Source of the DNA: Clostridiaceae bacterium
Lineage (GTDB): Bacteria > Bacillota > Clostridia > Acetivibrionales > DUMB01
Assembly: GCA_012840085.1 (NCBI GenBank)
Contig: DUMB01000014.1
Coordinates: 1 to 64,000, forward strand
Length of the DNA: 64,000 bases
Reading direction: 5' to 3'
The position numbers and the translations under genes are program-made. A model generated the notes under the pieces. That model saw only the letters and a list, made by a program, of their open reading frames with translations. It was not told the DNA's origin and made no database searches. Positions 1-64,000 of this stretch are shown in pieces (within the stretch, counting starts at the first letter, position 1; the number at the start of each line of letters is the position of its first letter).

Positions 1-125
1 ACACATTTTTCTGGGATTACTACAAAACCGTAACGGCGTAAACTTGGGAACCGCCTAGTACGGGACCGTAGGCTAGGTGGTGTGAGAGGTCGGTAGGTGA
101 ATTAATCACCTACCTCCTACTCGAT
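1..125 (+). mobile_element. 3' end of a group II intron (domains V and VI)
   Basis: Positions 50-82 fold as a domain V: a 9-bp stem (accgcctag with ctaggtggt, one G-U pair), an inner stem-loop and a GG two-base bulge. Positions 90-113 fold as a domain VI hairpin (ggtaggtga with tcacctacc), followed by cctactcgat, the usual 3' end of this common bacterial intron class. The reverse transcriptase gene would lie left of the window. The last intron base is probably 125. This rests on recalled intron consensus and hand folding; whether the intron is intact cannot be judged from here. Confidence 0.7.
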
Positions 126-227
126 GATCATCAGCAGAAGCTTGCCGATGACCTCATCGGCGAAGGATGCGCTCTTGTGTCAGGCTGGCGTTCGATAAAC
201 AAGCAGTACAAGGAAAACAAGCATTGA
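126..227 (+). pseudogene. 3' remnant of the gene interrupted by the intron
   Basis: Directly after the intron end an open frame of 33 codons runs to a TGA (LADDLIGEGCALVSGW in its middle). It could be the 3' exon of a gene into which the group II intron inserted. I do not recognise the family. The next 80 bases, up to the dispersed repeat, are GC-rich and carry no convincing gene. Confidence 0.3.
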
Positions 228-308
228 GGAGCGGAGCATATGAAGATATGTGAGCACCGGAAATGCGCAGTTTGACGCAGTAATGCGCCGTTTAGCGGGC
301 GCCAGAGC

Positions 309-470
309 ATCCATGGTAAGGATGAGGTCACTGTTCGATTCCGATTGAGGGCTCCAAATAAAATCAAGGCTTTCAGGACTTCAATGCTGTTATATGAAGT
401 GAAAAGTGCAACAATTTTGCAATAATTGATGTAAAAATGATAAATGGACTACCAAAAAAGCAGTCCATTT
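309..470 (+). repeat. Dispersed repeat, copy A
   Basis: A stretch of about 160 bases is found again with high identity at 34042-34219 and more diverged at about 56127-56336. Shared blocks include ccgattgagggctccaaa, aaatcaaggctttcaggac and caacaattttg. It ends in a 9-bp hairpin (442-450 with 462-470, loop accaaaaaagc) that copy B also has. No reading frame is conserved between copies, so a non-coding mobile or regulatory element is more likely than a gene. Confidence 0.75.
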
Positions 471-524
471 GTGAATGATAAAATCTTATTGACCGAAAAC
501 TGCCAATAAGATTTTATCATTCAC
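471..524. repeat. Perfect 21-bp inverted repeat
   Basis: Arms at 471-491 and 504-524 are exact reverse complements and flank a 12-base loop (accgaaaactgc). It abuts the end of repeat copy A. No T-run follows, so it is not a typical intrinsic terminator; it could be a transposon-derived palindrome. Confidence 0.8.
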
Positions 525-670
525 ACTTGGTTTTTATGCATGGAATCCAAATTTTCTGGCAATAATTTCATTAAGGCATGGACCCCCTATTTTGTGGGGT
601 CTAGCCTGCCCGGCAATGAGGGCGAGCCCCACTGGGGCGATGGGGGCGATGGCTTTTCCTACAAGTACGG

Positions 671-874
671 TTAGAGCTGTCCCTCGAACATTATGGTCAA
701 CTGATTTAAAACTCTATCCCAGTTCATATATCTTTGTGTCCATTTCTTTATTACATTCATAGATGCCAGATAAAGCATTTTTTCTAAGGCCTGATCCGAA
801 GGAAACATAGTCTTTGACTTTGTAACTTTTCTAAACTGCCGGTGGAGACTTTCGATTATATTTGTCGTGTATAC
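671..874 (-). pseudogene. C-terminal fragment of an IS256-family (Mutator-type) transposase
   Basis: Read on the minus strand, this piece gives VYTTNIIESLHRQFRKVTK near its start and ends in a stop at 671-673. The segment YTTN-IES-x4-R-x-RK-x-TKSK followed by MLYLA and KKWTQRYMNW is the classic C-terminus of IS256/Mutator transposases. The upstream three quarters of the gene, including the first catalytic Asp residues, is absent, so this is a dead remnant. Confidence 0.85.
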
Positions 875-900
875 TTCATCTTCATTTCCTCCATTATTCT

Positions 901-935
901 ATGTTATTTTGTCTAACATTTTGGGTTCACATCAG
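901..935 (-). mobile_element. IS3-like terminal sequence, orphan
   Basis: Read on the minus strand this is tgatgtgaacccaaaatg followed by ttagacaaaataacat. It resembles the left ends of IS3-family elements (TGAxxTGAxCCC...GTTAGACA) and matches the relic at 34301-34350 over the tgtctaac and gggttcac blocks. No transposase of that family is present. The family assignment is from memory of the end consensus. Confidence 0.45.
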
Positions 936-993
936 ACTTTGATGGACCATAAAATATGCAAAGATAAAAAATTTTTTAAATAGGTAGTAGATA

Positions 994-1021
994 TTGAACA
1001 AAAAGTATAATATAATATACC
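994..1021 (+). promoter_or_regulatory. Possible promoter of the gcv operon
   Basis: TTGAAC at 994-999 and TATACC at 1016-1021 are 16 bases apart in an AT-rich stretch about 65 bases before the riboswitch. Several overlapping TATAAT-like hexamers make the exact -10 uncertain. Confidence 0.35.
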
Positions 1022-1085
1022 ATATAGAGATAATTGCCAAAAGAAGAATGCTTTTATGAAGCACAAAAAAATAAATTGAATATTA

Positions 1086-1292
1086 CCGGATGAAGGGTAC
1101 GGGAGATGCCATTTAATATGGAGCCGAAGAAGTAAGCTGTAAAAGGCGTCAGTTTTACAGTGAATCTTTCAGGCAAAAGGACCGTATCCGGACAAATCTC
1201 TGAAAAGCCATGAAAATGGCACCGAAGGAGCAATATATGAATTCGGAAGGATTAGGTCCGAAATATAGAAACTCTCAGGTAAAAAAACAGAG
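1086..1292 (+). ncRNA. Tandem glycine riboswitch
   Basis: Two glycine aptamers lie back to back. Aptamer 1 spans 1086-1191, closed by ccgga/tccgg, and contains ggtacgggagatgcc and the ctttcaggcaaaaggaccg signature. Aptamer 2 spans about 1197-1292, closed by ctctg/cagag, and contains gccatgaaaatggcaccgaaggagc and actctcaggtaaaaa. Such tandem RNAs control gcvT operons in many Firmicutes. The long open frame starting at 1210 runs through aptamer 2 and is not the gcvT N-terminus. Confidence 0.93.
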
Positions 1293-1332
1293 GAAGACGA
1301 CAGGTAAGTTTATGTTGTCTTCCTTTTTTATT
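1292..1332 (+). terminator. Riboswitch expression-platform terminator
   Basis: ggaagacgac (1292-1301) pairs with gttgtcttcc (1315-1324), followed by a T-rich run. The first base of the left arm overlaps the 3' strand of the aptamer 2 closing stem. This suits a switch in which glycine-stabilised aptamer folding weakens the terminator and turns gcvTHPAPB on. That logic is inferred from the family. Confidence 0.8.
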
Positions 1333-1386
1333 ACGCCGGAATTTATTGAAACGGAAGTATTTAAAAAAATAGAAGGAGGCGATAGA

Positions 1387-2478
1387 TTGAAAAAGACGCC
1401 GTTATATGATGTACATATCAAATCCGGAGGAAAAATAACTGATTTTGGAGGTTGGGCCCTGCCGGTACAATATTCTTCGATAATTCAAGAGCATCAGGCT
1501 GTAAGGAACAGCGTGGGACTTTTTGATGTGTCCCACATGGGCGAAATACTCATCACAGGCGAAAATGCCCCGGAGTATATAAACATGCTGGTAACCAACG
1601 ACGTATCGAAAATGAAAGATTGCCAAGTTATGTACTCGCCTGTGTGCTATCCGGAAGGAGGAGTTGTGGATGATGTCCTGATTTACAGGTTTGACAGAAG
1701 GAAATATCTGATGGTCGTAAATGCTGCAAATACACAGAAGGATTTCGAGTGGTTCAGGCAGCATATACAGGGGGATGTGCAGATAACGGATTTGTCGGAC
1801 AGTTATGCCCAGGTGGCAATTCAGGGGCCCCTGGCGGAGAAGACACTGCAGAAGGTTGCCGGGGATGACCTGGATAAAATCGGTTTTTATTGCTTTGCCC
1901 CTGAAATGAAGGTAGGAGGCATTGATGCGATAGTGTCCCGCACAGGATACACGGGTGAAGACGGTTTTGAAATATACGTGTCCCCCGGAGAGGCGACCAG
2001 GCTCTGGGATTTGCTCTTGGATGCAGGAAGGGAGCATGGCATTGTTCCTGCAGGACTGGGGGCGAGGGACACTTTAAGGTTTGAAGCAGCCCTGCCTTTA
2101 TATGGGCACGAAATCTCCCGGGATATATCGCCTATTGAAGCGGGGCTGTCCAAATTTGTCAAGTTGTATAAACAGGATTTCATCGGAAAGGAAATTCTTG
2201 CAAAACAAAAGGAGGATGGCCCATCAAGAAAGCTGGTAGGCTTTGAAATGGTGGACAAAGGCATACCAAGAAGCCACTATGAAATATTCAGTGATGATAA
2301 AAGGATTGGTTTTGTCACAAGCGGAAGCTTTTCTCCTTCTTTGGGCAAAAACCTGGGGCTTGCCCTGGTGGATAAAGATTACTCGGAGGAAGGGACGGAA
2401 TTTAACGTCGTTGTAAGAGACAGGCCGTTGAAAGCGAGAGTGGTGAGGATTCCGTTTTATAAGAAGAAATATGTGTAA
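1387..2478 (+). CDS. gcvT: Glycine cleavage system T protein (aminomethyltransferase)
   Basis: This enzyme (EC 2.1.2.10) takes the aminomethyl group from lipoylated H protein, releases ammonia and makes 5,10-methylene-tetrahydrofolate in the cytoplasm. I chose the TTG start at 1387 because GGAGG lies just upstream and the protein then begins LKKTPLYDVHIKSGGK, as in homologues; the result is 363 residues, the usual size. Family motifs include SHMGEI, YTGEDGFEI, GLGARDTLRFEAALPLYGHE and a C-terminal beta-barrel ending in ARVVRIPFYKK. It is the first gene after the glycine riboswitch, followed by gcvH after 54 bases. An upstream in-frame ATG at 1210 lies in the riboswitch and is rejected. Confidence 0.95.
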   Translation: MKKTPLYDVHIKSGGKITDFGGWALPVQYSSIIQEHQAVRNSVGLFDVSHMGEILITGENAPEYINMLVTNDVSKMKDCQVMYSPVCYPEGGVVDDVLIYRFDRRKYLMVVNAANTQKDFEWFRQHIQGDVQITDLSDSYAQVAIQGPLAEKTLQKVAGDDLDKIGFYCFAPEMKVGGIDAIVSRTGYTGEDGFEIYVSPGEATRLWDLLLDAGREHGIVPAGLGARDTLRFEAALPLYGHEISRDISPIEAGLSKFVKLYKQDFIGKEILAKQKEDGPSRKLVGFEMVDKGIPRSHYEIFSDDKRIGFVTSGSFSPSLGKNLGLALVDKDYSEEGTEFNVVVRDRPLKARVVRIPFYKKKYV

Positions 2479-2532
2479 AATTTTGGAAGCTAAATATTCA
2501 TTTTAAGTTTTTATATGCGGAGGTTGATTTTT

Positions 2533-2916
2533 ATGAATATGGAAAAAGGATTAAAGTATTCAAAGGACCATGAGTGGGTAAGGGTTGAAGGCAATGTGGC
2601 TTATGTAGGCATTACAAACTATGCGCAGCTCGCCCTGGGGGATATCGTGTTTGTCGAGCTACCGGAGGTTGGGAAATTGCTTAAGTCAGGCGATGTGCTG
2701 GGGGTTGTTGAATCCGTAAAAGCGGCTTCCGACATATATACGCCTGTATCGGGCAAGGTGGTTAAAGTGAATGAAGGGCTGGCGGGTGCTCCAGAGGAAA
2801 TAAACAGGCAACCTTATGAAAGCTGGATAGCAGCCATTGAATTAAGCGACGCTTCAGAGCTTGAAAACCTTATGGATGAAGAGCAATACGGCCGGTTTTG
2901 CGTTAAGGAGGGCTGA
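2533..2916 (+). CDS. gcvH: Glycine cleavage system H protein
   Basis: This is the lipoyl carrier that shuttles the aminomethyl intermediate between the P, T and L proteins. It has 127 residues, the normal length. The lipoylation site is Lys63 in GVVESVKAASDIY, inside a biotinyl/lipoyl-type beta-barrel. The start at 2533 is favoured over an in-frame ATG at 2515 because GGAGG sits at 2518-2522 between them. It ends two bases before gcvPA, whose ribosome binding site (aaggaggg) lies inside the gcvH coding end, so the two are probably translationally coupled. Confidence 0.95.
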   Translation: MNMEKGLKYSKDHEWVRVEGNVAYVGITNYAQLALGDIVFVELPEVGKLLKSGDVLGVVESVKAASDIYTPVSGKVVKVNEGLAGAPEEINRQPYESWIAAIELSDASELENLMDEEQYGRFCVKEG

Positions 2917-2918
2917 AT

Positions 2919-4259
2919 ATGTCACGGTATATTCCCAACACTTATGTCCAGCAGAAAGAAATGTTGGAGGAAATGGGTTTTAAAGATATAAATGAGCTTT
3001 TTGATGATGTTCCTGGGGATATCCGTTTTAAGGGAAGGCTCGAACTGCCGGCTGCCATGTCCGAGATAGAGCTTGTAAAGCACATGCAATGGGTTGCGTC
3101 ACAAAACAAAAACCTTGATGAATACATATGCTTTCTTGGCGCAGGGGCATATGACCATTACGTTCCTGCTGTTATAAAAAGCTTATTATCAAGGCAGGAA
3201 TTCTATACGGCATATACTCCTTACCAGCCTGAGATAAGTCAGGGGACGCTGCAGGCGATATTTGAGTATCAGACCATGATTTGTGAACTTACAGGCATGG
3301 ATGTGGCTAACGCTTCAATGTATGACGGCGCCACAGCCCTTGCCGAAGCCATAACCATGGCGTGCCGGGTTACGGGGCGGAATCAGGTCATCATTCCGCG
3401 CACCTTGCATCCTGAGAGCAGGCAAGTGGTAAAGACCTATGCAAAATTTAATGACATCACCGTTCAAGAAGTCGGATTTGAGGATGGGCAGACGGATTTT
3501 GAAGGGCTCTACAGGATGGTTTCAGAAGGCACAGCAGCCGTCGCCGTACAAAATCCCAATTTTTTCGGGGTAATCGAGGATATCAGGCAGGCTGCGGAAA
3601 TTGCACACGGCAAGGGAGCTCTGCTGATTGCGTATGTGGACCCGATTTCGCTGGGAATACTTAAATCGCCCGGAGAGCTGGGCGCGGATATTGTGGTGGG
3701 CGAAGGCCAGTCTTTAGGCGGAGCTTTGAGCTTTGGGGGTCCCTATCTTGGATTTTTTGCCGCAAGAAAGGATTTTTTAAGGAAAATGCCTGGCAGGATC
3801 GCAGGGCAGACATGGGACAGCTCGGGAAGAAGAGGTTTTGTGCTCACCGTTCAGACAAGGGAACAGCATATAAGGCGGGAAAAGGCGACTTCAAATATAT
3901 GTTCAAACCAGGCCCTGAACGCCCTGGCTGCCACTATATATCTTGCTGCCATGGGTCCTGAAGGGCTTAAAAAGGTTGGAGAGCATTGTATTGAAAAGTC
4001 CCATTACGCATATGAAAAGCTGCTTGAGACCGGCAGGTTTTCCTGTTGTTTTAAAGCTTCGTTTTTTAAAGAGTTTGTGTTAAGGAGCGCTGTGCCGATT
4101 GAAAAGCTTAATGGCAAGCTTCTTGAAGACAAAATCATCGGAGGGTACGACCTAGGGGCAAGCTATCCGGAACTTGCCGGCACATGGCTTGTTGCCGTGA
4201 CAGAAAAGCGGACCAGAGAGGAAATTGATATGTTTGTCAGAAAGGCGAGGGCGATATAG
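2919..4259 (+). CDS. gcvPA: Glycine dehydrogenase (decarboxylating) subunit 1
   Basis: This is the N-terminal half of the split P protein (EC 1.4.4.2), which with GcvPB decarboxylates glycine. It has 446 residues, typical for GcvPA. Recognisable segments are [19 protein letters not shown] at the start, [21 protein letters not shown] and [20 protein letters not shown]. The fold is a PLP-transferase type, but the PLP lysine is carried by the partner subunit. The ATG at 2919 is preceded by a strong ribosome binding site in the end of gcvH. One base separates its stop from the gcvPB start. Confidence 0.95.
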
Positions 4260-4260
4260 G

Positions 4261-5721
4261 ATGAGAGAGGAAAAGCTGATATTTGAAATGGGCACCAAAG
4301 GGAGAACTGCGTATTCTTTGCCGGATCTGGATGTGCCTCGGAAAGGCGTAGAAAACCTTATAGCTTCCGAATACCTGAGGGAAACCGCCCCGGCGCTTCC
4401 AGAGGTCAGCGAACCGGAAGTCGTAAGGCATTTTACGCGCCTTTCACAAAAAAATCACGGTGTTGACTCGGGTTTCTATCCTCTGGGCTCATGCACCATG
4501 AAATATAACCCTAAAGTGAATGAATATGTTTCAGACATATCCGGCTTTGCCAGGGTCCATCCTTACCAACATGAAGGTACGGTGCAAGGGTGCCTTAGGC
4601 TGATGTATGAGATGGACAAAATGCTGTCGGAGATTACAGGCATGGCAAGGGTGTCGCTCCAGCCTGCAGCAGGCGCCCACGGAGAAATGACAGGGCTTAT
4701 GATAATAAGGGCCTATCATGAACACAGGGGACAGAAGCACAGGAAAAAGATAATTGTGCCTGATTCGGCCCACGGTACCAACCCGGCCTCGGCAGCCATG
4801 GTCGGTTTTGAGGTGGTCGAAGTCAAATCCGATGAAAAGGGGAATGTCGATATCGAAGAACTGAAATCCGTCGCAGGCGAGGATACGGCCGGGCTTATGC
4901 TTACAAATCCCAATACCCTGGGGCTTTTTGAGACAAATATCACCAAAATTGCGGATATAATCCATTCGGCCGGCGGCCTTCTTTATTACGACGGGGCTAA
5001 TGCAAATGCCATCCTGGGCATTTCAAGACCCGGCGATATGGGATTTGACGTGGTGCATCTTAATTTACACAAAACTTTCAGCGCTCCTCACGGCGGAGGC
5101 GGCCCGGGTGCAGGGCCTGTGGGGGTAAAGAAGGAACTGGTGCCCTTCCTACCGGTGCCTGTGGTGGAATTAAAAGATGAAAGCTATTACCTTGATTATG
5201 ACAGGCCGCTGTCTATAGGGAAAGTCAAGTCTTTTTACGGAAATTTCGGTGTTATAGCAAAGGCTTACGCCTATATATTATCAATGGGGCAAGAGGGCTT
5301 AAAAAAGGCTTCCCAGACGGCCGTATTAAATGCCAACTACCTGATGAAGAAGCTTAAGGAATATTTCCACCTGCCTTATGACCGCACTTGCAAGCACGAA
5401 TTTGTTATTTCGGCACAAAGGCAAAAGGAAAAAGGCGTGTCCGCCTTGGACATAGCAAAGCGGCTGCTCGACTTTGGCGTCCATCCTCCGACAATATATT
5501 TTCCGTTAATAGTGAGGGAAGCCATGATGATCGAGCCAACAGAAACTGAAACTAAGGAAGCTCTGAACGAATTTATCGAAATTATGCGGGAAATAGCAGA
5601 GGAGGCTGAGACAGAGCCGGAAAAAGTGAAAGGAGCCCCATACAGCACTGTGGTCGGAAGGCTGGACGAGGCCAGGGCGGCTCGAAACCTTGTACTCAGG
5701 TGGAAAAAGGAAGATAAGTGA
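4261..5721 (+). CDS. gcvPB: Glycine dehydrogenase (decarboxylating) subunit 2
   Basis: This is the C-terminal, PLP-carrying half of the P protein, 486 residues. The Schiff-base lysine is Lys271 in [17 protein letters not shown]. Other family segments are [27 protein letters not shown] and [12 protein letters not shown] start it at 4261, directly after the gcvPA stop, where [11 protein letters not shown] matches homologues; an upstream in-frame ATG at 4225 would overlap gcvPA. The ribosome binding site is weak, consistent with coupling to gcvPA. No lipoamide dehydrogenase (L protein) gene is in the window, so that subunit must be encoded elsewhere. Confidence 0.95.
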
Positions 5722-5742
5722 TGCCACGAGAGGAGAGACTGT

Positions 5743-6402
5743 ATGCATGTTTTTGATGTCATAGGCCCGGTAATGGTAGGACCTTCCAGCTCTCATACGG
5801 CCGGTGCGGTACGCATTGCAAGGGTGGCAAGGATCATCCTGCAGGAGGAAATAAAAAAGGCTAAGGTTATACTTCACGGTTCCTTTGCAGAAACCTACAT
5901 GGGGCATGGAACGGACAGAGCGATAATTGGCGGACTTATGGGCTTTTCAACCGATGATATAAGGATAAGGGACAGCATTAAAATAGCTGAAGAGGCAGGA
6001 AAGGAATTTAACATTGAAACCGGTTTTCTGGGGGATGTGCACCCGAACACGGTCTTGATTGAAGCTGAAGGGATGTCCGGCAGGGTTGTGTCCGTATTGG
6101 GTTCATCTATAGGTGGAGGCAATATTGCAATAAAAAAAATTAATGGGGTTGAAGTGGATTTTTCAGGCCGGTATCATATCTTAATCATCGAACACAAGGA
6201 CAGACCGGGAGCTGTGGCAGTTGTAACCGGCATACTTGGGCGGAACAACACCAATATCGCAATTATGAAGGTATACCGGTCGTATAAGGGAGGAAAGGCA
6301 ATAATGGTTATTGAGACTGACCAGAGTGTAGATGAAGGCATAATAAATGAGATAAAAGGCCAGCCCAATATTCTGGATGTGACGAGCATAAATCTCATTT
6401 AG
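5743..6402 (+). CDS. sdaAB: L-serine dehydratase, iron-sulfur-dependent, beta subunit
   Basis: This is the small subunit of the two-part [4Fe-4S] serine dehydratase (EC 4.3.1.17), which turns L-serine into pyruvate and ammonia. It has 219 residues. The N-terminal part has the family signature DVIGPVMVGPSSSHTAGA, and residues about 145-219 form an ACT domain (RPGAVAVVTGILGRNNTNIA), which in relatives senses serine. It begins 21 bases after gcvPB with gaggagag as ribosome binding site, so it is probably the last gene of the glycine-riboswitch operon. The alpha subunit gene is 307 bases further on. Confidence 0.93.
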   Translation: MHVFDVIGPVMVGPSSSHTAGAVRIARVARIILQEEIKKAKVILHGSFAETYMGHGTDRAIIGGLMGFSTDDIRIRDSIKIAEEAGKEFNIETGFLGDVHPNTVLIEAEGMSGRVVSVLGSSIGGGNIAIKKINGVEVDFSGRYHILIIEHKDRPGAVAVVTGILGRNNTNIAIMKVYRSYKGGKAIMVIETDQSVDEGIINEIKGQPNILDVTSINLI

Positions 6403-6709
6403 TCCGCTATGCTCCCTAAATGCAAGCCGGTACAATAGATTAACTTAACTTGTTGCGCTGACTTGGTATCCTGGAGTATTGGTTGTTCCGGACGGACTTA
6501 AGGCGCCTACTTTAACGTCAAGCAGAAGGGAGGCTTGGGATTCTTCGCTGAAAACCTTCGCTTACAAGTCTTCCCGGCAGTTTTATCAAACTCGAGTACT
6601 CCCCGGCGATGCTCAAAAACGTGAGGCCCGTTCTCTCCGATAAATGCTTCCTGCCTTGCCGGGGCAGCAAATTAACATAGCTTTATCATGTTTTTGACGG
6701 AGGATAAAA
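6403..6709 (+). other. Unexplained intergenic stretch between sdaAB and sdaAA
   Basis: These 307 bases carry no convincing gene and are richer in GC than the neighbouring intergenic DNA. Short complementary pieces suggest RNA structure (for example the ctccccggc block near 6600 and gccggggcag near 6660), but I recognise no riboswitch class. A ribosome binding site (ggagg, near 6701) for sdaAA closes the stretch. It could be an inserted repeat or a leader RNA controlling sdaAA. Confidence 0.4.
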
Positions 6710-7588
6710 ATGATTACTTACAAATCGGTACAGGAACTTGTTGACAAGGCCCTGGAGGCAGGAAAGAGTATATCCGAACTTGTGCTTTCGGACCAGTCGC
6801 TGCAGCTTGAGACTACGGAAGAGGACCTATATCGGAAAATGGAGGAAAATTTTGAGGTCATGAAGCAAAGCATCGAAGAGGGCTTGAAATGCGGCAGGTC
6901 TCCAAGCGGCCTGAGTGGGGGGGCTGCACAGAAGCTTCGATTTGCAGTGAATGCGGGGCAAAACATTGGAGGCAGGATATTTTCTGAAACCCTGGTTAAA
7001 GCGTTGGCGGTTGCAGAATACAACGCTTCCACGGGAAAGATAGTAGCAGCGCCGACAGCCGGGTCCTGCGGTATAATTCCTGCGGTGCTTGTGACAATTA
7101 CGGAGGAGAAGGGACTTTCGGAAGACAGCGTTGTAAAAAGCCTGTTTGCCGCCGCCGGCATAGGGATGGTAATTGCAAACAGGGCGTCAATATCAGGGGC
7201 AGAAGGGGGCTGCCAGGCTGAGTGCGGAAGCGCCTCTGCCATGGCTGCGGCAGCTGCGGTGGAACTGCTTGGCGGCAGCCCTTATCAGGCTGCTAATGCC
7301 TGCGCCATTGCCCTTAAAAATACCCTGGGCCTGGTGTGCGATCCAGTGGCGGGCCTTGTTGAAATACCTTGCATCAAGCGAAACGCCATGGGCGCTGCCA
7401 ACGCCCTTGTTGCGGCAGAACTGGCTCTGGCGGGCATCGAAAGCGCAATACCTGCGGATGAGGTTATAGATGCGATGAAAAGCGTAGGGGAGCTTATGCC
7501 CGAAAGCCTGAAAGAAACGGCAAAAGGCGGCCTTGCAGCTACACCTTCGGCGAAAAGGATTGCAAGGCAGCTATTTAAAAACGGTTAG
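6710..7588 (+). CDS. sdaAA: L-serine dehydratase, iron-sulfur-dependent, alpha subunit
   Basis: This is the large subunit of the serine dehydratase, 292 residues as usual. The cluster-binding and active-site cysteines are in GSCGIIPAVL, GGCQAECGSASAMAA and CDPVAGLVEIPCIKRN. The start at ATG 6710 is supported by ggagg about 8 bases upstream. Its partner sdaAB lies upstream on the same strand but 307 bases away, an unusually long gap for two subunits of one enzyme. The gene converges on the minus-strand XRE/cupin regulator, with two bases between their stops. Confidence 0.95.
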   Translation: MITYKSVQELVDKALEAGKSISELVLSDQSLQLETTEEDLYRKMEENFEVMKQSIEEGLKCGRSPSGLSGGAAQKLRFAVNAGQNIGGRIFSETLVKALAVAEYNASTGKIVAAPTAGSCGIIPAVLVTITEEKGLSEDSVVKSLFAAAGIGMVIANRASISGAEGGCQAECGSASAMAAAAAVELLGGSPYQAANACAIALKNTLGLVCDPVAGLVEIPCIKRNAMGAANALVAAELALAGIESAIPADEVIDAMKSVGELMPESLKETAKGGLAATPSAKRIARQLFKNG

Positions 7589-7590
7589 TG

Positions 7591-8151
7591 CTATTTCGGA
7601 AACCATACCACAAGATACGCCTCTGAAATTTCATCCAGAACGTTTTCTATAACATGCTCCACGTCCCCCCGGTACCTTGCGGTGTCCCCCTTGTTGAGCA
7701 GAGTGGAATGATCACCGGCTGTGACTTTCAGCTTTCCTGATATTACCGTCAGAAATTCTTCCGCTTTCGGGAAGTGGGGCATTGAGGCGTTTTTGCCGTG
7801 TGGCTTGAAGATCATCTGATAAAGCTCCAGGTTATCGGTGGTGTGGATTGGAGAATTTATCTTTATTATACAAGACTTGTCGTCGGAAAATATTACAGGC
7901 GCGTCATCAGAGCGTATGACTTCTATTATGTTGGCCGGACCGGATTCCATTAGTTCCTGTATGGATATGTCCAGGGCCCGGGCAATTTTCCATGCCGTTA
8001 TAACGGTAGGGTTGGTCTTATCCTGCTCTATTTGTGAAAGCATGGACTTGGAAACCCCTGAGCGCTTAGCGAGCTCGTCAAGGCTCATGTTTTTTTGTTT
8101 TCTCAAACTTATGATATTTCTGCCTATCGGAGGGGGTTGGGTCATAGCCAT
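7591..8151 (-). CDS. XRE-family regulator with C-terminal cupin domain
   Basis: This 186-residue protein has an N-terminal Cro/C1-type helix-turn-helix at residues about 8-62 (SLDELAKRSGVSKSMLSQIEQDKTNPT) and a cupin_2 barrel at about 105-180 (MPHFPKAEEFLTVISGKL). Such proteins usually bind a small metabolite in the cupin and control nearby amine or amino-acid catabolism. I start it at 8151 because ggaaggag lies about 9 bases upstream; the longer frame to 8223 adds a non-conserved N-terminus. It is divergent from tdh-kbl, and perfect direct repeats lie in the tdh promoter, so it is the likely regulator of threonine breakdown. That is inference from position. Confidence 0.85.
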   Translation of the reverse strand: MAMTQPPPIGRNIISLRKQKNMSLDELAKRSGVSKSMLSQIEQDKTNPTVITAWKIARALDISIQELMESGPANIIEVIRSDDAPVIFSDDKSCIIKINSPIHTTDNLELYQMIFKPHGKNASMPHFPKAEEFLTVISGKLKVTAGDHSTLLNKGDTARYRGDVEHVIENVLDEISEAYLVVWFPK

Positions 8152-8261
8152 GGCATGTTGCTCCTTCCTGAAAAAAATTGATGAAATTATTATACCAACT
8201 TTTCGAGGCCAAAGTCCATACAATTCAAGTCCATATAATTAAACAAACCGTGAAAAAGTGG

Positions 8262-8290
8262 TTGACATATTTTGCATAGTATAATATAAT
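8262..8290 (+). promoter_or_regulatory. Promoter of tdh-kbl
   Basis: A consensus sigma-A promoter: TTGACA at 8262-8267, a 17-base spacer, and TATAAT at 8285-8290. It points to tdh, 128 bases downstream. Confidence 0.85.
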
Positions 8291-8291
8291 G

Positions 8292-8335
8292 AACAATAAG
8301 TTCAATATAATATAGTAAACAATAAGTTCAATATA
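8292..8335. promoter_or_regulatory. Two perfect 18-bp direct repeats, probable operator
   Basis: The sequence aacaataagttcaatata occurs at 8292-8309 and again at 8318-8335, a spacing of 26 bases, immediately after the -10 box of the tdh promoter. The position over the transcription start suits a repressor; the divergent XRE/cupin protein is the obvious candidate. Confidence 0.6.
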
Positions 8336-8418
8336 CAAAACTAATGAAGTCTTTTTATAAAGAGGTTATCCCATTGGAATAAAAAACATGTAAATATTAT
8401 GTGAGGGTTGTGGTTTAT

Positions 8419-9450
8419 ATGAGAGCTGCAAAAAAGCTATGTGAAGGCAGGGGTATCAGCGTCGCTGCTTCAGCAACGCCGGAACCAGGTCACGGTCAGG
8501 TGCTTATAAAGGTGAAAACTGCCGGGATTTGCGGTACTGATTTACATATTTATAAATGGGATGAGTGGTCTCAAAATAGGGTTAAGCCTCCTTTGACAAT
8601 CGGCCATGAATTTGTAGGTGAAATATGCGAGCTGGGCAGCGGTGTGAATGGACTGAAAGCAGGACAGAGGGTTTCTGCAGAGGGACATATAACCTGTGGA
8701 CACTGCAGGTATTGCAAAAACGGGCAGGGGCACATATGCCAGACTGTAAAAATAATAGGCGTGGATAGGGACGGCTGCTTTGCGGAGTATATATGCATGC
8801 CTCAGGAAAATGTGTGGCCGGTCCACGAGAGCATACCAGACAGGTATGCGGCGGTATTTGATCCGCTGGGAAATGCAATGCACACGGTTATGGCACAACC
8901 AGTATCCATGAAAACGGTGCTGATAACCGGAGCCGGTTCCATAGGGCTGTTTGCAATACCCATAGCCAAAGAGAACGGAGCTTCAAAAGTGATAGTTGTG
9001 GAGCCGTCCAGTCTGAAAAAGGAAATAGCTCTAAAGGTCGGCGCGGATGAAGTGCTGGATCCGGGTGATTGTGATATCAGGGAAAACATTCTTGAGATGA
9101 CTGACGGAAGAGGTCCTGACGTATTGCTTGAAATGAGCGGCAACGTGAACTCCATACGGCTTGGACTGGACCTTTTATGCAACGGAGGTACGGCAAGCCT
9201 GCTGGGAATACCGCCGAAAGAGATGCCTATAAACTTAGCGGAGCAGGTGATTTTTAAAGGAATAACAATACACGGAATAACAGGAAGAAGGATGTATGAG
9301 ACCTGGTACCAGTGCGAGAGTTTTCTCAAGAAGAGCGGAAAGCTTATAGATCCGATCATTACGCACACAGTAGCCCTTGAAGACATCGAAAAAGGGTTTT
9401 TGCTCATGGAGCAAAACCAGGCTGTAAAAGTCCTGGTTGAAATCAATTGA
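8419..9450 (+). CDS. tdh: L-threonine 3-dehydrogenase
   Basis: This zinc-dependent medium-chain dehydrogenase (EC 1.1.1.103) oxidises L-threonine to 2-amino-3-oxobutyrate with NAD. Visible features are the catalytic zinc motif AGICGTDLHIYKWDEW and GHEFVGE, the four-cysteine structural zinc loop CGHCRYCKNGQGHIC, and the Rossmann fingerprint ITGAGSIGLFAIPIA. With the ATG at 8419 it has 343 residues, the Tdh norm; a GTG at 8401 is possible but has no ribosome binding site, whereas gaggg at 8403-8407 fits the ATG. Its product is unstable and is used by Kbl, encoded 145 bases downstream. Confidence 0.92.
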   Translation: MRAAKKLCEGRGISVAASATPEPGHGQVLIKVKTAGICGTDLHIYKWDEWSQNRVKPPLTIGHEFVGEICELGSGVNGLKAGQRVSAEGHITCGHCRYCKNGQGHICQTVKIIGVDRDGCFAEYICMPQENVWPVHESIPDRYAAVFDPLGNAMHTVMAQPVSMKTVLITGAGSIGLFAIPIAKENGASKVIVVEPSSLKKEIALKVGADEVLDPGDCDIRENILEMTDGRGPDVLLEMSGNVNSIRLGLDLLCNGGTASLLGIPPKEMPINLAEQVIFKGITIHGITGRRMYETWYQCESFLKKSGKLIDPIITHTVALEDIEKGFLLMEQNQAVKVLVEIN

Positions 9451-9595
9451 TATATAAGGTCGTTTTGGCACTGTGTGTATCAACATAAAGAAGGACTTTG
9501 AACTGAGAAAATTATGCTGATGCTGCGGCGGGATGTAGGCGAATGCCTTTCGTTCCAGTATATGCCGCCATCGATAGAATGGAGTGAATTAAAAA

Positions 9596-10789
9596 ATGTC
9601 GGACAAATTTTATGCAAATCTTCAAAATACATTAGAATCCTTAAAGACATCAGGGACATATAAAAATCTGAAGTATCTGTCATCTCCGCTGTCAAACAGT
9701 GCTTTTGTGGAGGAATATGGTAAAGTGACCATCCTGTGCTCCAATAACTACCTTGGACTTGCGGATAAACCGGAAATAATACAGGCGGGCATTGATGCTC
9801 TGAAAAAATATGGAGCAGGAGCGGCAAGTGTGCGTTTCATTTGCGGAACCTTCGACATACACAGGGCCCTTGAGGAAAAAATATCAGATTTCCTGCACAC
9901 AGAGGCAGCTCTTACATACACATCCTGCTGGAGCGCAAATACCGCCGTAATACCCGCTATATTGGGACCCGGAGACGCCGTAATTTCAGATGAGCTAAAT
10001 CATGCAAGCATCATAGACGGGTGCAGGCTGGTAGGCAAGGATGTGAAAAGGCTGGTATACAAACATTCGGATATGGATTCCCTTGAGGAGAAGCTCAAAG
10101 AGGCTTCTGACTGCGGAACAATCCTCGTAGTGACAGACGGAGTATTCTCCATGGAAGGTGACGTTGCCAAGTTGCCTGAAATTGTTGCTCTTGCTGAAAG
10201 ATACGGAGCTATCGTCATGATGGACGATTCTCATGCCACCGGGGTTATAGGCAAGAGCGGCAGAGGCACTGCCGAATATTACAACATGCTGGGGAAGGTG
10301 GATATAATATCCGGCACCTTCGGAAAAGCGCTGGGAGGAGCCGGCGGCGGATTCATAGCAGGCAGGAAGCCTTTAATCGACATGCTGGTACAAAAGTCCA
10401 GACCCCACCTTTTTTCCAACTCATTGCCTCCGGTGCTCGCTGCTATAGCCCTTGCGGCGGTTGAATATCTTGAATCCAACCCGCAGATTGTGGAATCGCT
10501 TCGCAGCAAGGCCAAATACATGCGCCAAGAGCTGATAAAAGCAGGTTTAGAGCCCCTTGAAGGGGATAGTGCTATAATACCTATTATTGTCGGCGATACT
10601 GCGAAGGCTATATGCATTGCCGATGCGATGCTTAAAAAAGGTGTTTATGCTACAGGCTTCGGCTATCCGGTCGTGCCGGAAGGAAAGGCGAGAATAAGGA
10701 TTCAGGTATCGGATGCCCTGACCTATGACGATATAGATTTATCGGTAAGAGTTTTGTGTGAGTGTTTGCGGCAGTCAGCAGCTGTTTAA
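9596..10789 (+). CDS. kbl: 2-amino-3-ketobutyrate CoA ligase (glycine C-acetyltransferase)
   Basis: This PLP enzyme (EC 2.3.1.29) cleaves 2-amino-3-oxobutyrate with CoA to glycine and acetyl-CoA. It has 397 residues, the usual length. The Schiff-base lysine is Lys244 in SGTFGKALGGAGGG, the same position as in the Escherichia coli enzyme, and DDSHATGVIG is also typical of alpha-oxoamine synthases. The ribosome binding site ggagtg is about 12 bases before the ATG. With tdh it feeds glycine to the cleavage system encoded upstream. 8-amino-7-oxononanoate synthase is the closest alternative, but the tdh neighbour argues against it. Confidence 0.92.
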   Translation: MSDKFYANLQNTLESLKTSGTYKNLKYLSSPLSNSAFVEEYGKVTILCSNNYLGLADKPEIIQAGIDALKKYGAGAASVRFICGTFDIHRALEEKISDFLHTEAALTYTSCWSANTAVIPAILGPGDAVISDELNHASIIDGCRLVGKDVKRLVYKHSDMDSLEEKLKEASDCGTILVVTDGVFSMEGDVAKLPEIVALAERYGAIVMMDDSHATGVIGKSGRGTAEYYNMLGKVDIISGTFGKALGGAGGGFIAGRKPLIDMLVQKSRPHLFSNSLPPVLAAIALAAVEYLESNPQIVESLRSKAKYMRQELIKAGLEPLEGDSAIIPIIVGDTAKAICIADAMLKKGVYATGFGYPVVPEGKARIRIQVSDALTYDDIDLSVRVLCECLRQSAAV

Positions 10790-11109
10790 TCCCATATGTG
10801 TTTGATCCCCCTATAGCAAAACAAACAAAAAACAATGAGAGGCGGAATTTAAAGCAGCTGCTGCCTAAAGCCGCCTAAGGCTGTAGTTCCGCAACCTGAG
10901 GCAGTTATTGCAGGAATTTTTGTTTATGCTTCAGGCCGGATTTTCATTGATCCATCTGCAAGGAGTATTGTTGACGGTGTACAAAAATATTTTAAATATT
11001 CTTTATAATTTAGAAGGATTTTCTCAGCTATTTGTAGAATATAATATTCCATAACCTATCCTACCACACTACCACATGATTAAAGATGATGAGGAGGGCC
11101 TTATATATT
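10790..11109 (+). other. Intergenic stretch before the first glycan locus
   Basis: No gene is seen. An imperfect hairpin (gcggaa at 10842-10847 with ttccgc at 10887-10892) follows kbl and may help end transcription. Before the FadR-type gene there is a direct repeat ctaccaca ctaccaca at 11061-11076, a possible regulator site, then gaggaggg as ribosome binding site. Confidence 0.4.
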
Positions 11110-11820
11110 ATGATTGAGCCCGTTAAAAAGGTTATGGTTCATTCGAAAGCTGCAGAAATAATTGAAAAGTACATACATGAGAACGGCTTCAAAAATGGCG
11201 ATAAATTGCCGTCAGAGCGTGAGATGGCAAAGATGCTTTCTATTGGGCGCAACTCGCTTAGGGAGGCACTCAGAACCCTTGAGGCAATGAATCTTATTGA
11301 AGTGCGAAACGGCAGAGGAGTATTTGTCAAGGATATTGATGCCACAGTGGGAATAAATGTAAATGTTACGATTGCAAAAGTTAACTTTCTTGAGCTGCTT
11401 GACGTAAGAAAAACCCTTGAAATCCGTGCCATTGAACTGGCTATCATGAACGGCGGCAAAAGCGATATAGATGAGATAGAGCGTTGGCTTCTTGCAATCG
11501 AGGATAAATTTAATAAGGGTGTAGTGCCTGTAAACGAGGATGTTCAATTCCATCATGCCATATACCGTGCCGGGCATAACAGGACCCTTTTTGAGCTGGT
11601 AAGGCCCCTTGCGGACACTTTCAACAGTTTGTGGAAGCCTTTTGACCACAGGGAGGAACTTATTTTAGAAACGCTGTCCTTTCACAGGCCATTGTTTGAA
11701 GCTATTAAAAAACGCGATACGGACGCTGCGATCAGCGCTTTTAAACGGATTATAGATATCGATGAGAAGAAAATAGCCAATATTTATGATAGCTTTGTCA
11801 CAAGGCCGGAGGAAAAATGA
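11110..11820 (+). CDS. GntR-family transcriptional regulator, FadR subfamily
   Basis: The 236-residue protein has a winged helix-turn-helix at about residues 10-75 (GDKLPSEREMAKMLSIGRNSLREALRTLEAMNLIEVRNGRGVFV) and an all-helical FCD ligand domain after it. FCD proteins of this type usually respond to a sugar acid or other organic acid. The ATG at 11110 follows ggaggg. Its stop is four bases before the large glycoside hydrolase, so the regulator is first in that operon and probably controls it. A second FadR-type regulator lies at 18210. Confidence 0.88.
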   Translation: MIEPVKKVMVHSKAAEIIEKYIHENGFKNGDKLPSEREMAKMLSIGRNSLREALRTLEAMNLIEVRNGRGVFVKDIDATVGINVNVTIAKVNFLELLDVRKTLEIRAIELAIMNGGKSDIDEIERWLLAIEDKFNKGVVPVNEDVQFHHAIYRAGHNRTLFELVRPLADTFNSLWKPFDHREELILETLSFHRPLFEAIKKRDTDAAISAFKRIIDIDEKKIANIYDSFVTRPEEK

Positions 11821-11824
11821 GTTT

Positions 11825-14800
11825 ATGAACATAGAAAATTTTAAAAACCCACCAAAAGAATACCGGGAGGTTCCTTTCTGGTCCTGGAATGACAGGCTCG
11901 AAAGGGACGAATTGGTTTGGCAGATTGAAGAGATGGACAAGCAGGGCTGGGGCGGCTTTTTTATGCATTCGCGAAAAGGGCTTGTCACTCCCTACCTTTC
12001 AGAAGAATGGCTGAATAGGATACAGGAATGTGTTGAGGAAGCCAAAAGAAGGGGAATGGGGGCATGGCTTTATGATGAGGATAAATGGCCCAGCGGCTTC
12101 TGCGGGGGAAAGATACCGAAGCTCGGCAGCGAATACAGGCAGAAAGCGCTTTTAATGCGTGAGGATGAGATTGAGCTGTCCCAGGATGAGGTCCAGCTGT
12201 TGAAGGCTTATGCCGCCAAAAAGCAAGGACAAAAGTCCTATGCGGATATTACCTGCATTGACGCAGATTCGGCAGAACGGTGGAAGAAAGACGGCTACAC
12301 CATTCTGTATTTTTATAAATGGACTCAGCCTATAGGCCCGAACCGTTTTAACAATACGGCATGGGTAGATTTGTTAAACCCCAAGGTTACCGACGCCTTC
12401 CTTGAGAGCACTCATGAAGTATATAAACGCTGTATCGGCAGCGAGTTCGGAAAGGCGGTGCCGGGCATTTTTACCGACGAGAGCACAGTCTTATACTGGG
12501 CTTATTCTCCCAAAATAGCCTTGCCCTGGTCTGAGCACTTTGAAACCTACTTCATGGAATATAATGGTTATGACATCACCGAAAAGCTTCCGTACCTGTT
12601 CATAGACCTGGATGGCTTTGAGAAAATCAGGTACGATTACTGGAAGGTGGTAACAGGCTGTTTTGTGGAGAATTATGTCAAACGCATATACGAGTGGTGC
12701 GAGCGGAACAACCTGAAGTACACGGGGCATTTTATGGCTGAGGACTATTTTGAATTTACCATGCAATATTTGGGAAGCCTAATGCCCGCTTATGAGTATA
12801 TGCATATTCCCGGTGTAGACCACCTCAACAGGAACATAAACGACGTCATGACTGTTAAACAGGTGACCAGTGTAGCCCATCAGCTGGGGAAGGAAAGGGT
12901 TCTTTGTGAGATGTTCGGCTGCAGCGGGCAGAATTTTTCCTTTGAGCACCGCAAATGGATTGCAGACTGGAATCTCATACATGGAATAAACTTCATAAAC
13001 CCTCACCTGTCCCTTTATTCAATGCGCGGTGAGAGAAAAAGGGATTACCCTCCCAACTTGTTTTATCAGCAGCCCTGGTGGGAGCACAACAAAAAAATGG
13101 CCGATTATTGTTCAAGGCTGAGTTATGTGCTTTCAATGGGCAAAAGGGTAACGGACATACTGGTCATTCACAGCATCGAGAGCGCATGGTGCTGCTATAA
13201 TCCGACGGATGTGGTACTCGCTGAAGAAGGCCAGTTTGATACTCCCGACACCTGGATTGAATATAAGCCATCTCCGGAATTCAAGGTTAATGAGCTCAGC
13301 TACGGTTTTGATGAACTGATCAACATTTTACTGAAGCTGCATTACGATTATGACCTGGGAGACGAGGCGATAATCGCAAAACACGGAAGGGCGGACGGCA
13401 GGATTTTCAGGGTTGGACAAGGGGAATACGGTATTGTGGTGGTACCTCCCAGCATCACATTAAGAAAATCTACAGCCCTGATGCTGCAGGATTTCGTCAA
13501 TTTGGGAGGTATTCTGGCTTTCATTGGAGAAATGCCGCGTTTGATAGACGGTGCTCCCGATTGTTCGGGCATACTTGAGGCCATCGCCGGCAAGGCTTTT
13601 GTTTTGCCGCTGGAAGCCACGGCTATCAAGGAGTTTCTTGAAAGATGCACGGAAAGCCGGGTGTCCGTTGAAGGTGAAGGCAATGAAGCTGTTTGGTATC
13701 ATTTGAGGAAAGTGGATAACAAGACAGTGGCTTTCTTTGCAAACACCGATAAAGACAGGGAAATAACGGTTTCCATCGATATAAGGGCGAAAGGTCATGT
13801 GGAACAATGGGATCCATTTAAAGGATGCGTCCTTGACATTCCTTTTGAGCATGACGGCAGAATGACAAGGATTGCTTACACCTTTCCTCCTGCAGGTTCC
13901 TTGCTCGTGGTTATTGACGAAGGGAGGGAGGCAAAACCCTTTAAGGCGCCCCACAAAAGCGTTATTGACTGTTATGAACTTGACAGCCTATGGGAGATTA
14001 AGCCCCTCAACAAAAACAGCATTACCCTTGACTACTGCACCTGCAGCCTGAACGATTCCAATGCCGGCGGCTTAATGCCGGTGCACAGGGCCCACGATGC
14101 GGTCATGAAGAGCAAGAAGGATTTTGTCCTGTCCTACGTTTTCGACAGCGCGGACTGGGATGGGGACGGGGGCATGCTGGTTGTTGAAAGTCCGGAATGC
14201 TTTAACATTACATTGAACGGGGTGCCGGTGAACCGACGCTTCGGTGGCGGCTATTGGGTGGACAAATCCTTTAAGACGGCTGCGATCAGCGATTTGGTGA
14301 AGGCCGGTACCAACGTAGTGGAGTTAAAGGCAAAGTGGCATGAAAATATTGAAATAGAATCCATATACATACTTGGAGATTTTGAGGTGGAAAATCAGTC
14401 CAACAGGAGCTTTAAGCTTGTTAAACCCAAGACGGAGGCTGTTTCAGGGGATTTAGTTTATAAAGGGTATCCGTTTTTTACGGGCAAGATGCGCTTTTGC
14501 CAAAAATGGAGTCTGGCTGAAAAAGGCGAAGGGCAGTATTTCCTGGAGGTCGAACAGCAGGGAAGCATTGTCGTAGAGGCCGCTGTAAACGGCCATATGT
14601 CAGAAGCAGCCATAGTCAGGCCATATGTCTGGGATATAACACCGTATATCACGGAGGGGGAAAACCTAATAGAAATTACGCTTACCACTTCGCTGCACAA
14701 TCTTCTTGGACCCCATCATTCCACGAAAGGTGAAATTACGGTTTGCGCGCCTGCAAGCTTCCGAGATGAGAAAAATTGGACGGATGAATACCATTTTGTG

Positions 14801-14863
14801 GAACTTGGTGTGCGAAGGGCGCGGATTTATAAGGTTGTAGAGGGAACAGAGAGCGATAAATAG
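11825..14863 (+). CDS. Large glycoside hydrolase, GH106-like (alpha-L-rhamnosidase-type)
   Basis: This 1012-residue protein begins with VPFWSWNDRLERDELVWQIEEMDKQGWGGFFMH and contains WLYDEDKWPSGFCGG, segments typical of the family annotated as GH106 or alpha-L-rhamnosidase-like. A TIM-barrel domain fills about the first 600 residues, and a beta-sandwich of galactose-binding type lies near the C-terminus (about 740-1000, with LVKAGTNVVELKAKWH). No signal peptide is seen, so it probably acts on oligosaccharides after import. The start at 11825 follows ggagg in the end of the regulator gene. The substrate is inferred only from family resemblance; rhamnose specificity is not proven, and such proteins are often annotated only as hypothetical glycosyl hydrolases. 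Confidence 0.65.
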   Translation: MNIENFKNPPKEYREVPFWSWNDRLERDELVWQIEEMDKQGWGGFFMHSRKGLVTPYLSEEWLNRIQECVEEAKRRGMGAWLYDEDKWPSGFCGGKIPKLGSEYRQKALLMREDEIELSQDEVQLLKAYAAKKQGQKSYADITCIDADSAERWKKDGYTILYFYKWTQPIGPNRFNNTAWVDLLNPKVTDAFLESTHEVYKRCIGSEFGKAVPGIFTDESTVLYWAYSPKIALPWSEHFETYFMEYNGYDITEKLPYLFIDLDGFEKIRYDYWKVVTGCFVENYVKRIYEWCERNNLKYTGHFMAEDYFEFTMQYLGSLMPAYEYMHIPGVDHLNRNINDVMTVKQVTSVAHQLGKERVLCEMFGCSGQNFSFEHRKWIADWNLIHGINFINPHLSLYSMRGERKRDYPPNLFYQQPWWEHNKKMADYCSRLSYVLSMGKRVTDILVIHSIESAWCCYNPTDVVLAEEGQFDTPDTWIEYKPSPEFKVNELSYGFDELINILLKLHYDYDLGDEAIIAKHGRADGRIFRVGQGEYGIVVVPPSITLRKSTALMLQDFVNLGGILAFIGEMPRLIDGAPDCSGILEAIAGKAFVLPLEATAIKEFLERCTESRVSVEGEGNEAVWYHLRKVDNKTVAFFANTDKDREITVSIDIRAKGHVEQWDPFKGCVLDIPFEHDGRMTRIAYTFPPAGSLLVVIDEGREAKPFKAPHKSVIDCYELDSLWEIKPLNKNSITLDYCTCSLNDSNAGGLMPVHRAHDAVMKSKKDFVLSYVFDSADWDGDGGMLVVESPECFNITLNGVPVNRRFGGGYWVDKSFKTAAISDLVKAGTNVVELKAKWHENIEIESIYILGDFEVENQSNRSFKLVKPKTEAVSGDLVYKGYPFFTGKMRFCQKWSLAEKGEGQYFLEVEQQGSIVVEAAVNGHMSEAAIVRPYVWDITPYITEGENLIEITLTTSLHNLLGPHHSTKGEITVCAPASFRDEKNWTDEYHFVELGVRRARIYKVVEGTESDK

Positions 14864-14901
14864 TATTGTCCGATAAATTTTGAATCTGGGGAGATTACGT
14901 G

Positions 14902-16980
14902 ATGTCTGATTTATATAAAAAAACATATAGAGGATATTTGATTGACCACCATTCACCCAATCCTCCCATAGTGACTCTTGATAAATTGGATGTGGAGGAA
15001 TATGAACGCTTTTTCAGGGAAGCTAATATCAACAACCTGATGCTTTACTGCAAGGACCACTGGGGTGTAACTTATTATGATACAAAAGTAGGCAAAAGGC
15101 ATCCGGGACTGAAGGAAGACTGGATCGCAAAGCTTAAGCCGGTATTAAAGAAGCTGGGAATTGAGTTCAATGCCTATTACAGCATTGAGTATGACACCTA
15201 TGCTCCAAAGGTCCATCCTGAGTGGAGCGTCTGTAAGCCTGACGGTACTCCCTGTGTTCTTACAGGAAGGATACCCAAATGGGGAATGCTCTGCTATGAA
15301 ACCGGTTATAGGCAGTATGTGCTGGAACAGCTTAAGGAAATTGTGTCGGTATACCGGCCTGACAGCCTGTTCCTGGACATATTCGGAAAATCTCTATGCT
15401 ACTGTCCTGCCTGCAAGAGCAAGTTTGAGAAGCAATATGGCTATCCTCTTCCTGAGGATGAGGAAACGCTGAAGATAAAGAACAAGGACATTTTGGGGTT
15501 TTTGGACAGCTGTGCCAAGGATATGCTTAAAGATGTCCTCGCCACTGTCAAAAGTATCGACCCTGACTTAAAGGTGACTATAAACTTCGCTGGTTTGTAC
15601 AGCAAGGAAATCAGGGATATGCTGGACTACCAGTTTACCGAGCCATGGGCCGGCAACTGGCTCTCGGCTGCCTATTCAAGGGATACGGCACCGGGGCAGT
15701 ATCCGCAGATGGGGCCGGGAGACGTGTCTGAAGTCTACAATTACCGACCCGAGACGGTTTACATACTGGCCGCCTCCCAGATAGCGGCTCAGGGTTGCAG
15801 AATTTTCATGTACAGCGGTTCCCAGCATCCTGACGGCACCCTTGAGCATGAAGAGGCAAGGCGCATAGGCGCTGCATACAGGGAAGTTGAAAAGTTCGAA
15901 GAATATCTGGAAAATAGGAAGGTCATAGCTGATATAGGAATTGTGCAAAGTGATTTGGCTTCAATTATAAATAATGACACGTCCCTTATCGCAAACGCCA
16001 CTGAAAGGTTGAAGGCCGGAAGCAAGCACAGGGCTGCGATTTTGGGAGCAATGAAGCTTTGTGATTACTCGAAATATACGTGGAATGTAGTCCCCGAGCA
16101 AGAGTTGACGGCCGAGAGGGCAAAAAGTTATAAGGTGCTTGTGCTTCCCAACGTGTACCACATCGGCGAAAGGCTCAAAAATATTTTAGAGGGCTACGTC
16201 AAGGCAGGAGGGGTATTGATATCCGCCGGAGAGACTGGGCTTTATGACGGCGAAGGCAGAAGGCTGGATTGCTATGCACTGGAGGATTTGTATGGTTGCA
16301 GCTATCTTGAGACGATTGATAAATACGCTTCAAGCGAATGGGGCAGCTATCTGAAACAAATCGGAGATGCGATGTGGAAGTATGTGCCCGAAACTTATCC
16401 GCCTGTTTCCGAAACAAGGCACAAGGTTAAGGCCGGGACAGGAAAGCCGCTGGCGTACTTTGTCGACCCGGCGACAGAGGTAACCGATGAAAAATGGGTT
16501 AACTGGTGGTGTCCACCGCCATCCTACGTTACGGACGACCCTGCGATTGTGGAAAACCGCTATGGAGACGGCAGAGTGATATTTGCAGCCTTTGATCTGT
16601 TTACCATGGAAAATAAAGGATTCCAGCTTGTGAGAGATATGTTCAGGGGATTGCTGGAGAAGAGCATTGAATGCCCTTCGATAAAACTTGAAACTGAATA
16701 TTTGAATATTTTGGGATATGTCTGCTATGAAAGGGCTGCAAGCAAGGAATTGATTATTCATGAGATGTCCAGGATGGCAGAGCTTGCAAACGGCGATACG
16801 CCGGAAGTGGATGGAGGCACTCTTACCGTTTCGTCCCGATATAGAAGGCTGAAAGCCGCAGAGCTTGTTTACCCCGAAAAGAGACCGCTGGAAGTTAAAA
16901 ACAAAGGGGATTTGCAAGAAGTTAAGCTTCCGGGATTAAAGATTCACCAGGTGATAAGGCTGGTTTATCAGCCGGATTAA
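14902..16980 (+). CDS. Putative glycoside hydrolase with GATase-like trimerisation domain
   Basis: This 692-residue cytoplasmic protein has an N-terminal TIM-barrel-like half resembling the hypothetical glycosyl hydrolase 6 group (SLFLDIFGKSLCYCPACKSKF, a pattern shared with fucosidase-like and GH42-like enzymes). About residues 330-540 resemble the beta-galactosidase trimerisation domain, a class I glutamine-amidotransferase-like fold (VLVLPNVYHIGERLKNILEGYVKAGG). The ATG at 14902 is preferred over an in-frame GTG at 14899 because ggggag then has normal spacing. It follows the GH106-like gene by 38 bases, so both probably work on the same imported glycan. The specificity cannot be read from sequence. 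Confidence 0.6.
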   Translation: MSDLYKKTYRGYLIDHHSPNPPIVTLDKLDVEEYERFFREANINNLMLYCKDHWGVTYYDTKVGKRHPGLKEDWIAKLKPVLKKLGIEFNAYYSIEYDTYAPKVHPEWSVCKPDGTPCVLTGRIPKWGMLCYETGYRQYVLEQLKEIVSVYRPDSLFLDIFGKSLCYCPACKSKFEKQYGYPLPEDEETLKIKNKDILGFLDSCAKDMLKDVLATVKSIDPDLKVTINFAGLYSKEIRDMLDYQFTEPWAGNWLSAAYSRDTAPGQYPQMGPGDVSEVYNYRPETVYILAASQIAAQGCRIFMYSGSQHPDGTLEHEEARRIGAAYREVEKFEEYLENRKVIADIGIVQSDLASIINNDTSLIANATERLKAGSKHRAAILGAMKLCDYSKYTWNVVPEQELTAERAKSYKVLVLPNVYHIGERLKNILEGYVKAGGVLISAGETGLYDGEGRRLDCYALEDLYGCSYLETIDKYASSEWGSYLKQIGDAMWKYVPETYPPVSETRHKVKAGTGKPLAYFVDPATEVTDEKWVNWWCPPPSYVTDDPAIVENRYGDGRVIFAAFDLFTMENKGFQLVRDMFRGLLEKSIECPSIKLETEYLNILGYVCYERAASKELIIHEMSRMAELANGDTPEVDGGTLTVSSRYRRLKAAELVYPEKRPLEVKNKGDLQEVKLPGLKIHQVIRLVYQPD

Positions 16981-17024
16981 AGCAAAAAGGTGAGAAAATT
17001 GCGAAATATCAACCTTACATGTAA

Positions 17025-17053
17025 TTGACTATTTGGGGTATTTTCTTTATGAT
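17025..17053 (+). promoter_or_regulatory. Promoter before the first URO-D-like gene
   Basis: TTGACT at 17025-17030, a 17-base spacer and TATGAT at 17048-17053 form a good sigma-A-type promoter 80 bases before the start at 17133. Confidence 0.65.
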
Positions 17054-17132
17054 TTACATATAAGGTATATGCTATCAGCCATCATACAGGTTATGAATTG
17101 AATTTTATTAATTGATTTAAGGAGAATCTCGT

Positions 17133-18143
17133 ATGGTCACTTCGAGGGAACTGGTTTACAGGACATTAGAACTGAAAAACAATATCAGAGTTCCAAGGGA
17201 ATTATGGATCTTGCCGTGGGCAAATATGAACTATCAGGAGGAGCTGGATAAAATCAGGCGGGATTTTCCTGACGATATAGTTTCAGTGCCCGGATTCTGT
17301 GAAAAGTCACCCAGGATTAGAGGTGACCAGTACGAGGTAGGGGAATACATGGATGAGTGGGGCTGCATATTCACTAACAGGCAGCGGGGGATCATCGGCG
17401 AGATAAAAAACCCCATAATCCGGGATGAGGATTGGGCGGATGCAGATGACTTTGAATTCCCGGAGGAATTAATACATATCGACAAAGACAAGATAAATGA
17501 ATTCTGCCAAAACACCGATAAATTCGTTTTGCCTGCCGAATATGCGAGACCCTTTGAAAGGCTGCAGTTTCTCAGAGGAACGGAACAATTGTATATTGAT
17601 TTGGCCTACAGACCCCCAAAGATGTTTGAATTTATTGAGAAGCTCCATGATTTTAATTGCCGGATGCTCAGTGCATGGGCGGAAACAGATGTGGACGCCC
17701 TGACTATAATGGATGACTGGGGTTCCCAGGTGAACCTGCTGATAAGCCCGGAGTTATGGGTTGAAATTTTTAAGCCGATGTACAGAGATTATATCGAGAT
17801 TGCACATAAGCACGGAAAGAAGGCGTTCATGCATTCTGACGGCAACATACTGGCCATAATTCCCCATTTGATAGATATCGGACTGGATGCCTTGAACTCC
17901 CAGATTTTTTGCATGGGTTTGGAAAACCTCAAGCAATTTAAAGGGGAAATTTGTTTTTGGGGAGAGATTGACAGACAGTGGCTGCTGCCGAGAGGCACCG
18001 AAAAACAAATAGAAGATGCGGTGAAATCGGTTAAGGAAAGCCTGTGGACAAACGGCGGCTGTATCGCTCAATGTGAATTCAGCATAGGTGCCAACCCTAA
18101 AAACGTTTATAAAGTTTTTGAAGTATGGGACAAGTTGGTGTAG
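17133..18143 (+). CDS. URO-D/MtaA-superfamily protein (uroporphyrinogen decarboxylase-like)
   Basis: This 336-residue TIM-barrel protein belongs to the uroporphyrinogen decarboxylase/corrinoid methyltransferase superfamily, seen from the C-terminal pattern KAFMHSDGNILAIIPHLIDIGLDALN and the LLPRGTEKQIEDAVK segment. It is not a haem enzyme by context: no other tetrapyrrole genes are near. Methyltransferases of the MtaA type usually carry HxCG in this position for zinc; here the motif is HSDG, so zinc methyltransferase chemistry may be lost. The ATG at 17133 follows aggag. Such proteins recur in clostridial glycan-use loci, but their function is unknown to me. Related copies are at 26397 (decayed) and 26941. 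Confidence 0.75.
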   Translation: MVTSRELVYRTLELKNNIRVPRELWILPWANMNYQEELDKIRRDFPDDIVSVPGFCEKSPRIRGDQYEVGEYMDEWGCIFTNRQRGIIGEIKNPIIRDEDWADADDFEFPEELIHIDKDKINEFCQNTDKFVLPAEYARPFERLQFLRGTEQLYIDLAYRPPKMFEFIEKLHDFNCRMLSAWAETDVDALTIMDDWGSQVNLLISPELWVEIFKPMYRDYIEIAHKHGKKAFMHSDGNILAIIPHLIDIGLDALNSQIFCMGLENLKQFKGEICFWGEIDRQWLLPRGTEKQIEDAVKSVKESLWTNGGCIAQCEFSIGANPKNVYKVFEVWDKLV

Positions 18144-18209
18144 CTCCGGAGGCTTTTACATAAAAGTATATCAAGATTTTGGAATACATGTTGTGAGGGA
18201 TACGAGCTG

Positions 18210-18899
18210 ATGGAAAGAATTAATCGCATTTCTTTGAAGGACTATATATTAAACTCAATAGAAAAATATATTGAGGAAAATAATTTGAAAGCCGGTGACA
18301 GGCTGCCGTCGCAGGCAGAGATATGCGAACGTTTGGGGGTAAGTCGTACTTCCGTCAGGGAAGTGTTGAAGATGCTTGAGGCCAGGAATGTGATAGAGAT
18401 AGTCAATGGCAAAGGAATGTTTCTGAAAGGCAATGTGGAGCTGGCAATTTCAGCCAGAATTGAACTTAAAAAGGAAAGAGAAGGAATACTGGAGATATTT
18501 GAAGTTAGAAAAATGCTTGAGAGGGAAATTATCAAGCTTGTCATTGAAAGAGCGACGGAGGAAGAGCTTGATGAAGTTGAGGAAGCACTCAAAAGCTTGA
18601 TGTATAGATATGAGAACAACATTGAAAGCAGTTTTGAAGATAGAACATTCCATATGAAGCTTTATAGAATTTGTCACAATAAGCTTATGCTGCAGCTTAT
18701 TGAATCGCTGATGGAAGCGTTTAACAAGATATGGAAGAACCCTTTGGGAATGGAAAAAATATACACCTCTACTATACCCTATCACAAAAAGGTGTTTGAA
18801 TATATCAGGCAAAGGAATATAAGAAAAGCCCAGGCTACTAACGATAAAATGTTTGATATTATTATAAAAAAATTGCTTCAGACGGTAAGAAAGCTTTAG
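18210..18899 (+). CDS. GntR-family transcriptional regulator, FadR subfamily
   Basis: The 229-residue protein has an N-terminal winged helix-turn-helix (GDRLPSQAEICERLGVSRTSVREVLKMLEARNVIEIVNGKGMFL, residues about 28-72) and an FCD-type helical domain. The ATG at 18210 follows gaggga. It stands between the URO-D-like gene and the sugar ABC transporter genes and is the likely controller of the importer. The palindrome at 18917-18937, before the importer, is a candidate site. It is only distantly similar to the regulator at 11110. Confidence 0.86.
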   Translation: MERINRISLKDYILNSIEKYIEENNLKAGDRLPSQAEICERLGVSRTSVREVLKMLEARNVIEIVNGKGMFLKGNVELAISARIELKKEREGILEIFEVRKMLEREIIKLVIERATEEELDEVEEALKSLMYRYENNIESSFEDRTFHMKLYRICHNKLMLQLIESLMEAFNKIWKNPLGMEKIYTSTIPYHKKVFEYIRQRNIRKAQATNDKMFDIIIKKLLQTVRKL

Positions 18900-18916
18900 C
18901 TACTCGCTTATTGTAT

Positions 18917-18937
18917 TGGTATGCGGAAGAAATACCA
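18917..18937. promoter_or_regulatory. Possible FadR-type operator
   Basis: An inverted repeat TGGTAT (18917-18922) and ATACCA (18932-18937) with nine bases between lies 18 bases after the regulator gene and about 140 before the sugar-binding protein. FadR-group sites often use TGGT/ACCA half-sites, though usually closer together. Confidence 0.3.
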
Positions 18938-19074
18938 TGATACTGCAGCAAATTAAGATGTGAAAGGGGTGACGCAGCTGTTTACAATTTTCTGCAGTGT
19001 CTGGTCTCCCGGCAAATGGATATCAATACGATAGGTTATTTTCATAATAGCTTATTAAATAAAGGAGGTATACA

Positions 19075-20484
19075 ATGAAAAGAAAATCTTTCTTAATAGC
19101 TGTTGCATTGGTTGTAGCCGTGGGATTAGCATTTACGGGCTGCTCTTCCAAGGGTGGAGACTCAAAAAAGGCAGGCCAGGAGGGCGCATCCAAAAGTACA
19201 GAGTCTACCGGGGCCAAAGACTCCGGAAAGCAAGTCGAACTGCGTTTTATGGATGTAATACCCAATCCTGACAGAGATGCGAAATTCCAGGAAGTAATTG
19301 AAAGGTTCAACAAAGAAAACCCCGGCATAAAGGTTACTCTGGAAACAGTGCCATGGGACCAGGCGCATCAGAAGTTGGTCACCCTGGGAAGCGCAAGCAG
19401 CATGCCTGATGTATTCGTAATGCATCAACAGTGGAATTCCGAATTTATTAATGCGAAATGGGTTGTAAAGCTGGATGACTACCTTGAGAAGTTTGAGCAT
19501 AAGGACGACTTTATACCTTATGTCAGCAGTGTTCTGATGGATTATGACCATAAACAGACTTATGGGGGAATATACGGTATTCCTGACGGCTTGACCACCC
19601 ACGGTATGTTTGTAAGGACAGACTGGGTAAAGGAAATTGGTATGGAGCTTAAAGACCTTGAAACCTGGGATGGCATTTTTGAAGCGGCCGCCAAAATGAC
19701 CGACCCCTCGAAGAACAGGTATGGATTTTCATACAGGGGAGGCCGCGCAGGCGGTGAGCAGTTGGGAATGTACGTCTACAGCGAACTGGGCGGACATCTC
19801 TACGACAAGGACGGCAACTGCTTGCTTAATACGCCTGAAGGCATTGAAGCATTCAAGCGCTATACCGACCTTTACAAGAAGGGGTATGCTCCCAAAGATT
19901 CTATCAACTGGGGATATGCTGAAATGGTTCAGGGCTTTACGTCAGGTCTGACCGGTATTCTCAACCAGACTACCGAAGTAGTTGCTGAGTGCAACAAGAC
20001 CATGGATAAAGACACCTGGACGGTTTTACCGTTCCCGAGAGGCAAGGACGGAAAAATTTACAGCAAGGCTGACTCATTCTATCTGTCAATTGCCGCGAAT
20101 TCGAAAAATCCAGATGAGGCATGGAAGCTTATAGGTTATATGGTGAAACCTGAAGTAAACAGGGAAATATGCAAAGTCAACCTTTATATACCTGTTATGA
20201 AAGGTGCTGAAAACGATCCTGACTTTACGGAAGGTCCTATGTCGGGCTTTTTAAGATCCATGAACGACCCTGGATTTGTAAGGAATCCGTACTATGGCTA
20301 CTTCCCGGAAGTCGGAGAATTTACAGAGTCATTCCAGGATTCCGAAATTCAAAAATACCTGCTGGGCAAACAAAGTATTGAAGAGACAGTTAAGAACATT
20401 TCCGATTACCTGACTAAGTACCAGCAGAAGTTTATGAAGGAAAATCCGCAAGTACCCATTCCGGATTGTGTTGCAATCAATTAA
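19075..20484 (+). CDS. ABC sugar transporter, substrate-binding lipoprotein
   Basis: This 469-residue extracellular binding protein of the bacterial_1 (maltose/oligosaccharide) type has a lipoprotein signal: KRKSF, a hydrophobic stretch, then FTGC with Cys23 as lipidation site, followed by a Ser/Lys/Gly-rich linker. The mature part shows RFNKENPGIKVTLETVPWDQ near the start and the NPDEAWKLIGYMVKPE segment late, both common in the family. The ribosome binding site aaggaggt is strong. Two permease genes follow after a stable hairpin, giving the usual binding protein, MalF-like, MalG-like order. Its length and family suit oligosaccharides rather than monosaccharides. Confidence 0.93.
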   Translation: MKRKSFLIAVALVVAVGLAFTGCSSKGGDSKKAGQEGASKSTESTGAKDSGKQVELRFMDVIPNPDRDAKFQEVIERFNKENPGIKVTLETVPWDQAHQKLVTLGSASSMPDVFVMHQQWNSEFINAKWVVKLDDYLEKFEHKDDFIPYVSSVLMDYDHKQTYGGIYGIPDGLTTHGMFVRTDWVKEIGMELKDLETWDGIFEAAAKMTDPSKNRYGFSYRGGRAGGEQLGMYVYSELGGHLYDKDGNCLLNTPEGIEAFKRYTDLYKKGYAPKDSINWGYAEMVQGFTSGLTGILNQTTEVVAECNKTMDKDTWTVLPFPRGKDGKIYSKADSFYLSIAANSKNPDEAWKLIGYMVKPEVNREICKVNLYIPVMKGAENDPDFTEGPMSGFLRSMNDPGFVRNPYYGYFPEVGEFTESFQDSEIQKYLLGKQSIEETVKNISDYLTKYQQKFMKENPQVPIPDCVAIN

Positions 20485-20500
20485 GTTGGAGAACGGCTTT

Positions 20501-20534
20501 TACGTAGAAGAAGGTAAAGTCCTTCTTCTACGTA
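20501..20534 (+). terminator. Strong intercistronic hairpin after the binding-protein gene
   Basis: A perfect 14-bp stem (20501-20514 with 20521-20534) with a 6-base loop lies between the binding-protein and permease genes and has no T-run. Hairpins here usually protect or partly terminate the upstream message, so that more binding protein than permease is made. Confidence 0.75.
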
Positions 20535-20624
20535 ATTACCATATAACGATATTGAAGTAGAGATTGATTAGTCAATAAATTGATACCCCGACTGTTGATT
20601 TCGGGTATTGGGAAAGGGAGATCT

Positions 20625-21515
20625 ATGGTATTGAAGAAGAAAAATTTAGAACCCCATGCATTTATGCTGCCCAGTTATATCCTGTTATTCGGGTTTATGG
20701 GCTATCCTTTGATTAATTGCATCAGGCTGGCGTTCACAAATTACAAAATTATGAAACCTGATGAGGTGTACTTTGCAGGGCTGAACAACTTTAAAGGAAT
20801 TCTTTCCGATCCGGACTTGCTCATGATTTTAGGCAACTCGGTGAAGTTTGTCGTCATCACCGTATTCCTGCAGTTTGTCCTGGGGCTGATACTTGCTTTG
20901 ACTTTGAAAAAACCTTTTAGGTTCAGAGGTGTGTATCAGGGCATCGTTTTCCTGCCGTGGGCTTTTTCGGGATTCATCATCGGCTTGACTTTCCAGTGGT
21001 TGTTTAACGGTGAATACGGTCCCATCAATGACCTTTTGCTAAAAGCTCACTTGATTACGGAAAAGATATCCTTTACCGGCACGCCGGGATTATCGTTGTT
21101 TACCGTTATTGCAGCGCTGACATGGGCCGGTATTCCATTCTTTGCTATTATGATTTTAGCAGCGCTACAATCAATACCAAATGAATTGTATGAGGCTGCA
21201 AAAATTGACGGGGGCAATGCTTTGGACATGTTTAAGCATGTCACCATTCCCTGTATAAAGCCTACAATTGTTATTACAATTTTGCTTAGAACTATATGGG
21301 TATTCAACAACGCGGATCTTATTTACGTCATGACCAGGGGAGGGCCTGCGAATACATCCCACACACTGTCCTCCTACATGTTTATGAAAGCATACAGCAC
21401 TCTCGACTTCGGGCAGGCGAGTGCTTTAGGTGTTTTGTTCATGTTTGTCCTGGTGCTATATGTCTTGATCTTCCTCAAAATTACCAGATTTAATGAGGCA
21501 GGTGATGTAGGATGA
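20625..21515 (+). CDS. ABC sugar transporter permease, MalF-like
   Basis: The 296-residue membrane protein has six predicted transmembrane helices and the conserved EAA loop (NELYEAAKIDGGNALDMFKHVTIPCIKPT) that contacts the ATPase. The ATG at 20625 follows aagggaga; an earlier ATG at 20580 adds a non-conserved stretch. It overlaps the next permease gene by four bases (ATGA), a sign of coupling. Confidence 0.92.
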   Translation: MVLKKKNLEPHAFMLPSYILLFGFMGYPLINCIRLAFTNYKIMKPDEVYFAGLNNFKGILSDPDLLMILGNSVKFVVITVFLQFVLGLILALTLKKPFRFRGVYQGIVFLPWAFSGFIIGLTFQWLFNGEYGPINDLLLKAHLITEKISFTGTPGLSLFTVIAALTWAGIPFFAIMILAALQSIPNELYEAAKIDGGNALDMFKHVTIPCIKPTIVITILLRTIWVFNNADLIYVMTRGGPANTSHTLSSYMFMKAYSTLDFGQASALGVLFMFVLVLYVLIFLKITRFNEAGDVG

Positions 21516-22366
21516 TGAATCCAAGTTATAAAAAGAAAATAAGTAAAGGCTTGATGGTATTTGGCAGGGTCCTCATTCTTCTGTTTTTTCTCATCATAGT
21601 GGTCGCTCCGATTTATTGGCTTTTTATAACATCGCTGAAGTTACCAAAAGATATCGCGACTCTGGATTTGCAATACTGGCCTAAGAACCCGACATTAGAT
21701 AATTATGTGGCGTTATGGAAATCAACACAATTTCCTGCCTATCTGAAAAACAGCCTCCTTGTGTCGGTGATATCCGGAGTCATCGTAGTCATTGTATCCA
21801 TCGGAGGGGGATATGCGCTGGCAAGATACCGCTTTCGGATGAAAAAGATTACGCTTATTGGTTTTCTGGTTTCGCAAATGATACCGATAACTTTGATATT
21901 GGTGCCGGTTTTTCTGATATTTTCAAGATTAGGGCTGAACGATACGCTGACAAGCCTTGTCGTGTTGTATGTCATCCTTAATACTCCCTTTTGCGTCATT
22001 ACGATGCAGAGCTTTTTCATGAACATACCCACTTCGATAGAAGAAGCTGCTACAATTGACGGATGCGGCAGAATGGATGTTTTAATCAGAATTGTTCTGC
22101 CGGTCATGCTTCCCGGTATTATAGCCGTATTCATTTTTGCTTTTATCGGGGCGTGGAACGACTTGCTTACCGGTGTAATGCTCATCAACACAGAGGCAAA
22201 AAAGACCATACCCGTAGGCCTCAGCGCATATGTCGGGCAGTTTTCCATAGACTGGGGCGAAATGACCGCAGGCGGTATGCTGGCCCTCATACCTTCAGCC
22301 ATATTGTTTGCGATAGCGCAGAAGTTTATTGTTGAAGGCTTGACTGCAGGTGCCGTAAAAGGATAA
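21512..22366 (+). CDS. ABC sugar transporter permease, MalG-like
   Basis: The 284-residue second permease has about six membrane spans and the EAA loop (TSIEEAATIDGCGRMDVLIRIVLPVMLPG), and ends in the family's usual EGLTAGAVKG. It overlaps the upstream permease gene by four bases. No ATPase gene follows; such importers commonly share one MsmK-type ATPase encoded elsewhere. Confidence 0.92.
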   Translation: MMNPSYKKKISKGLMVFGRVLILLFFLIIVVAPIYWLFITSLKLPKDIATLDLQYWPKNPTLDNYVALWKSTQFPAYLKNSLLVSVISGVIVVIVSIGGGYALARYRFRMKKITLIGFLVSQMIPITLILVPVFLIFSRLGLNDTLTSLVVLYVILNTPFCVITMQSFFMNIPTSIEEAATIDGCGRMDVLIRIVLPVMLPGIIAVFIFAFIGAWNDLLTGVMLINTEAKKTIPVGLSAYVGQFSIDWGEMTAGGMLALIPSAILFAIAQKFIVEGLTAGAVKG

Positions 22367-22514
22367 GCGTCACCTGAGTTTGGGTTTCATTGAATGATAG
22401 ACATGATTTTCGAACACAACAAGGTAGTCCTTGTTAAAATATCCGTGTAAGGTATTGAAAATTGAATGTTTAAACAGTTTGCGACAATTTAACTGAATTA
22501 GCATGGAGGAAACT

Positions 22515-25010
22515 ATGTACGATATACATCTTATTTGCAATGCGCATATTGATCCGGTTTGGATGTGGACATGGGAAGAAGGGGCGGCGGAAGCCCTTTC
22601 TACTTTCAGGGTTGCTGCAGATTTTTGTGAACAAAACGATGGTTTTATTTTCAACCATAATGAGGCGATTCTGTATAAATGGGTCGAGGAGTATGACCCC
22701 AAGCTGTTTGAGCGTATCAAAAAACTCGTCCAGCAGAAAAAATGGCATATTATGGGCGGTTGGTACCTGCAGCCCGACTGCAACATGCCAAGCGGGGAGT
22801 CCTTTGTCAGGCAGATACTTGAAGGCAGGAAGTATTTCCTTGAAAAATTCGGGGTTAAGCCGACGACGGCAATTAATTTCGATTCTTTCGGGCACACGCG
22901 CGGGCTGGTGCAGATTATGAAGAAGGCAGGCTATGACTCCTATATCTTTTGCCGCCCTGAAGACAGCAATTGTCAACTGCCCGCGGACGATTTCATCTGG
23001 ATTGGCTATGATGGCTCCGAACTGGTTTGCCATAGAGGCTTTAATTCTTACGAATCCCATAGGGGCAAAGTTGACCAGAAAATTAGAAGATGGCTTGATA
23101 AATATAAGGGAAAAAGGGTCGGTTTGGTTTTATGGGGAATTGGAAATCACGGAGGCGGTCCTTCAAAGGTCGATTACCAGAAAATAAAAGAGCTTTCGGC
23201 GTCCCTACAGGACTACAGGTTGATTGATTCCACACCTGAGGCTTATTTTGATGCCTTAAGGAAAGATACGCCGGATTTGCCGAAATTTGATAAGTCGCTG
23301 AATCCTCAGTCTGTAGGATGCTATACATCTCAGAACAGGATAAAGAAAAAACACAGGTTGCTGGAAAATGAGCTGTACATGGTGGAAAAAATGTCATCTG
23401 CAGCTTCAATACGGGATCTCATGGAATATCCCAAAAAGGAAATCCAGGAAGCGATAAATGACCTTATGTTCCTTGAATTCCACGACATATTGCCGGGATC
23501 GTCTATCCAGGCGGTGGAGGAAGACGCTTTAAGGCTTGCGGACCATGCTCTGGAAATTATTTCAAGGCTTAAGACAAAAACCTTCTTTGCACTTTCAAGA
23601 AACCAAAGGCGCGCTGAAGAGGGAGAAATTCCGATTTTGGCATATAACCCATTTCCTTTCAAGGTTAAAGGCATCTTCGAATGTGAGTTCCAGTTGGCGG
23701 ACCAAAACTGGAGCAAGCAATTCTCTTTCCCGATTGTCTATAAAAATGGTGAAAGAGTGCCTTGCCAGGTAGAACACGAAGCGAGCAATTTCAATATAGA
23801 CTGGAGGAAGCGCAGCGTATTTTATGCCGAGCTTGAACCCAGCAGCATGAATCGCTTTGACTGCAAAATTGAAATGCTCCCGAAAAAGCCTGAATACACA
23901 TTAAAAGCCGAAAACGGAAGAATTGTGTTTACCACTAAAGAGCTGGAAGTTGTCATAAACTGTGAAACCGGCCTCATTGACAAATATGCTGTTAACGGTT
24001 ACAACTTCTTGGCTGAGAACTCATTCAGGGCTTTGGTCATGTCGGACAGTGAAAATTCCTGGGGAAATGACACGCTGTCCTATAAAAATGTTGAGGGTTG
24101 CTTCAGGTTGATGAGCCGGGAGGAAAGCACCGAATTTTCCGGCATATCCGAAGGGTTGATAGATTCGGTAAGGATCATAGAGGACGGCGAAGTGAGGACT
24201 GTAGTCGAAGCTTTGTTCAGATACAACAACTCTTTTATATGCCAGAGGTATAAACTGCCTAAATACGGCACTGAAATAGAAGTCGATGTAAAAGTATATT
24301 GGAATGAAAAGATGAAAATGCTGAAACTGTCGATGCCTACAACATTGAAAGATCCCAAATATATCGGGCAGGTGGCGTATGGAGTGGAGGATTTAACAAA
24401 TAATGAGAGGGAGCTGGTGGCGCAAAAATGGACAGCGGTCATATCTGAGTCTCAGGATGTCGCTTTTACCTGCATAAATGACGGCGTTTACGGATCAGAC
24501 TTTAACTACGGTGAAATGAGGATGTCTCTGGTGCGCTCGCCGGGATATTCAGCGGGGTGCTCTGATTTTTATATAAGAGATCCCAAAATCATGCCCCAAG
24601 ACCGTTTTTCTTTCTATATTGACCAGGGGGAAAGGGACTTCTGCTTCTGGCTCAACGGAGGGAAGCTCAAGGAAAGGATTGAAGAAGTTGACAGGGAAGC
24701 TCTGGTGCATAATGAAAAGCCCTTTGTCCTTTCATTTTTCCCTTCCGGCGATGGCGCAGAGGAAAAGCCTTTGATCCTTTTAGAAGATGACGTGGTTGTG
24801 ATGACCGCATTCAAAAAATGCGAAAAATCCGATGATTACATCATAAGGTTGTTTGAGCCTACCGGCACCGCACGCTCCACCAAAGTGAGCATACCTTTAT
24901 ATGAAATAAACCAGGAAGTGAAGCTGAACGGTTTTGAGATAAAGACGCTGAAGCTTGATATAGTTGGCAAAAAGTTGGTTGAAACCGACCTCATGGAAGG
25001 CATCGGCTGA
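22515..25010 (+). CDS. Alpha-mannosidase, glycoside hydrolase family 38
   Basis: This 831-residue enzyme hydrolyses alpha-mannosides by a retaining, zinc-dependent mechanism. Visible residues are the zinc ligands His11 and Asp13 in CNAHIDPVWMWTWEEG and the predicted nucleophile Asp123 in NFDSFGHTRGL; FLEFHDILPGSSI is the later conserved histidine-aspartate motif. The C-terminal half is the beta-rich domain of the family. No signal peptide is present, so it acts in the cytoplasm on imported oligosaccharides. I start at ATG 22515 because ggagg lies just ahead; an ATG at 22503 overlaps that site. It follows the importer genes by 148 bases and is probably fed by them. Confidence 0.92.
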   Translation: MYDIHLICNAHIDPVWMWTWEEGAAEALSTFRVAADFCEQNDGFIFNHNEAILYKWVEEYDPKLFERIKKLVQQKKWHIMGGWYLQPDCNMPSGESFVRQILEGRKYFLEKFGVKPTTAINFDSFGHTRGLVQIMKKAGYDSYIFCRPEDSNCQLPADDFIWIGYDGSELVCHRGFNSYESHRGKVDQKIRRWLDKYKGKRVGLVLWGIGNHGGGPSKVDYQKIKELSASLQDYRLIDSTPEAYFDALRKDTPDLPKFDKSLNPQSVGCYTSQNRIKKKHRLLENELYMVEKMSSAASIRDLMEYPKKEIQEAINDLMFLEFHDILPGSSIQAVEEDALRLADHALEIISRLKTKTFFALSRNQRRAEEGEIPILAYNPFPFKVKGIFECEFQLADQNWSKQFSFPIVYKNGERVPCQVEHEASNFNIDWRKRSVFYAELEPSSMNRFDCKIEMLPKKPEYTLKAENGRIVFTTKELEVVINCETGLIDKYAVNGYNFLAENSFRALVMSDSENSWGNDTLSYKNVEGCFRLMSREESTEFSGISEGLIDSVRIIEDGEVRTVVEALFRYNNSFICQRYKLPKYGTEIEVDVKVYWNEKMKMLKLSMPTTLKDPKYIGQVAYGVEDLTNNERELVAQKWTAVISESQDVAFTCINDGVYGSDFNYGEMRMSLVRSPGYSAGCSDFYIRDPKIMPQDRFSFYIDQGERDFCFWLNGGKLKERIEEVDREALVHNEKPFVLSFFPSGDGAEEKPLILLEDDVVVMTAFKKCEKSDDYIIRLFEPTGTARSTKVSIPLYEINQEVKLNGFEIKTLKLDIVGKKLVETDLMEGIG

Positions 25011-25038
25011 GCTGAAGATTGAGGTGACTAAATACTAT

Positions 25039-26217
25039 ATGGAAGAACTTAAAACGCTGTCGGATGAATGGATATGTACACACCTTGGGGATGAATATGA
25101 GAAATATTCGGGAGCGGTTGTACCGCCGATTTTTCAGAATTCACTCCATGTTTTCCCTAGCGTTGAAGCAAAAGAAGCTTTCGATAGCAACCGGGAGGAA
25201 GGCCGATATTTTTACGGGAGGGTAAGCAATCCCACCGTAGAAATTGTTGAAAGGAAGATAGCCGCGCTGGAACGGGGTGATGCTGCCAAATGCTTCGGTT
25301 CAGGCATGGCAGCCATCTCTTCCGCATTGCTTTCATGTCTTTCGGCAGGCGACCATGTGATTGCCGTAAAGAATGTATATGGCCCTACCAATACCTTTTT
25401 GACAGAGTATATGAGCAGGTTTAACATTGACACTACATTTGTAGAAGGCGACAAAGTCAGCGAATTTGAAGATGCTATCAGGAAAAATACAACTGTAATT
25501 TACCTGGAGAGCCCTACGTCCTTCAATATGATGCTTCAGGATTTGAAAGAGGTCGCCTGTCTTGCGAAGAAACACAATATAACCACTATTATAGATAACA
25601 CGTGGTGTACGCCGATTTTCCAGAAACCGCTGGAGTTGGGAATCGACATAGTGGTACATACGCTTTCCAAGTACTTTGGCGGACACAGCGATATTATCGG
25701 AGGCGTCGTGGTCAGCAGGAAAGACATCATTGACCGTATCGCTTCGCGGGAAAGGGAGCTTTTGGGAGGGATTCTCCATCCCTTTGAGGCATGGCTGGTG
25801 CTGAGAGGCATACGTACCTTGCCGGTAAGGCTGAGGCAGCACCAGGAAAACGCTATGAAGGTTGCTCAATTTCTTGAGAATCACCCCAAAGTAAGCAGGG
25901 TGTATTATCCGGGACTCCCCAGCCATCCTCAGTATGAGCTTGGCAAGAAGCAGATGAAGGGATATTCGGGTTTGATGAGTTTTGAAGTTAAAACCACATC
26001 TGATAAATTAAAGCAGTTTGTGAACTCGCTGAAGATGTTCAAAATAGGTGTGAGCTGGGGCGGTTTTGAAAGCCTGGTTATTATACCCTGCGCGTCATGG
26101 AGTGATGATCAGTGCAAAGAATACGGCCTGTCTAAAACTATGGTGAGAATAGCGGTGGGGCTGGAAGATGCCGACGAACTGATTAATGATTTATCCGACG
26201 GGCTGGCTATTGTATAA
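25039..26217 (+). CDS. Cys/Met-metabolism PLP-dependent enzyme (cystathionine synthase/lyase-like)
   Basis: This 392-residue protein is of the trans-sulfuration family, fold-type I PLP enzymes such as cystathionine gamma-synthase, gamma-lyase, beta-lyase and methionine gamma-lyase. The Schiff-base lysine is Lys211 in HTLSKYFGGHSDIIGG; the phosphate-binding region is FGSGMAAISSALLS, and YYPGLPSHPQYELGKKQMKGYSG is also typical. Which reaction it catalyses cannot be told from sequence. The ATG at 25039 follows gaggtgac, 28 bases after the mannosidase stop, so it appears to be in the same transcript, an odd partner for a glycan operon. A terminator-like hairpin follows. Confidence 0.85.
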   Translation: MEELKTLSDEWICTHLGDEYEKYSGAVVPPIFQNSLHVFPSVEAKEAFDSNREEGRYFYGRVSNPTVEIVERKIAALERGDAAKCFGSGMAAISSALLSCLSAGDHVIAVKNVYGPTNTFLTEYMSRFNIDTTFVEGDKVSEFEDAIRKNTTVIYLESPTSFNMMLQDLKEVACLAKKHNITTIIDNTWCTPIFQKPLELGIDIVVHTLSKYFGGHSDIIGGVVVSRKDIIDRIASRERELLGGILHPFEAWLVLRGIRTLPVRLRQHQENAMKVAQFLENHPKVSRVYYPGLPSHPQYELGKKQMKGYSGLMSFEVKTTSDKLKQFVNSLKMFKIGVSWGGFESLVIIPCASWSDDQCKEYGLSKTMVRIAVGLEDADELINDLSDGLAIV

Positions 26218-26251
26218 AAGGCTGCGGCGTAAAAAAAGACAAAAGTGCAAT

Positions 26252-26295
26252 AAAGCTCTTGATTGGCAGAAAGCCTGCTATCAAGAGCTTTTAGG
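26252..26295 (+). terminator. Terminator after the PLP-enzyme gene
   Basis: A perfect 12-bp stem (26252-26263 with 26280-26291) ends in a short T-run. It closes the first glycan locus. Confidence 0.7.
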
Positions 26296-26396
26296 TTTTA
26301 GTATATTTTTGCGTGAAATAGTCCTGTATGGGAATTGAGTAGATTCAATATTATAAAAGCAATTTCTGTTTTACAGGTTGATCTTTAGATGTTTAT

Positions 26397-26736
26397 TTCC
26401 ACAGTCGTGGCTACATATACGATATAATACCGGATTTTATTGAAATAGGCGTCGATATGCTGAATATAAGCCAACCTAATGTATTTGACATAGCAAAAAT
26501 GGGCATGGAATTTGGCGGCAAAGTATGTTTTATATGCCCCGTAAGTTATCAGACTACGGCGGTTTCAGGCACGAAAGAGGATATATACAATGATGTAAAA
26601 AAGCTGATAGACAGCTTTGGCCGCTTTAACGGGGGCTTGATATGATGAAGAATATCATTCCATTGGCATGACCGAAGAAAACTATCGTAGTTGCATTGAA
26701 GCTTCCAGAGAACTAGGTAAATACACTGAATACTGA
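26397..26736 (+). pseudogene. Decayed C-terminal fragment of a URO-D-like gene
   Basis: From 26397 the frame gives FHSRGYIYDIIPDFIEIGVDMLN and continues to a stop near 26645. After a frameshift, another frame continues with YDEEYHSIGMTEENYRS and ends with GKYTEY and a TGA at 26734-26736. Both pieces match the C-terminus of URO-D/MtaA-type proteins, so this is the tail of a gene broken by a frameshift and lacking its N-terminal two thirds. It lies just upstream of an intact relative at 26941 and may be the remains of an older tandem copy. Confidence 0.75.
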
Positions 26737-26940
26737 CAGGACTATTATTCTGTTTTCTAAAAGAGCCTGTGCGTAGTTTTTTCTTTACTTTGTTAAATAA
26801 ATTGACAAATAAAAATGATTACAATATAATTAAATCAATTAACAAATTCAACGGTTTTTATGATCTTAATTGGCTGCAAGTCTTCAAGATCCGAGCAGTA
26901 TGTAGAAGAAATGCGATATTGGTCAGGGAAGGAGGACTCT

Positions 26941-28077
26941 ATGGGGAGAAGGGAAGATTTTCAAAAGATACTTAATCATGAACAACCTGAAAAGCTTATA
27001 ATTGATTTTGGAGGAAACCCGTTATCAAGCATGGAAGGGCAAAGTATGTACAGACTGCTTGAATTTCTCGGATATGACGTGACCGACAAAATAGAGGTCA
27101 TGCCTTTCGGCAGGGTACGCAGGCTGGATGAAAGGCTGTTAAAGCACTTTGATATTGATACGAGATCGGTTGGTACGATTTTAAGGCCCCAAAAGTCCCT
27201 GTACCAAAGAGTTTCCGACAATGAATATATTGATGAATGGGGAATAAGGCGCAGATACACGGGTATGTATTGGGATGTAATTGAAGAGCCTCTAAAAGGT
27301 GCTACGGTTGATGACCTTGAAAAATATCAGTGGCCCGATCCTGAATCTGTTGATATGAATGAGATTGAAGAGTATGCAAGACAGGCAAAAAAACTCTATG
27401 AAGAAACCGATTATGTAATATGTGCCGAACATCCCGTGTACGGAATATTTGAGCTGGGATGCTGGATGTGCGGCTTTGATGATTTTTTGTTGAAGATGGC
27501 AATCGAACCGGATTTTGTAAAGAGGTTCTTCGAAATAGTGTTGGACTACCAGAAGAAGATAATAGAAATATATTACGGTGCCCTGGGCAAATACATACAC
27601 TATACATCTAGCGGCGATGATTTTGCTACCCAGTCAAGCTTATTTATATCACCGGATATGTTCCGTGAGCTGATCAAACCGTATTTCAAAGAAAGGGTAA
27701 GCTATACGAAAAAGTTTACCAATGCGGCGTACCTGCATCATTCCTGTGGGAGTGTGTTCCCGATTATAGACGATCTTATAGACTGTGGGGCAGATATACT
27801 GAATCCGATACAGCCCAAGGCGAAGGATATGCAGCCTGAAAATCTGAAAAAGACATACGGAAACAGGATTGTGTTCCACGGAGGTATAGACACCCAGGAA
27901 ATATTGCCCTTTGGGACAAAGGAGAGCATAGAAAAAATTGTGAAAGATACCATAGAAATAATGAACAGGGATGGAGGGTATATATTTGCAGCAGCACACA
28001 ACATACAGGAGGATGTGCCTCCTCAAAACCTGGTTTATATGTTAGAAGCAGCAATAAAATTTGGAAAAGGATCTTAA
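26941..28077 (+). CDS. URO-D/MtaA-superfamily protein
   Basis: This 378-residue TIM-barrel protein of the uroporphyrinogen decarboxylase-like superfamily retains a HSCG motif (AYLHHSCGSVFPIIDDLIDCGADILNPIQP), the zinc-ligand position of corrinoid methyltransferases such as MtaA. FHGGIDTQEILPFGTKE is also typical. The ATG at 26941 follows aaggagga. No corrinoid protein or methyltransferase partner is encoded nearby, so methyl transfer is only a possibility. It opens a tightly packed seven-gene operon: the HAD gene begins 19 bases after its stop. A role in sugar or glycan-derived compound breakdown is inferred from neighbours. Confidence 0.78.
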   Translation: MGRREDFQKILNHEQPEKLIIDFGGNPLSSMEGQSMYRLLEFLGYDVTDKIEVMPFGRVRRLDERLLKHFDIDTRSVGTILRPQKSLYQRVSDNEYIDEWGIRRRYTGMYWDVIEEPLKGATVDDLEKYQWPDPESVDMNEIEEYARQAKKLYEETDYVICAEHPVYGIFELGCWMCGFDDFLLKMAIEPDFVKRFFEIVLDYQKKIIEIYYGALGKYIHYTSSGDDFATQSSLFISPDMFRELIKPYFKERVSYTKKFTNAAYLHHSCGSVFPIIDDLIDCGADILNPIQPKAKDMQPENLKKTYGNRIVFHGGIDTQEILPFGTKESIEKIVKDTIEIMNRDGGYIFAAAHNIQEDVPPQNLVYMLEAAIKFGKGS

Positions 28078-28096
28078 AGGAGATGAAGTCAACATT

Positions 28097-28903
28097 ATGG
28101 AAATTATAATTAAACTTCCGGATATGAGGCCAAGGCTAAAAGCAGCGCTTTTTGATTTCGACGGAACCCTTTCGACCTTGAGGTATGGCTGGGAAAACAT
28201 CATGGAGCCTTTGATGCTGGAGATGATATCCGGAAGCCAACCTGCCGATGAAAACCTGATCGGCGAAGTAAGAGAATACATAGACAAATCCACAGGAATT
28301 CAGACGATTTACCAGATGCAGTGGCTTGCAGAAGCGGTAAAAAGGTATGGGAGGAACAAGGGCCTGCCCGATGACCCCTGGTGGTATAAGGCCGAATACA
28401 ACAGAAGGCTGATGGAAATGGTTGAAAAGAGGAAGGCAGAGATTTTAGAAGGGCATAAATCTCCTAAAGAGTATCTGATTAAAGGCAGCAAAGCTTTTCT
28501 TGAGGCGCTGCTTAATAAGGGCATAGAAATTTATGTGGCAAGCGGCACGGACCATCCCGATGTAACAGCTGAGGCTGAAGTTCTCGGACTTAGCGGCTAT
28601 TTTAAGGAAATAGCGGGGGCGCCTTTGGGCAAGGCCGACTGCTCCAAGGAAGCCGTTTTGAGAAAGCTGGTGGATGTAAATAAACTTGAAGGGCCGGAGC
28701 TCATGGTAATCGGCGACGGAAGGGTGGAGATCGCCCTGGGAAGAGAAGTGGGAGCCATAACCCTTGGAGTGGCAAGCGACGAGGAAAAGCGCAGCGGAAT
28801 AAACGAGACAAAGAGAAAGAGGCTTGTCAATGCTGGTTCCCATGCAATTGTAGGGGATTTTGAAGAATTGGATGCTATACTTGAGTGGTTAAAGTTAAGC
28901 TGA
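28097..28903 (+). CDS. HAD-superfamily hydrolase
   Basis: This 268-residue protein carries HAD motif I (ALFDFDGTLS, nucleophile Asp and acid/base Asp), motif II (YVASGTD) and the late acidic motif MVIGDGRVEIALGREVGAITLGVASD. It is probably a sugar-phosphate phosphatase or phosphomutase-like enzyme. The ATG at 28097 is about 14 bases after aaggag, a long spacing; no better start is visible, although the frame is open back to 28061. It sits between the URO-D-like gene and the DHS-like gene and is likely to act on an intermediate of the same pathway. Confidence 0.8.
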   Translation: MEIIIKLPDMRPRLKAALFDFDGTLSTLRYGWENIMEPLMLEMISGSQPADENLIGEVREYIDKSTGIQTIYQMQWLAEAVKRYGRNKGLPDDPWWYKAEYNRRLMEMVEKRKAEILEGHKSPKEYLIKGSKAFLEALLNKGIEIYVASGTDHPDVTAEAEVLGLSGYFKEIAGAPLGKADCSKEAVLRKLVDVNKLEGPELMVIGDGRVEIALGREVGAITLGVASDEEKRSGINETKRKRLVNAGSHAIVGDFEELDAILEWLKLS

Positions 28904-28939
28904 TAAGCACTATTTGAATCACTATTTGCAAAGGAGGCA

Positions 28940-29947
28940 ATGCATGTGAAAGACAATAATATTATTGGTGACCAGCTTGATTTTTCGAATATAAAAACTT
29001 ACCCGGTAAAGGAAAGAAGGAATCTTGTAACCATTGAGAATATGGCAAGGCCGGGGGAGGACAGCATCCCGGACTGGGGCGGAGAAGATTTCGATGAGCT
29101 TGTAGAACGCATAATAGAGGCCAGGACTGCCGGAAGGCCGGTTATATGGTCGATGGGAGCCCACGTTATTAAAAACGGCCTGTCGAGGTATATCATCGAG
29201 CTGATTAAAAGAGGGTTTATAACCCATGTTTCGGGCAACGGGGCGGTCAGCATCCATGACTTCGAGCTGGCATTCAACGGAGGGACATCCGAAGACGTGC
29301 CCACAGCGATAGAAGACGGTTCATTTGGGATGTGGGAGGAAACGGGAAGATGGATGAATGAAGCCCTGAAGACCGGCGCTGAAAAGGGCATGGGATACGG
29401 CGAAAGCCTTGCGGTTTATGTGGAGAACTATCCGGAAAGGTTCCCTTACAAAGATGACTGCGTTTTCTACCAGGCTTACAAAAACGGGGTGCCAGCAACG
29501 TATCATATAGCCATCGGCACCGATATCATCCACCAGCATCCGACGGTGGATTTCGGAGCCATCGGAGCGACCAGCGGAGCGGACTTTCGCAAGTTTTGCT
29601 ATTCGGTATCAAGGCTCGAAGGAGGGGTGTTCCTGAACTTCGGTTCCGGGGTAATAGGGCCTGAAGTGTTTCTAAAAGCCCTTTCAATAGCCAGGAACCT
29701 CGGATACGCTACATACAGGATAACTACAGCCAATTTCGACCTGGTAGATCTTGGCGACTACCGCTCCAAAATTGGATATAACGACCCCCATTATTATTAC
29801 AGGCCCAGGAAGAACATAGTGAACAGGCCTACCAGCAGGGGTGGCAAGGGCTGGCATTTCTGCGGCGACCATAAGGTGACGATACCCAATCTTTACAAAA
29901 AATTGATAAGCAGGCTTCCGGAGGTGAAGAAGGGTGTCATCGGCTGA
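28940..29947 (+). CDS. Deoxyhypusine-synthase-like protein of unknown function
   Basis: This 335-residue protein has segments reminiscent of the DHS-like NAD-binding fold: VIWSMGAHVIKNGLSRYIIEL, ITHVSGNGAVSIHDFELAF followed by NGGTSEDV, and LEGGVFLNFGSGVIGPEVFLK. The KHH-type active-site lysine motif of true deoxyhypusine synthase is not seen, and bacteria generally lack hypusine, so another reaction is likely. The ATG at 28940 follows aaggaggc. It overlaps the PfkB kinase gene by 14 bases, so it is tightly coupled to sugar-kinase and isomerase genes. I recall relatives of this family beside such kinases in other bacteria, but know no assigned function. Confidence 0.5.
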   Translation: MHVKDNNIIGDQLDFSNIKTYPVKERRNLVTIENMARPGEDSIPDWGGEDFDELVERIIEARTAGRPVIWSMGAHVIKNGLSRYIIELIKRGFITHVSGNGAVSIHDFELAFNGGTSEDVPTAIEDGSFGMWEETGRWMNEALKTGAEKGMGYGESLAVYVENYPERFPYKDDCVFYQAYKNGVPATYHIAIGTDIIHQHPTVDFGAIGATSGADFRKFCYSVSRLEGGVFLNFGSGVIGPEVFLKALSIARNLGYATYRITTANFDLVDLGDYRSKIGYNDPHYYYRPRKNIVNRPTSRGGKGWHFCGDHKVTIPNLYKKLISRLPEVKKGVIG

Positions 29948-30998
29948 CTTTACCACATTTAACGGTATAGACGGAAAAAGGCTGGAGGAAATTCTAGAGG
30001 GCATTTCTAAAATAAAAGTGGCCCTGATAGGCGACATCTGCCTGGATGTATACTGGAGAGCGGATATGACTAAAAGCGAGCTTTCAAGGGAGACTCCCCA
30101 TTTCCCCCTGCCTGTCGTTGAAGAACGGATGTCCCCTGGAGGCGGCGGCAACGCGGTGGCCAACATAGCAGCCCTTAAACCGGCCAAGACTCATGTATTG
30201 AGCGTTGCGGGAAACGATTGGAGGGGAAAGGCGCTGATCCAGGAATTCATAAACCGGGGCATTGACACCAGAGGCATAATCATCAGCGATAAAATAGTGA
30301 CAAATGCCTACTGCAAGCCCATGAGGAAAGGAATTTCAGACTTGGAATATGAAGACCCCAGGATCGATTTTGCCAACTATGATGTGCTTCCTCCAGAGGA
30401 GGAAGAAAGGCTGCTGGCAAGTTTGGAAGAGGTTGCCGGAAAAATTGATGTGTTGTGCGTCTCGGATCAGTTGGCCTATGGTTGTATAACACAGCGGATT
30501 AGGGAAAAGATTATAGAATTGGGCAGGCAAGGCCTGACGGTTGTTGCAGACAGCCGGGACAGGATAGCGATGTATACGGATGTCATATTAAAGCCTAATG
30601 AAGTAGAGGGGTGTAGGGCGGTATACGGCGGCAACGCCCCTAAAGGGGCAGCCTTTGAGGAGCTGCTTGCTGCAGCAAGACTTCTGTCACAAAGAAACAA
30701 TTCAAGGGTCTGTATGACTTTGGGTCCGAAAGGGTGCATTTATGTAGATAAAAAGAAGGCTGCATATGTACCCTCTTATGCTGTACAAGCTCCCATAGAC
30801 ACCTGCGGAGCGGGGGATACTTTCCTTGCGGCCTTTTCCTGCGCTTTGGCGGCAGGAGCGGAGGGCTTTGAAGCTGCTTCCTTTGCAAACATGGCTGCTG
30901 ATGTAACCATAAAGAAGGTTGGGATGACAGGTACTGCAGCCCCCGAAGAAATAAGAGCAAGATATTGTGAAATAAGGAATAATAATGGTTTAATATAG
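29934..30998 (+). CDS. PfkB-family carbohydrate kinase, RfaE/HldE kinase-like
   Basis: The 354-residue protein is a ribokinase-fold sugar kinase. VALIGDICLDVYWRADMTKSE resembles the start of heptose-phosphate kinases of the RfaE1 type, GGGGNAVANIAAL is the PfkB signature 1 region, and DTCGAGDTFLAAF holds the catalytic Asp and anion hole. The nucleotidyltransferase domain found in HldE is absent. It starts at GTG 29934, inside the end of the DHS-like gene, after ggaggtgaagaagg. Its neighbours, a phosphoheptose-isomerase-like protein and a HAD hydrolase, suggest a seven-carbon or related sugar phosphate as substrate; this is inference. Confidence 0.8.
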   Translation: MSSADFTTFNGIDGKRLEEILEGISKIKVALIGDICLDVYWRADMTKSELSRETPHFPLPVVEERMSPGGGGNAVANIAALKPAKTHVLSVAGNDWRGKALIQEFINRGIDTRGIIISDKIVTNAYCKPMRKGISDLEYEDPRIDFANYDVLPPEEEERLLASLEEVAGKIDVLCVSDQLAYGCITQRIREKIIELGRQGLTVVADSRDRIAMYTDVILKPNEVEGCRAVYGGNAPKGAAFEELLAAARLLSQRNNSRVCMTLGPKGCIYVDKKKAAYVPSYAVQAPIDTCGAGDTFLAAFSCALAAGAEGFEAASFANMAADVTIKKVGMTGTAAPEEIRARYCEIRNNNGLI

Positions 30999-31013
30999 TT
31001 TACGGGTGATTTG

Positions 31014-31994
31014 ATGAAGAAACTGTTAGGAATTGATATTGGCGGCACCAAATGTGCTGTTATCCTGGGAAACTATGACTGCGAAGCCACGGGCAATGTA
31101 ACAATTATTGACAGGGTGGCTTTTCCCACAGAAGTGGATAAAGGCCTTGACCATACCCTAGGCAGGATGATTGGAAGTATTGATGCCATATTAAAAGCGA
31201 ATAATTGGAAAGCTGAGGAGCTATACGGCATCGGCATAAGCTGTGGAGGCCCTCTTGACAGCAAAAGGGGAATAATCATGTCACCTCCCAATCTTATAGG
31301 TTGGGATGATGTTCATATAGTGGAAATGCTTGAAAACAGGTATGGAATAAAAACAAAGCTCCAGAACGACGCTAACGCCTGTGCCCTGGCAGAATGGAAA
31401 TTCGGTGCAGGAAGGGGATACAGGAACGTGGTGTTCCTTACCTTCGGCACAGGCATGGGTGCAGGCCTTATACTTGACGGGAGGCTTTATACCGGTACAA
31501 ACGACATGGCCGGGGAGGTAGGCCATATAAGGCTGGCTGACAACGGGCCTGTAGGATATGGCAAATCAGGCTCCTTTGAAGGATTCTGCAGTGGAGGAGG
31601 CATTGCGCAGCTGGCCAGGATGAAGGTGCTGGAGAAACTGCAGTCGGGAGAAAAGATTTCCTTTTGCAAGAGCATGGATGAGCTGTATCGCCTTGACGCG
31701 AAGATTGTCGGCGATGCGGCTGAAAAAGGGGATGAGCTGGCAAAGGAGATTTACAGGATATCGGGACGCTATCTCGGCAAAGGACTTTCAATACTGATAG
31801 ATATTTTGAACCCTGAGATTATCATTATAGGCAGCATTTTTACAAGAAGCAGGGAATTGTTGTGGCCTGAGGCTCATGAAGTGATAAAAAGGGAATGCCT
31901 TAGCTATTCGCAAAAGGTATGCAAGGTTGTCACTTCGGGCCTTGGGGAAAAGATCGGAGATTATGCTGCCCTGGCGGTAGCTGCAAACGAATAG
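31014..31994 (+). CDS. ROK-family sugar kinase
   Basis: The 326-residue protein has the ROK phosphate motif LGIDIGGTKCAV, the NDANACALAEWKFGAGRG catalytic region and TFGTGMGAGLILDGRLYTG. The CxCGxxGCxE zinc motif normally found in ROK kinases is missing: after GHIRLADNGPVGYG the sequence reads KSGSFEGFCSGGG. It may therefore belong to an unusual ROK subgroup. The ATG at 31014 is preferred over the adjoining TTG. It lies 15 bases after the PfkB kinase and 13 before the SIS gene, giving one operon two sugar kinases. The substrate is unknown. Confidence 0.82.
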   Translation: MKKLLGIDIGGTKCAVILGNYDCEATGNVTIIDRVAFPTEVDKGLDHTLGRMIGSIDAILKANNWKAEELYGIGISCGGPLDSKRGIIMSPPNLIGWDDVHIVEMLENRYGIKTKLQNDANACALAEWKFGAGRGYRNVVFLTFGTGMGAGLILDGRLYTGTNDMAGEVGHIRLADNGPVGYGKSGSFEGFCSGGGIAQLARMKVLEKLQSGEKISFCKSMDELYRLDAKIVGDAAEKGDELAKEIYRISGRYLGKGLSILIDILNPEIIIIGSIFTRSRELLWPEAHEVIKRECLSYSQKVCKVVTSGLGEKIGDYAALAVAANE

Positions 31995-32007
31995 GAGGAA
32001 TGTGACG

Positions 32008-32661
32008 ATGAAGCGGGCGGTAAGGGAAATTTTCGAGGAATTGTTTTCAAGAATACCCGAGCTGGAGGTTTGCAAAGAGGATATAGAAAATGCCTTCAGC
32101 CTTATAAAACAGTGCTACGAAAACGGAGGAAAGGTGATGACTTGCGGGAACGGAGGAAGTGCAGCAGACTCCGAGCATATCGTTGGGGAGCTGATGAAGG
32201 GATTTGTCCTGAAGCGTAAAATTTGCGACAGGGATAAGGAAATAATAAGGGCGGCTTTTCCGGAAGAAGCGGACTACCTGTGTGAAAACCTCCAGGGCGT
32301 CTTGCCTGCAATTTCGCTGGTGAGCCAGACATCTATTTCAACGGCTTTCATCAATGATGTAGCCGCCGATATGGTATATGCCCAGCAGGTTTATGGGTAT
32401 GCCCGCAAAGGGGATATTTTGATAGGCATCAGCACATCGGGAAATGCCGCCAATGTAGCCAATGCCGTAAAAGTAGCAAAGGCTTTCGGGGTTAGGACTA
32501 TCGGAATGACTGGAAAGGAGGGAGGGCTGCTGAAGGATTTGTGCGACGTCACCATCAAAGTGCCCTCTGATATAACCTTCAAAATCCAGGAGTATCACCT
32601 TCCGGTGTACCATGCGATATGCGCCGCAGTTGAGGCGGAGTTTTTCGGTGAACAGTCATGA
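32008..32661 (+). CDS. SIS-domain sugar isomerase, GmhA (phosphoheptose isomerase)-like
   Basis: The 217-residue protein has the SIS-domain phosphosugar motif CGNGGSAADSEHIVGELMKGF and GISTSGNAANVANAVKVAK, both typical of sedoheptulose-7-phosphate isomerase (GmhA) and its DiaA relatives. It is slightly longer than usual GmhA (about 190-200 residues), with an added segment near residues 70-100. The ATG at 32008 follows aggagg with normal spacing. It overlaps the ROK regulator gene by four bases. With a RfaE-like kinase nearby but no nucleotidyltransferase, it more likely serves sugar-phosphate catabolism than heptose activation; that is inference. Confidence 0.82.
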   Translation: MKRAVREIFEELFSRIPELEVCKEDIENAFSLIKQCYENGGKVMTCGNGGSAADSEHIVGELMKGFVLKRKICDRDKEIIRAAFPEEADYLCENLQGVLPAISLVSQTSISTAFINDVAADMVYAQQVYGYARKGDILIGISTSGNAANVANAVKVAKAFGVRTIGMTGKEGGLLKDLCDVTIKVPSDITFKIQEYHLPVYHAICAAVEAEFFGEQS

Positions 32662-33821
32662 ATAACAGCGCAAGAAATTCGGCTTATACCAAGTCATATA
32701 ACAGAAAGCTCATAACAGGCATTATTCACAGGGAGCCTGTATCGAGGGCTGAATTGGCGAGAAAAACAGGCCTTACCCGGGCTGCGGTGTCAATTATTGT
32801 GGATGAGCTTATTTCTGACGGATTTGTCGTCGAAAAAGGGGTTGCGGAGGCAGAACTGGGGAGAAAGCCGGTGCTGCTGGACATTAACCCCGAAAGCTGC
32901 TATGCTTTGGGTCTGAACATATCCAGGGATAAATGCTCCCTGGGGATTGTGAATTTAAAAGGCGAGCTGAAAGCAAGAAAAGAGATAGATCTCTCGAGTG
33001 CGGCGGATGCAGGTGAAGCTTTGAAAATTATATCCGAAGAAATAAAAAGGATGCACCTTGAAACAGGTACGGCTCCTAAGAAACTGCTGGGGCTTGGCAT
33101 AAGCACGCCCGGGCCGGTCGATGTGTTCAGCGGCACTATAATCAATCCTCCTAATTTCGACATGTGGAAAAATGTAAACATTGTAGGGGAACTTAAAAAA
33201 GAGTTTCCCTGCAATATTCTGCTGGAGAACAATTCTGCGGCCCTGGCTTTAGCGGAGAAATACTATGGGCTGGGTAAAAAATTCAGCAATTTTATACTGA
33301 TGGTAGTTGACACGGGCATAGGCTCCGGGATTGTAATAAATGACAAGCTTTACAGGGGATTCGGGGGGTTTGGAGGGGAGATCGGACATACCTCCATAAA
33401 CGTGAACGGAGACTTGTGCAGCTGCGGCAACGTGGGCTGCCTTGAAGTGTATGCTTCAATGCCCGCCGTTTTAAAGAAGGCAAAAAGAATTGAGCCAGGC
33501 ATATCTTCCTGGAATGAAATAGTAGATAGGGCTGAAGCAGGTGATACGCGCTTTTTGGAGATAGTTGAAGAAGAGGCAAGGTACCTGTCGGCCGGCATAG
33601 TTAATGTCGTCAATATACTTGAAATTGAAGCTGTCGTTCTTACAGGGGATATCTTCTATAAACACGGGATAATCATGGACAGTCTGTCCAGGTATGTCAA
33701 TGAACGGGCTATGACGAGAAAGGTCCACCGTGTGGGGCTATACGCCTCCGAGATAGCAAAAAATGCAGATATCATAGGGGCAGCCACAATCGTTATTGAT
33801 GATTTTATTCGTTTATATTAA
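32658..33821 (+). CDS. ROK-family transcriptional repressor (NagC/XylR type)
   Basis: The 387-residue protein combines an N-terminal winged helix-turn-helix (HREPVSRAELARKTGLTRAAVSIIVDELI) with a ROK sugar-binding domain. The full zinc motif is present (CSCGNVGCLEVYAS), and the DTGIGSGIVINDKLYRG region is family-typical. It overlaps the SIS gene by four bases and ends the operon, so it probably represses this cluster until a pathway sugar binds. No operator could be identified. Confidence 0.88.
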   Translation: MNNSARNSAYTKSYNRKLITGIIHREPVSRAELARKTGLTRAAVSIIVDELISDGFVVEKGVAEAELGRKPVLLDINPESCYALGLNISRDKCSLGIVNLKGELKARKEIDLSSAADAGEALKIISEEIKRMHLETGTAPKKLLGLGISTPGPVDVFSGTIINPPNFDMWKNVNIVGELKKEFPCNILLENNSAALALAEKYYGLGKKFSNFILMVVDTGIGSGIVINDKLYRGFGGFGGEIGHTSINVNGDLCSCGNVGCLEVYASMPAVLKKAKRIEPGISSWNEIVDRAEAGDTRFLEIVEEEARYLSAGIVNVVNILEIEAVVLTGDIFYKHGIIMDSLSRYVNERAMTRKVHRVGLYASEIAKNADIIGAATIVIDDFIRLY

Positions 33822-34041
33822 TTATTTATAGATTATTTATATTATTAATGAAGAAATAATACGTAGCATAAAAACTTATGCTGCAACTATTGCAACCGGT
33901 ACTGCAACGAAGAAGAGATTTGATAAGATTAAATGAATAAATTTGATAAGATTAAATGAATAATAAGAAGATTTATTAGTTGCAAAAGGCTCTAAATAAA
34001 GGATCATAAGGAAAGATAAAGTGTATCAAGTTGAATGCTAA
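33822..34041. other. AT-rich intergenic stretch with a 22-bp tandem repeat
   Basis: No gene is seen. atttgataagattaaatgaata occurs at 33918-33939 and 33941-33962, a perfect direct repeat one base apart. The stretch leads into dispersed repeat copy B. Confidence 0.6.
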
Positions 34042-34219
34042 ATCCATGGCAAGGATGGGGTCACTGTTCGATTCCGATTGAGGGCTCCAAAATAAAATCA
34101 AGGCTTTCAGGACTTCAATGTTGTTATATGAAGTGAAAAGTACAACAATTTTGAAACAATTGAAGTAAAAACAATTGATGTAAAAATGATAAATGGACTA
34201 CTAAAAAAGCAGTCCATTT
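34042..34219 (+). repeat. Dispersed repeat, copy B
   Basis: This stretch matches copy A (309-470) nearly base for base through its first 100 positions, including gtcactgttcgattccgat and aaatcaaggctttcaggac, and has a small duplication of the aacaattga region before the same end hairpin (34191-34199 with 34211-34219). The hairpin loop differs by one base from copy A. Confidence 0.75.
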
Positions 34220-34300
34220 TATTATGGGCTTTAGCCTGTTGAGCATGAGCGAATTTCTCAGGCGAGAAATGAGCCATGCGAAACAAAAAACCACCCGCTA

Positions 34301-34350
34301 TGAAGTGAACCCCTTTCATTAGTATTTTGTCTAACGAAAGGGGTTCACTT
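34301..34350. mobile_element. 50-bp palindromic IS3-like relic
   Basis: Arms 34301-34316 and 34335-34350 are perfect 16-bp reverse complements (gaagtgaacccctttc) around attagtattttgtctaac. The minus-strand reading TGAAGTGAACCCC...GTTAGACA resembles an IS3-family left end joined to a right end with the interior gone. The adjacent downstream gene has lost its start here, so the element probably cut it. Confidence 0.5.
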
Positions 34351-35638
34351 CAGTCTACTTATGGTGTGTTTCAGGTAAAAAACGAAAACACCCGAAAGGC
34401 CTATATCACCGATGTATATGCCATTGCGGGCCTTCTGAATTCGGGAAAATCCTTTGAAGTAATCAAGGAGCTGGCAGAATCAGGTAAGCCCGGAAACGCG
34501 GCATTTGAAGCGGGCTTCGAAGCGATCAACTCGGTGGTCGGCAACACCGGCACAGCGGTCACCGCGATCACACTGGGCGGACAGTATGAGGGTGCGCTGG
34601 CAGATGCGCTGGGAAGTGGATCGCAGCATTTGGGGCTGGCTCTCGCCGCCGTACAGACCTGCTATGACTTTACCTATAACTTCTCCGACAACCAAGGAAA
34701 ACTCGGCACGCTTTCAAACCTTGTGAAGAACATGGCCAACAATGCCGTGGGGTACTTCGGTTCTGCGGCTTTGCAGGTGGGCTTTGCCGGTGTTGCCGTA
34801 TTCGATATTGTGTTGTCTACAGTGCAAAGCGATATGATGGAGCTCAAGCTTGAAAATCTCGGGGGTGTCTACCAGTTATTACAACGACGTGGAATCGCCC
34901 CGTTCTCTGAAGGATTGGCGCAGGATATTTATCAGCATCCTCAGGGAAAATGCAGACGACCCGGAAAAGGAACAGCAACTGATCAATCAGGAAATCGACA
35001 GCTTTTGCGACCGCTTTTGGAGCTTGGATTACGGCAAGGTCAAGGAAATTGCCGCTGTATCCGGATTAAAATATTCCTTTGATGAGCGGCAGTGGACGAA
35101 GGACCGGGAGGTGCTGACCAAGCAATACCGGGAATATCTGATGGCCCGTTTGCAGGCGCCTCTTACTTCCGCGCGAAATTACCTGCTTAATCAAGCGATG
35201 GAGCAGGCGCAGCGTGAGTTTGAAAAACAGCTTATCGCCATGCGAAAAGAGCTCAATAAAACCGTCAAGGTACAAATCATTGAACAACCCGAAAAAGCGG
35301 GTGAATATAAGTACGAGGGTTATACCGTTCGGTTTGCACCCCTATCAAACAGTGCCAACGCAAAAAACTGGACCGGAAAGATGCCTAAGGGCGGCGAGAT
35401 GAACACTTCATTTACCGTTCTCGGATATATGCAGGCAGGATCCCCCAATAGTCTGGAGCTTTACCCGGCAGGTAAAGATAGCCCGGAAGTTACGGTGTCT
35501 TTCAAGGTTTCCTACCCCACCACCACTATCTTCATTTCGGGCAGTGACAAGGAAAAGCCGGAGCAGCAGCCACCGATCGAAAGCAGCAACGAGCCGTCAG
35601 CTGTGCCCGAAACAAAGCCCAAACAGGAGTATGCCTAG
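34351..35638 (+). pseudogene. Truncated, frameshifted gene of unknown family
   Basis: The frame enters from the IS relic without a start codon of its own and reads VYAIAGLLNSGKSFEVIKE, then ANNAVGYFGSAALQVGFAG, a helical, partly hydrophobic region. Near 34850-34865 it shifts: the first frame breaks down after LENLGG and the next frame continues with STSYYNDVESPRSLKDWRR to a TAG at 35636-35638. The second part has charged helices and ends in a Pro/Glu-rich linker (KEKPEQQPPIESS). I know no family. The next open frame continues in the same phase directly after the TAG, so one longer protein may once have existed. Confidence 0.65.
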
Positions 35639-36154
35639 GTGCTGGTGGAGACAATTAACAATAATTATCAGGAAAATCTCGACAACACAAACAAGAACGG
35701 TATTTATGAAGTAAATGCGACGGCCTCTCCGGGCAGCTATACCTATTCATGGAAATATGTCGGAGAGAGCGACGACTTGTACGACCCTGATATGATTCAC
35801 GGGGAAAGTTATGCCACGCAGCTGACATTCTCGGTTCCGCCCAAAAAGATAAAGGGTGGAGAGACGGTGAGCCTTGATTTCAGCCTCTCTTTTACCGAAC
35901 AGAACTTATCTTTTTTTGATGGCTACGAGGGTTGCCGGGCTGACTGGGGGAATTTAAGATTTAAGAGTGCGGACGGGAAAAACTTTTTTGAGATATATTC
36001 CTCGGTGAAATACAGTGAGAAAAATGTTTTCTCGGTCAGTGGAACCATATCCGCCGTCATCCCCGCTGGTTACTCAGAAGGAGATCGGGAAGAACTGTGG
36101 ACAGGCGGCTCCAAATCCGGCACATACTACGTTTATGAATGGCGTGCACAGTGA
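35639..36154 (+). CDS. Domain related to the FecR-protein N-terminus; possible gene remnant
   Basis: This 171-residue frame starts with GTG directly after the preceding TAG and has no ribosome binding site, so it may be the C-terminal part of the upstream gene after a nonsense change. It is a beta-rich domain similar to residues about 50-240 of the protein at 36457: YTYSWKYVGE, then KKIKGGETVSLDFSLSF and TYYVYEWRAQ correspond there to YWSYSMSGSA, KYINGGQTVKLKINLSV and TEYVYRWHAE. Function unknown. Confidence 0.45.
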   Translation: MLVETINNNYQENLDNTNKNGIYEVNATASPGSYTYSWKYVGESDDLYDPDMIHGESYATQLTFSVPPKKIKGGETVSLDFSLSFTEQNLSFFDGYEGCRADWGNLRFKSADGKNFFEIYSSVKYSEKNVFSVSGTISAVIPAGYSEGDREELWTGGSKSGTYYVYEWRAQ

Positions 36155-36228
36155 AAGTGTAGGCCATAAGTGAAAGACCCACTGACGGCGCACAGCAGGT
36201 TATATGAAATTTAGGGTTCTTTAAAGAG

Positions 36229-36444
36229 TTGGTTGATAAGAATGGAATTAATCAAAAAATATTCGCATTAGGCTGGCTTGATGCTGCAAAATATTTAAAT
36301 TTCAACCAAGAGAGAAAAGAACCAAATTTAGTTTACGGAACGACGAAAACCTTCAACCTTGAATGTGTGGCCAACCACATCCAACTGAACATCGGGGACA
36401 GGGTCAGATATTACCTGTCCACCGACATATACAGAAAATTATAG
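36229..36444 (+). CDS. Small hypothetical frame, possibly a remnant
   Basis: A 71-residue frame with a TTG start and no clear ribosome binding site. I recognise no family. It lies in a disturbed region and may be a leftover of a longer gene; the 5' end of the stretch contains stops in all close frames. Confidence 0.2.
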   Translation: MVDKNGINQKIFALGWLDAAKYLNFNQERKEPNLVYGTTKTFNLECVANHIQLNIGDRVRYYLSTDIYRKL

Positions 36445-36456
36445 GAGGACAATAGT

Positions 36457-38262
36457 ATGAAGAGAATATCGGCGGCCTTCCTTTTGGCTTTAACCATATT
36501 GCTTATGATTTTTTCGGTAACCAGCTGGGCTGAAGATGATCGAGAGGGCTACTGGGAGTGTATCGAGGTTCGTCATGAAACTAAGCATTTCAACGAGGAG
36601 CTTGTAGATAAGGACTATTGGTCCTACAGCATGAGCGGTTCTGCGGGTACCGGAACATTTACTTCTACTTATATCGGGCCCGGTCAAGAAGATGATTATA
36701 TGACCAGAGCCAAAAACGGGGAAAACGGAATGGTCACAGGCAGCGTTTCAAAACCTCCGAAATATATTAACGGCGGTCAAACAGTGAAATTAAAAATCAA
36801 CCTTTCGGTCAGCACTTCGAAACAGCATGCTATTGATTGGGACGGGGACGCCGATGCCTGGTTTGATGAGACCGATATTCCCATCGGTTACATCACTGGT
36901 AGTGCATTACGCTTCACGGAGAAGGGTTTCGACGGGGAAGATATAGATTTATCTGCTTGGATTTATGCCCCAACCAACTGGAGGGCAAAGGAATATGGGA
37001 ACAGACCCAAATTGAATACCGAGGTATCTGCGCAGGCTCCTTATGGCAGCAAGGAAGACGATAAAATATCCATCTATACCCAGGTTGGTATGGGGAACAT
37101 GGCCTCCAGAACCGAGTATGTCTATCGCTGGCATGCTGAAGGGAAAGCTCCTTTAGAAAATACAAGCCCGGATGGAAAGGGCTCTGACGAGCAAAAACGC
37201 AGTGAGGAAGAAAAGAGGATATTGGAAGCCTGGAGGAAGAACCAACAAAATACCATCACGAAGCCTGAAGTGACGCCTGACCCTCAATATAAGGACAGCG
37301 GCATAAGATTCAGCGATCTCTGGGGGCAGGTGGCGATCCGCCGCAAGGGAGGGTATGATGATGATTGGGAGTACGCACGCCTGGATACAATAATTTACTA
37401 TGGCGATGAAATATGGACAGAGGCTGATTCCGGGTGTGTCTTAATTCTGAGAAGTATGAACACATTTGTAGTAAAGGAAAAAACAGTGATGCACATACCG
37501 GAAGAAGAGAAATATCCCAGTGCTATAGAAATTTTGAGCGGTAATGTCTGGACCAACTTGAAGAAAATGTGGGAAGGCGGAGAATTTCGCATAGAAATGC
37601 AACAAGTAGTAGCCGGTGCAAGAGGCACTACCTTTGCTGCGGAACAGACAGACGAATCATCAGCTTTTTATCTTTTCACAAGCAGTGCTGATGTGACCTC
37701 AAAAATAACAGGAGAAAAGGTAACCTTGAAGCCCGGTGAATATGCTGAGGTTGATAGTGACGGCATTATAACAGTAAAAACTTTTGATATACCTTCAAAA
37801 GCCAAGGAACTCAGCTTGCCTATGGAGATACTTAAGGATGATGGATACAAAGAAGGTGGTAATTTAAATATGGCGGGCAGTCTGCGAATCATATTACCAG
37901 TTGCTGGTATTATTGCTGTTATTGTTGCTGCTGCTATTATCATAAGTAAGAAAAAGAAAGCTGCGCAGCAAATAATCAAGCATACTCTGACACCGGGTGA
38001 GGCTGTTCCCAAGGAATACAGGTTTGAATCACCAATGCCGTCTTCCGGAACCACGAAACCATTGGTGGAACCAGCAACGGCCGAAGGCACTGACACATGG
38101 ATTTGCAGCTGCGGCAAAGTGAATAAAGGAAACTTTTGCATCTCCTGCGGGAAGGCCAAAGGCGCAACAGTGCCGCCAGGCAAGAAACTTTTTTGCGGAA
38201 ATTGCGGTAGCGAACGGAAGCAGGATGCGAAGTTCTGTGCGAAATGCGGCCAAAGACTGTAA
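36457..38262 (+). CDS. Membrane FecR-domain protein with C-terminal zinc ribbons
   Basis: The 601-residue protein starts with a signal-like segment (residues 1-25, ending SVTSWAEDD), then a beta-rich domain (about 40-240) shared with the frame at 35639. A FecR-type domain follows at about 279-402 (LWGQVAIRRKGG; VVAGARGTTFAAEQT), then one transmembrane segment at about 472-497 followed by KKKK, and two zinc ribbons at about 547-563 and 580-600 (CSCG...CISCG and CGNCG...CAKCG). This layout places the FecR part outside and the zinc ribbons in the cytoplasm. FecR domains usually relay signals to sigma factors, but none is encoded nearby. The ribosome binding site aggagg is strong. Confidence 0.75.
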   Translation: MKRISAAFLLALTILLMIFSVTSWAEDDREGYWECIEVRHETKHFNEELVDKDYWSYSMSGSAGTGTFTSTYIGPGQEDDYMTRAKNGENGMVTGSVSKPPKYINGGQTVKLKINLSVSTSKQHAIDWDGDADAWFDETDIPIGYITGSALRFTEKGFDGEDIDLSAWIYAPTNWRAKEYGNRPKLNTEVSAQAPYGSKEDDKISIYTQVGMGNMASRTEYVYRWHAEGKAPLENTSPDGKGSDEQKRSEEEKRILEAWRKNQQNTITKPEVTPDPQYKDSGIRFSDLWGQVAIRRKGGYDDDWEYARLDTIIYYGDEIWTEADSGCVLILRSMNTFVVKEKTVMHIPEEEKYPSAIEILSGNVWTNLKKMWEGGEFRIEMQQVVAGARGTTFAAEQTDESSAFYLFTSSADVTSKITGEKVTLKPGEYAEVDSDGIITVKTFDIPSKAKELSLPMEILKDDGYKEGGNLNMAGSLRIILPVAGIIAVIVAAAIIISKKKKAAQQIIKHTLTPGEAVPKEYRFESPMPSSGTTKPLVEPATAEGTDTWICSCGKVNKGNFCISCGKAKGATVPPGKKLFCGNCGSERKQDAKFCAKCGQRL

Positions 38263-38599
38263 TCACGTAATCACGGGGACAGTTCATTTTTAGTATAATC
38301 AAAAGAACTGTCCCCGTATCACAGCTCAATGCTATCCCAGCACTCTTTGCTCTTGCGGCAATTGAAGACAAAAAAGATTGTTCTCTGGTTTTGTTTTATT
38401 CAGCAAACGGGTTTTTATTTTTGTATGTCAAAATATATCTTTTTCAACTTTATAAAAAATAATAGGCTATGCTAGAAAACTATTTCATTTACAAAATTAT
38501 TTTTATACTTCAGCCATGTCGTATATTGCTAATACTTGCAATATGCATGATTTAGCAGTATAATTTTGACAATATTTTTAATTTAGGACGATGTGAGGT
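38263..38599 (+). other. Intergenic stretch with REP-like palindrome and possible operator
   Basis: No gene is seen. A perfect 13-bp inverted repeat (acggggacagttc, 38273-38285, with 38305-38317) follows the FecR gene; this ggggacagttc palindrome resembles short repeats widespread in Clostridia and could also act as a terminator. Nearer the next gene, atattgc (38523-38529) and gcaatat (38538-38544) form a small palindrome that could bind its product. Confidence 0.55.
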
Positions 38600-39589
38600 A
38601 TGAAGTATATAACTGTTAAGGAAGCCGGTGAAAAATGGGGGCTTGGGATCAGGGTCGTCACACTGTATTGTACCCAGGGAAGAATTGAAGGTGCCGTTAA
38701 AAAGGGCAATCTCTGGCTTATACCCAATGATGCAGTTAAACCTGAAGATCGAAGGAAGAAAAAAGTCCCAATTCAGAAAGAAAAGGAGCAATCGGTATCT
38801 AAAGATGTATATGACCTATATGAAAAAAACAGGCATGAAGGCCCATGGCCTTTTCAGTCTCTTTATGAAAACAAGGAGCTGTTTATAGAAATTGTGAAGA
38901 AATTTCCCTATCCGATGCATATATGTGCACCGGATGGCACGATGCTCTTAGCAAATGAAGCATATCTAAAATTTGCAAAAATATCCAATCCCGAAAGACT
39001 ATATAAAAAACATAACGTTTTGCTAAATCCAAACCTCGAAAGGTGGGGAGTAAAGGAGTTTGTTATGCGGGCATTTCAGGGAGAAGCTGTTCACGCATAT
39101 GATGTTAAAGTACCGTATCAGGAAATTATTGAGCGGTTGGGAGATCAAAATGAGTTAATATCCGAAAGCCTGTTCCATAACATGACTGCTTTGCCTATAC
39201 GCGACAGTAATGATCAGTTGTTATTTGTTGTGTTTATATTTATCACCTCAAGGTCTTATCAGGGGAGAGAAGAGATCATTAAAGGAAAGGAATACATAGA
39301 CAACCACTGGAAAGAAGAATTTGATATAGATAAGCTAGCCAGCAACGTTCATATGAGCAGGCATCATTATATCCGTTTGTTTAAGCAACATACAGGCATG
39401 ACACCTTACAACTACTATCAGGAAGTAAAAATCCGCAAACTTAAGGAAAGACTGTGCGATATCAATCTGTCCATAGCCCAGGTCTTTGAGGAGTGCGGCG
39501 TGGACTATAATGGAAAACTGGCAAAAAAATTTAAAGACAGGATAGGAATGACTCCTTCCCAATATCGGGCAACAATGGTTCAAAAATAA
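38600..39589 (+). CDS. AraC-family regulator with N-terminal MerR/excisionase-like HTH and PAS-like middle
   Basis: The 329-residue protein starts with a helix-turn-helix like those of excisionases and MerR proteins (ITVKEAGEKWGLGIRVVTLYCTQGRIEGAVKKGNLWLIP, residues 4-45). About 85-220 resemble a PAS domain (PYPMHICAPDGTMLLANEAYLKF; LPIRDSNDQLLFVVFIFIT). The C-terminal hundred residues are a classic AraC DNA-binding domain (IDKLASNVHMSRHHYIRLFKQHTGMTPYNYYQEVKIRKLKERL). The ATG at 38600 follows gatgtgagg. Two unlike DNA-binding domains in one chain are unusual. It may control the giant surface protein downstream, 418 bases away, but that is position only. Confidence 0.8.
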   Translation: MKYITVKEAGEKWGLGIRVVTLYCTQGRIEGAVKKGNLWLIPNDAVKPEDRRKKKVPIQKEKEQSVSKDVYDLYEKNRHEGPWPFQSLYENKELFIEIVKKFPYPMHICAPDGTMLLANEAYLKFAKISNPERLYKKHNVLLNPNLERWGVKEFVMRAFQGEAVHAYDVKVPYQEIIERLGDQNELISESLFHNMTALPIRDSNDQLLFVVFIFITSRSYQGREEIIKGKEYIDNHWKEEFDIDKLASNVHMSRHHYIRLFKQHTGMTPYNYYQEVKIRKLKERLCDINLSIAQVFEECGVDYNGKLAKKFKDRIGMTPSQYRATMVQK

Positions 39590-40007
39590 AAAGAAACAAG
39601 TAAAGTAGCTTCCGGCCGTAATGGTTTCGGAGGTCTTTTTTTGTTTACAAGATAGCAATATTGTCCAAAAATTTAGCACTCATTCGACTATCATGGCTGT
39701 CATAATTTACGTATAATTAAACCGCGAGGATAATGGGCAGACGTGTTTACAATATTATAGAAATAGTACTGGAAATTAGCAGATTGAAGAACTCACAAAA
39801 ATGTTAAAGACTCTATAGAATAAAGAAAAAATGCTGAATTTCATGGTGTGAAAGTACATAACTTATCCGAAAAATGGTTTCCATTTCTTTACTATCAAGA
39901 ATTCCCCGTACCACATAGCGTAGGGAATAGTGACATTTATGAAATAAGGTTATATGAGTTATATGAAAAGAGAGCATTATCCAGACTAAAACATAGGGGG
40001 AAAATAT
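39590..40007 (+). other. Leader of the giant surface-protein gene
   Basis: No convincing gene is seen. A weak terminator-like hairpin with a T-run (cttccg, cggagg, then tctttttttg) lies at about 39608-39643. A TATAAT hexamer lies in tttacgtataattaaac at about 39706-39722, without a good -35. The long leader ends in gggggaaa, a ribosome binding site about 8 bases before the ATG at 40008. Confidence 0.45.
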
Positions 40008-43000
40008 ATGCAGAAAAACAAAAGGTTATTGTCGCTTATACTTATCGTAGTTATAGCAGTTACGCAACTACCTGTATGGGCTGTACAGCTACATGCGTCT
40101 GCTTCACAACTACCTGCGCCGGCGCTGGCCTCAGGCACAGGATATTCAACAGGAAATGCGCCGGGATTTTCAAGTACACTATCCGGTTTTTCAAGCAGGG
40201 ATGACCTGATGGAGGTTGCGGATGAGGTGTATGAAACCAGTCAGAGCATGGCACTTGCAAGTACCGGAGAGAGTGAGGATCCTGGCCTTCAATACTCCTT
40301 ATCCTTAAAAATTGAACTAAATGAGCTGAGGCGGTCCATGTCGGTGCAAGCGGATATCAACAGCCTGGGTTTGGATGCTGCGGGGGGTGAGCTGATAGTA
40401 ACCCTTTATGACAATAAAGACAGGATCCCAAAATTGATTGACTTTTTTACTGCTGAAGTACAAAGCGGTGTCATGGAGGATACGCCGGATACTCCCGAAG
40501 CAATAGGAGTTCTATCCTTTGACGGCGCCGATCCGGAAAATCTGATGGTAAGCGGGGTGATCTGCCGTTCCCTTGACGAACCGCTGCCATTGTCGGCTGC
40601 AGTGAGTTATGATGAGGATGGTTTTAGCATTGTTCCTGTCTCTTTCTGTACTCTGGCTGCTACAGATGTCACAAAAACCTCTGCCGTACTGCACGGACAG
40701 GTGGTGGTGGAAGACGGAACAGAGCTTAATGCGGCAGATTTTGGCTTTATAGTCTTTGACAGCCTTCAAACTGATGCCGAAGAAATGGATGAGGATGGTA
40801 ACCCTGTCGGCGTGATTTTGCCGGATGTACTGCCTGCGGCATCAATCACTTCAGACGGCCGCTTTTCATTACCATTAACCAATCTGGAATCCGGCAGGGA
40901 GTATCAATACATGGCGGTTGGTATAGTTAATAAAACTTATGGAGAGCCAATGAGCTTTACTACAAAAAGCGATCTGCCGGCGGTACAGACCAATGCTTCC
41001 GCTGAAATTAATTCGGAAATTAATGTTGTAACATTAAGAGGAACGATAACTGACACAAAAGGGTTTGAGATAAAGGAGAGCGGTGTGATGTTCGGAACCG
41101 ACCCGGATTCCGATTTAACGCAAAAATCGCCAAATCAATCCGGTCTGTCCGGAGCTATTACATGCTATATCGGACAATTGGATCCGGGAAAAACATATTA
41201 TTATAGAGTATATGCAAAAAGCTCCGCAGGTATCGGGTACGGTAAAACCTATAGCTTTACCATGCCTGCAGTTCTGCCCGAAATTAGAAGACGGCCTTCA
41301 GTTACTTTCGACCCGGTAACATGGAAGGCCACATTTAGTGCTGAAATTCTCAGTAATGGCGGTGCTGAAATTACAGACTTCGGTTTTAGATTAAAAAACA
41401 TGAATGAGTGGAAGTACTTTCCAGCACAAATAGATCCGGATACAAAAATCTTCACTTTGGAATTAGAAGGACAAGAGCAAATTCCCATTGGCTATATCCA
41501 AGTGGAAGCCTATGTGACCAACACGGTAGGAATGGCGACAATGGCTGCTACCGACGGAATTCTGACTCCTTCCAGAGCCCAGGTGAATGCCGGCCTTGAC
41601 AATACTTTAATAACAGTGTCCTCAGCGGTACTGAAGGGGGATATTACAATAGTACCCGGTTCAGAATGCCAGCAAAGAGGTTTTGAATACAAAGCTGTTT
41701 CCGATAATCTCTGGATAGAAGCCGGTATGGAGACAGGAACATTCGGCAGTGGTGAGTATACTTTTACCCTGGAGGGCTTGCGGCCTTATACCGAATATGT
41801 TTTCAGAGCAAAGGCACAAACCCTTGCAGGCTGGTCTTACAGTCCTGAAATTGGTTTTACAACCATTTTCAGTGACAATGGAAAAGAAACTGCCTATCAA
41901 ATGAAGATGGACGGAAAAACCGGGAAAGAAATTTTAGAAATTCTGAAAAACAATTTACACCAGGATATTTCTGAGGCATGCGTGAGCCTGAAGTTCGCCG
42001 GATTTGACGCCTCAAGTATTGCCGCTGCTCTGAAACCGGCCCCATATAATGCTAAATATGATGGGGTAGCTAAGGGTTTGCTGACAGCTGGATTTGACGC
42101 TTCCACAGCGGCAAAGGCATTAATGTCTGAGTATTCGGACGTCTTTGAGTATATAGGCGGTGATGCTGCCGGGATAATTACAGAAACCCTGGATGAACAG
42201 GGTTTCCCGAAGGATGATATAATTAAAGCTTTAAGAGAAGTTTTTAATATTAAAATAGATTATATCGGTTTATATTTAGACGTAACAAACGATACTGTAT
42301 ATGATTCCCTTATCCGTACATATGGAGCGTATGCATTTTCCGCAGATTTCTGGCGTGAACACGATACTGAACAATATACCGACGGGTATATTAGACAACT
42401 AACAACAATTTTAAAAAACTGCACCACTTTCAGCGCCGGGGATATTGCGGCTGTGCTTAAGGAGGTTTATCCCCAGATTACCGCAGCTCAATTCGTTGCG
42501 AACTGCCGTAATCTTTATCCTGCAGTCAGCGATATGGGTGACGCTTTAATACAGGCTTTTAAAGTAGACCCATCGATGGCGGCAAAGGAAATGTACACAT
42601 ATTCTGACATATATACAATCGAAAAAATTAAGGATTGGCTAATCAATAAACGGGGGCTTAGCGCTTCTCAGACGGTAAAGGTATTGCTGGGCTTGCCCAA
42701 CACTGAACCTATGAATACCGTTCCTGTGCTGATGAAAAATAATTTGGGTATCACAACTGCCATTGATGCGGCCAAGGCGATGCACGCAGCCGGCTGGGGG
42801 GAAGAGAAAGGTTATGGATACTGGCGTCCGCTTAAGCTGCTTATCGATCATTATGACTGCAAACCATCTGATTTGATAGAAATCATGAAGGAGCTGGGGT
42901 TTTCTTCTTTAGTTGTAGCCCAGCAAATGGAGGCATTAAAAAATAACAATTATATTACTTCATGGAGAACCGAGTACAGAGCTCTGGGCTATACGGCCTC

Positions 43001-46000
43001 CGATCTGGCCGGCTGGTGCAAAACTAACTCCTATTATAATGAAGCCGTTCAGGCAGTGATTATCATGGGAGAAGCGGGTTACAGCCTTGACGAGATTACC
43101 GCGGCACTGAAGCAGGTCTATGAATTAGATGCCAATGGCGCACTGACAATACTCCAATATGATACATTCACTGATAATGAACCATATAAATGGTGGACTG
43201 TGGCACAGGCTATAGCCTCTGTCGACCTTGCTTACAATACCAGCACCCTTGATACGGTAATAGCTCAAATGAAGGAGAACGGGGCCACAGCTGAGCATAT
43301 CGCCAATACGTTGAAGGAAGCCTTTGCTGTGAAGGAGCCTGGCAATGTGGCGAAGTATCTGAAAGGGCTCGGCTACGGTAAGGACGTCGTGCTCCATGCT
43401 CTGGCAAAGAGCTTCAGAACCCTGAAGAATCCAGAGCTTATACAGATGCTTGCGCAGGTTCTTGGGGATAACTTCTCAGAAGATCCGATAAATAATATGG
43501 AGCTAATACTCAGCATTTATGAAAGCGTCAAAGGAAAGCTTAACCATGCGGTGAACGGGGTTATTCTGCTGCATGATAGTGGATTCGGACTCATGGATAT
43601 TACCCGTGTGCTCAAAAATGACATTGACGCTCTGAATAATGTTGCTGCACCGCTGACAGCTTTTGAGGCAGGGCAGCTTCTGCTTGGCATGAAGGCTTAC
43701 GGGCTTTCATACGATAAGCTTGATATTTTCGCTGCTATTCAGGAAGTATACGGCGTGAACTTCATGCTGGAAACGGTGGTTGATTATAAAAACCATAAAA
43801 AATATTCGGCGAAAACTGCCATCACTAAGTTAAGCGAAGATTTCGGCATCGATACGCCTTCCGCCGCAGCTATGTGTCTCAAAGAGGCAGGTTATACTAT
43901 GGCTGAGGTGCTGGAGGGTTTTATTGACGGATACTCTTCAGAAAAAAGTATCTATAAAATTGATTTACTGAGGCAGGTGTTAGTGGATGTCTATCCTGAG
44001 GAACAGGCACCGTTGAAAGCCATTATGGAGGCTATGGGAATAACTGATCCCGGCCATGCTTCTGAGGCCTTTTACAGAGCAGGTTTCTCGATGAAGGAAA
44101 TTATTATGATCCTGCAAAATGAATATGGACTGTCCTCCGGCGAGGTAACCGAGTGTTTGTATGAAAGAAATTTTGAGAACATTGTGGTGAATGTTGAGGA
44201 AGTATATGGCGGAAATGGTTACCTGGACTTTATTCTATACAGAAAGAAGCAAGGAGACGATATTTCACAACTATTTGACTGGCTGTATAAGAAGTTCAGG
44301 GTTGCTGATATATCCCAAATTGTGAATACCCTAAAACTTGCGGGCTTTTCAAGCGAGGATGTCATTACTCTTTTGTATGAAAAGCGTAAGGTTTCAGACG
44401 ACGAAACTATATTACAGGTACAGGATGTTTTCGGAGAAAACAGTATTCAGAGTTATATTAACCATAGAAAAGACAAAGGTGACAATATTACTCAGGTATT
44501 TAACTGGCTGCAAAAGTTCGGTGTTAAGGATGTTCAGAGCATTATCAGCTATTTAACCCAGGCAGGGTATTCCAGCAGCGAACTTATCGAGTTTTTGTTC
44601 AGCGGGTATAATCAGGTGGATAATGCCATAATTGATGTTGAAAACACCTTTGGCAAAAACTCCATTGTGGATGTATTAAAACAGAAAAAAACACAGGGCT
44701 GGAATATTGGTATTCTTTATTCGTATTTGGTGGATACTTTAAAAATTACGAATCTGACCCAAATTGCCAATTACTTGAAAACTGTGGGCTACACAGGTTA
44801 TGAAATCATGAATTTACTGTATCAGAAAATCACAGACACGAGCCGATATGGAGAAATCATTGCAGCAGTGCAGGCGGCGAATGCGGATAAAGGAACGGAT
44901 GCAATTCTGGAGTTTCTCCGGGCGAAGAAAGAAGCCGGTGAGGCTCTTAGCCAACTGTATAATTGGCTGAAAGATAAGTTTAATATAACGGATATGACGC
45001 AGACAGTCACCTATTTAAAGGCAGTGGGCTATACAAGCAGTGATATTATGGATTTTCTGTATCAAGTAATCACGGAACCGAGCCGTTATGGAGAAATTGC
45101 TGCAGCGGTGCAGGCAGCGGATGCGGCTAACGGAACGGATGCAATTTTGGAATTTCTCTGTGCTAAGAAAGAAGCTGGTCAGAGTCTCACCCAAATGCAT
45201 TATTGGCTGAAAGATAAGTTTAATATAACGGATATGACGCAGACAGCCACCTACTTAAAGGCAGTGGGCTATACAAGCAGTGAAATTATGGATTTTCTGT
45301 ATCAAGTAATCACGGAACCGGGCCGTTATGGAGAAATTGCTGCAGCGGTACAGGCGGCGAATGCGGCTAACGGTACGGATGTAATTTTGGAATTCCTCCG
45401 GGCGAAGAAAGAAGCTGGTGAGGGTCTTAGCCAACTGCATGATTGGCTGAAGGATAAGTTTAATATAACGGATATGACCCAGACAGTTGCCTATTTAAAG
45501 GCAGCGGGCTATACAAGCAGTGAAATTATAGATTTTTGGTGTGCCCGTTACAGCGGTGAACCGGATGAGTACGAAGAAGTGATTGAGGCAATTCAGGCAG
45601 CCTCCAATACGGATGTCACTCTGGACTTCCTCAGGGAGAAGAAAACTCAGGGTGAAGGTCTAATTCAGCTTTATGGCTGGATGGAAGACAAATTTGGTAT
45701 AAGCGATATCAATAAGGTTTCTTCCTACTTCCTGGCTTTAGGATACAACAGCAGTGAAATCATCGAATTTTTATATCAGAAGATTAACGATACAAGCCGA
45801 TATGAAGAGATTGTCGCAGCGGTGCAGGCAGCATCGGCATCGACCGGTTCAGACACCATACTGGAATTTCTGAAATACAGGAAAGGTAAGGGTGAGGGTC
45901 TTACACAGTTTTACAGCTGGCTGAAAGACAATTTTGGCATAAGCGATATCAACAGGATTGCTCCCTATTTTATGGCTTTAGGATACAACAATAGTGAAAT

Positions 46001-49000
46001 CATCGAATTTTTATATCAGATGATTAATGATACAAGCCGATATGAAGAGATTGTCGCAGCAGTGCAGGCTGCGTCAGCATCGACCGGTTCAGACACCATA
46101 CTGGAATTTCTGAAATACAGGAAAGGTAAGGGTGAGGGTCTTACACAGTTTTACGGCTGGCTTAAAGACAAATTTGGCATAGGCGATCTCAATAAGGTTT
46201 CTTCCTATTTCCTGGCATTAGGATACAGCAGCAGTGAAATCATAGACTTTTTATATCAACAAATTAACGATCAGGACCGATATGAAGAGATTGTTACAGC
46301 AGTGCAGGCTGCGTCAGCATCGACTGGTTCCGACACCATACTTGAATTTCTGAAATACAGGAAAGGTAAGGGTGAGGGGCTTACTCCGCTTTACGGCTGG
46401 CTTAAAGACAAATTTGGCATAAACGATCTCAATAAGGTTTCTTCCTATTTCCTGGCGTTAGAATACAACAGCAGTGAAATTATTGAATTTTTAGTTCAGC
46501 AGATTAGCGATCCGAGCCGATATGAAGAAATTGATGCGGCAGTACAGGCTGCAATAGCATCGACCGGTTCCGACGCCATACTGGAATTCCTGAAATACAG
46601 GAAAAGCAAGGGTGAGGGGCTGATTCTTCTTTACGGCTGGCTGAAGGATAAATTAGGTATAACGGATATCAGTAAGATTCTCCGGTATCTTAAAGAGACG
46701 GGCTATTCAAGCTCAGAGATAATCGAATTTGCCTATAGCGGACAGACAAACTTGAATGAGCTTTTGATTGCTTCAATGCAAAACAATTACAGTGAGGATA
46801 GTGTTATTGAATTACTTGTGTTTAGAAAAAGCCGCGGCGGCGGTCTGACGGAGCTTTATGACCTGCTTGCCCAGCTTAATATAACTGAAGCCAGGCAGGT
46901 AGCCGTCTATTTACAGGTGGCAGGGTTTTCCGGTGCCGAGGTTGCTGCATTTTTCAAACAAAAAGGAATTAACAATAACAATCAAATTATCACTCTTATT
47001 CAAAGCGTTTATGGTGAAAACGCCATAGCGGACTTCCTGATTGGTCTGAAAAACAATGGGTACACTGCTGGTGCATGCCGGATCTGGCTAATTGATAAGT
47101 TAGGCATTGACGATATTGCCAAAATCACCCGGTATTTGAAAGATGCTGGCTTTAATGATGGTGAGATAATTTATGCATTTGATTCTACCGGTGACGCTAA
47201 AGGTTTTGCTGTATTAAAGGCTTTATATCCAGCAGAAACACCGGTGCAGATATTGGCTCGCTTAATGGCTATACCTTCCGGGCCGGTTTATTCTACTCAC
47301 AAGTTAATATGCGGTCTGAAACAGGAATTCCCCGCACTTAAATATTCCGAAATTATCCTGATTATAAGAGATGCGGGCGAGGATCTTAACAATATAGTCG
47401 ATTGGCTGCAAATGGTCAACTATGAAGGAGCATATTATCTGGGACTGCCAAAGGATGACCTTGATGATCTGGCTTCCATTCTCGGTTCGCGTAATGAGAA
47501 TGATCTTAAGCTGGGTACCAGAAAAACCAGCTACATTCTTTCAGGCTTTGGCTATAGCCTGGAGGAAGTTGTTTACTGGGCGAAGTATGCGAAATTTAGC
47601 AGTTACGAGGTTTTCAAGATTCTCCTGGATTATTGGGTAGGTATGGTTGGATCAGATAAAATCATAGAGCAGCTTCAGGCAATGGAAAGTAATGGTTACA
47701 CTCTGACAGAACTTGCAGAGGCGTTAATAGCATACTATAGAGAAGGAAAACTTCCTCCCGGTTCGGGAAATTCTTATTTGGTTGAAAACCCATATGGTAC
47801 TGCTTCCAATACTATGAAGACCCTGGCAGGGCTGGGAAAGAGAATGCCGGATGTGGTAACAGCGATGATTCATGCGGGTCTTGCTCCCCGTTACTTGATC
47901 AACGCTTTGCACGGCTATTGGTATGACCGGTATTACTGGAAGGACCCCATGCCGAATCATTATCCCCATACAAGTGATGAATTTGCGCTCTTAAATATCG
48001 TAACCTGGGTTTATAATGCTGTGGAGAGCTTGCCGGAAGAAAAGCTGGCAGATATTGATATAGTTGAAGAAACCGCTGCTGGATTATACACAATAAGGGA
48101 CACGGTCGGAGCTGAGAATAGCAAAATCTTTGAGGCTATGATGTACATCACAGGTAAAATGACTGTTAACTGGAGTGAAAAGATACCTCAAACCGATATA
48201 TACGCTATCGATGATTTACTTAATACCGTTAACTCATTTGTCTCTGCCATTGGCAAGAAGGTAAACAATATCCTGGAGCGCGTTTTGGTAGTTAATGCCA
48301 TGCGTACTGCAGGATATAACAACGATGAAGCAACCGATTTGCTGAAGTCTGTGGTTGGAACAAGCTATTTGATGAATTTCGCTATGCAGGTTATGGGCGG
48401 GTACAATATTATAGACTCGTGGAATGCAGTTATGCGGGTTGATGCTTATCGGGTTCAGGTATTAGTAGATGTCTGCTGGACAATTGCGTGTAATGCATAT
48501 AGATTGGATAAAGCTTACACGGTACTCAAGGATATTAAAAAGGTCTATGACAAGTTAAAGAAGATATGCATGTTTCTTATAGATAAAGGTGTCCTCCAGG
48601 CGGCGCCGGGAGATATGACTATGGCAGCATTTGCTGGATTTGCCGAAACAATGTCATCAGGCATGGCGACTGCTGCTGGAATATCCGATATTACTTTTTC
48701 AGCAGGTGAAAACAGTACTGTCACTGTCAGAGGAACCGTTTCCTCCGGCGCAGGTACGGAATTGCTTCTCCTTGTAAAAAAGCCGGATGCCAACGGCAAT
48801 TCACAGAAGGATGTACTGCTTAACTCTCTCACTGACCAGGAGCTCAAAGGGATTATTGACTACTTCGGATATGTCTGCAGCACCGAACCCGCTGAATCGG
48901 ACGGAGCATCTTACAATTTTGAGTTGAGATACCGCTCCGGAGGCGCACCGGGAAAATATACCGTTCTTATTGGGACGGCAGACATCGTTGAGGCTCATAC

Positions 49001-52000
49001 CGCTGAGCCGGTCTTGTTTACAAGAACTCTTGCCGGGAAGGTATCAATTACCGGTATTGCTAAAGTTGGTGAAACTTTAACCGCAGACATAAGTGAGCTT
49101 ATTAATGCAGCCGGTACATTGACATATCAGTGGTACAGGGCTGAGCAGCCCATAACCGGTGCAAATTCCAGCACCTATACACTGGTAACGGAGGACATCG
49201 GCAAGACTATCACCGTAGGAGTGACTGCCGATGGAATCTATGCTGAAGGCAGTGTAATCAGTGATGCGACCGGAGAAGTAATAAGAACCTATGCAGTAAA
49301 TATTGGAAGCCTTACAGGAGGAACCATCACTGCTTCCTCAGCCACGGCAGCTGCAGGAGAAACCATCAGCTTAACAATCATCCCGGATACAGGTATGCGT
49401 CTTAAGGCAGGAAGCCTGGAATACAACGATGGCACAGGAGACCATAAGATTGACGGAACCAGCTTTACCATGCCTGCCGCGGATATAACGGTGACAGCAG
49501 AGTTTGAAGCGATAACTTATACGGTGAGTATCAGGACGCTCTTCTATGGCAGCATTACTGCCACTCCGACTACGGCAGCAGCCGGGGAAACCGTTAACCT
49601 TACAATTACTCCGGATGAAGGTAGGCGGCTTAAGGCAGGAAGCCTGAAATACAATGACGGCACTGGAGACCACGAGATTAACGGAACCAGCTTCACAATG
49701 CCTGCTGCGGATGTTGAGATAATGGCAGAGTTTGAAAGAGTATATACAGTAAACATAGGGGAACTCTACGGTGGCAGCATCACCGCTACTCCGGCTGTAG
49801 CAGCCGCAGGGGAGACCGTCAGCCTGACAATTACCCCTGAAGCTGGTTTGCGGCTTAGGGATGGAAGCCTGAGATACTACGACGGCACGGGATTTTATGC
49901 TATTAACGGAACCAGCTTTACCATGCCTTATGCTGATGTCACAGTGACAGCGCAGTTTGAAATGATACCGCCGACATATTATACAGTTAACATTGGGCCA
50001 CTCTACGGTGGCAGCATCAGTGCTATTCCGACTACGGCAGCAGCAGGGGAGACCATCACATTAAACATTAGCCCTGATACAGGTAAAAGGCTCAAAGCAG
50101 GAAGCCTGAAATACAACGATGGTACAGGAGACTATGTGATTAGCGGCATCAGCTTCACCATGCCAGCAGCCAATGTGACAGTAACAGCAGAGTTTGAGGA
50201 GGTACCGCCTGCTGTCTATACAATAAGCATTGATAGTACGATTACAGGGGGAACTATAATGGCTTCCCCGACAACAGCCATAGCCGGAGAAACCATAACA
50301 TTGACCATTACTCCCGATGCAGGGAAACGGCTAAAAGCAGGAAGCCTGAAATACAACGACGGAATGACGGATCATGAAATCAGCGGCACCAGCTTCACCA
50401 TGCCTGCTGCCAATGTGGCGGTGACCGCAGAGTTTGAGGAGATACCGCCTGCTGTCTATACAGTAAGCATAGACGACATGATTATTGGAGGTACAATTAT
50501 TGCCTCTCCAAATATAGCGGCAGCAGGAGAGACAATAACATTGACCATCATCCCCGATGCAGGAAAGCAGCTGAAGGCAGGAAGCTTAAAATACAGCGAC
50601 GGTGAGTTAGATTATTCAATCAACGGAACCAGTTTCATAATGCCTGAGGTAAATGTAACAGTGACCGCAGAGTTTGAAGATATAAAATATACAGTAAGTG
50701 TTGATAGTACAATTACAGGCGGAACTATAATGGCTTCTCCGACAAAAGCCATAGCCGGAGAAACCATAACATTGACTATCACTCCCGATGAAGGGAAACG
50801 GCTAAAAGAAAGAAGCCTTAAATACAACGATGGTACAGGAGACTATGTGATTAGCGGCACCAGCTTCACCATGCCAGCAGCCAATGTGACAGTAACAGCA
50901 GAGTTTGAGGAGGTACCGCCTGCTGTCTATACAATAAGCATTGATAGTACGATTACAGGGGGAACTATAATGGCTTCTCCGAAAACAGCCATAGCCGGAG
51001 AAACCATAACATTGTCCATCATTCCCGAGGCAGGCAAACGGCTCAAAGCAGGAAGCTTGAAATACAACGATGGTACAGGAGACTATGTGATTAGCGGATA
51101 CAGCTTTACGATGCCTACTGCGAATGTGACGGTGACAGCAGAGTTTGAGGGGATACCGCCTACTGTCTATACAGTAAGCGTAGACGACATGATTATTGGA
51201 GGTACAATTATAGCCTCTCTAAATACAGCGGCAGCAGGAGAGACAATAACTTTGACCATCATCCCCGATGCAGGAAAGCAGCTGAAGGCAGGAAGCTTGA
51301 AATACAACGACGGTGTGGTGGATCATGAAATAAGCGGTACCAGTTTCACCATGCCAGCAGCCAATGTGACAGTGACTGCAGAGTTTGAGGAGATACTGCC
51401 TGCTGTCTATACAGTAAGCATAGACAGTACGGTCACAGGTGGAGCTATAGTGGCTTCTCCCATATCATCAGTGGCTGGTGGAATCATCAACCTGACTATC
51501 ACTCCTGATGTAGGGAAACGGCTTAAGGAAGGAAGTCTGAAATATAACGACGGAGTAGAAGACTATATAATTAGCGGCACCAGCTTCACAATGCCAGCAG
51601 CCAATGTGACAGTAACGGCAGAGTTTGAGGAGATACCGCTTACTGATTACGATAAGGTAATGGCGGATATCGCAGCTCTAAGTATCGGATATGCACCAGG
51701 AGACAACGCAGCTGCGGTAACACAAAACGTGAGTTTGGCAACCACGGGAGCAATATATGGATCAGTTATCACATGGACATCAAGCAATACAGCAGTTATA
51801 AGTAATAGTGGTGTTGTCACACGACCCGGCTTTGCAGACGGAGATGTCACTGTTACTTTAACTGCAACGGTTTATAATAATGGAGCAAGCAGTACAAAAG
51901 ACTTTGAACTGGTTGTCTTGAAGCTTCCGCAAATAACCTATACGGTTACATTTGATAAAAATGGCGGGGATACTGAAGCAAGTCCAGCTAAAATAGAAGT

Positions 52001-53456
52001 AATCTCAGGTGGCACTGTAGGAACGCTGCCAACGGCTCCTACAAGGTCAGGTTACACCTTCAAAGGCTGGAATACACAAGCGAATGGAAACGGCACAGTT
52101 TTCACGGCAGCTACGGTTGTTACCGGTGCTATTACTGTGTATGCGCAATGGAGTATAAACAATTCCGGCGGAGGCGGAGGAATACCCGTTGGCATCATAG
52201 GAATAAACACTCCTATAGAGACACCAAAAACGGAGATAAATGTTGAGGGAAATACGGTGACTGCTTCCACAACGGTTACAGCTACCGAAGACAGCAGTGG
52301 TAACGCAGCGGCTATAGTTAGCCAGGCACAGTTAAGCGACGCCATTGATAAAGCGATGGAGGAGGCAGAAAAGCAAGGCGATAGTATGGTAGCCAGGGTT
52401 GAAATCAAGGTGGAGGCTTCCGCCGATGCAACAGGCTCAGAAACAATTATACCCGAAGAAGCTGTGAGCCAGGCTTTGAAGGCCGGGATTGAAGCGTTGA
52501 CGATATCAACCCATGTTGCTTCTATTACCTTTGACGCTAATACACTCTCCTCCCTTTCAGAGGAAGCAACAGGCGATCTGAAAATTACGGTATCCAGAGT
52601 GGAGGCATCCTCTCTATCCTCAGAAGCTCAGAGGCTGGTAGGAGACAGACCGGTATTTGATTTCAATGTCACCAGCGGTGGCAAAGTGATAACGCAGTTT
52701 GGAGGGGATGTGACGGTATCAGTGCCCTATACTCCTAAAGAAGGAGAGGATACAAATGCTATCGTTATTTATTATATAAATGCTTCAGGAAAGCTCGAAG
52801 TGGTAAGTAACTGCATCTATGACCCTGCAACAGGAATGGTCCATTTTAGTACAAGGCATTTCTCCCGGTATGCGGTAGGATATAATAAAATAAGTTTCAT
52901 GGATGTGCCTGAGAATACATGGTACAGCAAGGCTGTAAGTTTTATAGCCGCAAGGGGGATTACTACAGGCACGGGAGGCGGTAATTTCAGTCCGGAAGCA
53001 AGGCTGACACGAGGACAATTCATAGTATTGCTGATGAGGGCATATGGAATAGCCCCGGACACTGAAGTAGAGGATAATTTTGCAGATGCCGGAGACACTT
53101 ATTACACGGGCTATCTGGCAGCAGCCAAACGTCTGGGTATATCGAGAGGTGTGGGGAACAATATGTTTGCACCGGATAAGGAGATCACCCGTCAAGAGAT
53201 GTTCACCCTCCTGTACAATGCACTGAAGATCATTGGAAGGTTGCCCGAAGGGACAGCCGGAAAACCGTTATCAGCTTTTGCCGATGCAGAGAGCATTGCT
53301 CCCTGGGCTAAAGAAGCTATGACTCTTCTGGTGGAAACTGGTACTATTGGCGGAAACGGAGGAAAACTCTCTCCGACGGGCACAACTACAAGAGCGGAAA
53401 TGGCACAGGTAATATACAACTTGTTGTCAAGATATAAATTGAGTTTTGATAAGTAA
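40008..53456 (+). CDS. Giant SLH-anchored repeat surface protein
   Basis: This 4482-residue exported protein has a signal peptide (residues 1-33). About 218-625 are fibronectin-III-like modules (YYYRVYAKSSAGIGYGKTYSF). About 626-2865 are degenerate helical repeats of 33-45 residues (pattern xLKxAGYSxxEIxxxLYxxY), including a stretch of near-identical 80-residue units at 1660-2240. About 3010-3090 are Ig-like (TYQWYRAEQPITGANSSTY), and 3095-3878 hold about ten InlB-B-like units. Then come an atrophied Ig domain (3880-3972), a Listeria-Bacteroides repeat (3977-4051), a beta-rich domain and three SLH domains (4295-4481; TRGQF, TRQEM, TRAEM). It is probably held to the wall as an adhesin or S-layer accessory. 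No enzyme domain is seen. Confidence 0.88.
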   Translation: MQKNKRLLSLILIVVIAVTQLPVWAVQLHASASQLPAPALASGTGYSTGNAPGFSSTLSGFSSRDDLMEVADEVYETSQSMALASTGESEDPGLQYSLSLKIELNELRRSMSVQADINSLGLDAAGGELIVTLYDNKDRIPKLIDFFTAEVQSGVMEDTPDTPEAIGVLSFDGADPENLMVSGVICRSLDEPLPLSAAVSYDEDGFSIVPVSFCTLAATDVTKTSAVLHGQVVVEDGTELNAADFGFIVFDSLQTDAEEMDEDGNPVGVILPDVLPAASITSDGRFSLPLTNLESGREYQYMAVGIVNKTYGEPMSFTTKSDLPAVQTNASAEINSEINVVTLRGTITDTKGFEIKESGVMFGTDPDSDLTQKSPNQSGLSGAITCYIGQLDPGKTYYYRVYAKSSAGIGYGKTYSFTMPAVLPEIRRRPSVTFDPVTWKATFSAEILSNGGAEITDFGFRLKNMNEWKYFPAQIDPDTKIFTLELEGQEQIPIGYIQVEAYVTNTVGMATMAATDGILTPSRAQVNAGLDNTLITVSSAVLKGDITIVPGSECQQRGFEYKAVSDNLWIEAGMETGTFGSGEYTFTLEGLRPYTEYVFRAKAQTLAGWSYSPEIGFTTIFSDNGKETAYQMKMDGKTGKEILEILKNNLHQDISEACVSLKFAGFDASSIAAALKPAPYNAKYDGVAKGLLTAGFDASTAAKALMSEYSDVFEYIGGDAAGIITETLDEQGFPKDDIIKALREVFNIKIDYIGLYLDVTNDTVYDSLIRTYGAYAFSADFWREHDTEQYTDGYIRQLTTILKNCTTFSAGDIAAVLKEVYPQITAAQFVANCRNLYPAVSDMGDALIQAFKVDPSMAAKEMYTYSDIYTIEKIKDWLINKRGLSASQTVKVLLGLPNTEPMNTVPVLMKNNLGITTAIDAAKAMHAAGWGEEKGYGYWRPLKLLIDHYDCKPSDLIEIMKELGFSSLVVAQQMEALKNNNYITSWRTEYRALGYTASDLAGWCKTNSYYNEAVQAVIIMGEAGYSLDEITAALKQVYELDANGALTILQYDTFTDNEPYKWWTVAQAIASVDLAYNTSTLDTVIAQMKENGATAEHIANTLKEAFAVKEPGNVAKYLKGLGYGKDVVLHALAKSFRTLKNPELIQMLAQVLGDNFSEDPINNMELILSIYESVKGKLNHAVNGVILLHDSGFGLMDITRVLKNDIDALNNVAAPLTAFEAGQLLLGMKAYGLSYDKLDIFAAIQEVYGVNFMLETVVDYKNHKKYSAKTAITKLSEDFGIDTPSAAAMCLKEAGYTMAEVLEGFIDGYSSEKSIYKIDLLRQVLVDVYPEEQAPLKAIMEAMGITDPGHASEAFYRAGFSMKEIIMILQNEYGLSSGEVTECLYERNFENIVVNVEEVYGGNGYLDFILYRKKQGDDISQLFDWLYKKFRVADISQIVNTLKLAGFSSEDVITLLYEKRKVSDDETILQVQDVFGENSIQSYINHRKDKGDNITQVFNWLQKFGVKDVQSIISYLTQAGYSSSELIEFLFSGYNQVDNAIIDVENTFGKNSIVDVLKQKKTQGWNIGILYSYLVDTLKITNLTQIANYLKTVGYTGYEIMNLLYQKITDTSRYGEIIAAVQAANADKGTDAILEFLRAKKEAGEALSQLYNWLKDKFNITDMTQTVTYLKAVGYTSSDIMDFLYQVITEPSRYGEIAAAVQAADAANGTDAILEFLCAKKEAGQSLTQMHYWLKDKFNITDMTQTATYLKAVGYTSSEIMDFLYQVITEPGRYGEIAAAVQAANAANGTDVILEFLRAKKEAGEGLSQLHDWLKDKFNITDMTQTVAYLKAAGYTSSEIIDFWCARYSGEPDEYEEVIEAIQAASNTDVTLDFLREKKTQGEGLIQLYGWMEDKFGISDINKVSSYFLALGYNSSEIIEFLYQKINDTSRYEEIVAAVQAASASTGSDTILEFLKYRKGKGEGLTQFYSWLKDNFGISDINRIAPYFMALGYNNSEIIEFLYQMINDTSRYEEIVAAVQAASASTGSDTILEFLKYRKGKGEGLTQFYGWLKDKFGIGDLNKVSSYFLALGYSSSEIIDFLYQQINDQDRYEEIVTAVQAASASTGSDTILEFLKYRKGKGEGLTPLYGWLKDKFGINDLNKVSSYFLALEYNSSEIIEFLVQQISDPSRYEEIDAAVQAAIASTGSDAILEFLKYRKSKGEGLILLYGWLKDKLGITDISKILRYLKETGYSSSEIIEFAYSGQTNLNELLIASMQNNYSEDSVIELLVFRKSRGGGLTELYDLLAQLNITEARQVAVYLQVAGFSGAEVAAFFKQKGINNNNQIITLIQSVYGENAIADFLIGLKNNGYTAGACRIWLIDKLGIDDIAKITRYLKDAGFNDGEIIYAFDSTGDAKGFAVLKALYPAETPVQILARLMAIPSGPVYSTHKLICGLKQEFPALKYSEIILIIRDAGEDLNNIVDWLQMVNYEGAYYLGLPKDDLDDLASILGSRNENDLKLGTRKTSYILSGFGYSLEEVVYWAKYAKFSSYEVFKILLDYWVGMVGSDKIIEQLQAMESNGYTLTELAEALIAYYREGKLPPGSGNSYLVENPYGTASNTMKTLAGLGKRMPDVVTAMIHAGLAPRYLINALHGYWYDRYYWKDPMPNHYPHTSDEFALLNIVTWVYNAVESLPEEKLADIDIVEETAAGLYTIRDTVGAENSKIFEAMMYITGKMTVNWSEKIPQTDIYAIDDLLNTVNSFVSAIGKKVNNILERVLVVNAMRTAGYNNDEATDLLKSVVGTSYLMNFAMQVMGGYNIIDSWNAVMRVDAYRVQVLVDVCWTIACNAYRLDKAYTVLKDIKKVYDKLKKICMFLIDKGVLQAAPGDMTMAAFAGFAETMSSGMATAAGISDITFSAGENSTVTVRGTVSSGAGTELLLLVKKPDANGNSQKDVLLNSLTDQELKGIIDYFGYVCSTEPAESDGASYNFELRYRSGGAPGKYTVLIGTADIVEAHTAEPVLFTRTLAGKVSITGIAKVGETLTADISELINAAGTLTYQWYRAEQPITGANSSTYTLVTEDIGKTITVGVTADGIYAEGSVISDATGEVIRTYAVNIGSLTGGTITASSATAAAGETISLTIIPDTGMRLKAGSLEYNDGTGDHKIDGTSFTMPAADITVTAEFEAITYTVSIRTLFYGSITATPTTAAAGETVNLTITPDEGRRLKAGSLKYNDGTGDHEINGTSFTMPAADVEIMAEFERVYTVNIGELYGGSITATPAVAAAGETVSLTITPEAGLRLRDGSLRYYDGTGFYAINGTSFTMPYADVTVTAQFEMIPPTYYTVNIGPLYGGSISAIPTTAAAGETITLNISPDTGKRLKAGSLKYNDGTGDYVISGISFTMPAANVTVTAEFEEVPPAVYTISIDSTITGGTIMASPTTAIAGETITLTITPDAGKRLKAGSLKYNDGMTDHEISGTSFTMPAANVAVTAEFEEIPPAVYTVSIDDMIIGGTIIASPNIAAAGETITLTIIPDAGKQLKAGSLKYSDGELDYSINGTSFIMPEVNVTVTAEFEDIKYTVSVDSTITGGTIMASPTKAIAGETITLTITPDEGKRLKERSLKYNDGTGDYVISGTSFTMPAANVTVTAEFEEVPPAVYTISIDSTITGGTIMASPKTAIAGETITLSIIPEAGKRLKAGSLKYNDGTGDYVISGYSFTMPTANVTVTAEFEGIPPTVYTVSVDDMIIGGTIIASLNTAAAGETITLTIIPDAGKQLKAGSLKYNDGVVDHEISGTSFTMPAANVTVTAEFEEILPAVYTVSIDSTVTGGAIVASPISSVAGGIINLTITPDVGKRLKEGSLKYNDGVEDYIISGTSFTMPAANVTVTAEFEEIPLTDYDKVMADIAALSIGYAPGDNAAAVTQNVSLATTGAIYGSVITWTSSNTAVISNSGVVTRPGFADGDVTVTLTATVYNNGASSTKDFELVVLKLPQITYTVTFDKNGGDTEASPAKIEVISGGTVGTLPTAPTRSGYTFKGWNTQANGNGTVFTAATVVTGAITVYAQWSINNSGGGGGIPVGIIGINTPIETPKTEINVEGNTVTASTTVTATEDSSGNAAAIVSQAQLSDAIDKAMEEAEKQGDSMVARVEIKVEASADATGSETIIPEEAVSQALKAGIEALTISTHVASITFDANTLSSLSEEATGDLKITVSRVEASSLSSEAQRLVGDRPVFDFNVTSGGKVITQFGGDVTVSVPYTPKEGEDTNAIVIYYINASGKLEVVSNCIYDPATGMVHFSTRHFSRYAVGYNKISFMDVPENTWYSKAVSFIAARGITTGTGGGNFSPEARLTRGQFIVLLMRAYGIAPDTEVEDNFADAGDTYYTGYLAAAKRLGISRGVGNNMFAPDKEITRQEMFTLLYNALKIIGRLPEGTAGKPLSAFADAESIAPWAKEAMTLLVETGTIGGNGGKLSPTGTTTRAEMAQVIYNLLSRYKLSFDK
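44992..46740 (+). repeat. Tandem 240-bp repeats in the helical array
   Basis: Units beginning with the codons for DMTQT or DINKV start at 44992, 45232, 45472, 45706, 45946, 46186, 46426 and 46666. All spacings are 240 bases except one of 234. Adjacent units are nearly identical at DNA level over long runs, including third codon positions, so amplification or gene conversion is recent. Each unit encodes 80 residues. Confidence 0.85.
49290..51640 (+). repeat. InlB-B-like repeat array, about ten units
   Basis: Units of 222-240 bases begin near 49290, 49518, 49741, 49980, 50217, 50457, 50687, 50927, 51167 and 51408. Each encodes YTV-x-I..., GGTI-x-ASP, AAAGETI-x-LTI-x-P, GKRLKAGSLKYNDG, SGTSFTMPAANVTVTAEFE. 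A block of about three units is duplicated at a distance of 711 bases (for example gtaccgcctgctgtctat at 50202 and 50913). Confidence 0.88.
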
Positions 53457-53777
53457 ATGGCTGATGCTTGGTACACATGGGGAAAACTGATGCTCCATGC
53501 CGTAAAGAAAGGTTATCACACTATTGGAAAGGTAAAATCCAATAGTGTGATTTATCAAACCTTAATGGCTTTTGGAAATGTATTTTAAACTATATGGGAG
53601 TTTTATTGTATGAAATTCGGAATGTAAACCGAAAGAGTTGATTATATGAATGCATTGATAAATGAGATAAATTTAATAAAGGAGCATATTGTCTCTCACT
53701 ATGCTCCTTCAAAGATAATCCTTAAATTATTTACACTCCCAGTTTTTCTTTGATCTTTTTTAATGGCATAAAAAACC
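53457..53777. terminator. Terminator region after the giant gene, and convergent hairpin
   Basis: A perfect 14-bp inverted repeat (53515-53528 with 53538-53551) with a nine-base loop follows the giant gene and is its probable terminator. A second hairpin, aaggagcata (53679-53688) with tatgctcctt (53700-53709), could end transcription from either side, since the next gene is on the minus strand. No gene lies here. Confidence 0.7.
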
Positions 53778-54005
53778 CTATTCTTTCAATTCATATCCCT
53801 TTGCTGCAAATGCTTCTTTGATTTTTTCCATAGGAATATTCTTCATAGAGGCACCCTTGGGGATAGTCATAAACCTGCCCGCTGTTTTCAGCATTGCAGG
53901 ATTGGTAATGTTCTCAAATCCCAAGTCTTTCATAATATCAACAACTTCCGGATGTTCTTTGCATATTTCGTAGACGCTTTTGGATAAATCGATAACCGTA
54001 CCCAT
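53778..54005 (-). CDS. DUF1858 domain protein
   Basis: This 75-residue protein matches the small DUF1858 family: IDLSKSVYEICKEHPEVVDIMKDLGFENI, then GRFMTIPKGASMKNI. The domain is found alone or fused to redox proteins in anaerobes; its function is not known. The ATG at 54005 is preferred because aaaggagg lies eight bases ahead; the frame to 54029 overlaps that site. It stands alone on the minus strand. Confidence 0.85.
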   Translation of the reverse strand: MGTVIDLSKSVYEICKEHPEVVDIMKDLGFENITNPAMLKTAGRFMTIPKGASMKNIPMEKIKEAFAAKGYELKE

Positions 54006-54261
54006 GGTACTGTCCTCCTTTGAAGACATTTTTCCTGAGAAGCTGCAAACAGCATTCCCCGATTTTATTCAATATCCTGAACTCACAATAATTCGATAAA
54101 TAATTCGATATCCGAAACTTACAATTATTATTTATGTTATAAACTTATATTTTATTTATTATTATATCTTTTCTTACTTTTGTTATAACAGATAGCATTT
54201 ATCCAGTAAATGTTGAATTAGCCTTATTGGCCAAGAGCTGTTGACCCGGCATCGCTGCTTT

Positions 54262-55602
54262 TCACCGCTTCCCTCTGGCTACAGCTTTTTTTATAACTTC
54301 ATGTTGCCTTTTGCCTATTCTGTAAAAGCTCAATACCACTATTGCCGCAATTATTATCAATCCCGGTACAACGCCCAGAAGGGCTCTAAGTGCAATAAGG
54401 GCTGACCGGGGTTGGGGCATGTCAGCCACATAGCCTGACCATTCCAGTACCTGTCCGGTAATGAAAACTCCCAGTGAGGATGAGAACTGCCTTAAGAAAG
54501 ACTCCATGCCAAAATATGCTCCCGCTCTTTTTTCACCGGTTTTCATCTCGTCATATTCTATGCAGTCAGGGATGATGGAGTAAGGTATGACGTGAGCGGC
54601 TGAAAGACCGATGCCTGCAATTGCCGACAAAGCGTAAATTGTTGCAGGGGTTCCATGTGGCAGGAAAGATATTATCAGCAAAGGCAGTATAAAAACTGTC
54701 ATACCGACGAAATATGCTGCTTTCTTACCTGTCTGCTTTGCAAACCATACCCAGAAAGGTAAAAATACTGCGGCAACAATGAAAATTATGCCCAATATTA
54801 TTTCTGAGTAAGCTTCCATGTCCAGTACATACTTCATGTAGAACAGCAGCACCATACTTACTATCTCTATTGCCAACCAAGTAAGCCAACACATGGTAAT
54901 AGCCACGATAAAAGGTTTATTGCTCAGTGTTAGTTTTATGCTTTCAAAAAAAGAGAAAGTTTTTTCTCCCTTGACCGCATTGTTTTCCCTGCATCCAAAA
55001 AACACAAACAGGGGAGAGAATATTATTACAAGCCCGAATACCGCTCCCATGACGGCATAGCCTTTAATTTGGTCAGAAAAAAGGTCTACAATCATTTTCG
55101 GTACAACTGCTGCCACAAGGCCAGCCAAGATGGAAAAGACCATTCTCCAGGCGGCAATGCTGGTGCGTTCATCATAGTCATCTGAAAGCTCAGCGGAAAG
55201 GGAAGAATAGGGAACTGCTATTACACTGTAAAAAGTAATGTGAAGTATATAAACGATCATTATAATAAGCAGGGTTACAAGCATTGGAGTTTCAACCAAA
55301 AGAGGGACTGCCCAAATCAGGAAGAAACTTATGCCAAAAGGTATGGCAAAGTATAAGAAAAAGGGCCTTCTCCTGCCCCACTTTGTGACTGTTTTGTCCG
55401 AAATATTGCCGATTAAGGGATCAATAAAGGCATCCCATATCTTTGCAACTAAAAGGGCACTTCCAACCCAACCGGGATTTATTTTTACAACATCGGAAAG
55501 ATAGAAAAGGAGAAATACACTGATAATTGTATATGCAGCGCTAAAACCGATATCGCCAGCGCCATATGCCATCTTTATCCTCAAAGGCAGCTTGGTGGAC
55601 AT
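54262..55602 (-). CDS. GPH-family sugar:cation symporter (MFS)
   Basis: The 446-residue membrane protein has about 12 predicted spans and the glycoside-pentoside-hexuronide signature near the start (IKMAYGAGDIGFSAAYTIISVFLLFYL; KIWDAFIDPLIGNISDKT, then KWGRRRPFFLYFAIPFG). It probably imports a glycoside or oligosaccharide with sodium or protons. The ATG at 55602 follows tagggggtg; an upstream ATG at 55623 overlaps that site. It is transcribed alone on the minus strand between two surface or glycan loci, and its substrate cannot be inferred. Confidence 0.88.
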   Translation of the reverse strand: MSTKLPLRIKMAYGAGDIGFSAAYTIISVFLLFYLSDVVKINPGWVGSALLVAKIWDAFIDPLIGNISDKTVTKWGRRRPFFLYFAIPFGISFFLIWAVPLLVETPMLVTLLIIMIVYILHITFYSVIAVPYSSLSAELSDDYDERTSIAAWRMVFSILAGLVAAVVPKMIVDLFSDQIKGYAVMGAVFGLVIIFSPLFVFFGCRENNAVKGEKTFSFFESIKLTLSNKPFIVAITMCWLTWLAIEIVSMVLLFYMKYVLDMEAYSEIILGIIFIVAAVFLPFWVWFAKQTGKKAAYFVGMTVFILPLLIISFLPHGTPATIYALSAIAGIGLSAAHVIPYSIIPDCIEYDEMKTGEKRAGAYFGMESFLRQFSSSLGVFITGQVLEWSGYVADMPQPRSALIALRALLGVVPGLIIIAAIVVLSFYRIGKRQHEVIKKAVARGKR

Positions 55603-56126
55603 ATCAACACCCCCTAGTCTCATTATATATTAAGCAATGCAACCAATCAATTATGATGTCTACTCTATTTATATTCAAATAATTGTTGATTCTTAAGTAA
55701 GTAATCATATAAGTTATCATATTTTCTTACCGAACAAATACATTATAAAGTTTTATATTTCATGCCGTCGTTAATAAATATGGAGAAATCTTATCTTATT
55801 ATATAGATTATATATATAGAAAATCTTATATGGGAACCCATATATAGAAAATTGTATATGGAAAGTCATATAGAAAGTCATACATAGAAAGCTGCATACA
55901 GAAAGTCATACATAAATAGAAAGTTATAAGGCTCAAATTTTTACCCATCGTTATAAAATTCAATTATTAACATGGAGTCGGAGAGGAGAGTTACAACTTA
56001 GAGCAGGGTTATAACTTAGAGTGAAGTTATACTTAAAGTAAAATTGTAACTTATAATATTTTTCATCGTTGTATTATAAAAATGCAGGAGGGTATTGGAT
56101 TGATAAAATTCTTGTTCATTATTGCT

Positions 56127-56336
56127 GCATGGATGAATGTCGCCGGTCGAATCCGATTGAGGGTTTCAGGATGAAATCAAGCCTTTCAGATTTTCAAAGC
56201 TATTAATGCTATTATAGAAATTATAGAAATTATAGAAATTATAGAAATTATAGAAATTATAGAATTAATGCTGATATAGAAGTTATGAAGGAAGTTATAG
56301 AAAGAGAAAAGTGCAACAATTTTGCAACAGTTGAAT
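56127..56336 (+). repeat. Dispersed repeat, diverged copy C
   Basis: Blocks tccgattgaggg, aaatcaagcctttcag, ttcaaagct and gaaaagtgcaacaattttgc follow the order of copies A and B with substitutions. Between the second half blocks a 9-bp tandem repeat has been inserted. The end hairpin of A and B is not clearly retained. Confidence 0.6.
56211..56264. repeat. 9-bp tandem repeat, six copies
   Basis: The unit attatagaa is repeated six times without change from 56211 to 56264, inside dispersed repeat copy C. Confidence 0.9.
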
Positions 56337-56387
56337 AAAAAAGGAATGAGGGAGACATAACTTTTATGCTTGGCAAAATGGGGGTGG

Positions 56388-57509
56388 CTATATAGATAAA
56401 CGGCGATATTGAGAAGGGGTCAATCCCGTAATTTTTTTAAACAACTTATAAAAATACTTAGTATTATGTATACCAACCATTTTACCTACTTCAGTTGATT
56501 TGTATATTCCCTCTCTTAAAAGCTCTTTCGCAATTTCCACTCTATAGACGCTAACATAGTTAACAAAGTTATCCCCAGTCTCATCCTTGAAAATTTTACT
56601 AAAATAGCTGGGACTCATATGTACATGCTCAGATACTGATTCGAGTGTTATATCCATGGATATATTGTCTTTTATGTATTTTTTTGCTTTCTCTATAAGC
56701 TTTCTGTTTGCACTGTCTCTTTTCTCATTAATAGCATTAAAGCAAATATCGAGCTTTGATTTATACCATTCAGTAATTGTCTCGATTGTGCTCAAAGTGT
56801 TCAATTCATTGCATAGCAGAAATTCGTCTCCAAGGAGGTTTTCAGGTTCTACATTAAGCTGCTCTAATATTCTGTACAGCAAAAGTATAAAGTGAAGATT
56901 CAATTTTGAAAAATTCGGTACAGCAATTGCATCACCGGATACAAAAGATTCATACACATTAGATATAAGTGCTAAAGCTGAAGAAAAGTTGTTGGATTCA
57001 AAAAAATGAAAAAGTTCCTGTTCGGTTTTAAAGCTAATAATGCTTTTATTTTCTTTGAGGGTGACAGTATTTTCTAAAACGTATTTGTTGTTGATGTTGT
57101 TTGACAATTGCCTCAATAAGTCGTTGAAGGTTTGTTTGTACGTTTTATTGAAATGTTCAACAGCGCTGTCCATTGCTTCCTTCAATTCTTCTATACTCAA
57201 TGGCTTTAGAAGATAGTTAAAAGCACCAAGCTTGACTGCTTTCTGGGCATATTCGAATAAGTCATATCCGCTGACGAAAATAAAAAGTGTATCTATTCCA
57301 AATGTTTTTATATTATTGAGAAGATCAATTCCATTCATTTCAGGCATTCTGATATCCGCAAGTACAATGCTGGGTTTTTCAGTTTTGATGATATCAATGG
57401 CTTCAATTCCATCGCAGGCTTCCAGGATATTTGTATAGCCAAGCTTGTTTAGCATATTAACCATAGATTGTCTTGCCGGCATTTCATCGTCTACTACCAA
57501 AATCAACAT
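56388..57509 (-). CDS. Response regulator, YesN type (receiver plus AraC HTH)
   Basis: The 373-residue protein has an N-terminal receiver domain (VVDDEMPARQSMVNML; phosphorylation site Asp52 in VLADIRMPEMNG; conserved Lys in YLLKP) and a C-terminal AraC DNA-binding domain (ITLESVSEHVHMSPSYFSKIFKDETGDNFVNYVSVYRVEIAKELL, with GLTPSQYRR at the end). It forms a two-component pair with the histidine kinase encoded 11 bases upstream. Such pairs control adjacent sugar ABC importers in Firmicutes; the divergent importer at 59605 is the probable target. The ATG at 57509 follows aggag. Confidence 0.92.
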   Translation of the reverse strand: MLILVVDDEMPARQSMVNMLNKLGYTNILEACDGIEAIDIIKTEKPSIVLADIRMPEMNGIDLLNNIKTFGIDTLFIFVSGYDLFEYAQKAVKLGAFNYLLKPLSIEELKEAMDSAVEHFNKTYKQTFNDLLRQLSNNINNKYVLENTVTLKENKSIISFKTEQELFHFFESNNFSSALALISNVYESFVSGDAIAVPNFSKLNLHFILLLYRILEQLNVEPENLLGDEFLLCNELNTLSTIETITEWYKSKLDICFNAINEKRDSANRKLIEKAKKYIKDNISMDITLESVSEHVHMSPSYFSKIFKDETGDNFVNYVSVYRVEIAKELLREGIYKSTEVGKMVGIHNTKYFYKLFKKITGLTPSQYRRLSI

Positions 57510-57520
57510 TTTTACTCTCC

Positions 57521-59374
57521 TTATATGCATGCTGATTTATTTTCCGAATAATCAAAATTTTTAGCGGGAAGTGCTATTTTGACTGTTGTAAATCCGTTCA
57601 GTCTATATATTTTTAACCCATATTCATTTCCAAAATGGAATTTTATTCGAGCATTCACATTATATATTCCAAGTTTTTCAGGGTTCACATTTGCTGATTC
57701 ATCCGGATTTTTCTCCAATATGCAATTTATTTTTTCAAGCTCAGTTTCCCCAATTCCAGCGCCATTGTCAGCGATAAATATTAAGTATTTACTTCCTGCC
57801 AGTCTGGCAGTAATTTGAAGATCGCCTACACCTCTCTTATTCTCCAATCCATGATAAATTGCATTTTCTACAATAGGCTGAAGCGTAAGCCTCACAATAC
57901 CATAATCCATTACTCTCTCATCTATGTCCCATGTTACATTATATTTGTCGCCAAATCTGCATTGCTGAAGAAAAATATATCTCTTAACAATGTCAAGCTC
58001 TTCTGAAAACTTAATTATGTATTTACCTTTGTTTAGACTGTATCTGAACATATCTGACAAACTTTTGATCATGATGGAACATTGCTTCATATTTCCAGCA
58101 TCTGAAACTGCTTTAATTGAATTTAGCGTATTAAAAAGGAAATGAGGGTTGATCTGGCTTTGCAGCAATTCAAGTTCAGCTTGCTTGCGTAATAAACTAT
58201 ACTCATATTTTTCCCGGATAAGGCTTTTGATACTGGCAACAGTGTCGTTAAAATCTGCACTTATTTGCGCCAGTTCATCACTGCCTTTAACAGGAACACT
58301 GGTGTTAAAATCTCCTTTTTTCAGCTTTTTAAATGAATTTGCAAGGATTTTTAACGGTTTGGTTACCAGAGTCGATGAAAGATTTGAAATTATAAAAGTG
58401 ATGACAACAAGTATTGCTAAAAGAGTGAAATTTATTTTGCCAATGAAAGAACTCTTTTTGCGGAGAGTTGAAACAGGGAGCATAGATACTACTTTCCATC
58501 CAAATTCTTTTGATTCTCCACTGTTTAAAATTACTGCATGACCGTCAAAAACAGTTTTGGTTGGCTGTGAATGGCTTATTTGTGATAGTGAAAATATTTC
58601 TTTGTATTGCTCATCGGTAAATTTGCTATTTGAATATACTATACTTCCGGATTTTCCGTAGACAACAATTTTTTCATCATCATCAACCTCTACATTGGTA
58701 ACAATTCCTGAAAACTTGCTAATATCCTGATCTATCATGATTATGCCGCAAATTTCGTCACTGTTTAAATCTATTATGGCACGGGACAAAGATATGACCA
58801 GATTCCTTTCGAAATTATCCTTGGATACGAATTTTTTCTCATGAGGTTCCAGCAGGATGGGATAACCATTGTGGGCAAGGGTTTCCTCAAACCAGGGTTC
58901 TTTTGAGACATTGAAAAGGTTAATGTTGCCGACATACCTGTCTATATATAGCTTTACTTCACCGTTTAATGAGATGATACTAACTCCGTAAATACTGTTA
59001 TTGCCCTGCAAAAGACTCTGGAAGTAACTTTTGAGGCGATTGTATGATGTAATGTAAGCTGTATCCGGCTTGTCCTTCGTTTTCAAAATACAGACCAAAT
59101 CGTCTATATTGGCATAGACAGCCATAGACTGGCGCAAAAGGTTATTGATATTTTCGTCGATATTTTTGACAATCTGCCCGTCTATCCTTTTTTTGTATTC
59201 TATATAATCTTTCTCAATAATACGTGAAGACATGAAATACGATATTATTCCCAAAACGGCAATGGGAACTGTTATAACCAGCACATAAACTAAAAACAGT
59301 TTATATTTGATGTTGCTTCTAATATTTTTATTTATATTGGATATTGCACTACCCAGAAAATTAAATTTAAGCAT
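57521..59374 (-). CDS. Sensor histidine kinase, YesM type
   Basis: The 617-residue membrane kinase has transmembrane segments at about 24-47 and 305-330 enclosing an extracellular Cache-like sensor domain. It continues with a HAMP domain (about 330-385), a His_kinase domain with the phospho-accepting His411 in QSQINPHFLFNTLNSI, and an HATPase_c domain (about 500-600, with FIADNGAGI). The ATG at 59374 follows aggagg. It is divergent from the sugar-binding protein gene at 59605, and probably senses an extracellular sugar or its binding protein. Its gene and the response-regulator gene form one transcript. Confidence 0.93.
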   Translation of the reverse strand: MLKFNFLGSAISNINKNIRSNIKYKLFLVYVLVITVPIAVLGIISYFMSSRIIEKDYIEYKKRIDGQIVKNIDENINNLLRQSMAVYANIDDLVCILKTKDKPDTAYITSYNRLKSYFQSLLQGNNSIYGVSIISLNGEVKLYIDRYVGNINLFNVSKEPWFEETLAHNGYPILLEPHEKKFVSKDNFERNLVISLSRAIIDLNSDEICGIIMIDQDISKFSGIVTNVEVDDDEKIVVYGKSGSIVYSNSKFTDEQYKEIFSLSQISHSQPTKTVFDGHAVILNSGESKEFGWKVVSMLPVSTLRKKSSFIGKINFTLLAILVVITFIISNLSSTLVTKPLKILANSFKKLKKGDFNTSVPVKGSDELAQISADFNDTVASIKSLIREKYEYSLLRKQAELELLQSQINPHFLFNTLNSIKAVSDAGNMKQCSIMIKSLSDMFRYSLNKGKYIIKFSEELDIVKRYIFLQQCRFGDKYNVTWDIDERVMDYGIVRLTLQPIVENAIYHGLENKRGVGDLQITARLAGSKYLIFIADNGAGIGETELEKINCILEKNPDESANVNPEKLGIYNVNARIKFHFGNEYGLKIYRLNGFTTVKIALPAKNFDYSENKSACI

Positions 59375-59546
59375 GGAATCCTCCTGAAGCATTGCTTTAG
59401 GCCTTAGCCAGCTTTATTTGATTTTAACATAATCTTTATATAATAACAATGGAGCATAGAGGCAGAAAACAACTTCTGATAAAATATTGCACCCTTTCAT
59501 AAAAATTGATTACTTTTTAGGTTTGCTTCATGATGCTAAAATTAGT

Positions 59547-59564
59547 TTGTAATGATCATTACAA
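59547..59564. promoter_or_regulatory. Perfect 18-bp palindrome before the binding-protein gene
   Basis: ttgtaatgatcattacaa is fully self-complementary and lies 41 bases before the start of the binding-protein gene at 59605, in the divergent region. It is a candidate regulator site; it differs from the usual catabolite-response element centre. Confidence 0.5.
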
Positions 59565-59604
59565 TACAAGTACATTAACCTACGAAAAATAAGGGGGAAC
59601 CTGT

Positions 59605-60951
59605 ATGTTGAAGCGTATTGTCAGTATTCTTTGTATATTAGTCATGTTAACGGCCCTTTTTGTTGGCTGCGCAAATAATGCGGAAAAAGACCAAACTAAA
59701 ACTGATAAAAATATGTCCAAAGAAGAAAAAAACTCAGAGGAAAACAAAGAGCCAAAAGAAGTTACATTAAGTTATGTATCGTGGATGACAAAAGGTGAAG
59801 ACAAACCATTTATGAAAGCCTTTATGGATGAGAACCCCAACATAAAAATACAGGACGAAGCTCTTGATGGTACAGATTATGATAAGCTTTTGAAAGTGAG
59901 GCTGTTGTCAGGTGATGCACCAGATGTGATGCTGCTTCAATGGGCTCAGTATAAAAAATATGTAACTGAAGGACATCTGATGGATGTTGCTGACGAACCG
60001 GGGATGGCTCTTCTTGCAAAGAAAGAGACTATGGATGAAGTATTTACAGTTGACGGAAAGAAATATGGATTCCCGATCAATGCCAACGGCGGACCGTTGC
60101 CGGTGTACTATAACAAGAAATACTTTGATAAGCTTGGAATTACTCCTCCAAAAACAATGGAAGAATTTTATCAGGTGTGTGAAAAAATAAAAGCGGATGG
60201 CGTTGAACCAATTGTATTCGGAGGAAAAGATGGATGGCCTACGGAATTCTTCTTCAGGTTCAGGCAATATACCGGTTTACTGGATAAATACCCGGAATGG
60301 GGACTGGCATTATACAACGGAGAGCTCAAACCTTCAGAGTTCTTTAAGAAAGAATTTGAAATGTGCGAAGAATTTGTAAACAAAGGATATATAGGAAAGG
60401 CCAGCTTGACTTTGACTTGGCCGCAGTCGGTACCGTATTTTATTGAGGGCAGGGCTGCAATGCTTCCCCAGGGGCCATGGGTAGTCGGACTTCCGGAAGT
60501 AGCTGAAGCAGATCCTGAAAAGTTTGAACTTGCATGTTTTACTGCACCGGTAGACCCTTACGCTGATGGGAAAAAATACTCAATGAGTGAAGTGGACAGA
60601 CTCATAGCCGTATCGTCTAAAACAGAATACCCTGAGGAAGCGAAAAAGCTTTTCAACTGGTTCATATCGCCTGAGAATCTGAGAAAGTATCTCGAAAGCC
60701 AGTCACTTACAACATTTCTGGATTTAGAATATAATGTTGCACCTGTTCTTCAGGAGCACTTTAAAACATTAAGTTCTGATGAATATGTATTACTCTTCAG
60801 CCAAAAAGCACAAATGCCATCAGGATTTATTGCCGATGCGTTTTGGAATGGTTTTCAAAATATACTGGCAGGCTCAACTTCAGCAGATGAGTTGAAAAAG
60901 CTTGATGCTGAATTTGAAAAGACAAAGGATGCAATAGTAGTATCGGAATAA
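59605..60951 (+). CDS. ABC sugar transporter, substrate-binding lipoprotein
   Basis: The 448-residue extracellular binding protein has a lipoprotein signal (LKRIVSI..., FVGC with Cys22), a Lys/Glu-rich linker and then the bacterial_1 type fold (VTLSYVSWMTKGEDKPFMKAF; MLLQWAQYKKYVTEGHLMDV). The ribosome binding site aggggga precedes the ATG. Two permease genes follow after a hairpin. The whole set lies divergently from the YesM/YesN pair. It shares the general family but little sequence with the protein at 19075, so it probably binds a different glycan. Confidence 0.92.
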   Translation: MLKRIVSILCILVMLTALFVGCANNAEKDQTKTDKNMSKEEKNSEENKEPKEVTLSYVSWMTKGEDKPFMKAFMDENPNIKIQDEALDGTDYDKLLKVRLLSGDAPDVMLLQWAQYKKYVTEGHLMDVADEPGMALLAKKETMDEVFTVDGKKYGFPINANGGPLPVYYNKKYFDKLGITPPKTMEEFYQVCEKIKADGVEPIVFGGKDGWPTEFFFRFRQYTGLLDKYPEWGLALYNGELKPSEFFKKEFEMCEEFVNKGYIGKASLTLTWPQSVPYFIEGRAAMLPQGPWVVGLPEVAEADPEKFELACFTAPVDPYADGKKYSMSEVDRLIAVSSKTEYPEEAKKLFNWFISPENLRKYLESQSLTTFLDLEYNVAPVLQEHFKTLSSDEYVLLFSQKAQMPSGFIADAFWNGFQNILAGSTSADELKKLDAEFEKTKDAIVVSE

Positions 60952-60970
60952 TATTAATAACATTAAATAA

Positions 60971-61000
60971 CTGCGGACATACCTCTCAGTATGTCCGCAG
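60971..61000 (+). terminator. Intercistronic hairpin after the binding-protein gene
   Basis: A perfect 12-bp stem (60971-60982 with 60989-61000) with loop ctctca and no T-run lies between the binding-protein and permease genes, in the same place as the hairpin at 20501 in the first importer. It probably stabilises the upstream message or reduces read-through. Confidence 0.75.
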
Positions 61001-61030
61001 GACAAAAATTTGACGGGACGAGTTGATATT

Positions 61031-61921
61031 ATGAATTCAAAAAGGCTTATGAAAAGGGAAACAGTATATTCAGTACTTGGTATTATACCAGCACTGACAA
61101 TATTTCTGGCTTTTACCTATTATCCGCTGATTTCTACACTCAAATATTCATTTACTAATTGGGATGGTTTCAGTAGAAATTATGACTTTGTAGGAATTTC
61201 CAACTTTATAAATATTTTCAAAGAGGAAGATGTCATTAAATCCTTCTGGAACACAATATATTTCGCAATAGCAAGTATGGTACTTGGTATTACAGTACAA
61301 TTAACACTGGCTGTATTTCTATATGAAAACTTCAAAGGAAAAAATGTAATAAGAGCGATATTCTACCTGCCCTGTGTAATAAGTCAGTTAATTGTATCGT
61401 TGACCTGGCTTGGATTTTTTCAATATACGGGAGTGATTAATGAAGCTTTAAGAGCGATCGGATTAGACAAACTTGTTGTAGACTGGCTGGGTAATCCTGC
61501 TACGGTAAAGAATGTGCTTGTTTTTATTAATACGTGGCAGTGGGCAGGATATGGAATGGTAATTTTCCTCGCGGGCTTAAACAGTGTTCCTGCTGATGTC
61601 TATGAATCAGCTTTGCTTGATGGTGCGAAGGGAATAAAAAAATTCTTTTATATAACTCTGCCTCTTATAATGCCGTCGGTAACAGTTACGACTTTTATTG
61701 GAATTACAGGGGCTTTGAAAATATTTGACATGCCGTATATACTCACAGGCGGAGGACCGCTCAATGCTTCTCTCACTTTGAGTATGTCCATATATAACAA
61801 TGCTTTTTCATATGAGAGGTTTGGGTATTCAAGCAGTATAGGGCTGGTATTCTTTGTATTTATTGCAGTCGTAACAATTATTCAGCTCAGATTGACCAGA
61901 AGAATGGAGGTGGAACTATAA
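61031..61921 (+). CDS. ABC sugar transporter permease, MalF-like
   Basis: The 296-residue permease has about six spans and the EAA loop (ADVYESALLDGAKGIKKFFYITLPLIMPSV). I chose the ATG at 61031; a TTG at 61010 is possible, and the ribosome binding site is weak in both cases. The next permease starts one base after its stop. Confidence 0.9.
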   Translation: MNSKRLMKRETVYSVLGIIPALTIFLAFTYYPLISTLKYSFTNWDGFSRNYDFVGISNFINIFKEEDVIKSFWNTIYFAIASMVLGITVQLTLAVFLYENFKGKNVIRAIFYLPCVISQLIVSLTWLGFFQYTGVINEALRAIGLDKLVVDWLGNPATVKNVLVFINTWQWAGYGMVIFLAGLNSVPADVYESALLDGAKGIKKFFYITLPLIMPSVTVTTFIGITGALKIFDMPYILTGGGPLNASLTLSMSIYNNAFSYERFGYSSSIGLVFFVFIAVVTIIQLRLTRRMEVEL

Positions 61922-61922
61922 T

Positions 61923-62756
61923 ATGGCAAGGAAGGGCGAAGGACGTATATTCACAATATTTAAATATGCATTTGTATACATCAGTGCGATTATTACAATA
62001 ATACCGGTGATATATATTATTTTGTGCGGATTTAAGACAACATATCAGATAAACAAAGTTCTTACACTTCCTACCGGTTTATACCTGGATAATTTTCGAA
62101 AGGTCCTTGAGAACTCAACTGCTATGTTCAGTTTCATCAATTCCATAATAATAACAGCAGGAACATTAGCTATATGCATTGCTTTTTGTTCCATTGCGGC
62201 TTACCCAATGGGACGAAGGAATGACAAGATTTTTAAATACCTTTATATTTTTTTCCTTTCTGCCATGATGATTCCTGCTGTTGCGAACCTGGCTGCCCTG
62301 TACACTTTAATGAAAAATATAGGTTTGAAGAACACAAGACTTGGACTGATTCTGATTTATACGGCGTTGCAAACACCTATGGGAATTTTACTATACACAA
62401 GCTTTATTAAGACTATACCGAAAGGTTTAGATGAAGCGGCTGTAGTAGATGGGTGCGGATATTTCAAACGTTTTTACCTGATAATATTTCCATTGTTAAA
62501 ACCTGTGACATTTACGTATGCAGTTATCTCCTCAATTTTTGTGTGGAATGATTTTCTTATGCCGCTTCTGCTTATAACCGCTCCGGATAAGAAACCTGTG
62601 ACACTTGCTGTATACGGATTTGTCAATGAGCATCAATCTGATTTCGGAGCTATATATGCAATGCTGATAATAGCTATGATACCGCCTGTTCTGCTGTTTC
62701 TTTTCAATCAGAAGTACTTTTATAAAGGTATTACAATGGGAGCGATCAAAGGGTGA
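61923..62756 (+). CDS. ABC sugar transporter permease, MalG-like
   Basis: The 277-residue second permease has six spans, the EAA loop (KGLDEAAVVDGCGYFKRFYLIIFPLLKPV) and the usual KGITMGAIKG end. The ATG at 61923 follows ggagg in the end of the upstream gene. No ATPase gene is visible in the window for this importer either. Confidence 0.92.
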   Translation: MARKGEGRIFTIFKYAFVYISAIITIIPVIYIILCGFKTTYQINKVLTLPTGLYLDNFRKVLENSTAMFSFINSIIITAGTLAICIAFCSIAAYPMGRRNDKIFKYLYIFFLSAMMIPAVANLAALYTLMKNIGLKNTRLGLILIYTALQTPMGILLYTSFIKTIPKGLDEAAVVDGCGYFKRFYLIIFPLLKPVTFTYAVISSIFVWNDFLMPLLLITAPDKKPVTLAVYGFVNEHQSDFGAIYAMLIIAMIPPVLLFLFNQKYFYKGITMGAIKG

Positions 62757-62902
62757 ATTTTACCGGATTGGTTTGATTATTCCCAAATAAAAGATAAATA
62801 CTTGAAAAATTCGGAATACGTCGTATGTACCGGTAATGCCGGAGTTCACCATTGTTTACCGATAACAGCAAGCATTAGCGGTGTAATAGAAGGGAGATTT
62901 AT

Positions 62903-64000
62903 ATGTCAAAAAACTATGAAATAGCTGCATATTATTTTCCAAATTACCACCCGGATCCAAGGAATGAAATATGGCATGGAAAGGGCTGGACTGAATGGGA
63001 GCTTGTAAAACGTGCAGAACCTCGGTTTGTAGGGCATAAGCAGCCCAAAATCCCATTATGGGGTTATGAAGATGAATCCGACCCTGAAATTATGTCAAAG
63101 AAGATAGATGCTGCTGCTGACCATGGACTGGATGCGTTCATATTTGACTGGTACTGGTATGAAGACGGCCCGTTCCTTCAGCATGCTCTTGAAGATGGAT
63201 TTTTGAAAGCAGAAAATAACAATCGTTTAAAGTTTGCACTTATGTGGGCAAATCACGACTGGATTGACATACATCCTGCATCGAGAAGCAAACCGTATAA
63301 CATACTGGCGAAAGGTGCAGTTTCTGAAAAAGCATTTGTGGAAGCTACAGATCATATTATAAATACATATTTCAATCATCCGTCCTACTGGAGGGTCAAC
63401 GGAGGACTGTATTTCTCTGTATATGAGCTTATGAGCCTTGTAAAGGGCTTTGGTGGAAGTGTTGATTTTACTCGGACAATACTGGAAGATTTCAGAGAGA
63501 GGGTAAGGAAGGCAGGCCTTGGGGAACTCCATTTAAATTCAGTGGTCTGGGGAATACAGATTCTACCTGGAGAAGAGCAAATTACTGATGTAAATGAAAT
63601 GCTGGAGAAGTTAGGATTTGACAGTATTACTTCCTATGTGTGGATACACCACCAGCAGATGGACAGCTTCCCATTTACCTCTTATGCTGAATACAGGGAA
63701 CGTTGCGTTGCTGATTTTGAAAAGTTTACTACGGAGTATAAATTGCCGTACTTTCCTAATGTTACTATGGGGTGGGATTCAAGCCCAAGAACAATACAGT
63801 CGGATGCTTTTGACAATTTGGGATATCCCTTTACTCCGATACTGGAAGGTAATACACCCGAGGAGTTTGAAAAAGCATTAATACAGGCAAGAAACTTTCT
63901 TAATAAACAACCTGAGAATTCCAGGATTCTTACCATAAATGCCTGGAATGAGTGGACTGAAGGAAGTTATTTAGAACCGGATACAGAAAATAAAATGAGA
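62903..64000 (+). CDS. GH99/WbsX-like glycoside hydrolase or glycosyltransferase, partial
   Basis: The frame starts at ATG 62903 after agggag and is open through the last base of the window (366 codons), so the C-terminus is missing. It begins YEIAAYYFPNYHPDPRNE and contains GKGWTEWELVKRAEPRFVGHKQP, FDWYWYEDGPFLQ and ILTINAWNEWTEGSYLEPD, the hallmarks of the WbsX family, related to GH99. The name came from O-antigen clusters, but next to a sugar importer an enzyme cutting mannose-type linkages is more likely; that is inference from GH99 relatives. No signal peptide is seen, so it would act inside the cell. Confidence 0.78.
   Translation, partial: MSKNYEIAAYYFPNYHPDPRNEIWHGKGWTEWELVKRAEPRFVGHKQPKIPLWGYEDESDPEIMSKKIDAAADHGLDAFIFDWYWYEDGPFLQHALEDGFLKAENNNRLKFALMWANHDWIDIHPASRSKPYNILAKGAVSEKAFVEATDHIINTYFNHPSYWRVNGGLYFSVYELMSLVKGFGGSVDFTRTILEDFRERVRKAGLGELHLNSVVWGIQILPGEEQITDVNEMLEKLGFDSITSYVWIHHQQMDSFPFTSYAEYRERCVADFEKFTTEYKLPYFPNVTMGWDSSPRTIQSDAFDNLGYPFTPILEGNTPEEFEKALIQARNFLNKQPENSRILTINAWNEWTEGSYLEPDTENKMR

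Follow-up and report, generated by a model that had tools for sequence, protein, structure and literature searches.

Gene content and promoter of the operon

Analysis of the window, the whole 64,000-nucleotide stretch of DNA, revealed a run of seven genes, all on the + strand, that spans positions 26941-33821; neighbors either overlap by 4 to 14 bases or stand 7 to 36 bases apart (Table 1). The coordinates together with Pfam and NCBIfam searches confirmed the closely packed order and the family names given in a preliminary description of the locus. An AGGAGG ribosome-binding site was noted 5' of the URO-D gene. The promoter 5' of this first gene carries inverted TTTGTTAA sites on both of its sides, and TTTGTTAAAT was also found 5' of TTGACAA in three other loci (L016, L017, and L088). 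Because a consensus promoter with flanking inverted sites precedes gene 1, the seven genes plausibly form a single transcription unit. The putative sensor-repressor of the preliminary description is a ROK repressor accompanied by conserved operator-like sites. An Rfam scan found no RNA element at the operon.

Table 1. Genes and regulatory features of the operon
Feature	Position	Strand	Remarks
Operator-like site TTTGTTAA, left half	26789..26796		Directly 5' of -35 box
Sigma-A type promoter TTGACA-17-TATAAT	26802..26830	+	12/12 consensus matches
Operator-like site TTAACAAA, right half	26839..26846		Half-site spacing identical in window and L016
URO-D / MtaA-CmuA superfamily protein	26941..28077	+	PF01208, 81.6 bits; gene 1, outside conserved core
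HAD phosphatase, not GmhB-like	28097..28903	+	PF00702; core module
Deoxyhypusine synthase (DHS)-fold protein, DHSL	28940..29947	+	NF052581 GSU2086 family, DHS-fold model; core module
PfkB sugar kinase, RfaE/HldA-like	29934..30998	+	Pfam PfkB, 96.7 bits; core module
ROK sugar kinase	31011..31994	+	Pfam ROK, 182.5 bits
GmhA-like SIS isomerase, longer central segment, zinc ligands kept	32002..32661	+	SIS_2, 76.8 bits
ROK repressor, winged HTH plus ROK domain, NagC/Mlc-like	32658..33821	+	ROK plus HTH, 193.6 bits

Conserved linkage and gene fusions

Linkage was counted in 37 DHSL loci with long flanks, taking distances of up to 3.5 kb as the near zone and 3.5-7 kb as the control zone, and the gene content of relatives' loci was derived from six-frame searches. 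An RfaE-like kinase lies in the near zone of 28 of the 37 loci and a HAD gene in that of 22, against 0 and 1, respectively, in the control zone, which rules out linkage by chance. HAD-DHSL fusions (L030, L048, L070, and L076), a SIS-HAD fusion (L100), and a PfkB-HAD fusion (L174) bind the four genes together as a single module. Genes for DHSL, RfaE-like PfkB, HAD, GmhA-like SIS, and ROK proteins occur together in Clostridia, Halanaerobiales, and Chloroflexota; in the Desulfovibrionales the DHSL linkage is kept, but HAD is not in the locus. Co-occurrence of the DHS-like family with PfkB and GmhA-like genes, on which the preliminary description depended, is therefore conserved in several groups and reinforced by fusions.

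The ROK kinase gene adjoins SIS in seven loci (L016, L034, L069, L076, L090, L091, and L096), and rbs-type sugar ABC transporter genes stand beside the module in seven relatives (L034, L076, L091, L094, L096, L100, and L132), two of which (L100 and L132) also have genes for a Gfo/Idh dehydrogenase and a TIM-barrel isomerase nearby. A transketolase gene adjoins SIS in L018/L125. In Geobacter, Solidesulfovibrio, and Bacteroidota-group genomes, the DHSL family has genes of heptose biosynthesis or for glycosyltransferases as neighbors. The order in Solidesulfovibrio is a nucleotidyltransferase-kinase (RfaE) fusion, then DHSL, then SIS, and six Bacteroidota-group loci have a family-9 (heptosyltransferase) gene about 2 kb away.

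The URO-D-like protein had been thought to perform a step of the pathway, which these data do not support. No URO-D gene was found near DHSL in the 37 loci, and the window's own genome contains 23 URO-D matches, so that a role as core member is ruled out; the gene may be a lineage-specific passenger or accessory.

Family and fold of DHSL

Residues 12-320 of DHSL match NCBIfam NF052581, the GSU2086 family, at 415 bits (cut-off 250). This widespread family has no assigned function, and an assignment to an unrelated reaction, which would have told against the preliminary description, was thus not encountered. An AlphaFold2 model of DHSL (pLDDT 93.9) is folded like NAD-dependent DHS and like the ornithine cyclodeaminase domain, bearing out the DHS-like label. 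The nearest match in the PDB is the AgrE/ArgZ ornithine cyclodeaminase domain (6lrg and 6juy; Z about 20), which is also the clearest sequence relative of DHSL among known structures, over about 65 residues; the two are only about 15% identical, and DHSL is linked to sugar genes rather than arginine genes. DHS itself (1dhs, 7cmc, and 8put; Z about 18-19) shares the fold over 245-268 residues at 11-15% identity.

It is barely credible that DHSL genuinely acts as a deoxyhypusine or homospermidine synthase and is linked to sugar genes only incidentally: the common fold would allow it, but DHSL has no match to the Pfam DHS family PF01916 (only a sub-threshold ArgZ-like hit), its linkage and fusions to sugar enzymes are conserved, and its alignment contains no invariant lysine after position 246, K291 being present in 51 of 56 aligned sequences. 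PF01916 was matched nowhere in the window's genome. Because profile alignment to three bacterial DHS proteins covers residues 17-110 only, no claim is made on equivalents in DHSL of the catalytic Lys329/His288 of DHS. Arg-26, Arg-252, Arg-288, and Arg-296 are invariant in the DHSL alignment and, judged from sequence, would suit an anionic substrate.

Two further readings concern the cofactor. A weak match of DHSL over about 60 residues to TIGR00300/NF052526, a family named by NCBIfam as nickel-pincer nucleotide (NPN)-dependent ornithine cyclodeaminase, and the presence of LarC in the window genome could indicate that DHSL uses NPN. This is very improbable, as LarC, although present in 24 of 49 DHSL genomes and in 7 of 9 high-quality ones, was not found in the other 25, of which G307 and G323 are 97-99% complete. 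An obligatory NPN cofactor is ruled out by this distribution. A literature search on NPN-dependent ornithine cyclodeaminase found nothing. The fold relatives of DHSL are NAD enzymes, which also makes it conceivable that DHSL is not an epimerase but a dehydrogenase or reductase that acts on a sugar phosphate with net use of NAD(P). Such an activity is improbable, given that no cofactor-recycling partner enzyme recurs in most loci and that DHS moves hydride to NAD and gives it back within the same turnover (PMC7226451, PMC4725965).

Comparison with heptose enzymes

Lipopolysaccharide cores, S-layer glycans, and the ADP-heptose signals to which innate immunity responds all draw on heptose pathways. 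In the classical ADP-heptose pathway (GmhA, HldE or HldA/HldC, GmhB, HldD) the textbook epimerase HldD acts on ADP-heptose. The operon has in common with this pathway a GmhA-like isomerase with zinc ligands, an RfaE domain I-like kinase, and a HAD phosphatase, but it has an extra DHS-fold enzyme. The best NCBIfam match of the PfkB kinase is RfaE domain I, aligned over nearly its full length at 153.7 bits (cut-off 345), and the best matches of the SIS protein are GmhA models at 146-152 bits (cut-offs 209 and 276). The lower score, 146.3, stands against a cut-off of 209.45, below which most canonical GmhAs of Bacteroidota-group genomes fall as well. All four zinc ligands of GmhA (His-61, Glu-65, Gln-175, and His-183; PMC5387315) are kept in the window protein, within GNGGSAADSEHIVGE and IQEYHLPVYH, and the ligand pattern is present in 20 of 21 module SIS proteins. 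No GmhB model was among the NCBIfam matches of the HAD protein at E <= 0.01. Across the window genome, which is 97% complete, the best match to heptose 1-phosphate nucleotidyltransferase (RfaE domain II) reached 21.8 bits (cut-off 181.5) and the best to HldD 137.4 bits (cut-off 274.6). The absence of the nucleotidyltransferase from the operon thus extends to the genome, and no set of nucleotidyltransferase and heptose epimerase over cut-off is encoded elsewhere.

As the scores of the kinase and isomerase both fall short of the curated cut-offs for HldE and GmhA, the sugar may be other than heptose. GmhA-like and RfaE-like enzymes could have been recruited for a pentose, hexose, or deoxy-sugar phosphate, with DHSL supplying an NAD step in its catabolism. 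The longer central segment of the SIS protein would fit this, as would the rbs-type transporters, Gfo/Idh dehydrogenases, and TIM-barrel isomerases near two of the modules. It is nevertheless rather unlikely in view of the intact zinc ligands, the transketolase neighbor, and the company that the family keeps with hldE/gmhA in Geobacter and with the nucleotidyltransferase-RfaE fusion in Solidesulfovibrio. The direction of the pathway bears on another alternative, since without a nucleotidyltransferase a kinase and phosphatase pair has no obvious purpose in a catabolic route. The pair would fit the sequence 7-phosphate to 1,7-bisphosphate to 1-phosphate of a biosynthetic module, in which heptose 1-phosphate is activated for a surface glycan by an unrecognized nucleotidyltransferase and the ROK kinase and transporter serve in salvage. 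The gene surroundings in Solidesulfovibrio and Geobacter are indeed biosynthetic, but the ROK repressor and sugar ABC transporters point to uptake and RfaE domain II homologues over cut-off are missing from the window genome, and we consider this reading unlikely.

Distribution of DHSL and HldD

In Geobacter sulfurreducens, a member of the same family as DHSL lies between partners like those in the window, in hldE-GSU2086-gmhA; HldE is annotated there as bifunctional and GSU2086 as part of a sugar biosynthesis operon. The window differs in lacking a nucleotidyltransferase and in having an extra ROK kinase, ROK repressor, and HAD protein. The three Geobacter genes show similar Tn-Seq defects (-3.1, -3.2, and -3.7; PMC5585712). 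GSU2086 was found in one paper only, and no literature linking the DHS fold with heptose was found.

DHSL and HldD were compared in those sampled genomes that have a strong HldE kinase (19 DHSL-negative and 8 DHSL-positive), all of which contain GmhA. HldD over cut-off was present in 18 of 19 DHSL-negative and 0 of 8 DHSL-positive genomes, with a Fisher p of 4e-6. This value overstates independence, as about three lineages underlie the exchange (a clade of six, G504, and G534). Species lacking HldD may simply use D,D-heptose. In other bacteria, then, DHSL occurs in the absence of the customary heptose epimerase and may be its overlooked replacement.

Proposed function

The earlier interpretation, a catabolic route for an unusual and possibly seven-carbon sugar phosphate with undescribed steps for the DHS-like and URO-D-like proteins, holds in part: co-occurrence, the missing nucleotidyltransferase and HldD, the repressor, and the transporters beside the module all agree with it, whereas URO-D as a functional member does not. 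Seven-carbon chemistry is suggested and a catabolic direction is plausible. We tentatively propose, at somewhat less than an even chance, that the operon is a ROK-regulated heptose-phosphate module in which DHSL would be an NAD-dependent, redox-neutral sugar-phosphate epimerase; substrate, flux direction, and reaction are inferred. The ROK-repressed module would interconvert phosphorylated forms of heptose or of a closely similar sugar. Free sugar that enters is probably the substrate of the ROK kinase, the GmhA-like isomerase would interconvert an aldose phosphate and sedoheptulose 7-phosphate, and the RfaE-like kinase and HAD phosphatase would phosphorylate and dephosphorylate the sugar at its two ends. 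DHSL with bound NAD would oxidize and then re-reduce one carbinol center of the phosphorylated sugar, presumably C6, causing epimerization, and would so do the job of HldD ahead of nucleotide activation.

A broader proposal, possible but somewhat doubtful, is that members of the GSU2086 family are heptose epimerases of a second, unrelated type, working on phosphorylated heptose ahead of its activation; they would replace HldD in lineages with GmhA and HldE but without HldD, and would have been reused in Clostridia and relatives to bring environmental heptoses into central metabolism. We know of no earlier sugar-converting enzyme on the DHS fold, which is known so far for polyamine and amino-acid chemistry; if the proposal is true, DHSL would be the first. 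Sitting with GmhA and HldE, sharing their mutant defect in Geobacter, and occurring where HldD is missing, DHSL is a concrete, testable candidate for the missing heptose step.

Gene content and control region of the operon

All seven genes of the operon (26941-33821) lie on the + strand at the positions assigned in the preliminary description, and Pfam and NCBIfam matches confirmed six of them: URO-D, HAD phosphatase, PfkB kinase (RfaE domain I-like), ROK kinase, GmhA-like SIS isomerase and ROK repressor. The third gene encodes the deoxyhypusine synthase (DHS)-like protein (DHSL). A consensus promoter is bracketed by an inverted pair, which recurs in the same arrangement and spacing upstream of the ROK kinase gene in one relative (locus L016), and the left half-site TTTGTTAA was found upstream of the HAD gene in two others (L017 and L088). 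Relatives share the control site despite a different first gene, as would be expected if the module's own ROK repressor regulates it. The preliminary description was right about the likely sensor-repressor. An Rfam search of the control region returned no element.

Features of the window
Feature	Position	Remarks
Glycine riboswitch	1090-1194	RF00504, 63.5 bits; ahead of glycine cleavage genes gcvT, gcvPA, gcvPB
Second URO-D-like gene	17133-18140	In upstream sugar cluster
PLP enzyme, Cys/Met family	24964-26217	Overlaps end of GH38 gene; top-scoring model, bifunctional alanine/glutamate racemase, under that model's cut-off
Broken URO-D fragment	26349-26639	One internal TGA; just upstream of intact URO-D gene
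Left half of inverted pair	26789	TTTGTTAA
Consensus promoter	26802-26830	
Right half of inverted pair	26839	TTAACAAA
DHSL gene	28940-29947 (+)	Third gene of operon
Open frame	40008-53456	4482 residues

Genes linked to DHSL

At least 513 relatives were reported when genome contigs were scanned, and 80 loci were kept; linkage was counted in the 37 of them that have 7 kb or more to each side of DHSL. Within 3.5 kb, PfkB of the operon's type was present in 28 of the 37, HAD in 22, the ROK repressor in 12 and SIS in 7, with no URO-D in any of them, whereas at 3.5-7 kb only HAD and URO-D were seen, once each (PfkB, ROK repressor and SIS, 0). Fusions provide independent evidence for linkage of the module: HAD-DHSL (L030, L048, L070 and L076), SIS-HAD (L100) and PfkB-HAD (L174). 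Where the locus lacks SIS, the gene can sit elsewhere in the genome: all nine quality-assessed DHSL genomes of the window's phylum contain a GmhA-like protein, and in eight of them the match falls into two segments, as it does for the window's own protein. In seven loci with a fuller module, rbs-type sugar ABC transporter genes are also present (L034, L076, L091, L094, L096, L100 and L132), and in L018 and L125 SIS is followed by transketolase. In L174 (6085-9723), DHSL, the PfkB-HAD fusion and SIS are consecutive, and this stretch also includes URO-D genes. Five loci (L028, L035, L044, L064 and L074) have no PfkB adjoining DHSL, which is flanked there by an acetyl-esterase-like gene and a ~675-residue protein common to these loci.

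The URO-D protein had been proposed as a functional participant, which its absence within 3.5 kb of DHSL in the 37 loci and the 23 URO-D matches in the window's genome do not support. The broken fragment, one of the 23 matches, points to local duplication and decay. The upstream sugar cluster with the second URO-D-like gene also holds a GH106-like rhamnosidase, a GH38 mannosidase and an ABC transporter.

Family and predicted fold of DHSL

Pfam gave only a sub-threshold ArgZ-like match and does not make DHSL a true DHS. DHSL is a member of NCBIfam NF052581, the "GSU2086 family" (415 bits; cut-off 250), so the family is not new; it carries no function in NCBIfam. The preliminary description was right to single out this protein as the interesting unknown. 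The AlphaFold2 model, built from an alignment of 56 relatives (mean pLDDT 93.9), resembles the C-terminal domain of AgrE/ArgZ (Z about 20) and DHS (Z about 19 across 245-268 residues) by Foldseek and VIA-align, and a profile search of PDB sequences matched ArgZ/AgrE along about 65 residues. "DHS-like" is therefore correct for the predicted fold. Searches for LarC drew a blank in 25 of the 49 DHSL-holding genomes, two of those 97-99% complete, which makes a nickel-pincer role unlikely.

Connection to heptose and possible replacement of HldD

In Geobacter, the family member GSU2086 lies between hldE (GSU2085) and gmhA (GSU2087). On electrodes, insertion mutants of hldE, GSU2086 and gmhA have similar fitness defects (-3.1, -3.2 and -3.7), with polar effects possible (PMC5585712). 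On a Solidesulfovibrio plasmid, DHSL is flanked by a nucleotidyltransferase-RfaE fusion and an SIS gene within a glycan cluster; on a Chloroflexota plasmid, HAD-DHSL-PfkB-SIS lies downstream of a sugar transporter, and in six Bacteroidota-group loci a family-9 (heptosyltransferase) gene is about 2 kb from DHSL. Of the 21 SIS proteins from modules, 20 retain the GmhA zinc ligands (H61, E65, Q175 and H183; PMC5387315). The window's PfkB kinase and SIS isomerase score under the curated HldE and GmhA cut-offs, and heptose is therefore only the likely substrate of the module.

Fifty-one genomes were compared for HldD (TIGR02197), HldE kinase (TIGR02198) and GmhA (TIGR00441). A strong HldE kinase was taken as >300 bits, a line drawn after the data were seen, although scores around it are well separated (at least 314 versus at most 187 bits). 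HldD exceeded its cut-off in 18 of 19 strong-HldE genomes without DHSL but in none of the 8 with it (Fisher's test, p = 4e-6, the genomes not being independent), whereas GmhA was present in all of both sets. On the GmhA tree the DHSL-positives form one clade of six plus genomes G504 and G534, i.e. about three switches. A separate nucleotidyltransferase adjoins the kinase in several HldE loci of DHSL-positive genomes (L165, L166, L169, L170 and L171). The inverse distribution suggests that DHSL replaces HldD; alternatively, DHSL-positive lineages could use D,D-heptose, with DHSL doing something else.

Proposed reaction and direction of the pathway

Replacement of HldD would make DHSL an NAD-dependent epimerase, a role for which the literature searched offered no precedent. 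In DHS catalysis, NAD oxidises the substrate and the hydride is returned within the same reaction (PMC7226451, PMC4725965), exactly the removal and return that a transient-oxidation epimerase needs. DHSL would epimerise by transient oxidation of its substrate with NAD, handing the hydride back as DHS does. Residues R26, H75, H106, D107, E109, D195, E242, K246, R252, T263, D267, R288, R296 and H311 are invariant in the DHSL alignment, and the several arginines among them would fit a phosphorylated heptose as natural substrate. A search of the window's genome found no heptose nucleotidyltransferase, in agreement with the preliminary description, and DHSL there should therefore not depend on ADP-heptose. 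As between uptake with breakdown and synthesis, the transporters and ROK control speak for uptake in Clostridia, and the neighbouring genes speak for synthesis in Geobacter and relatives.
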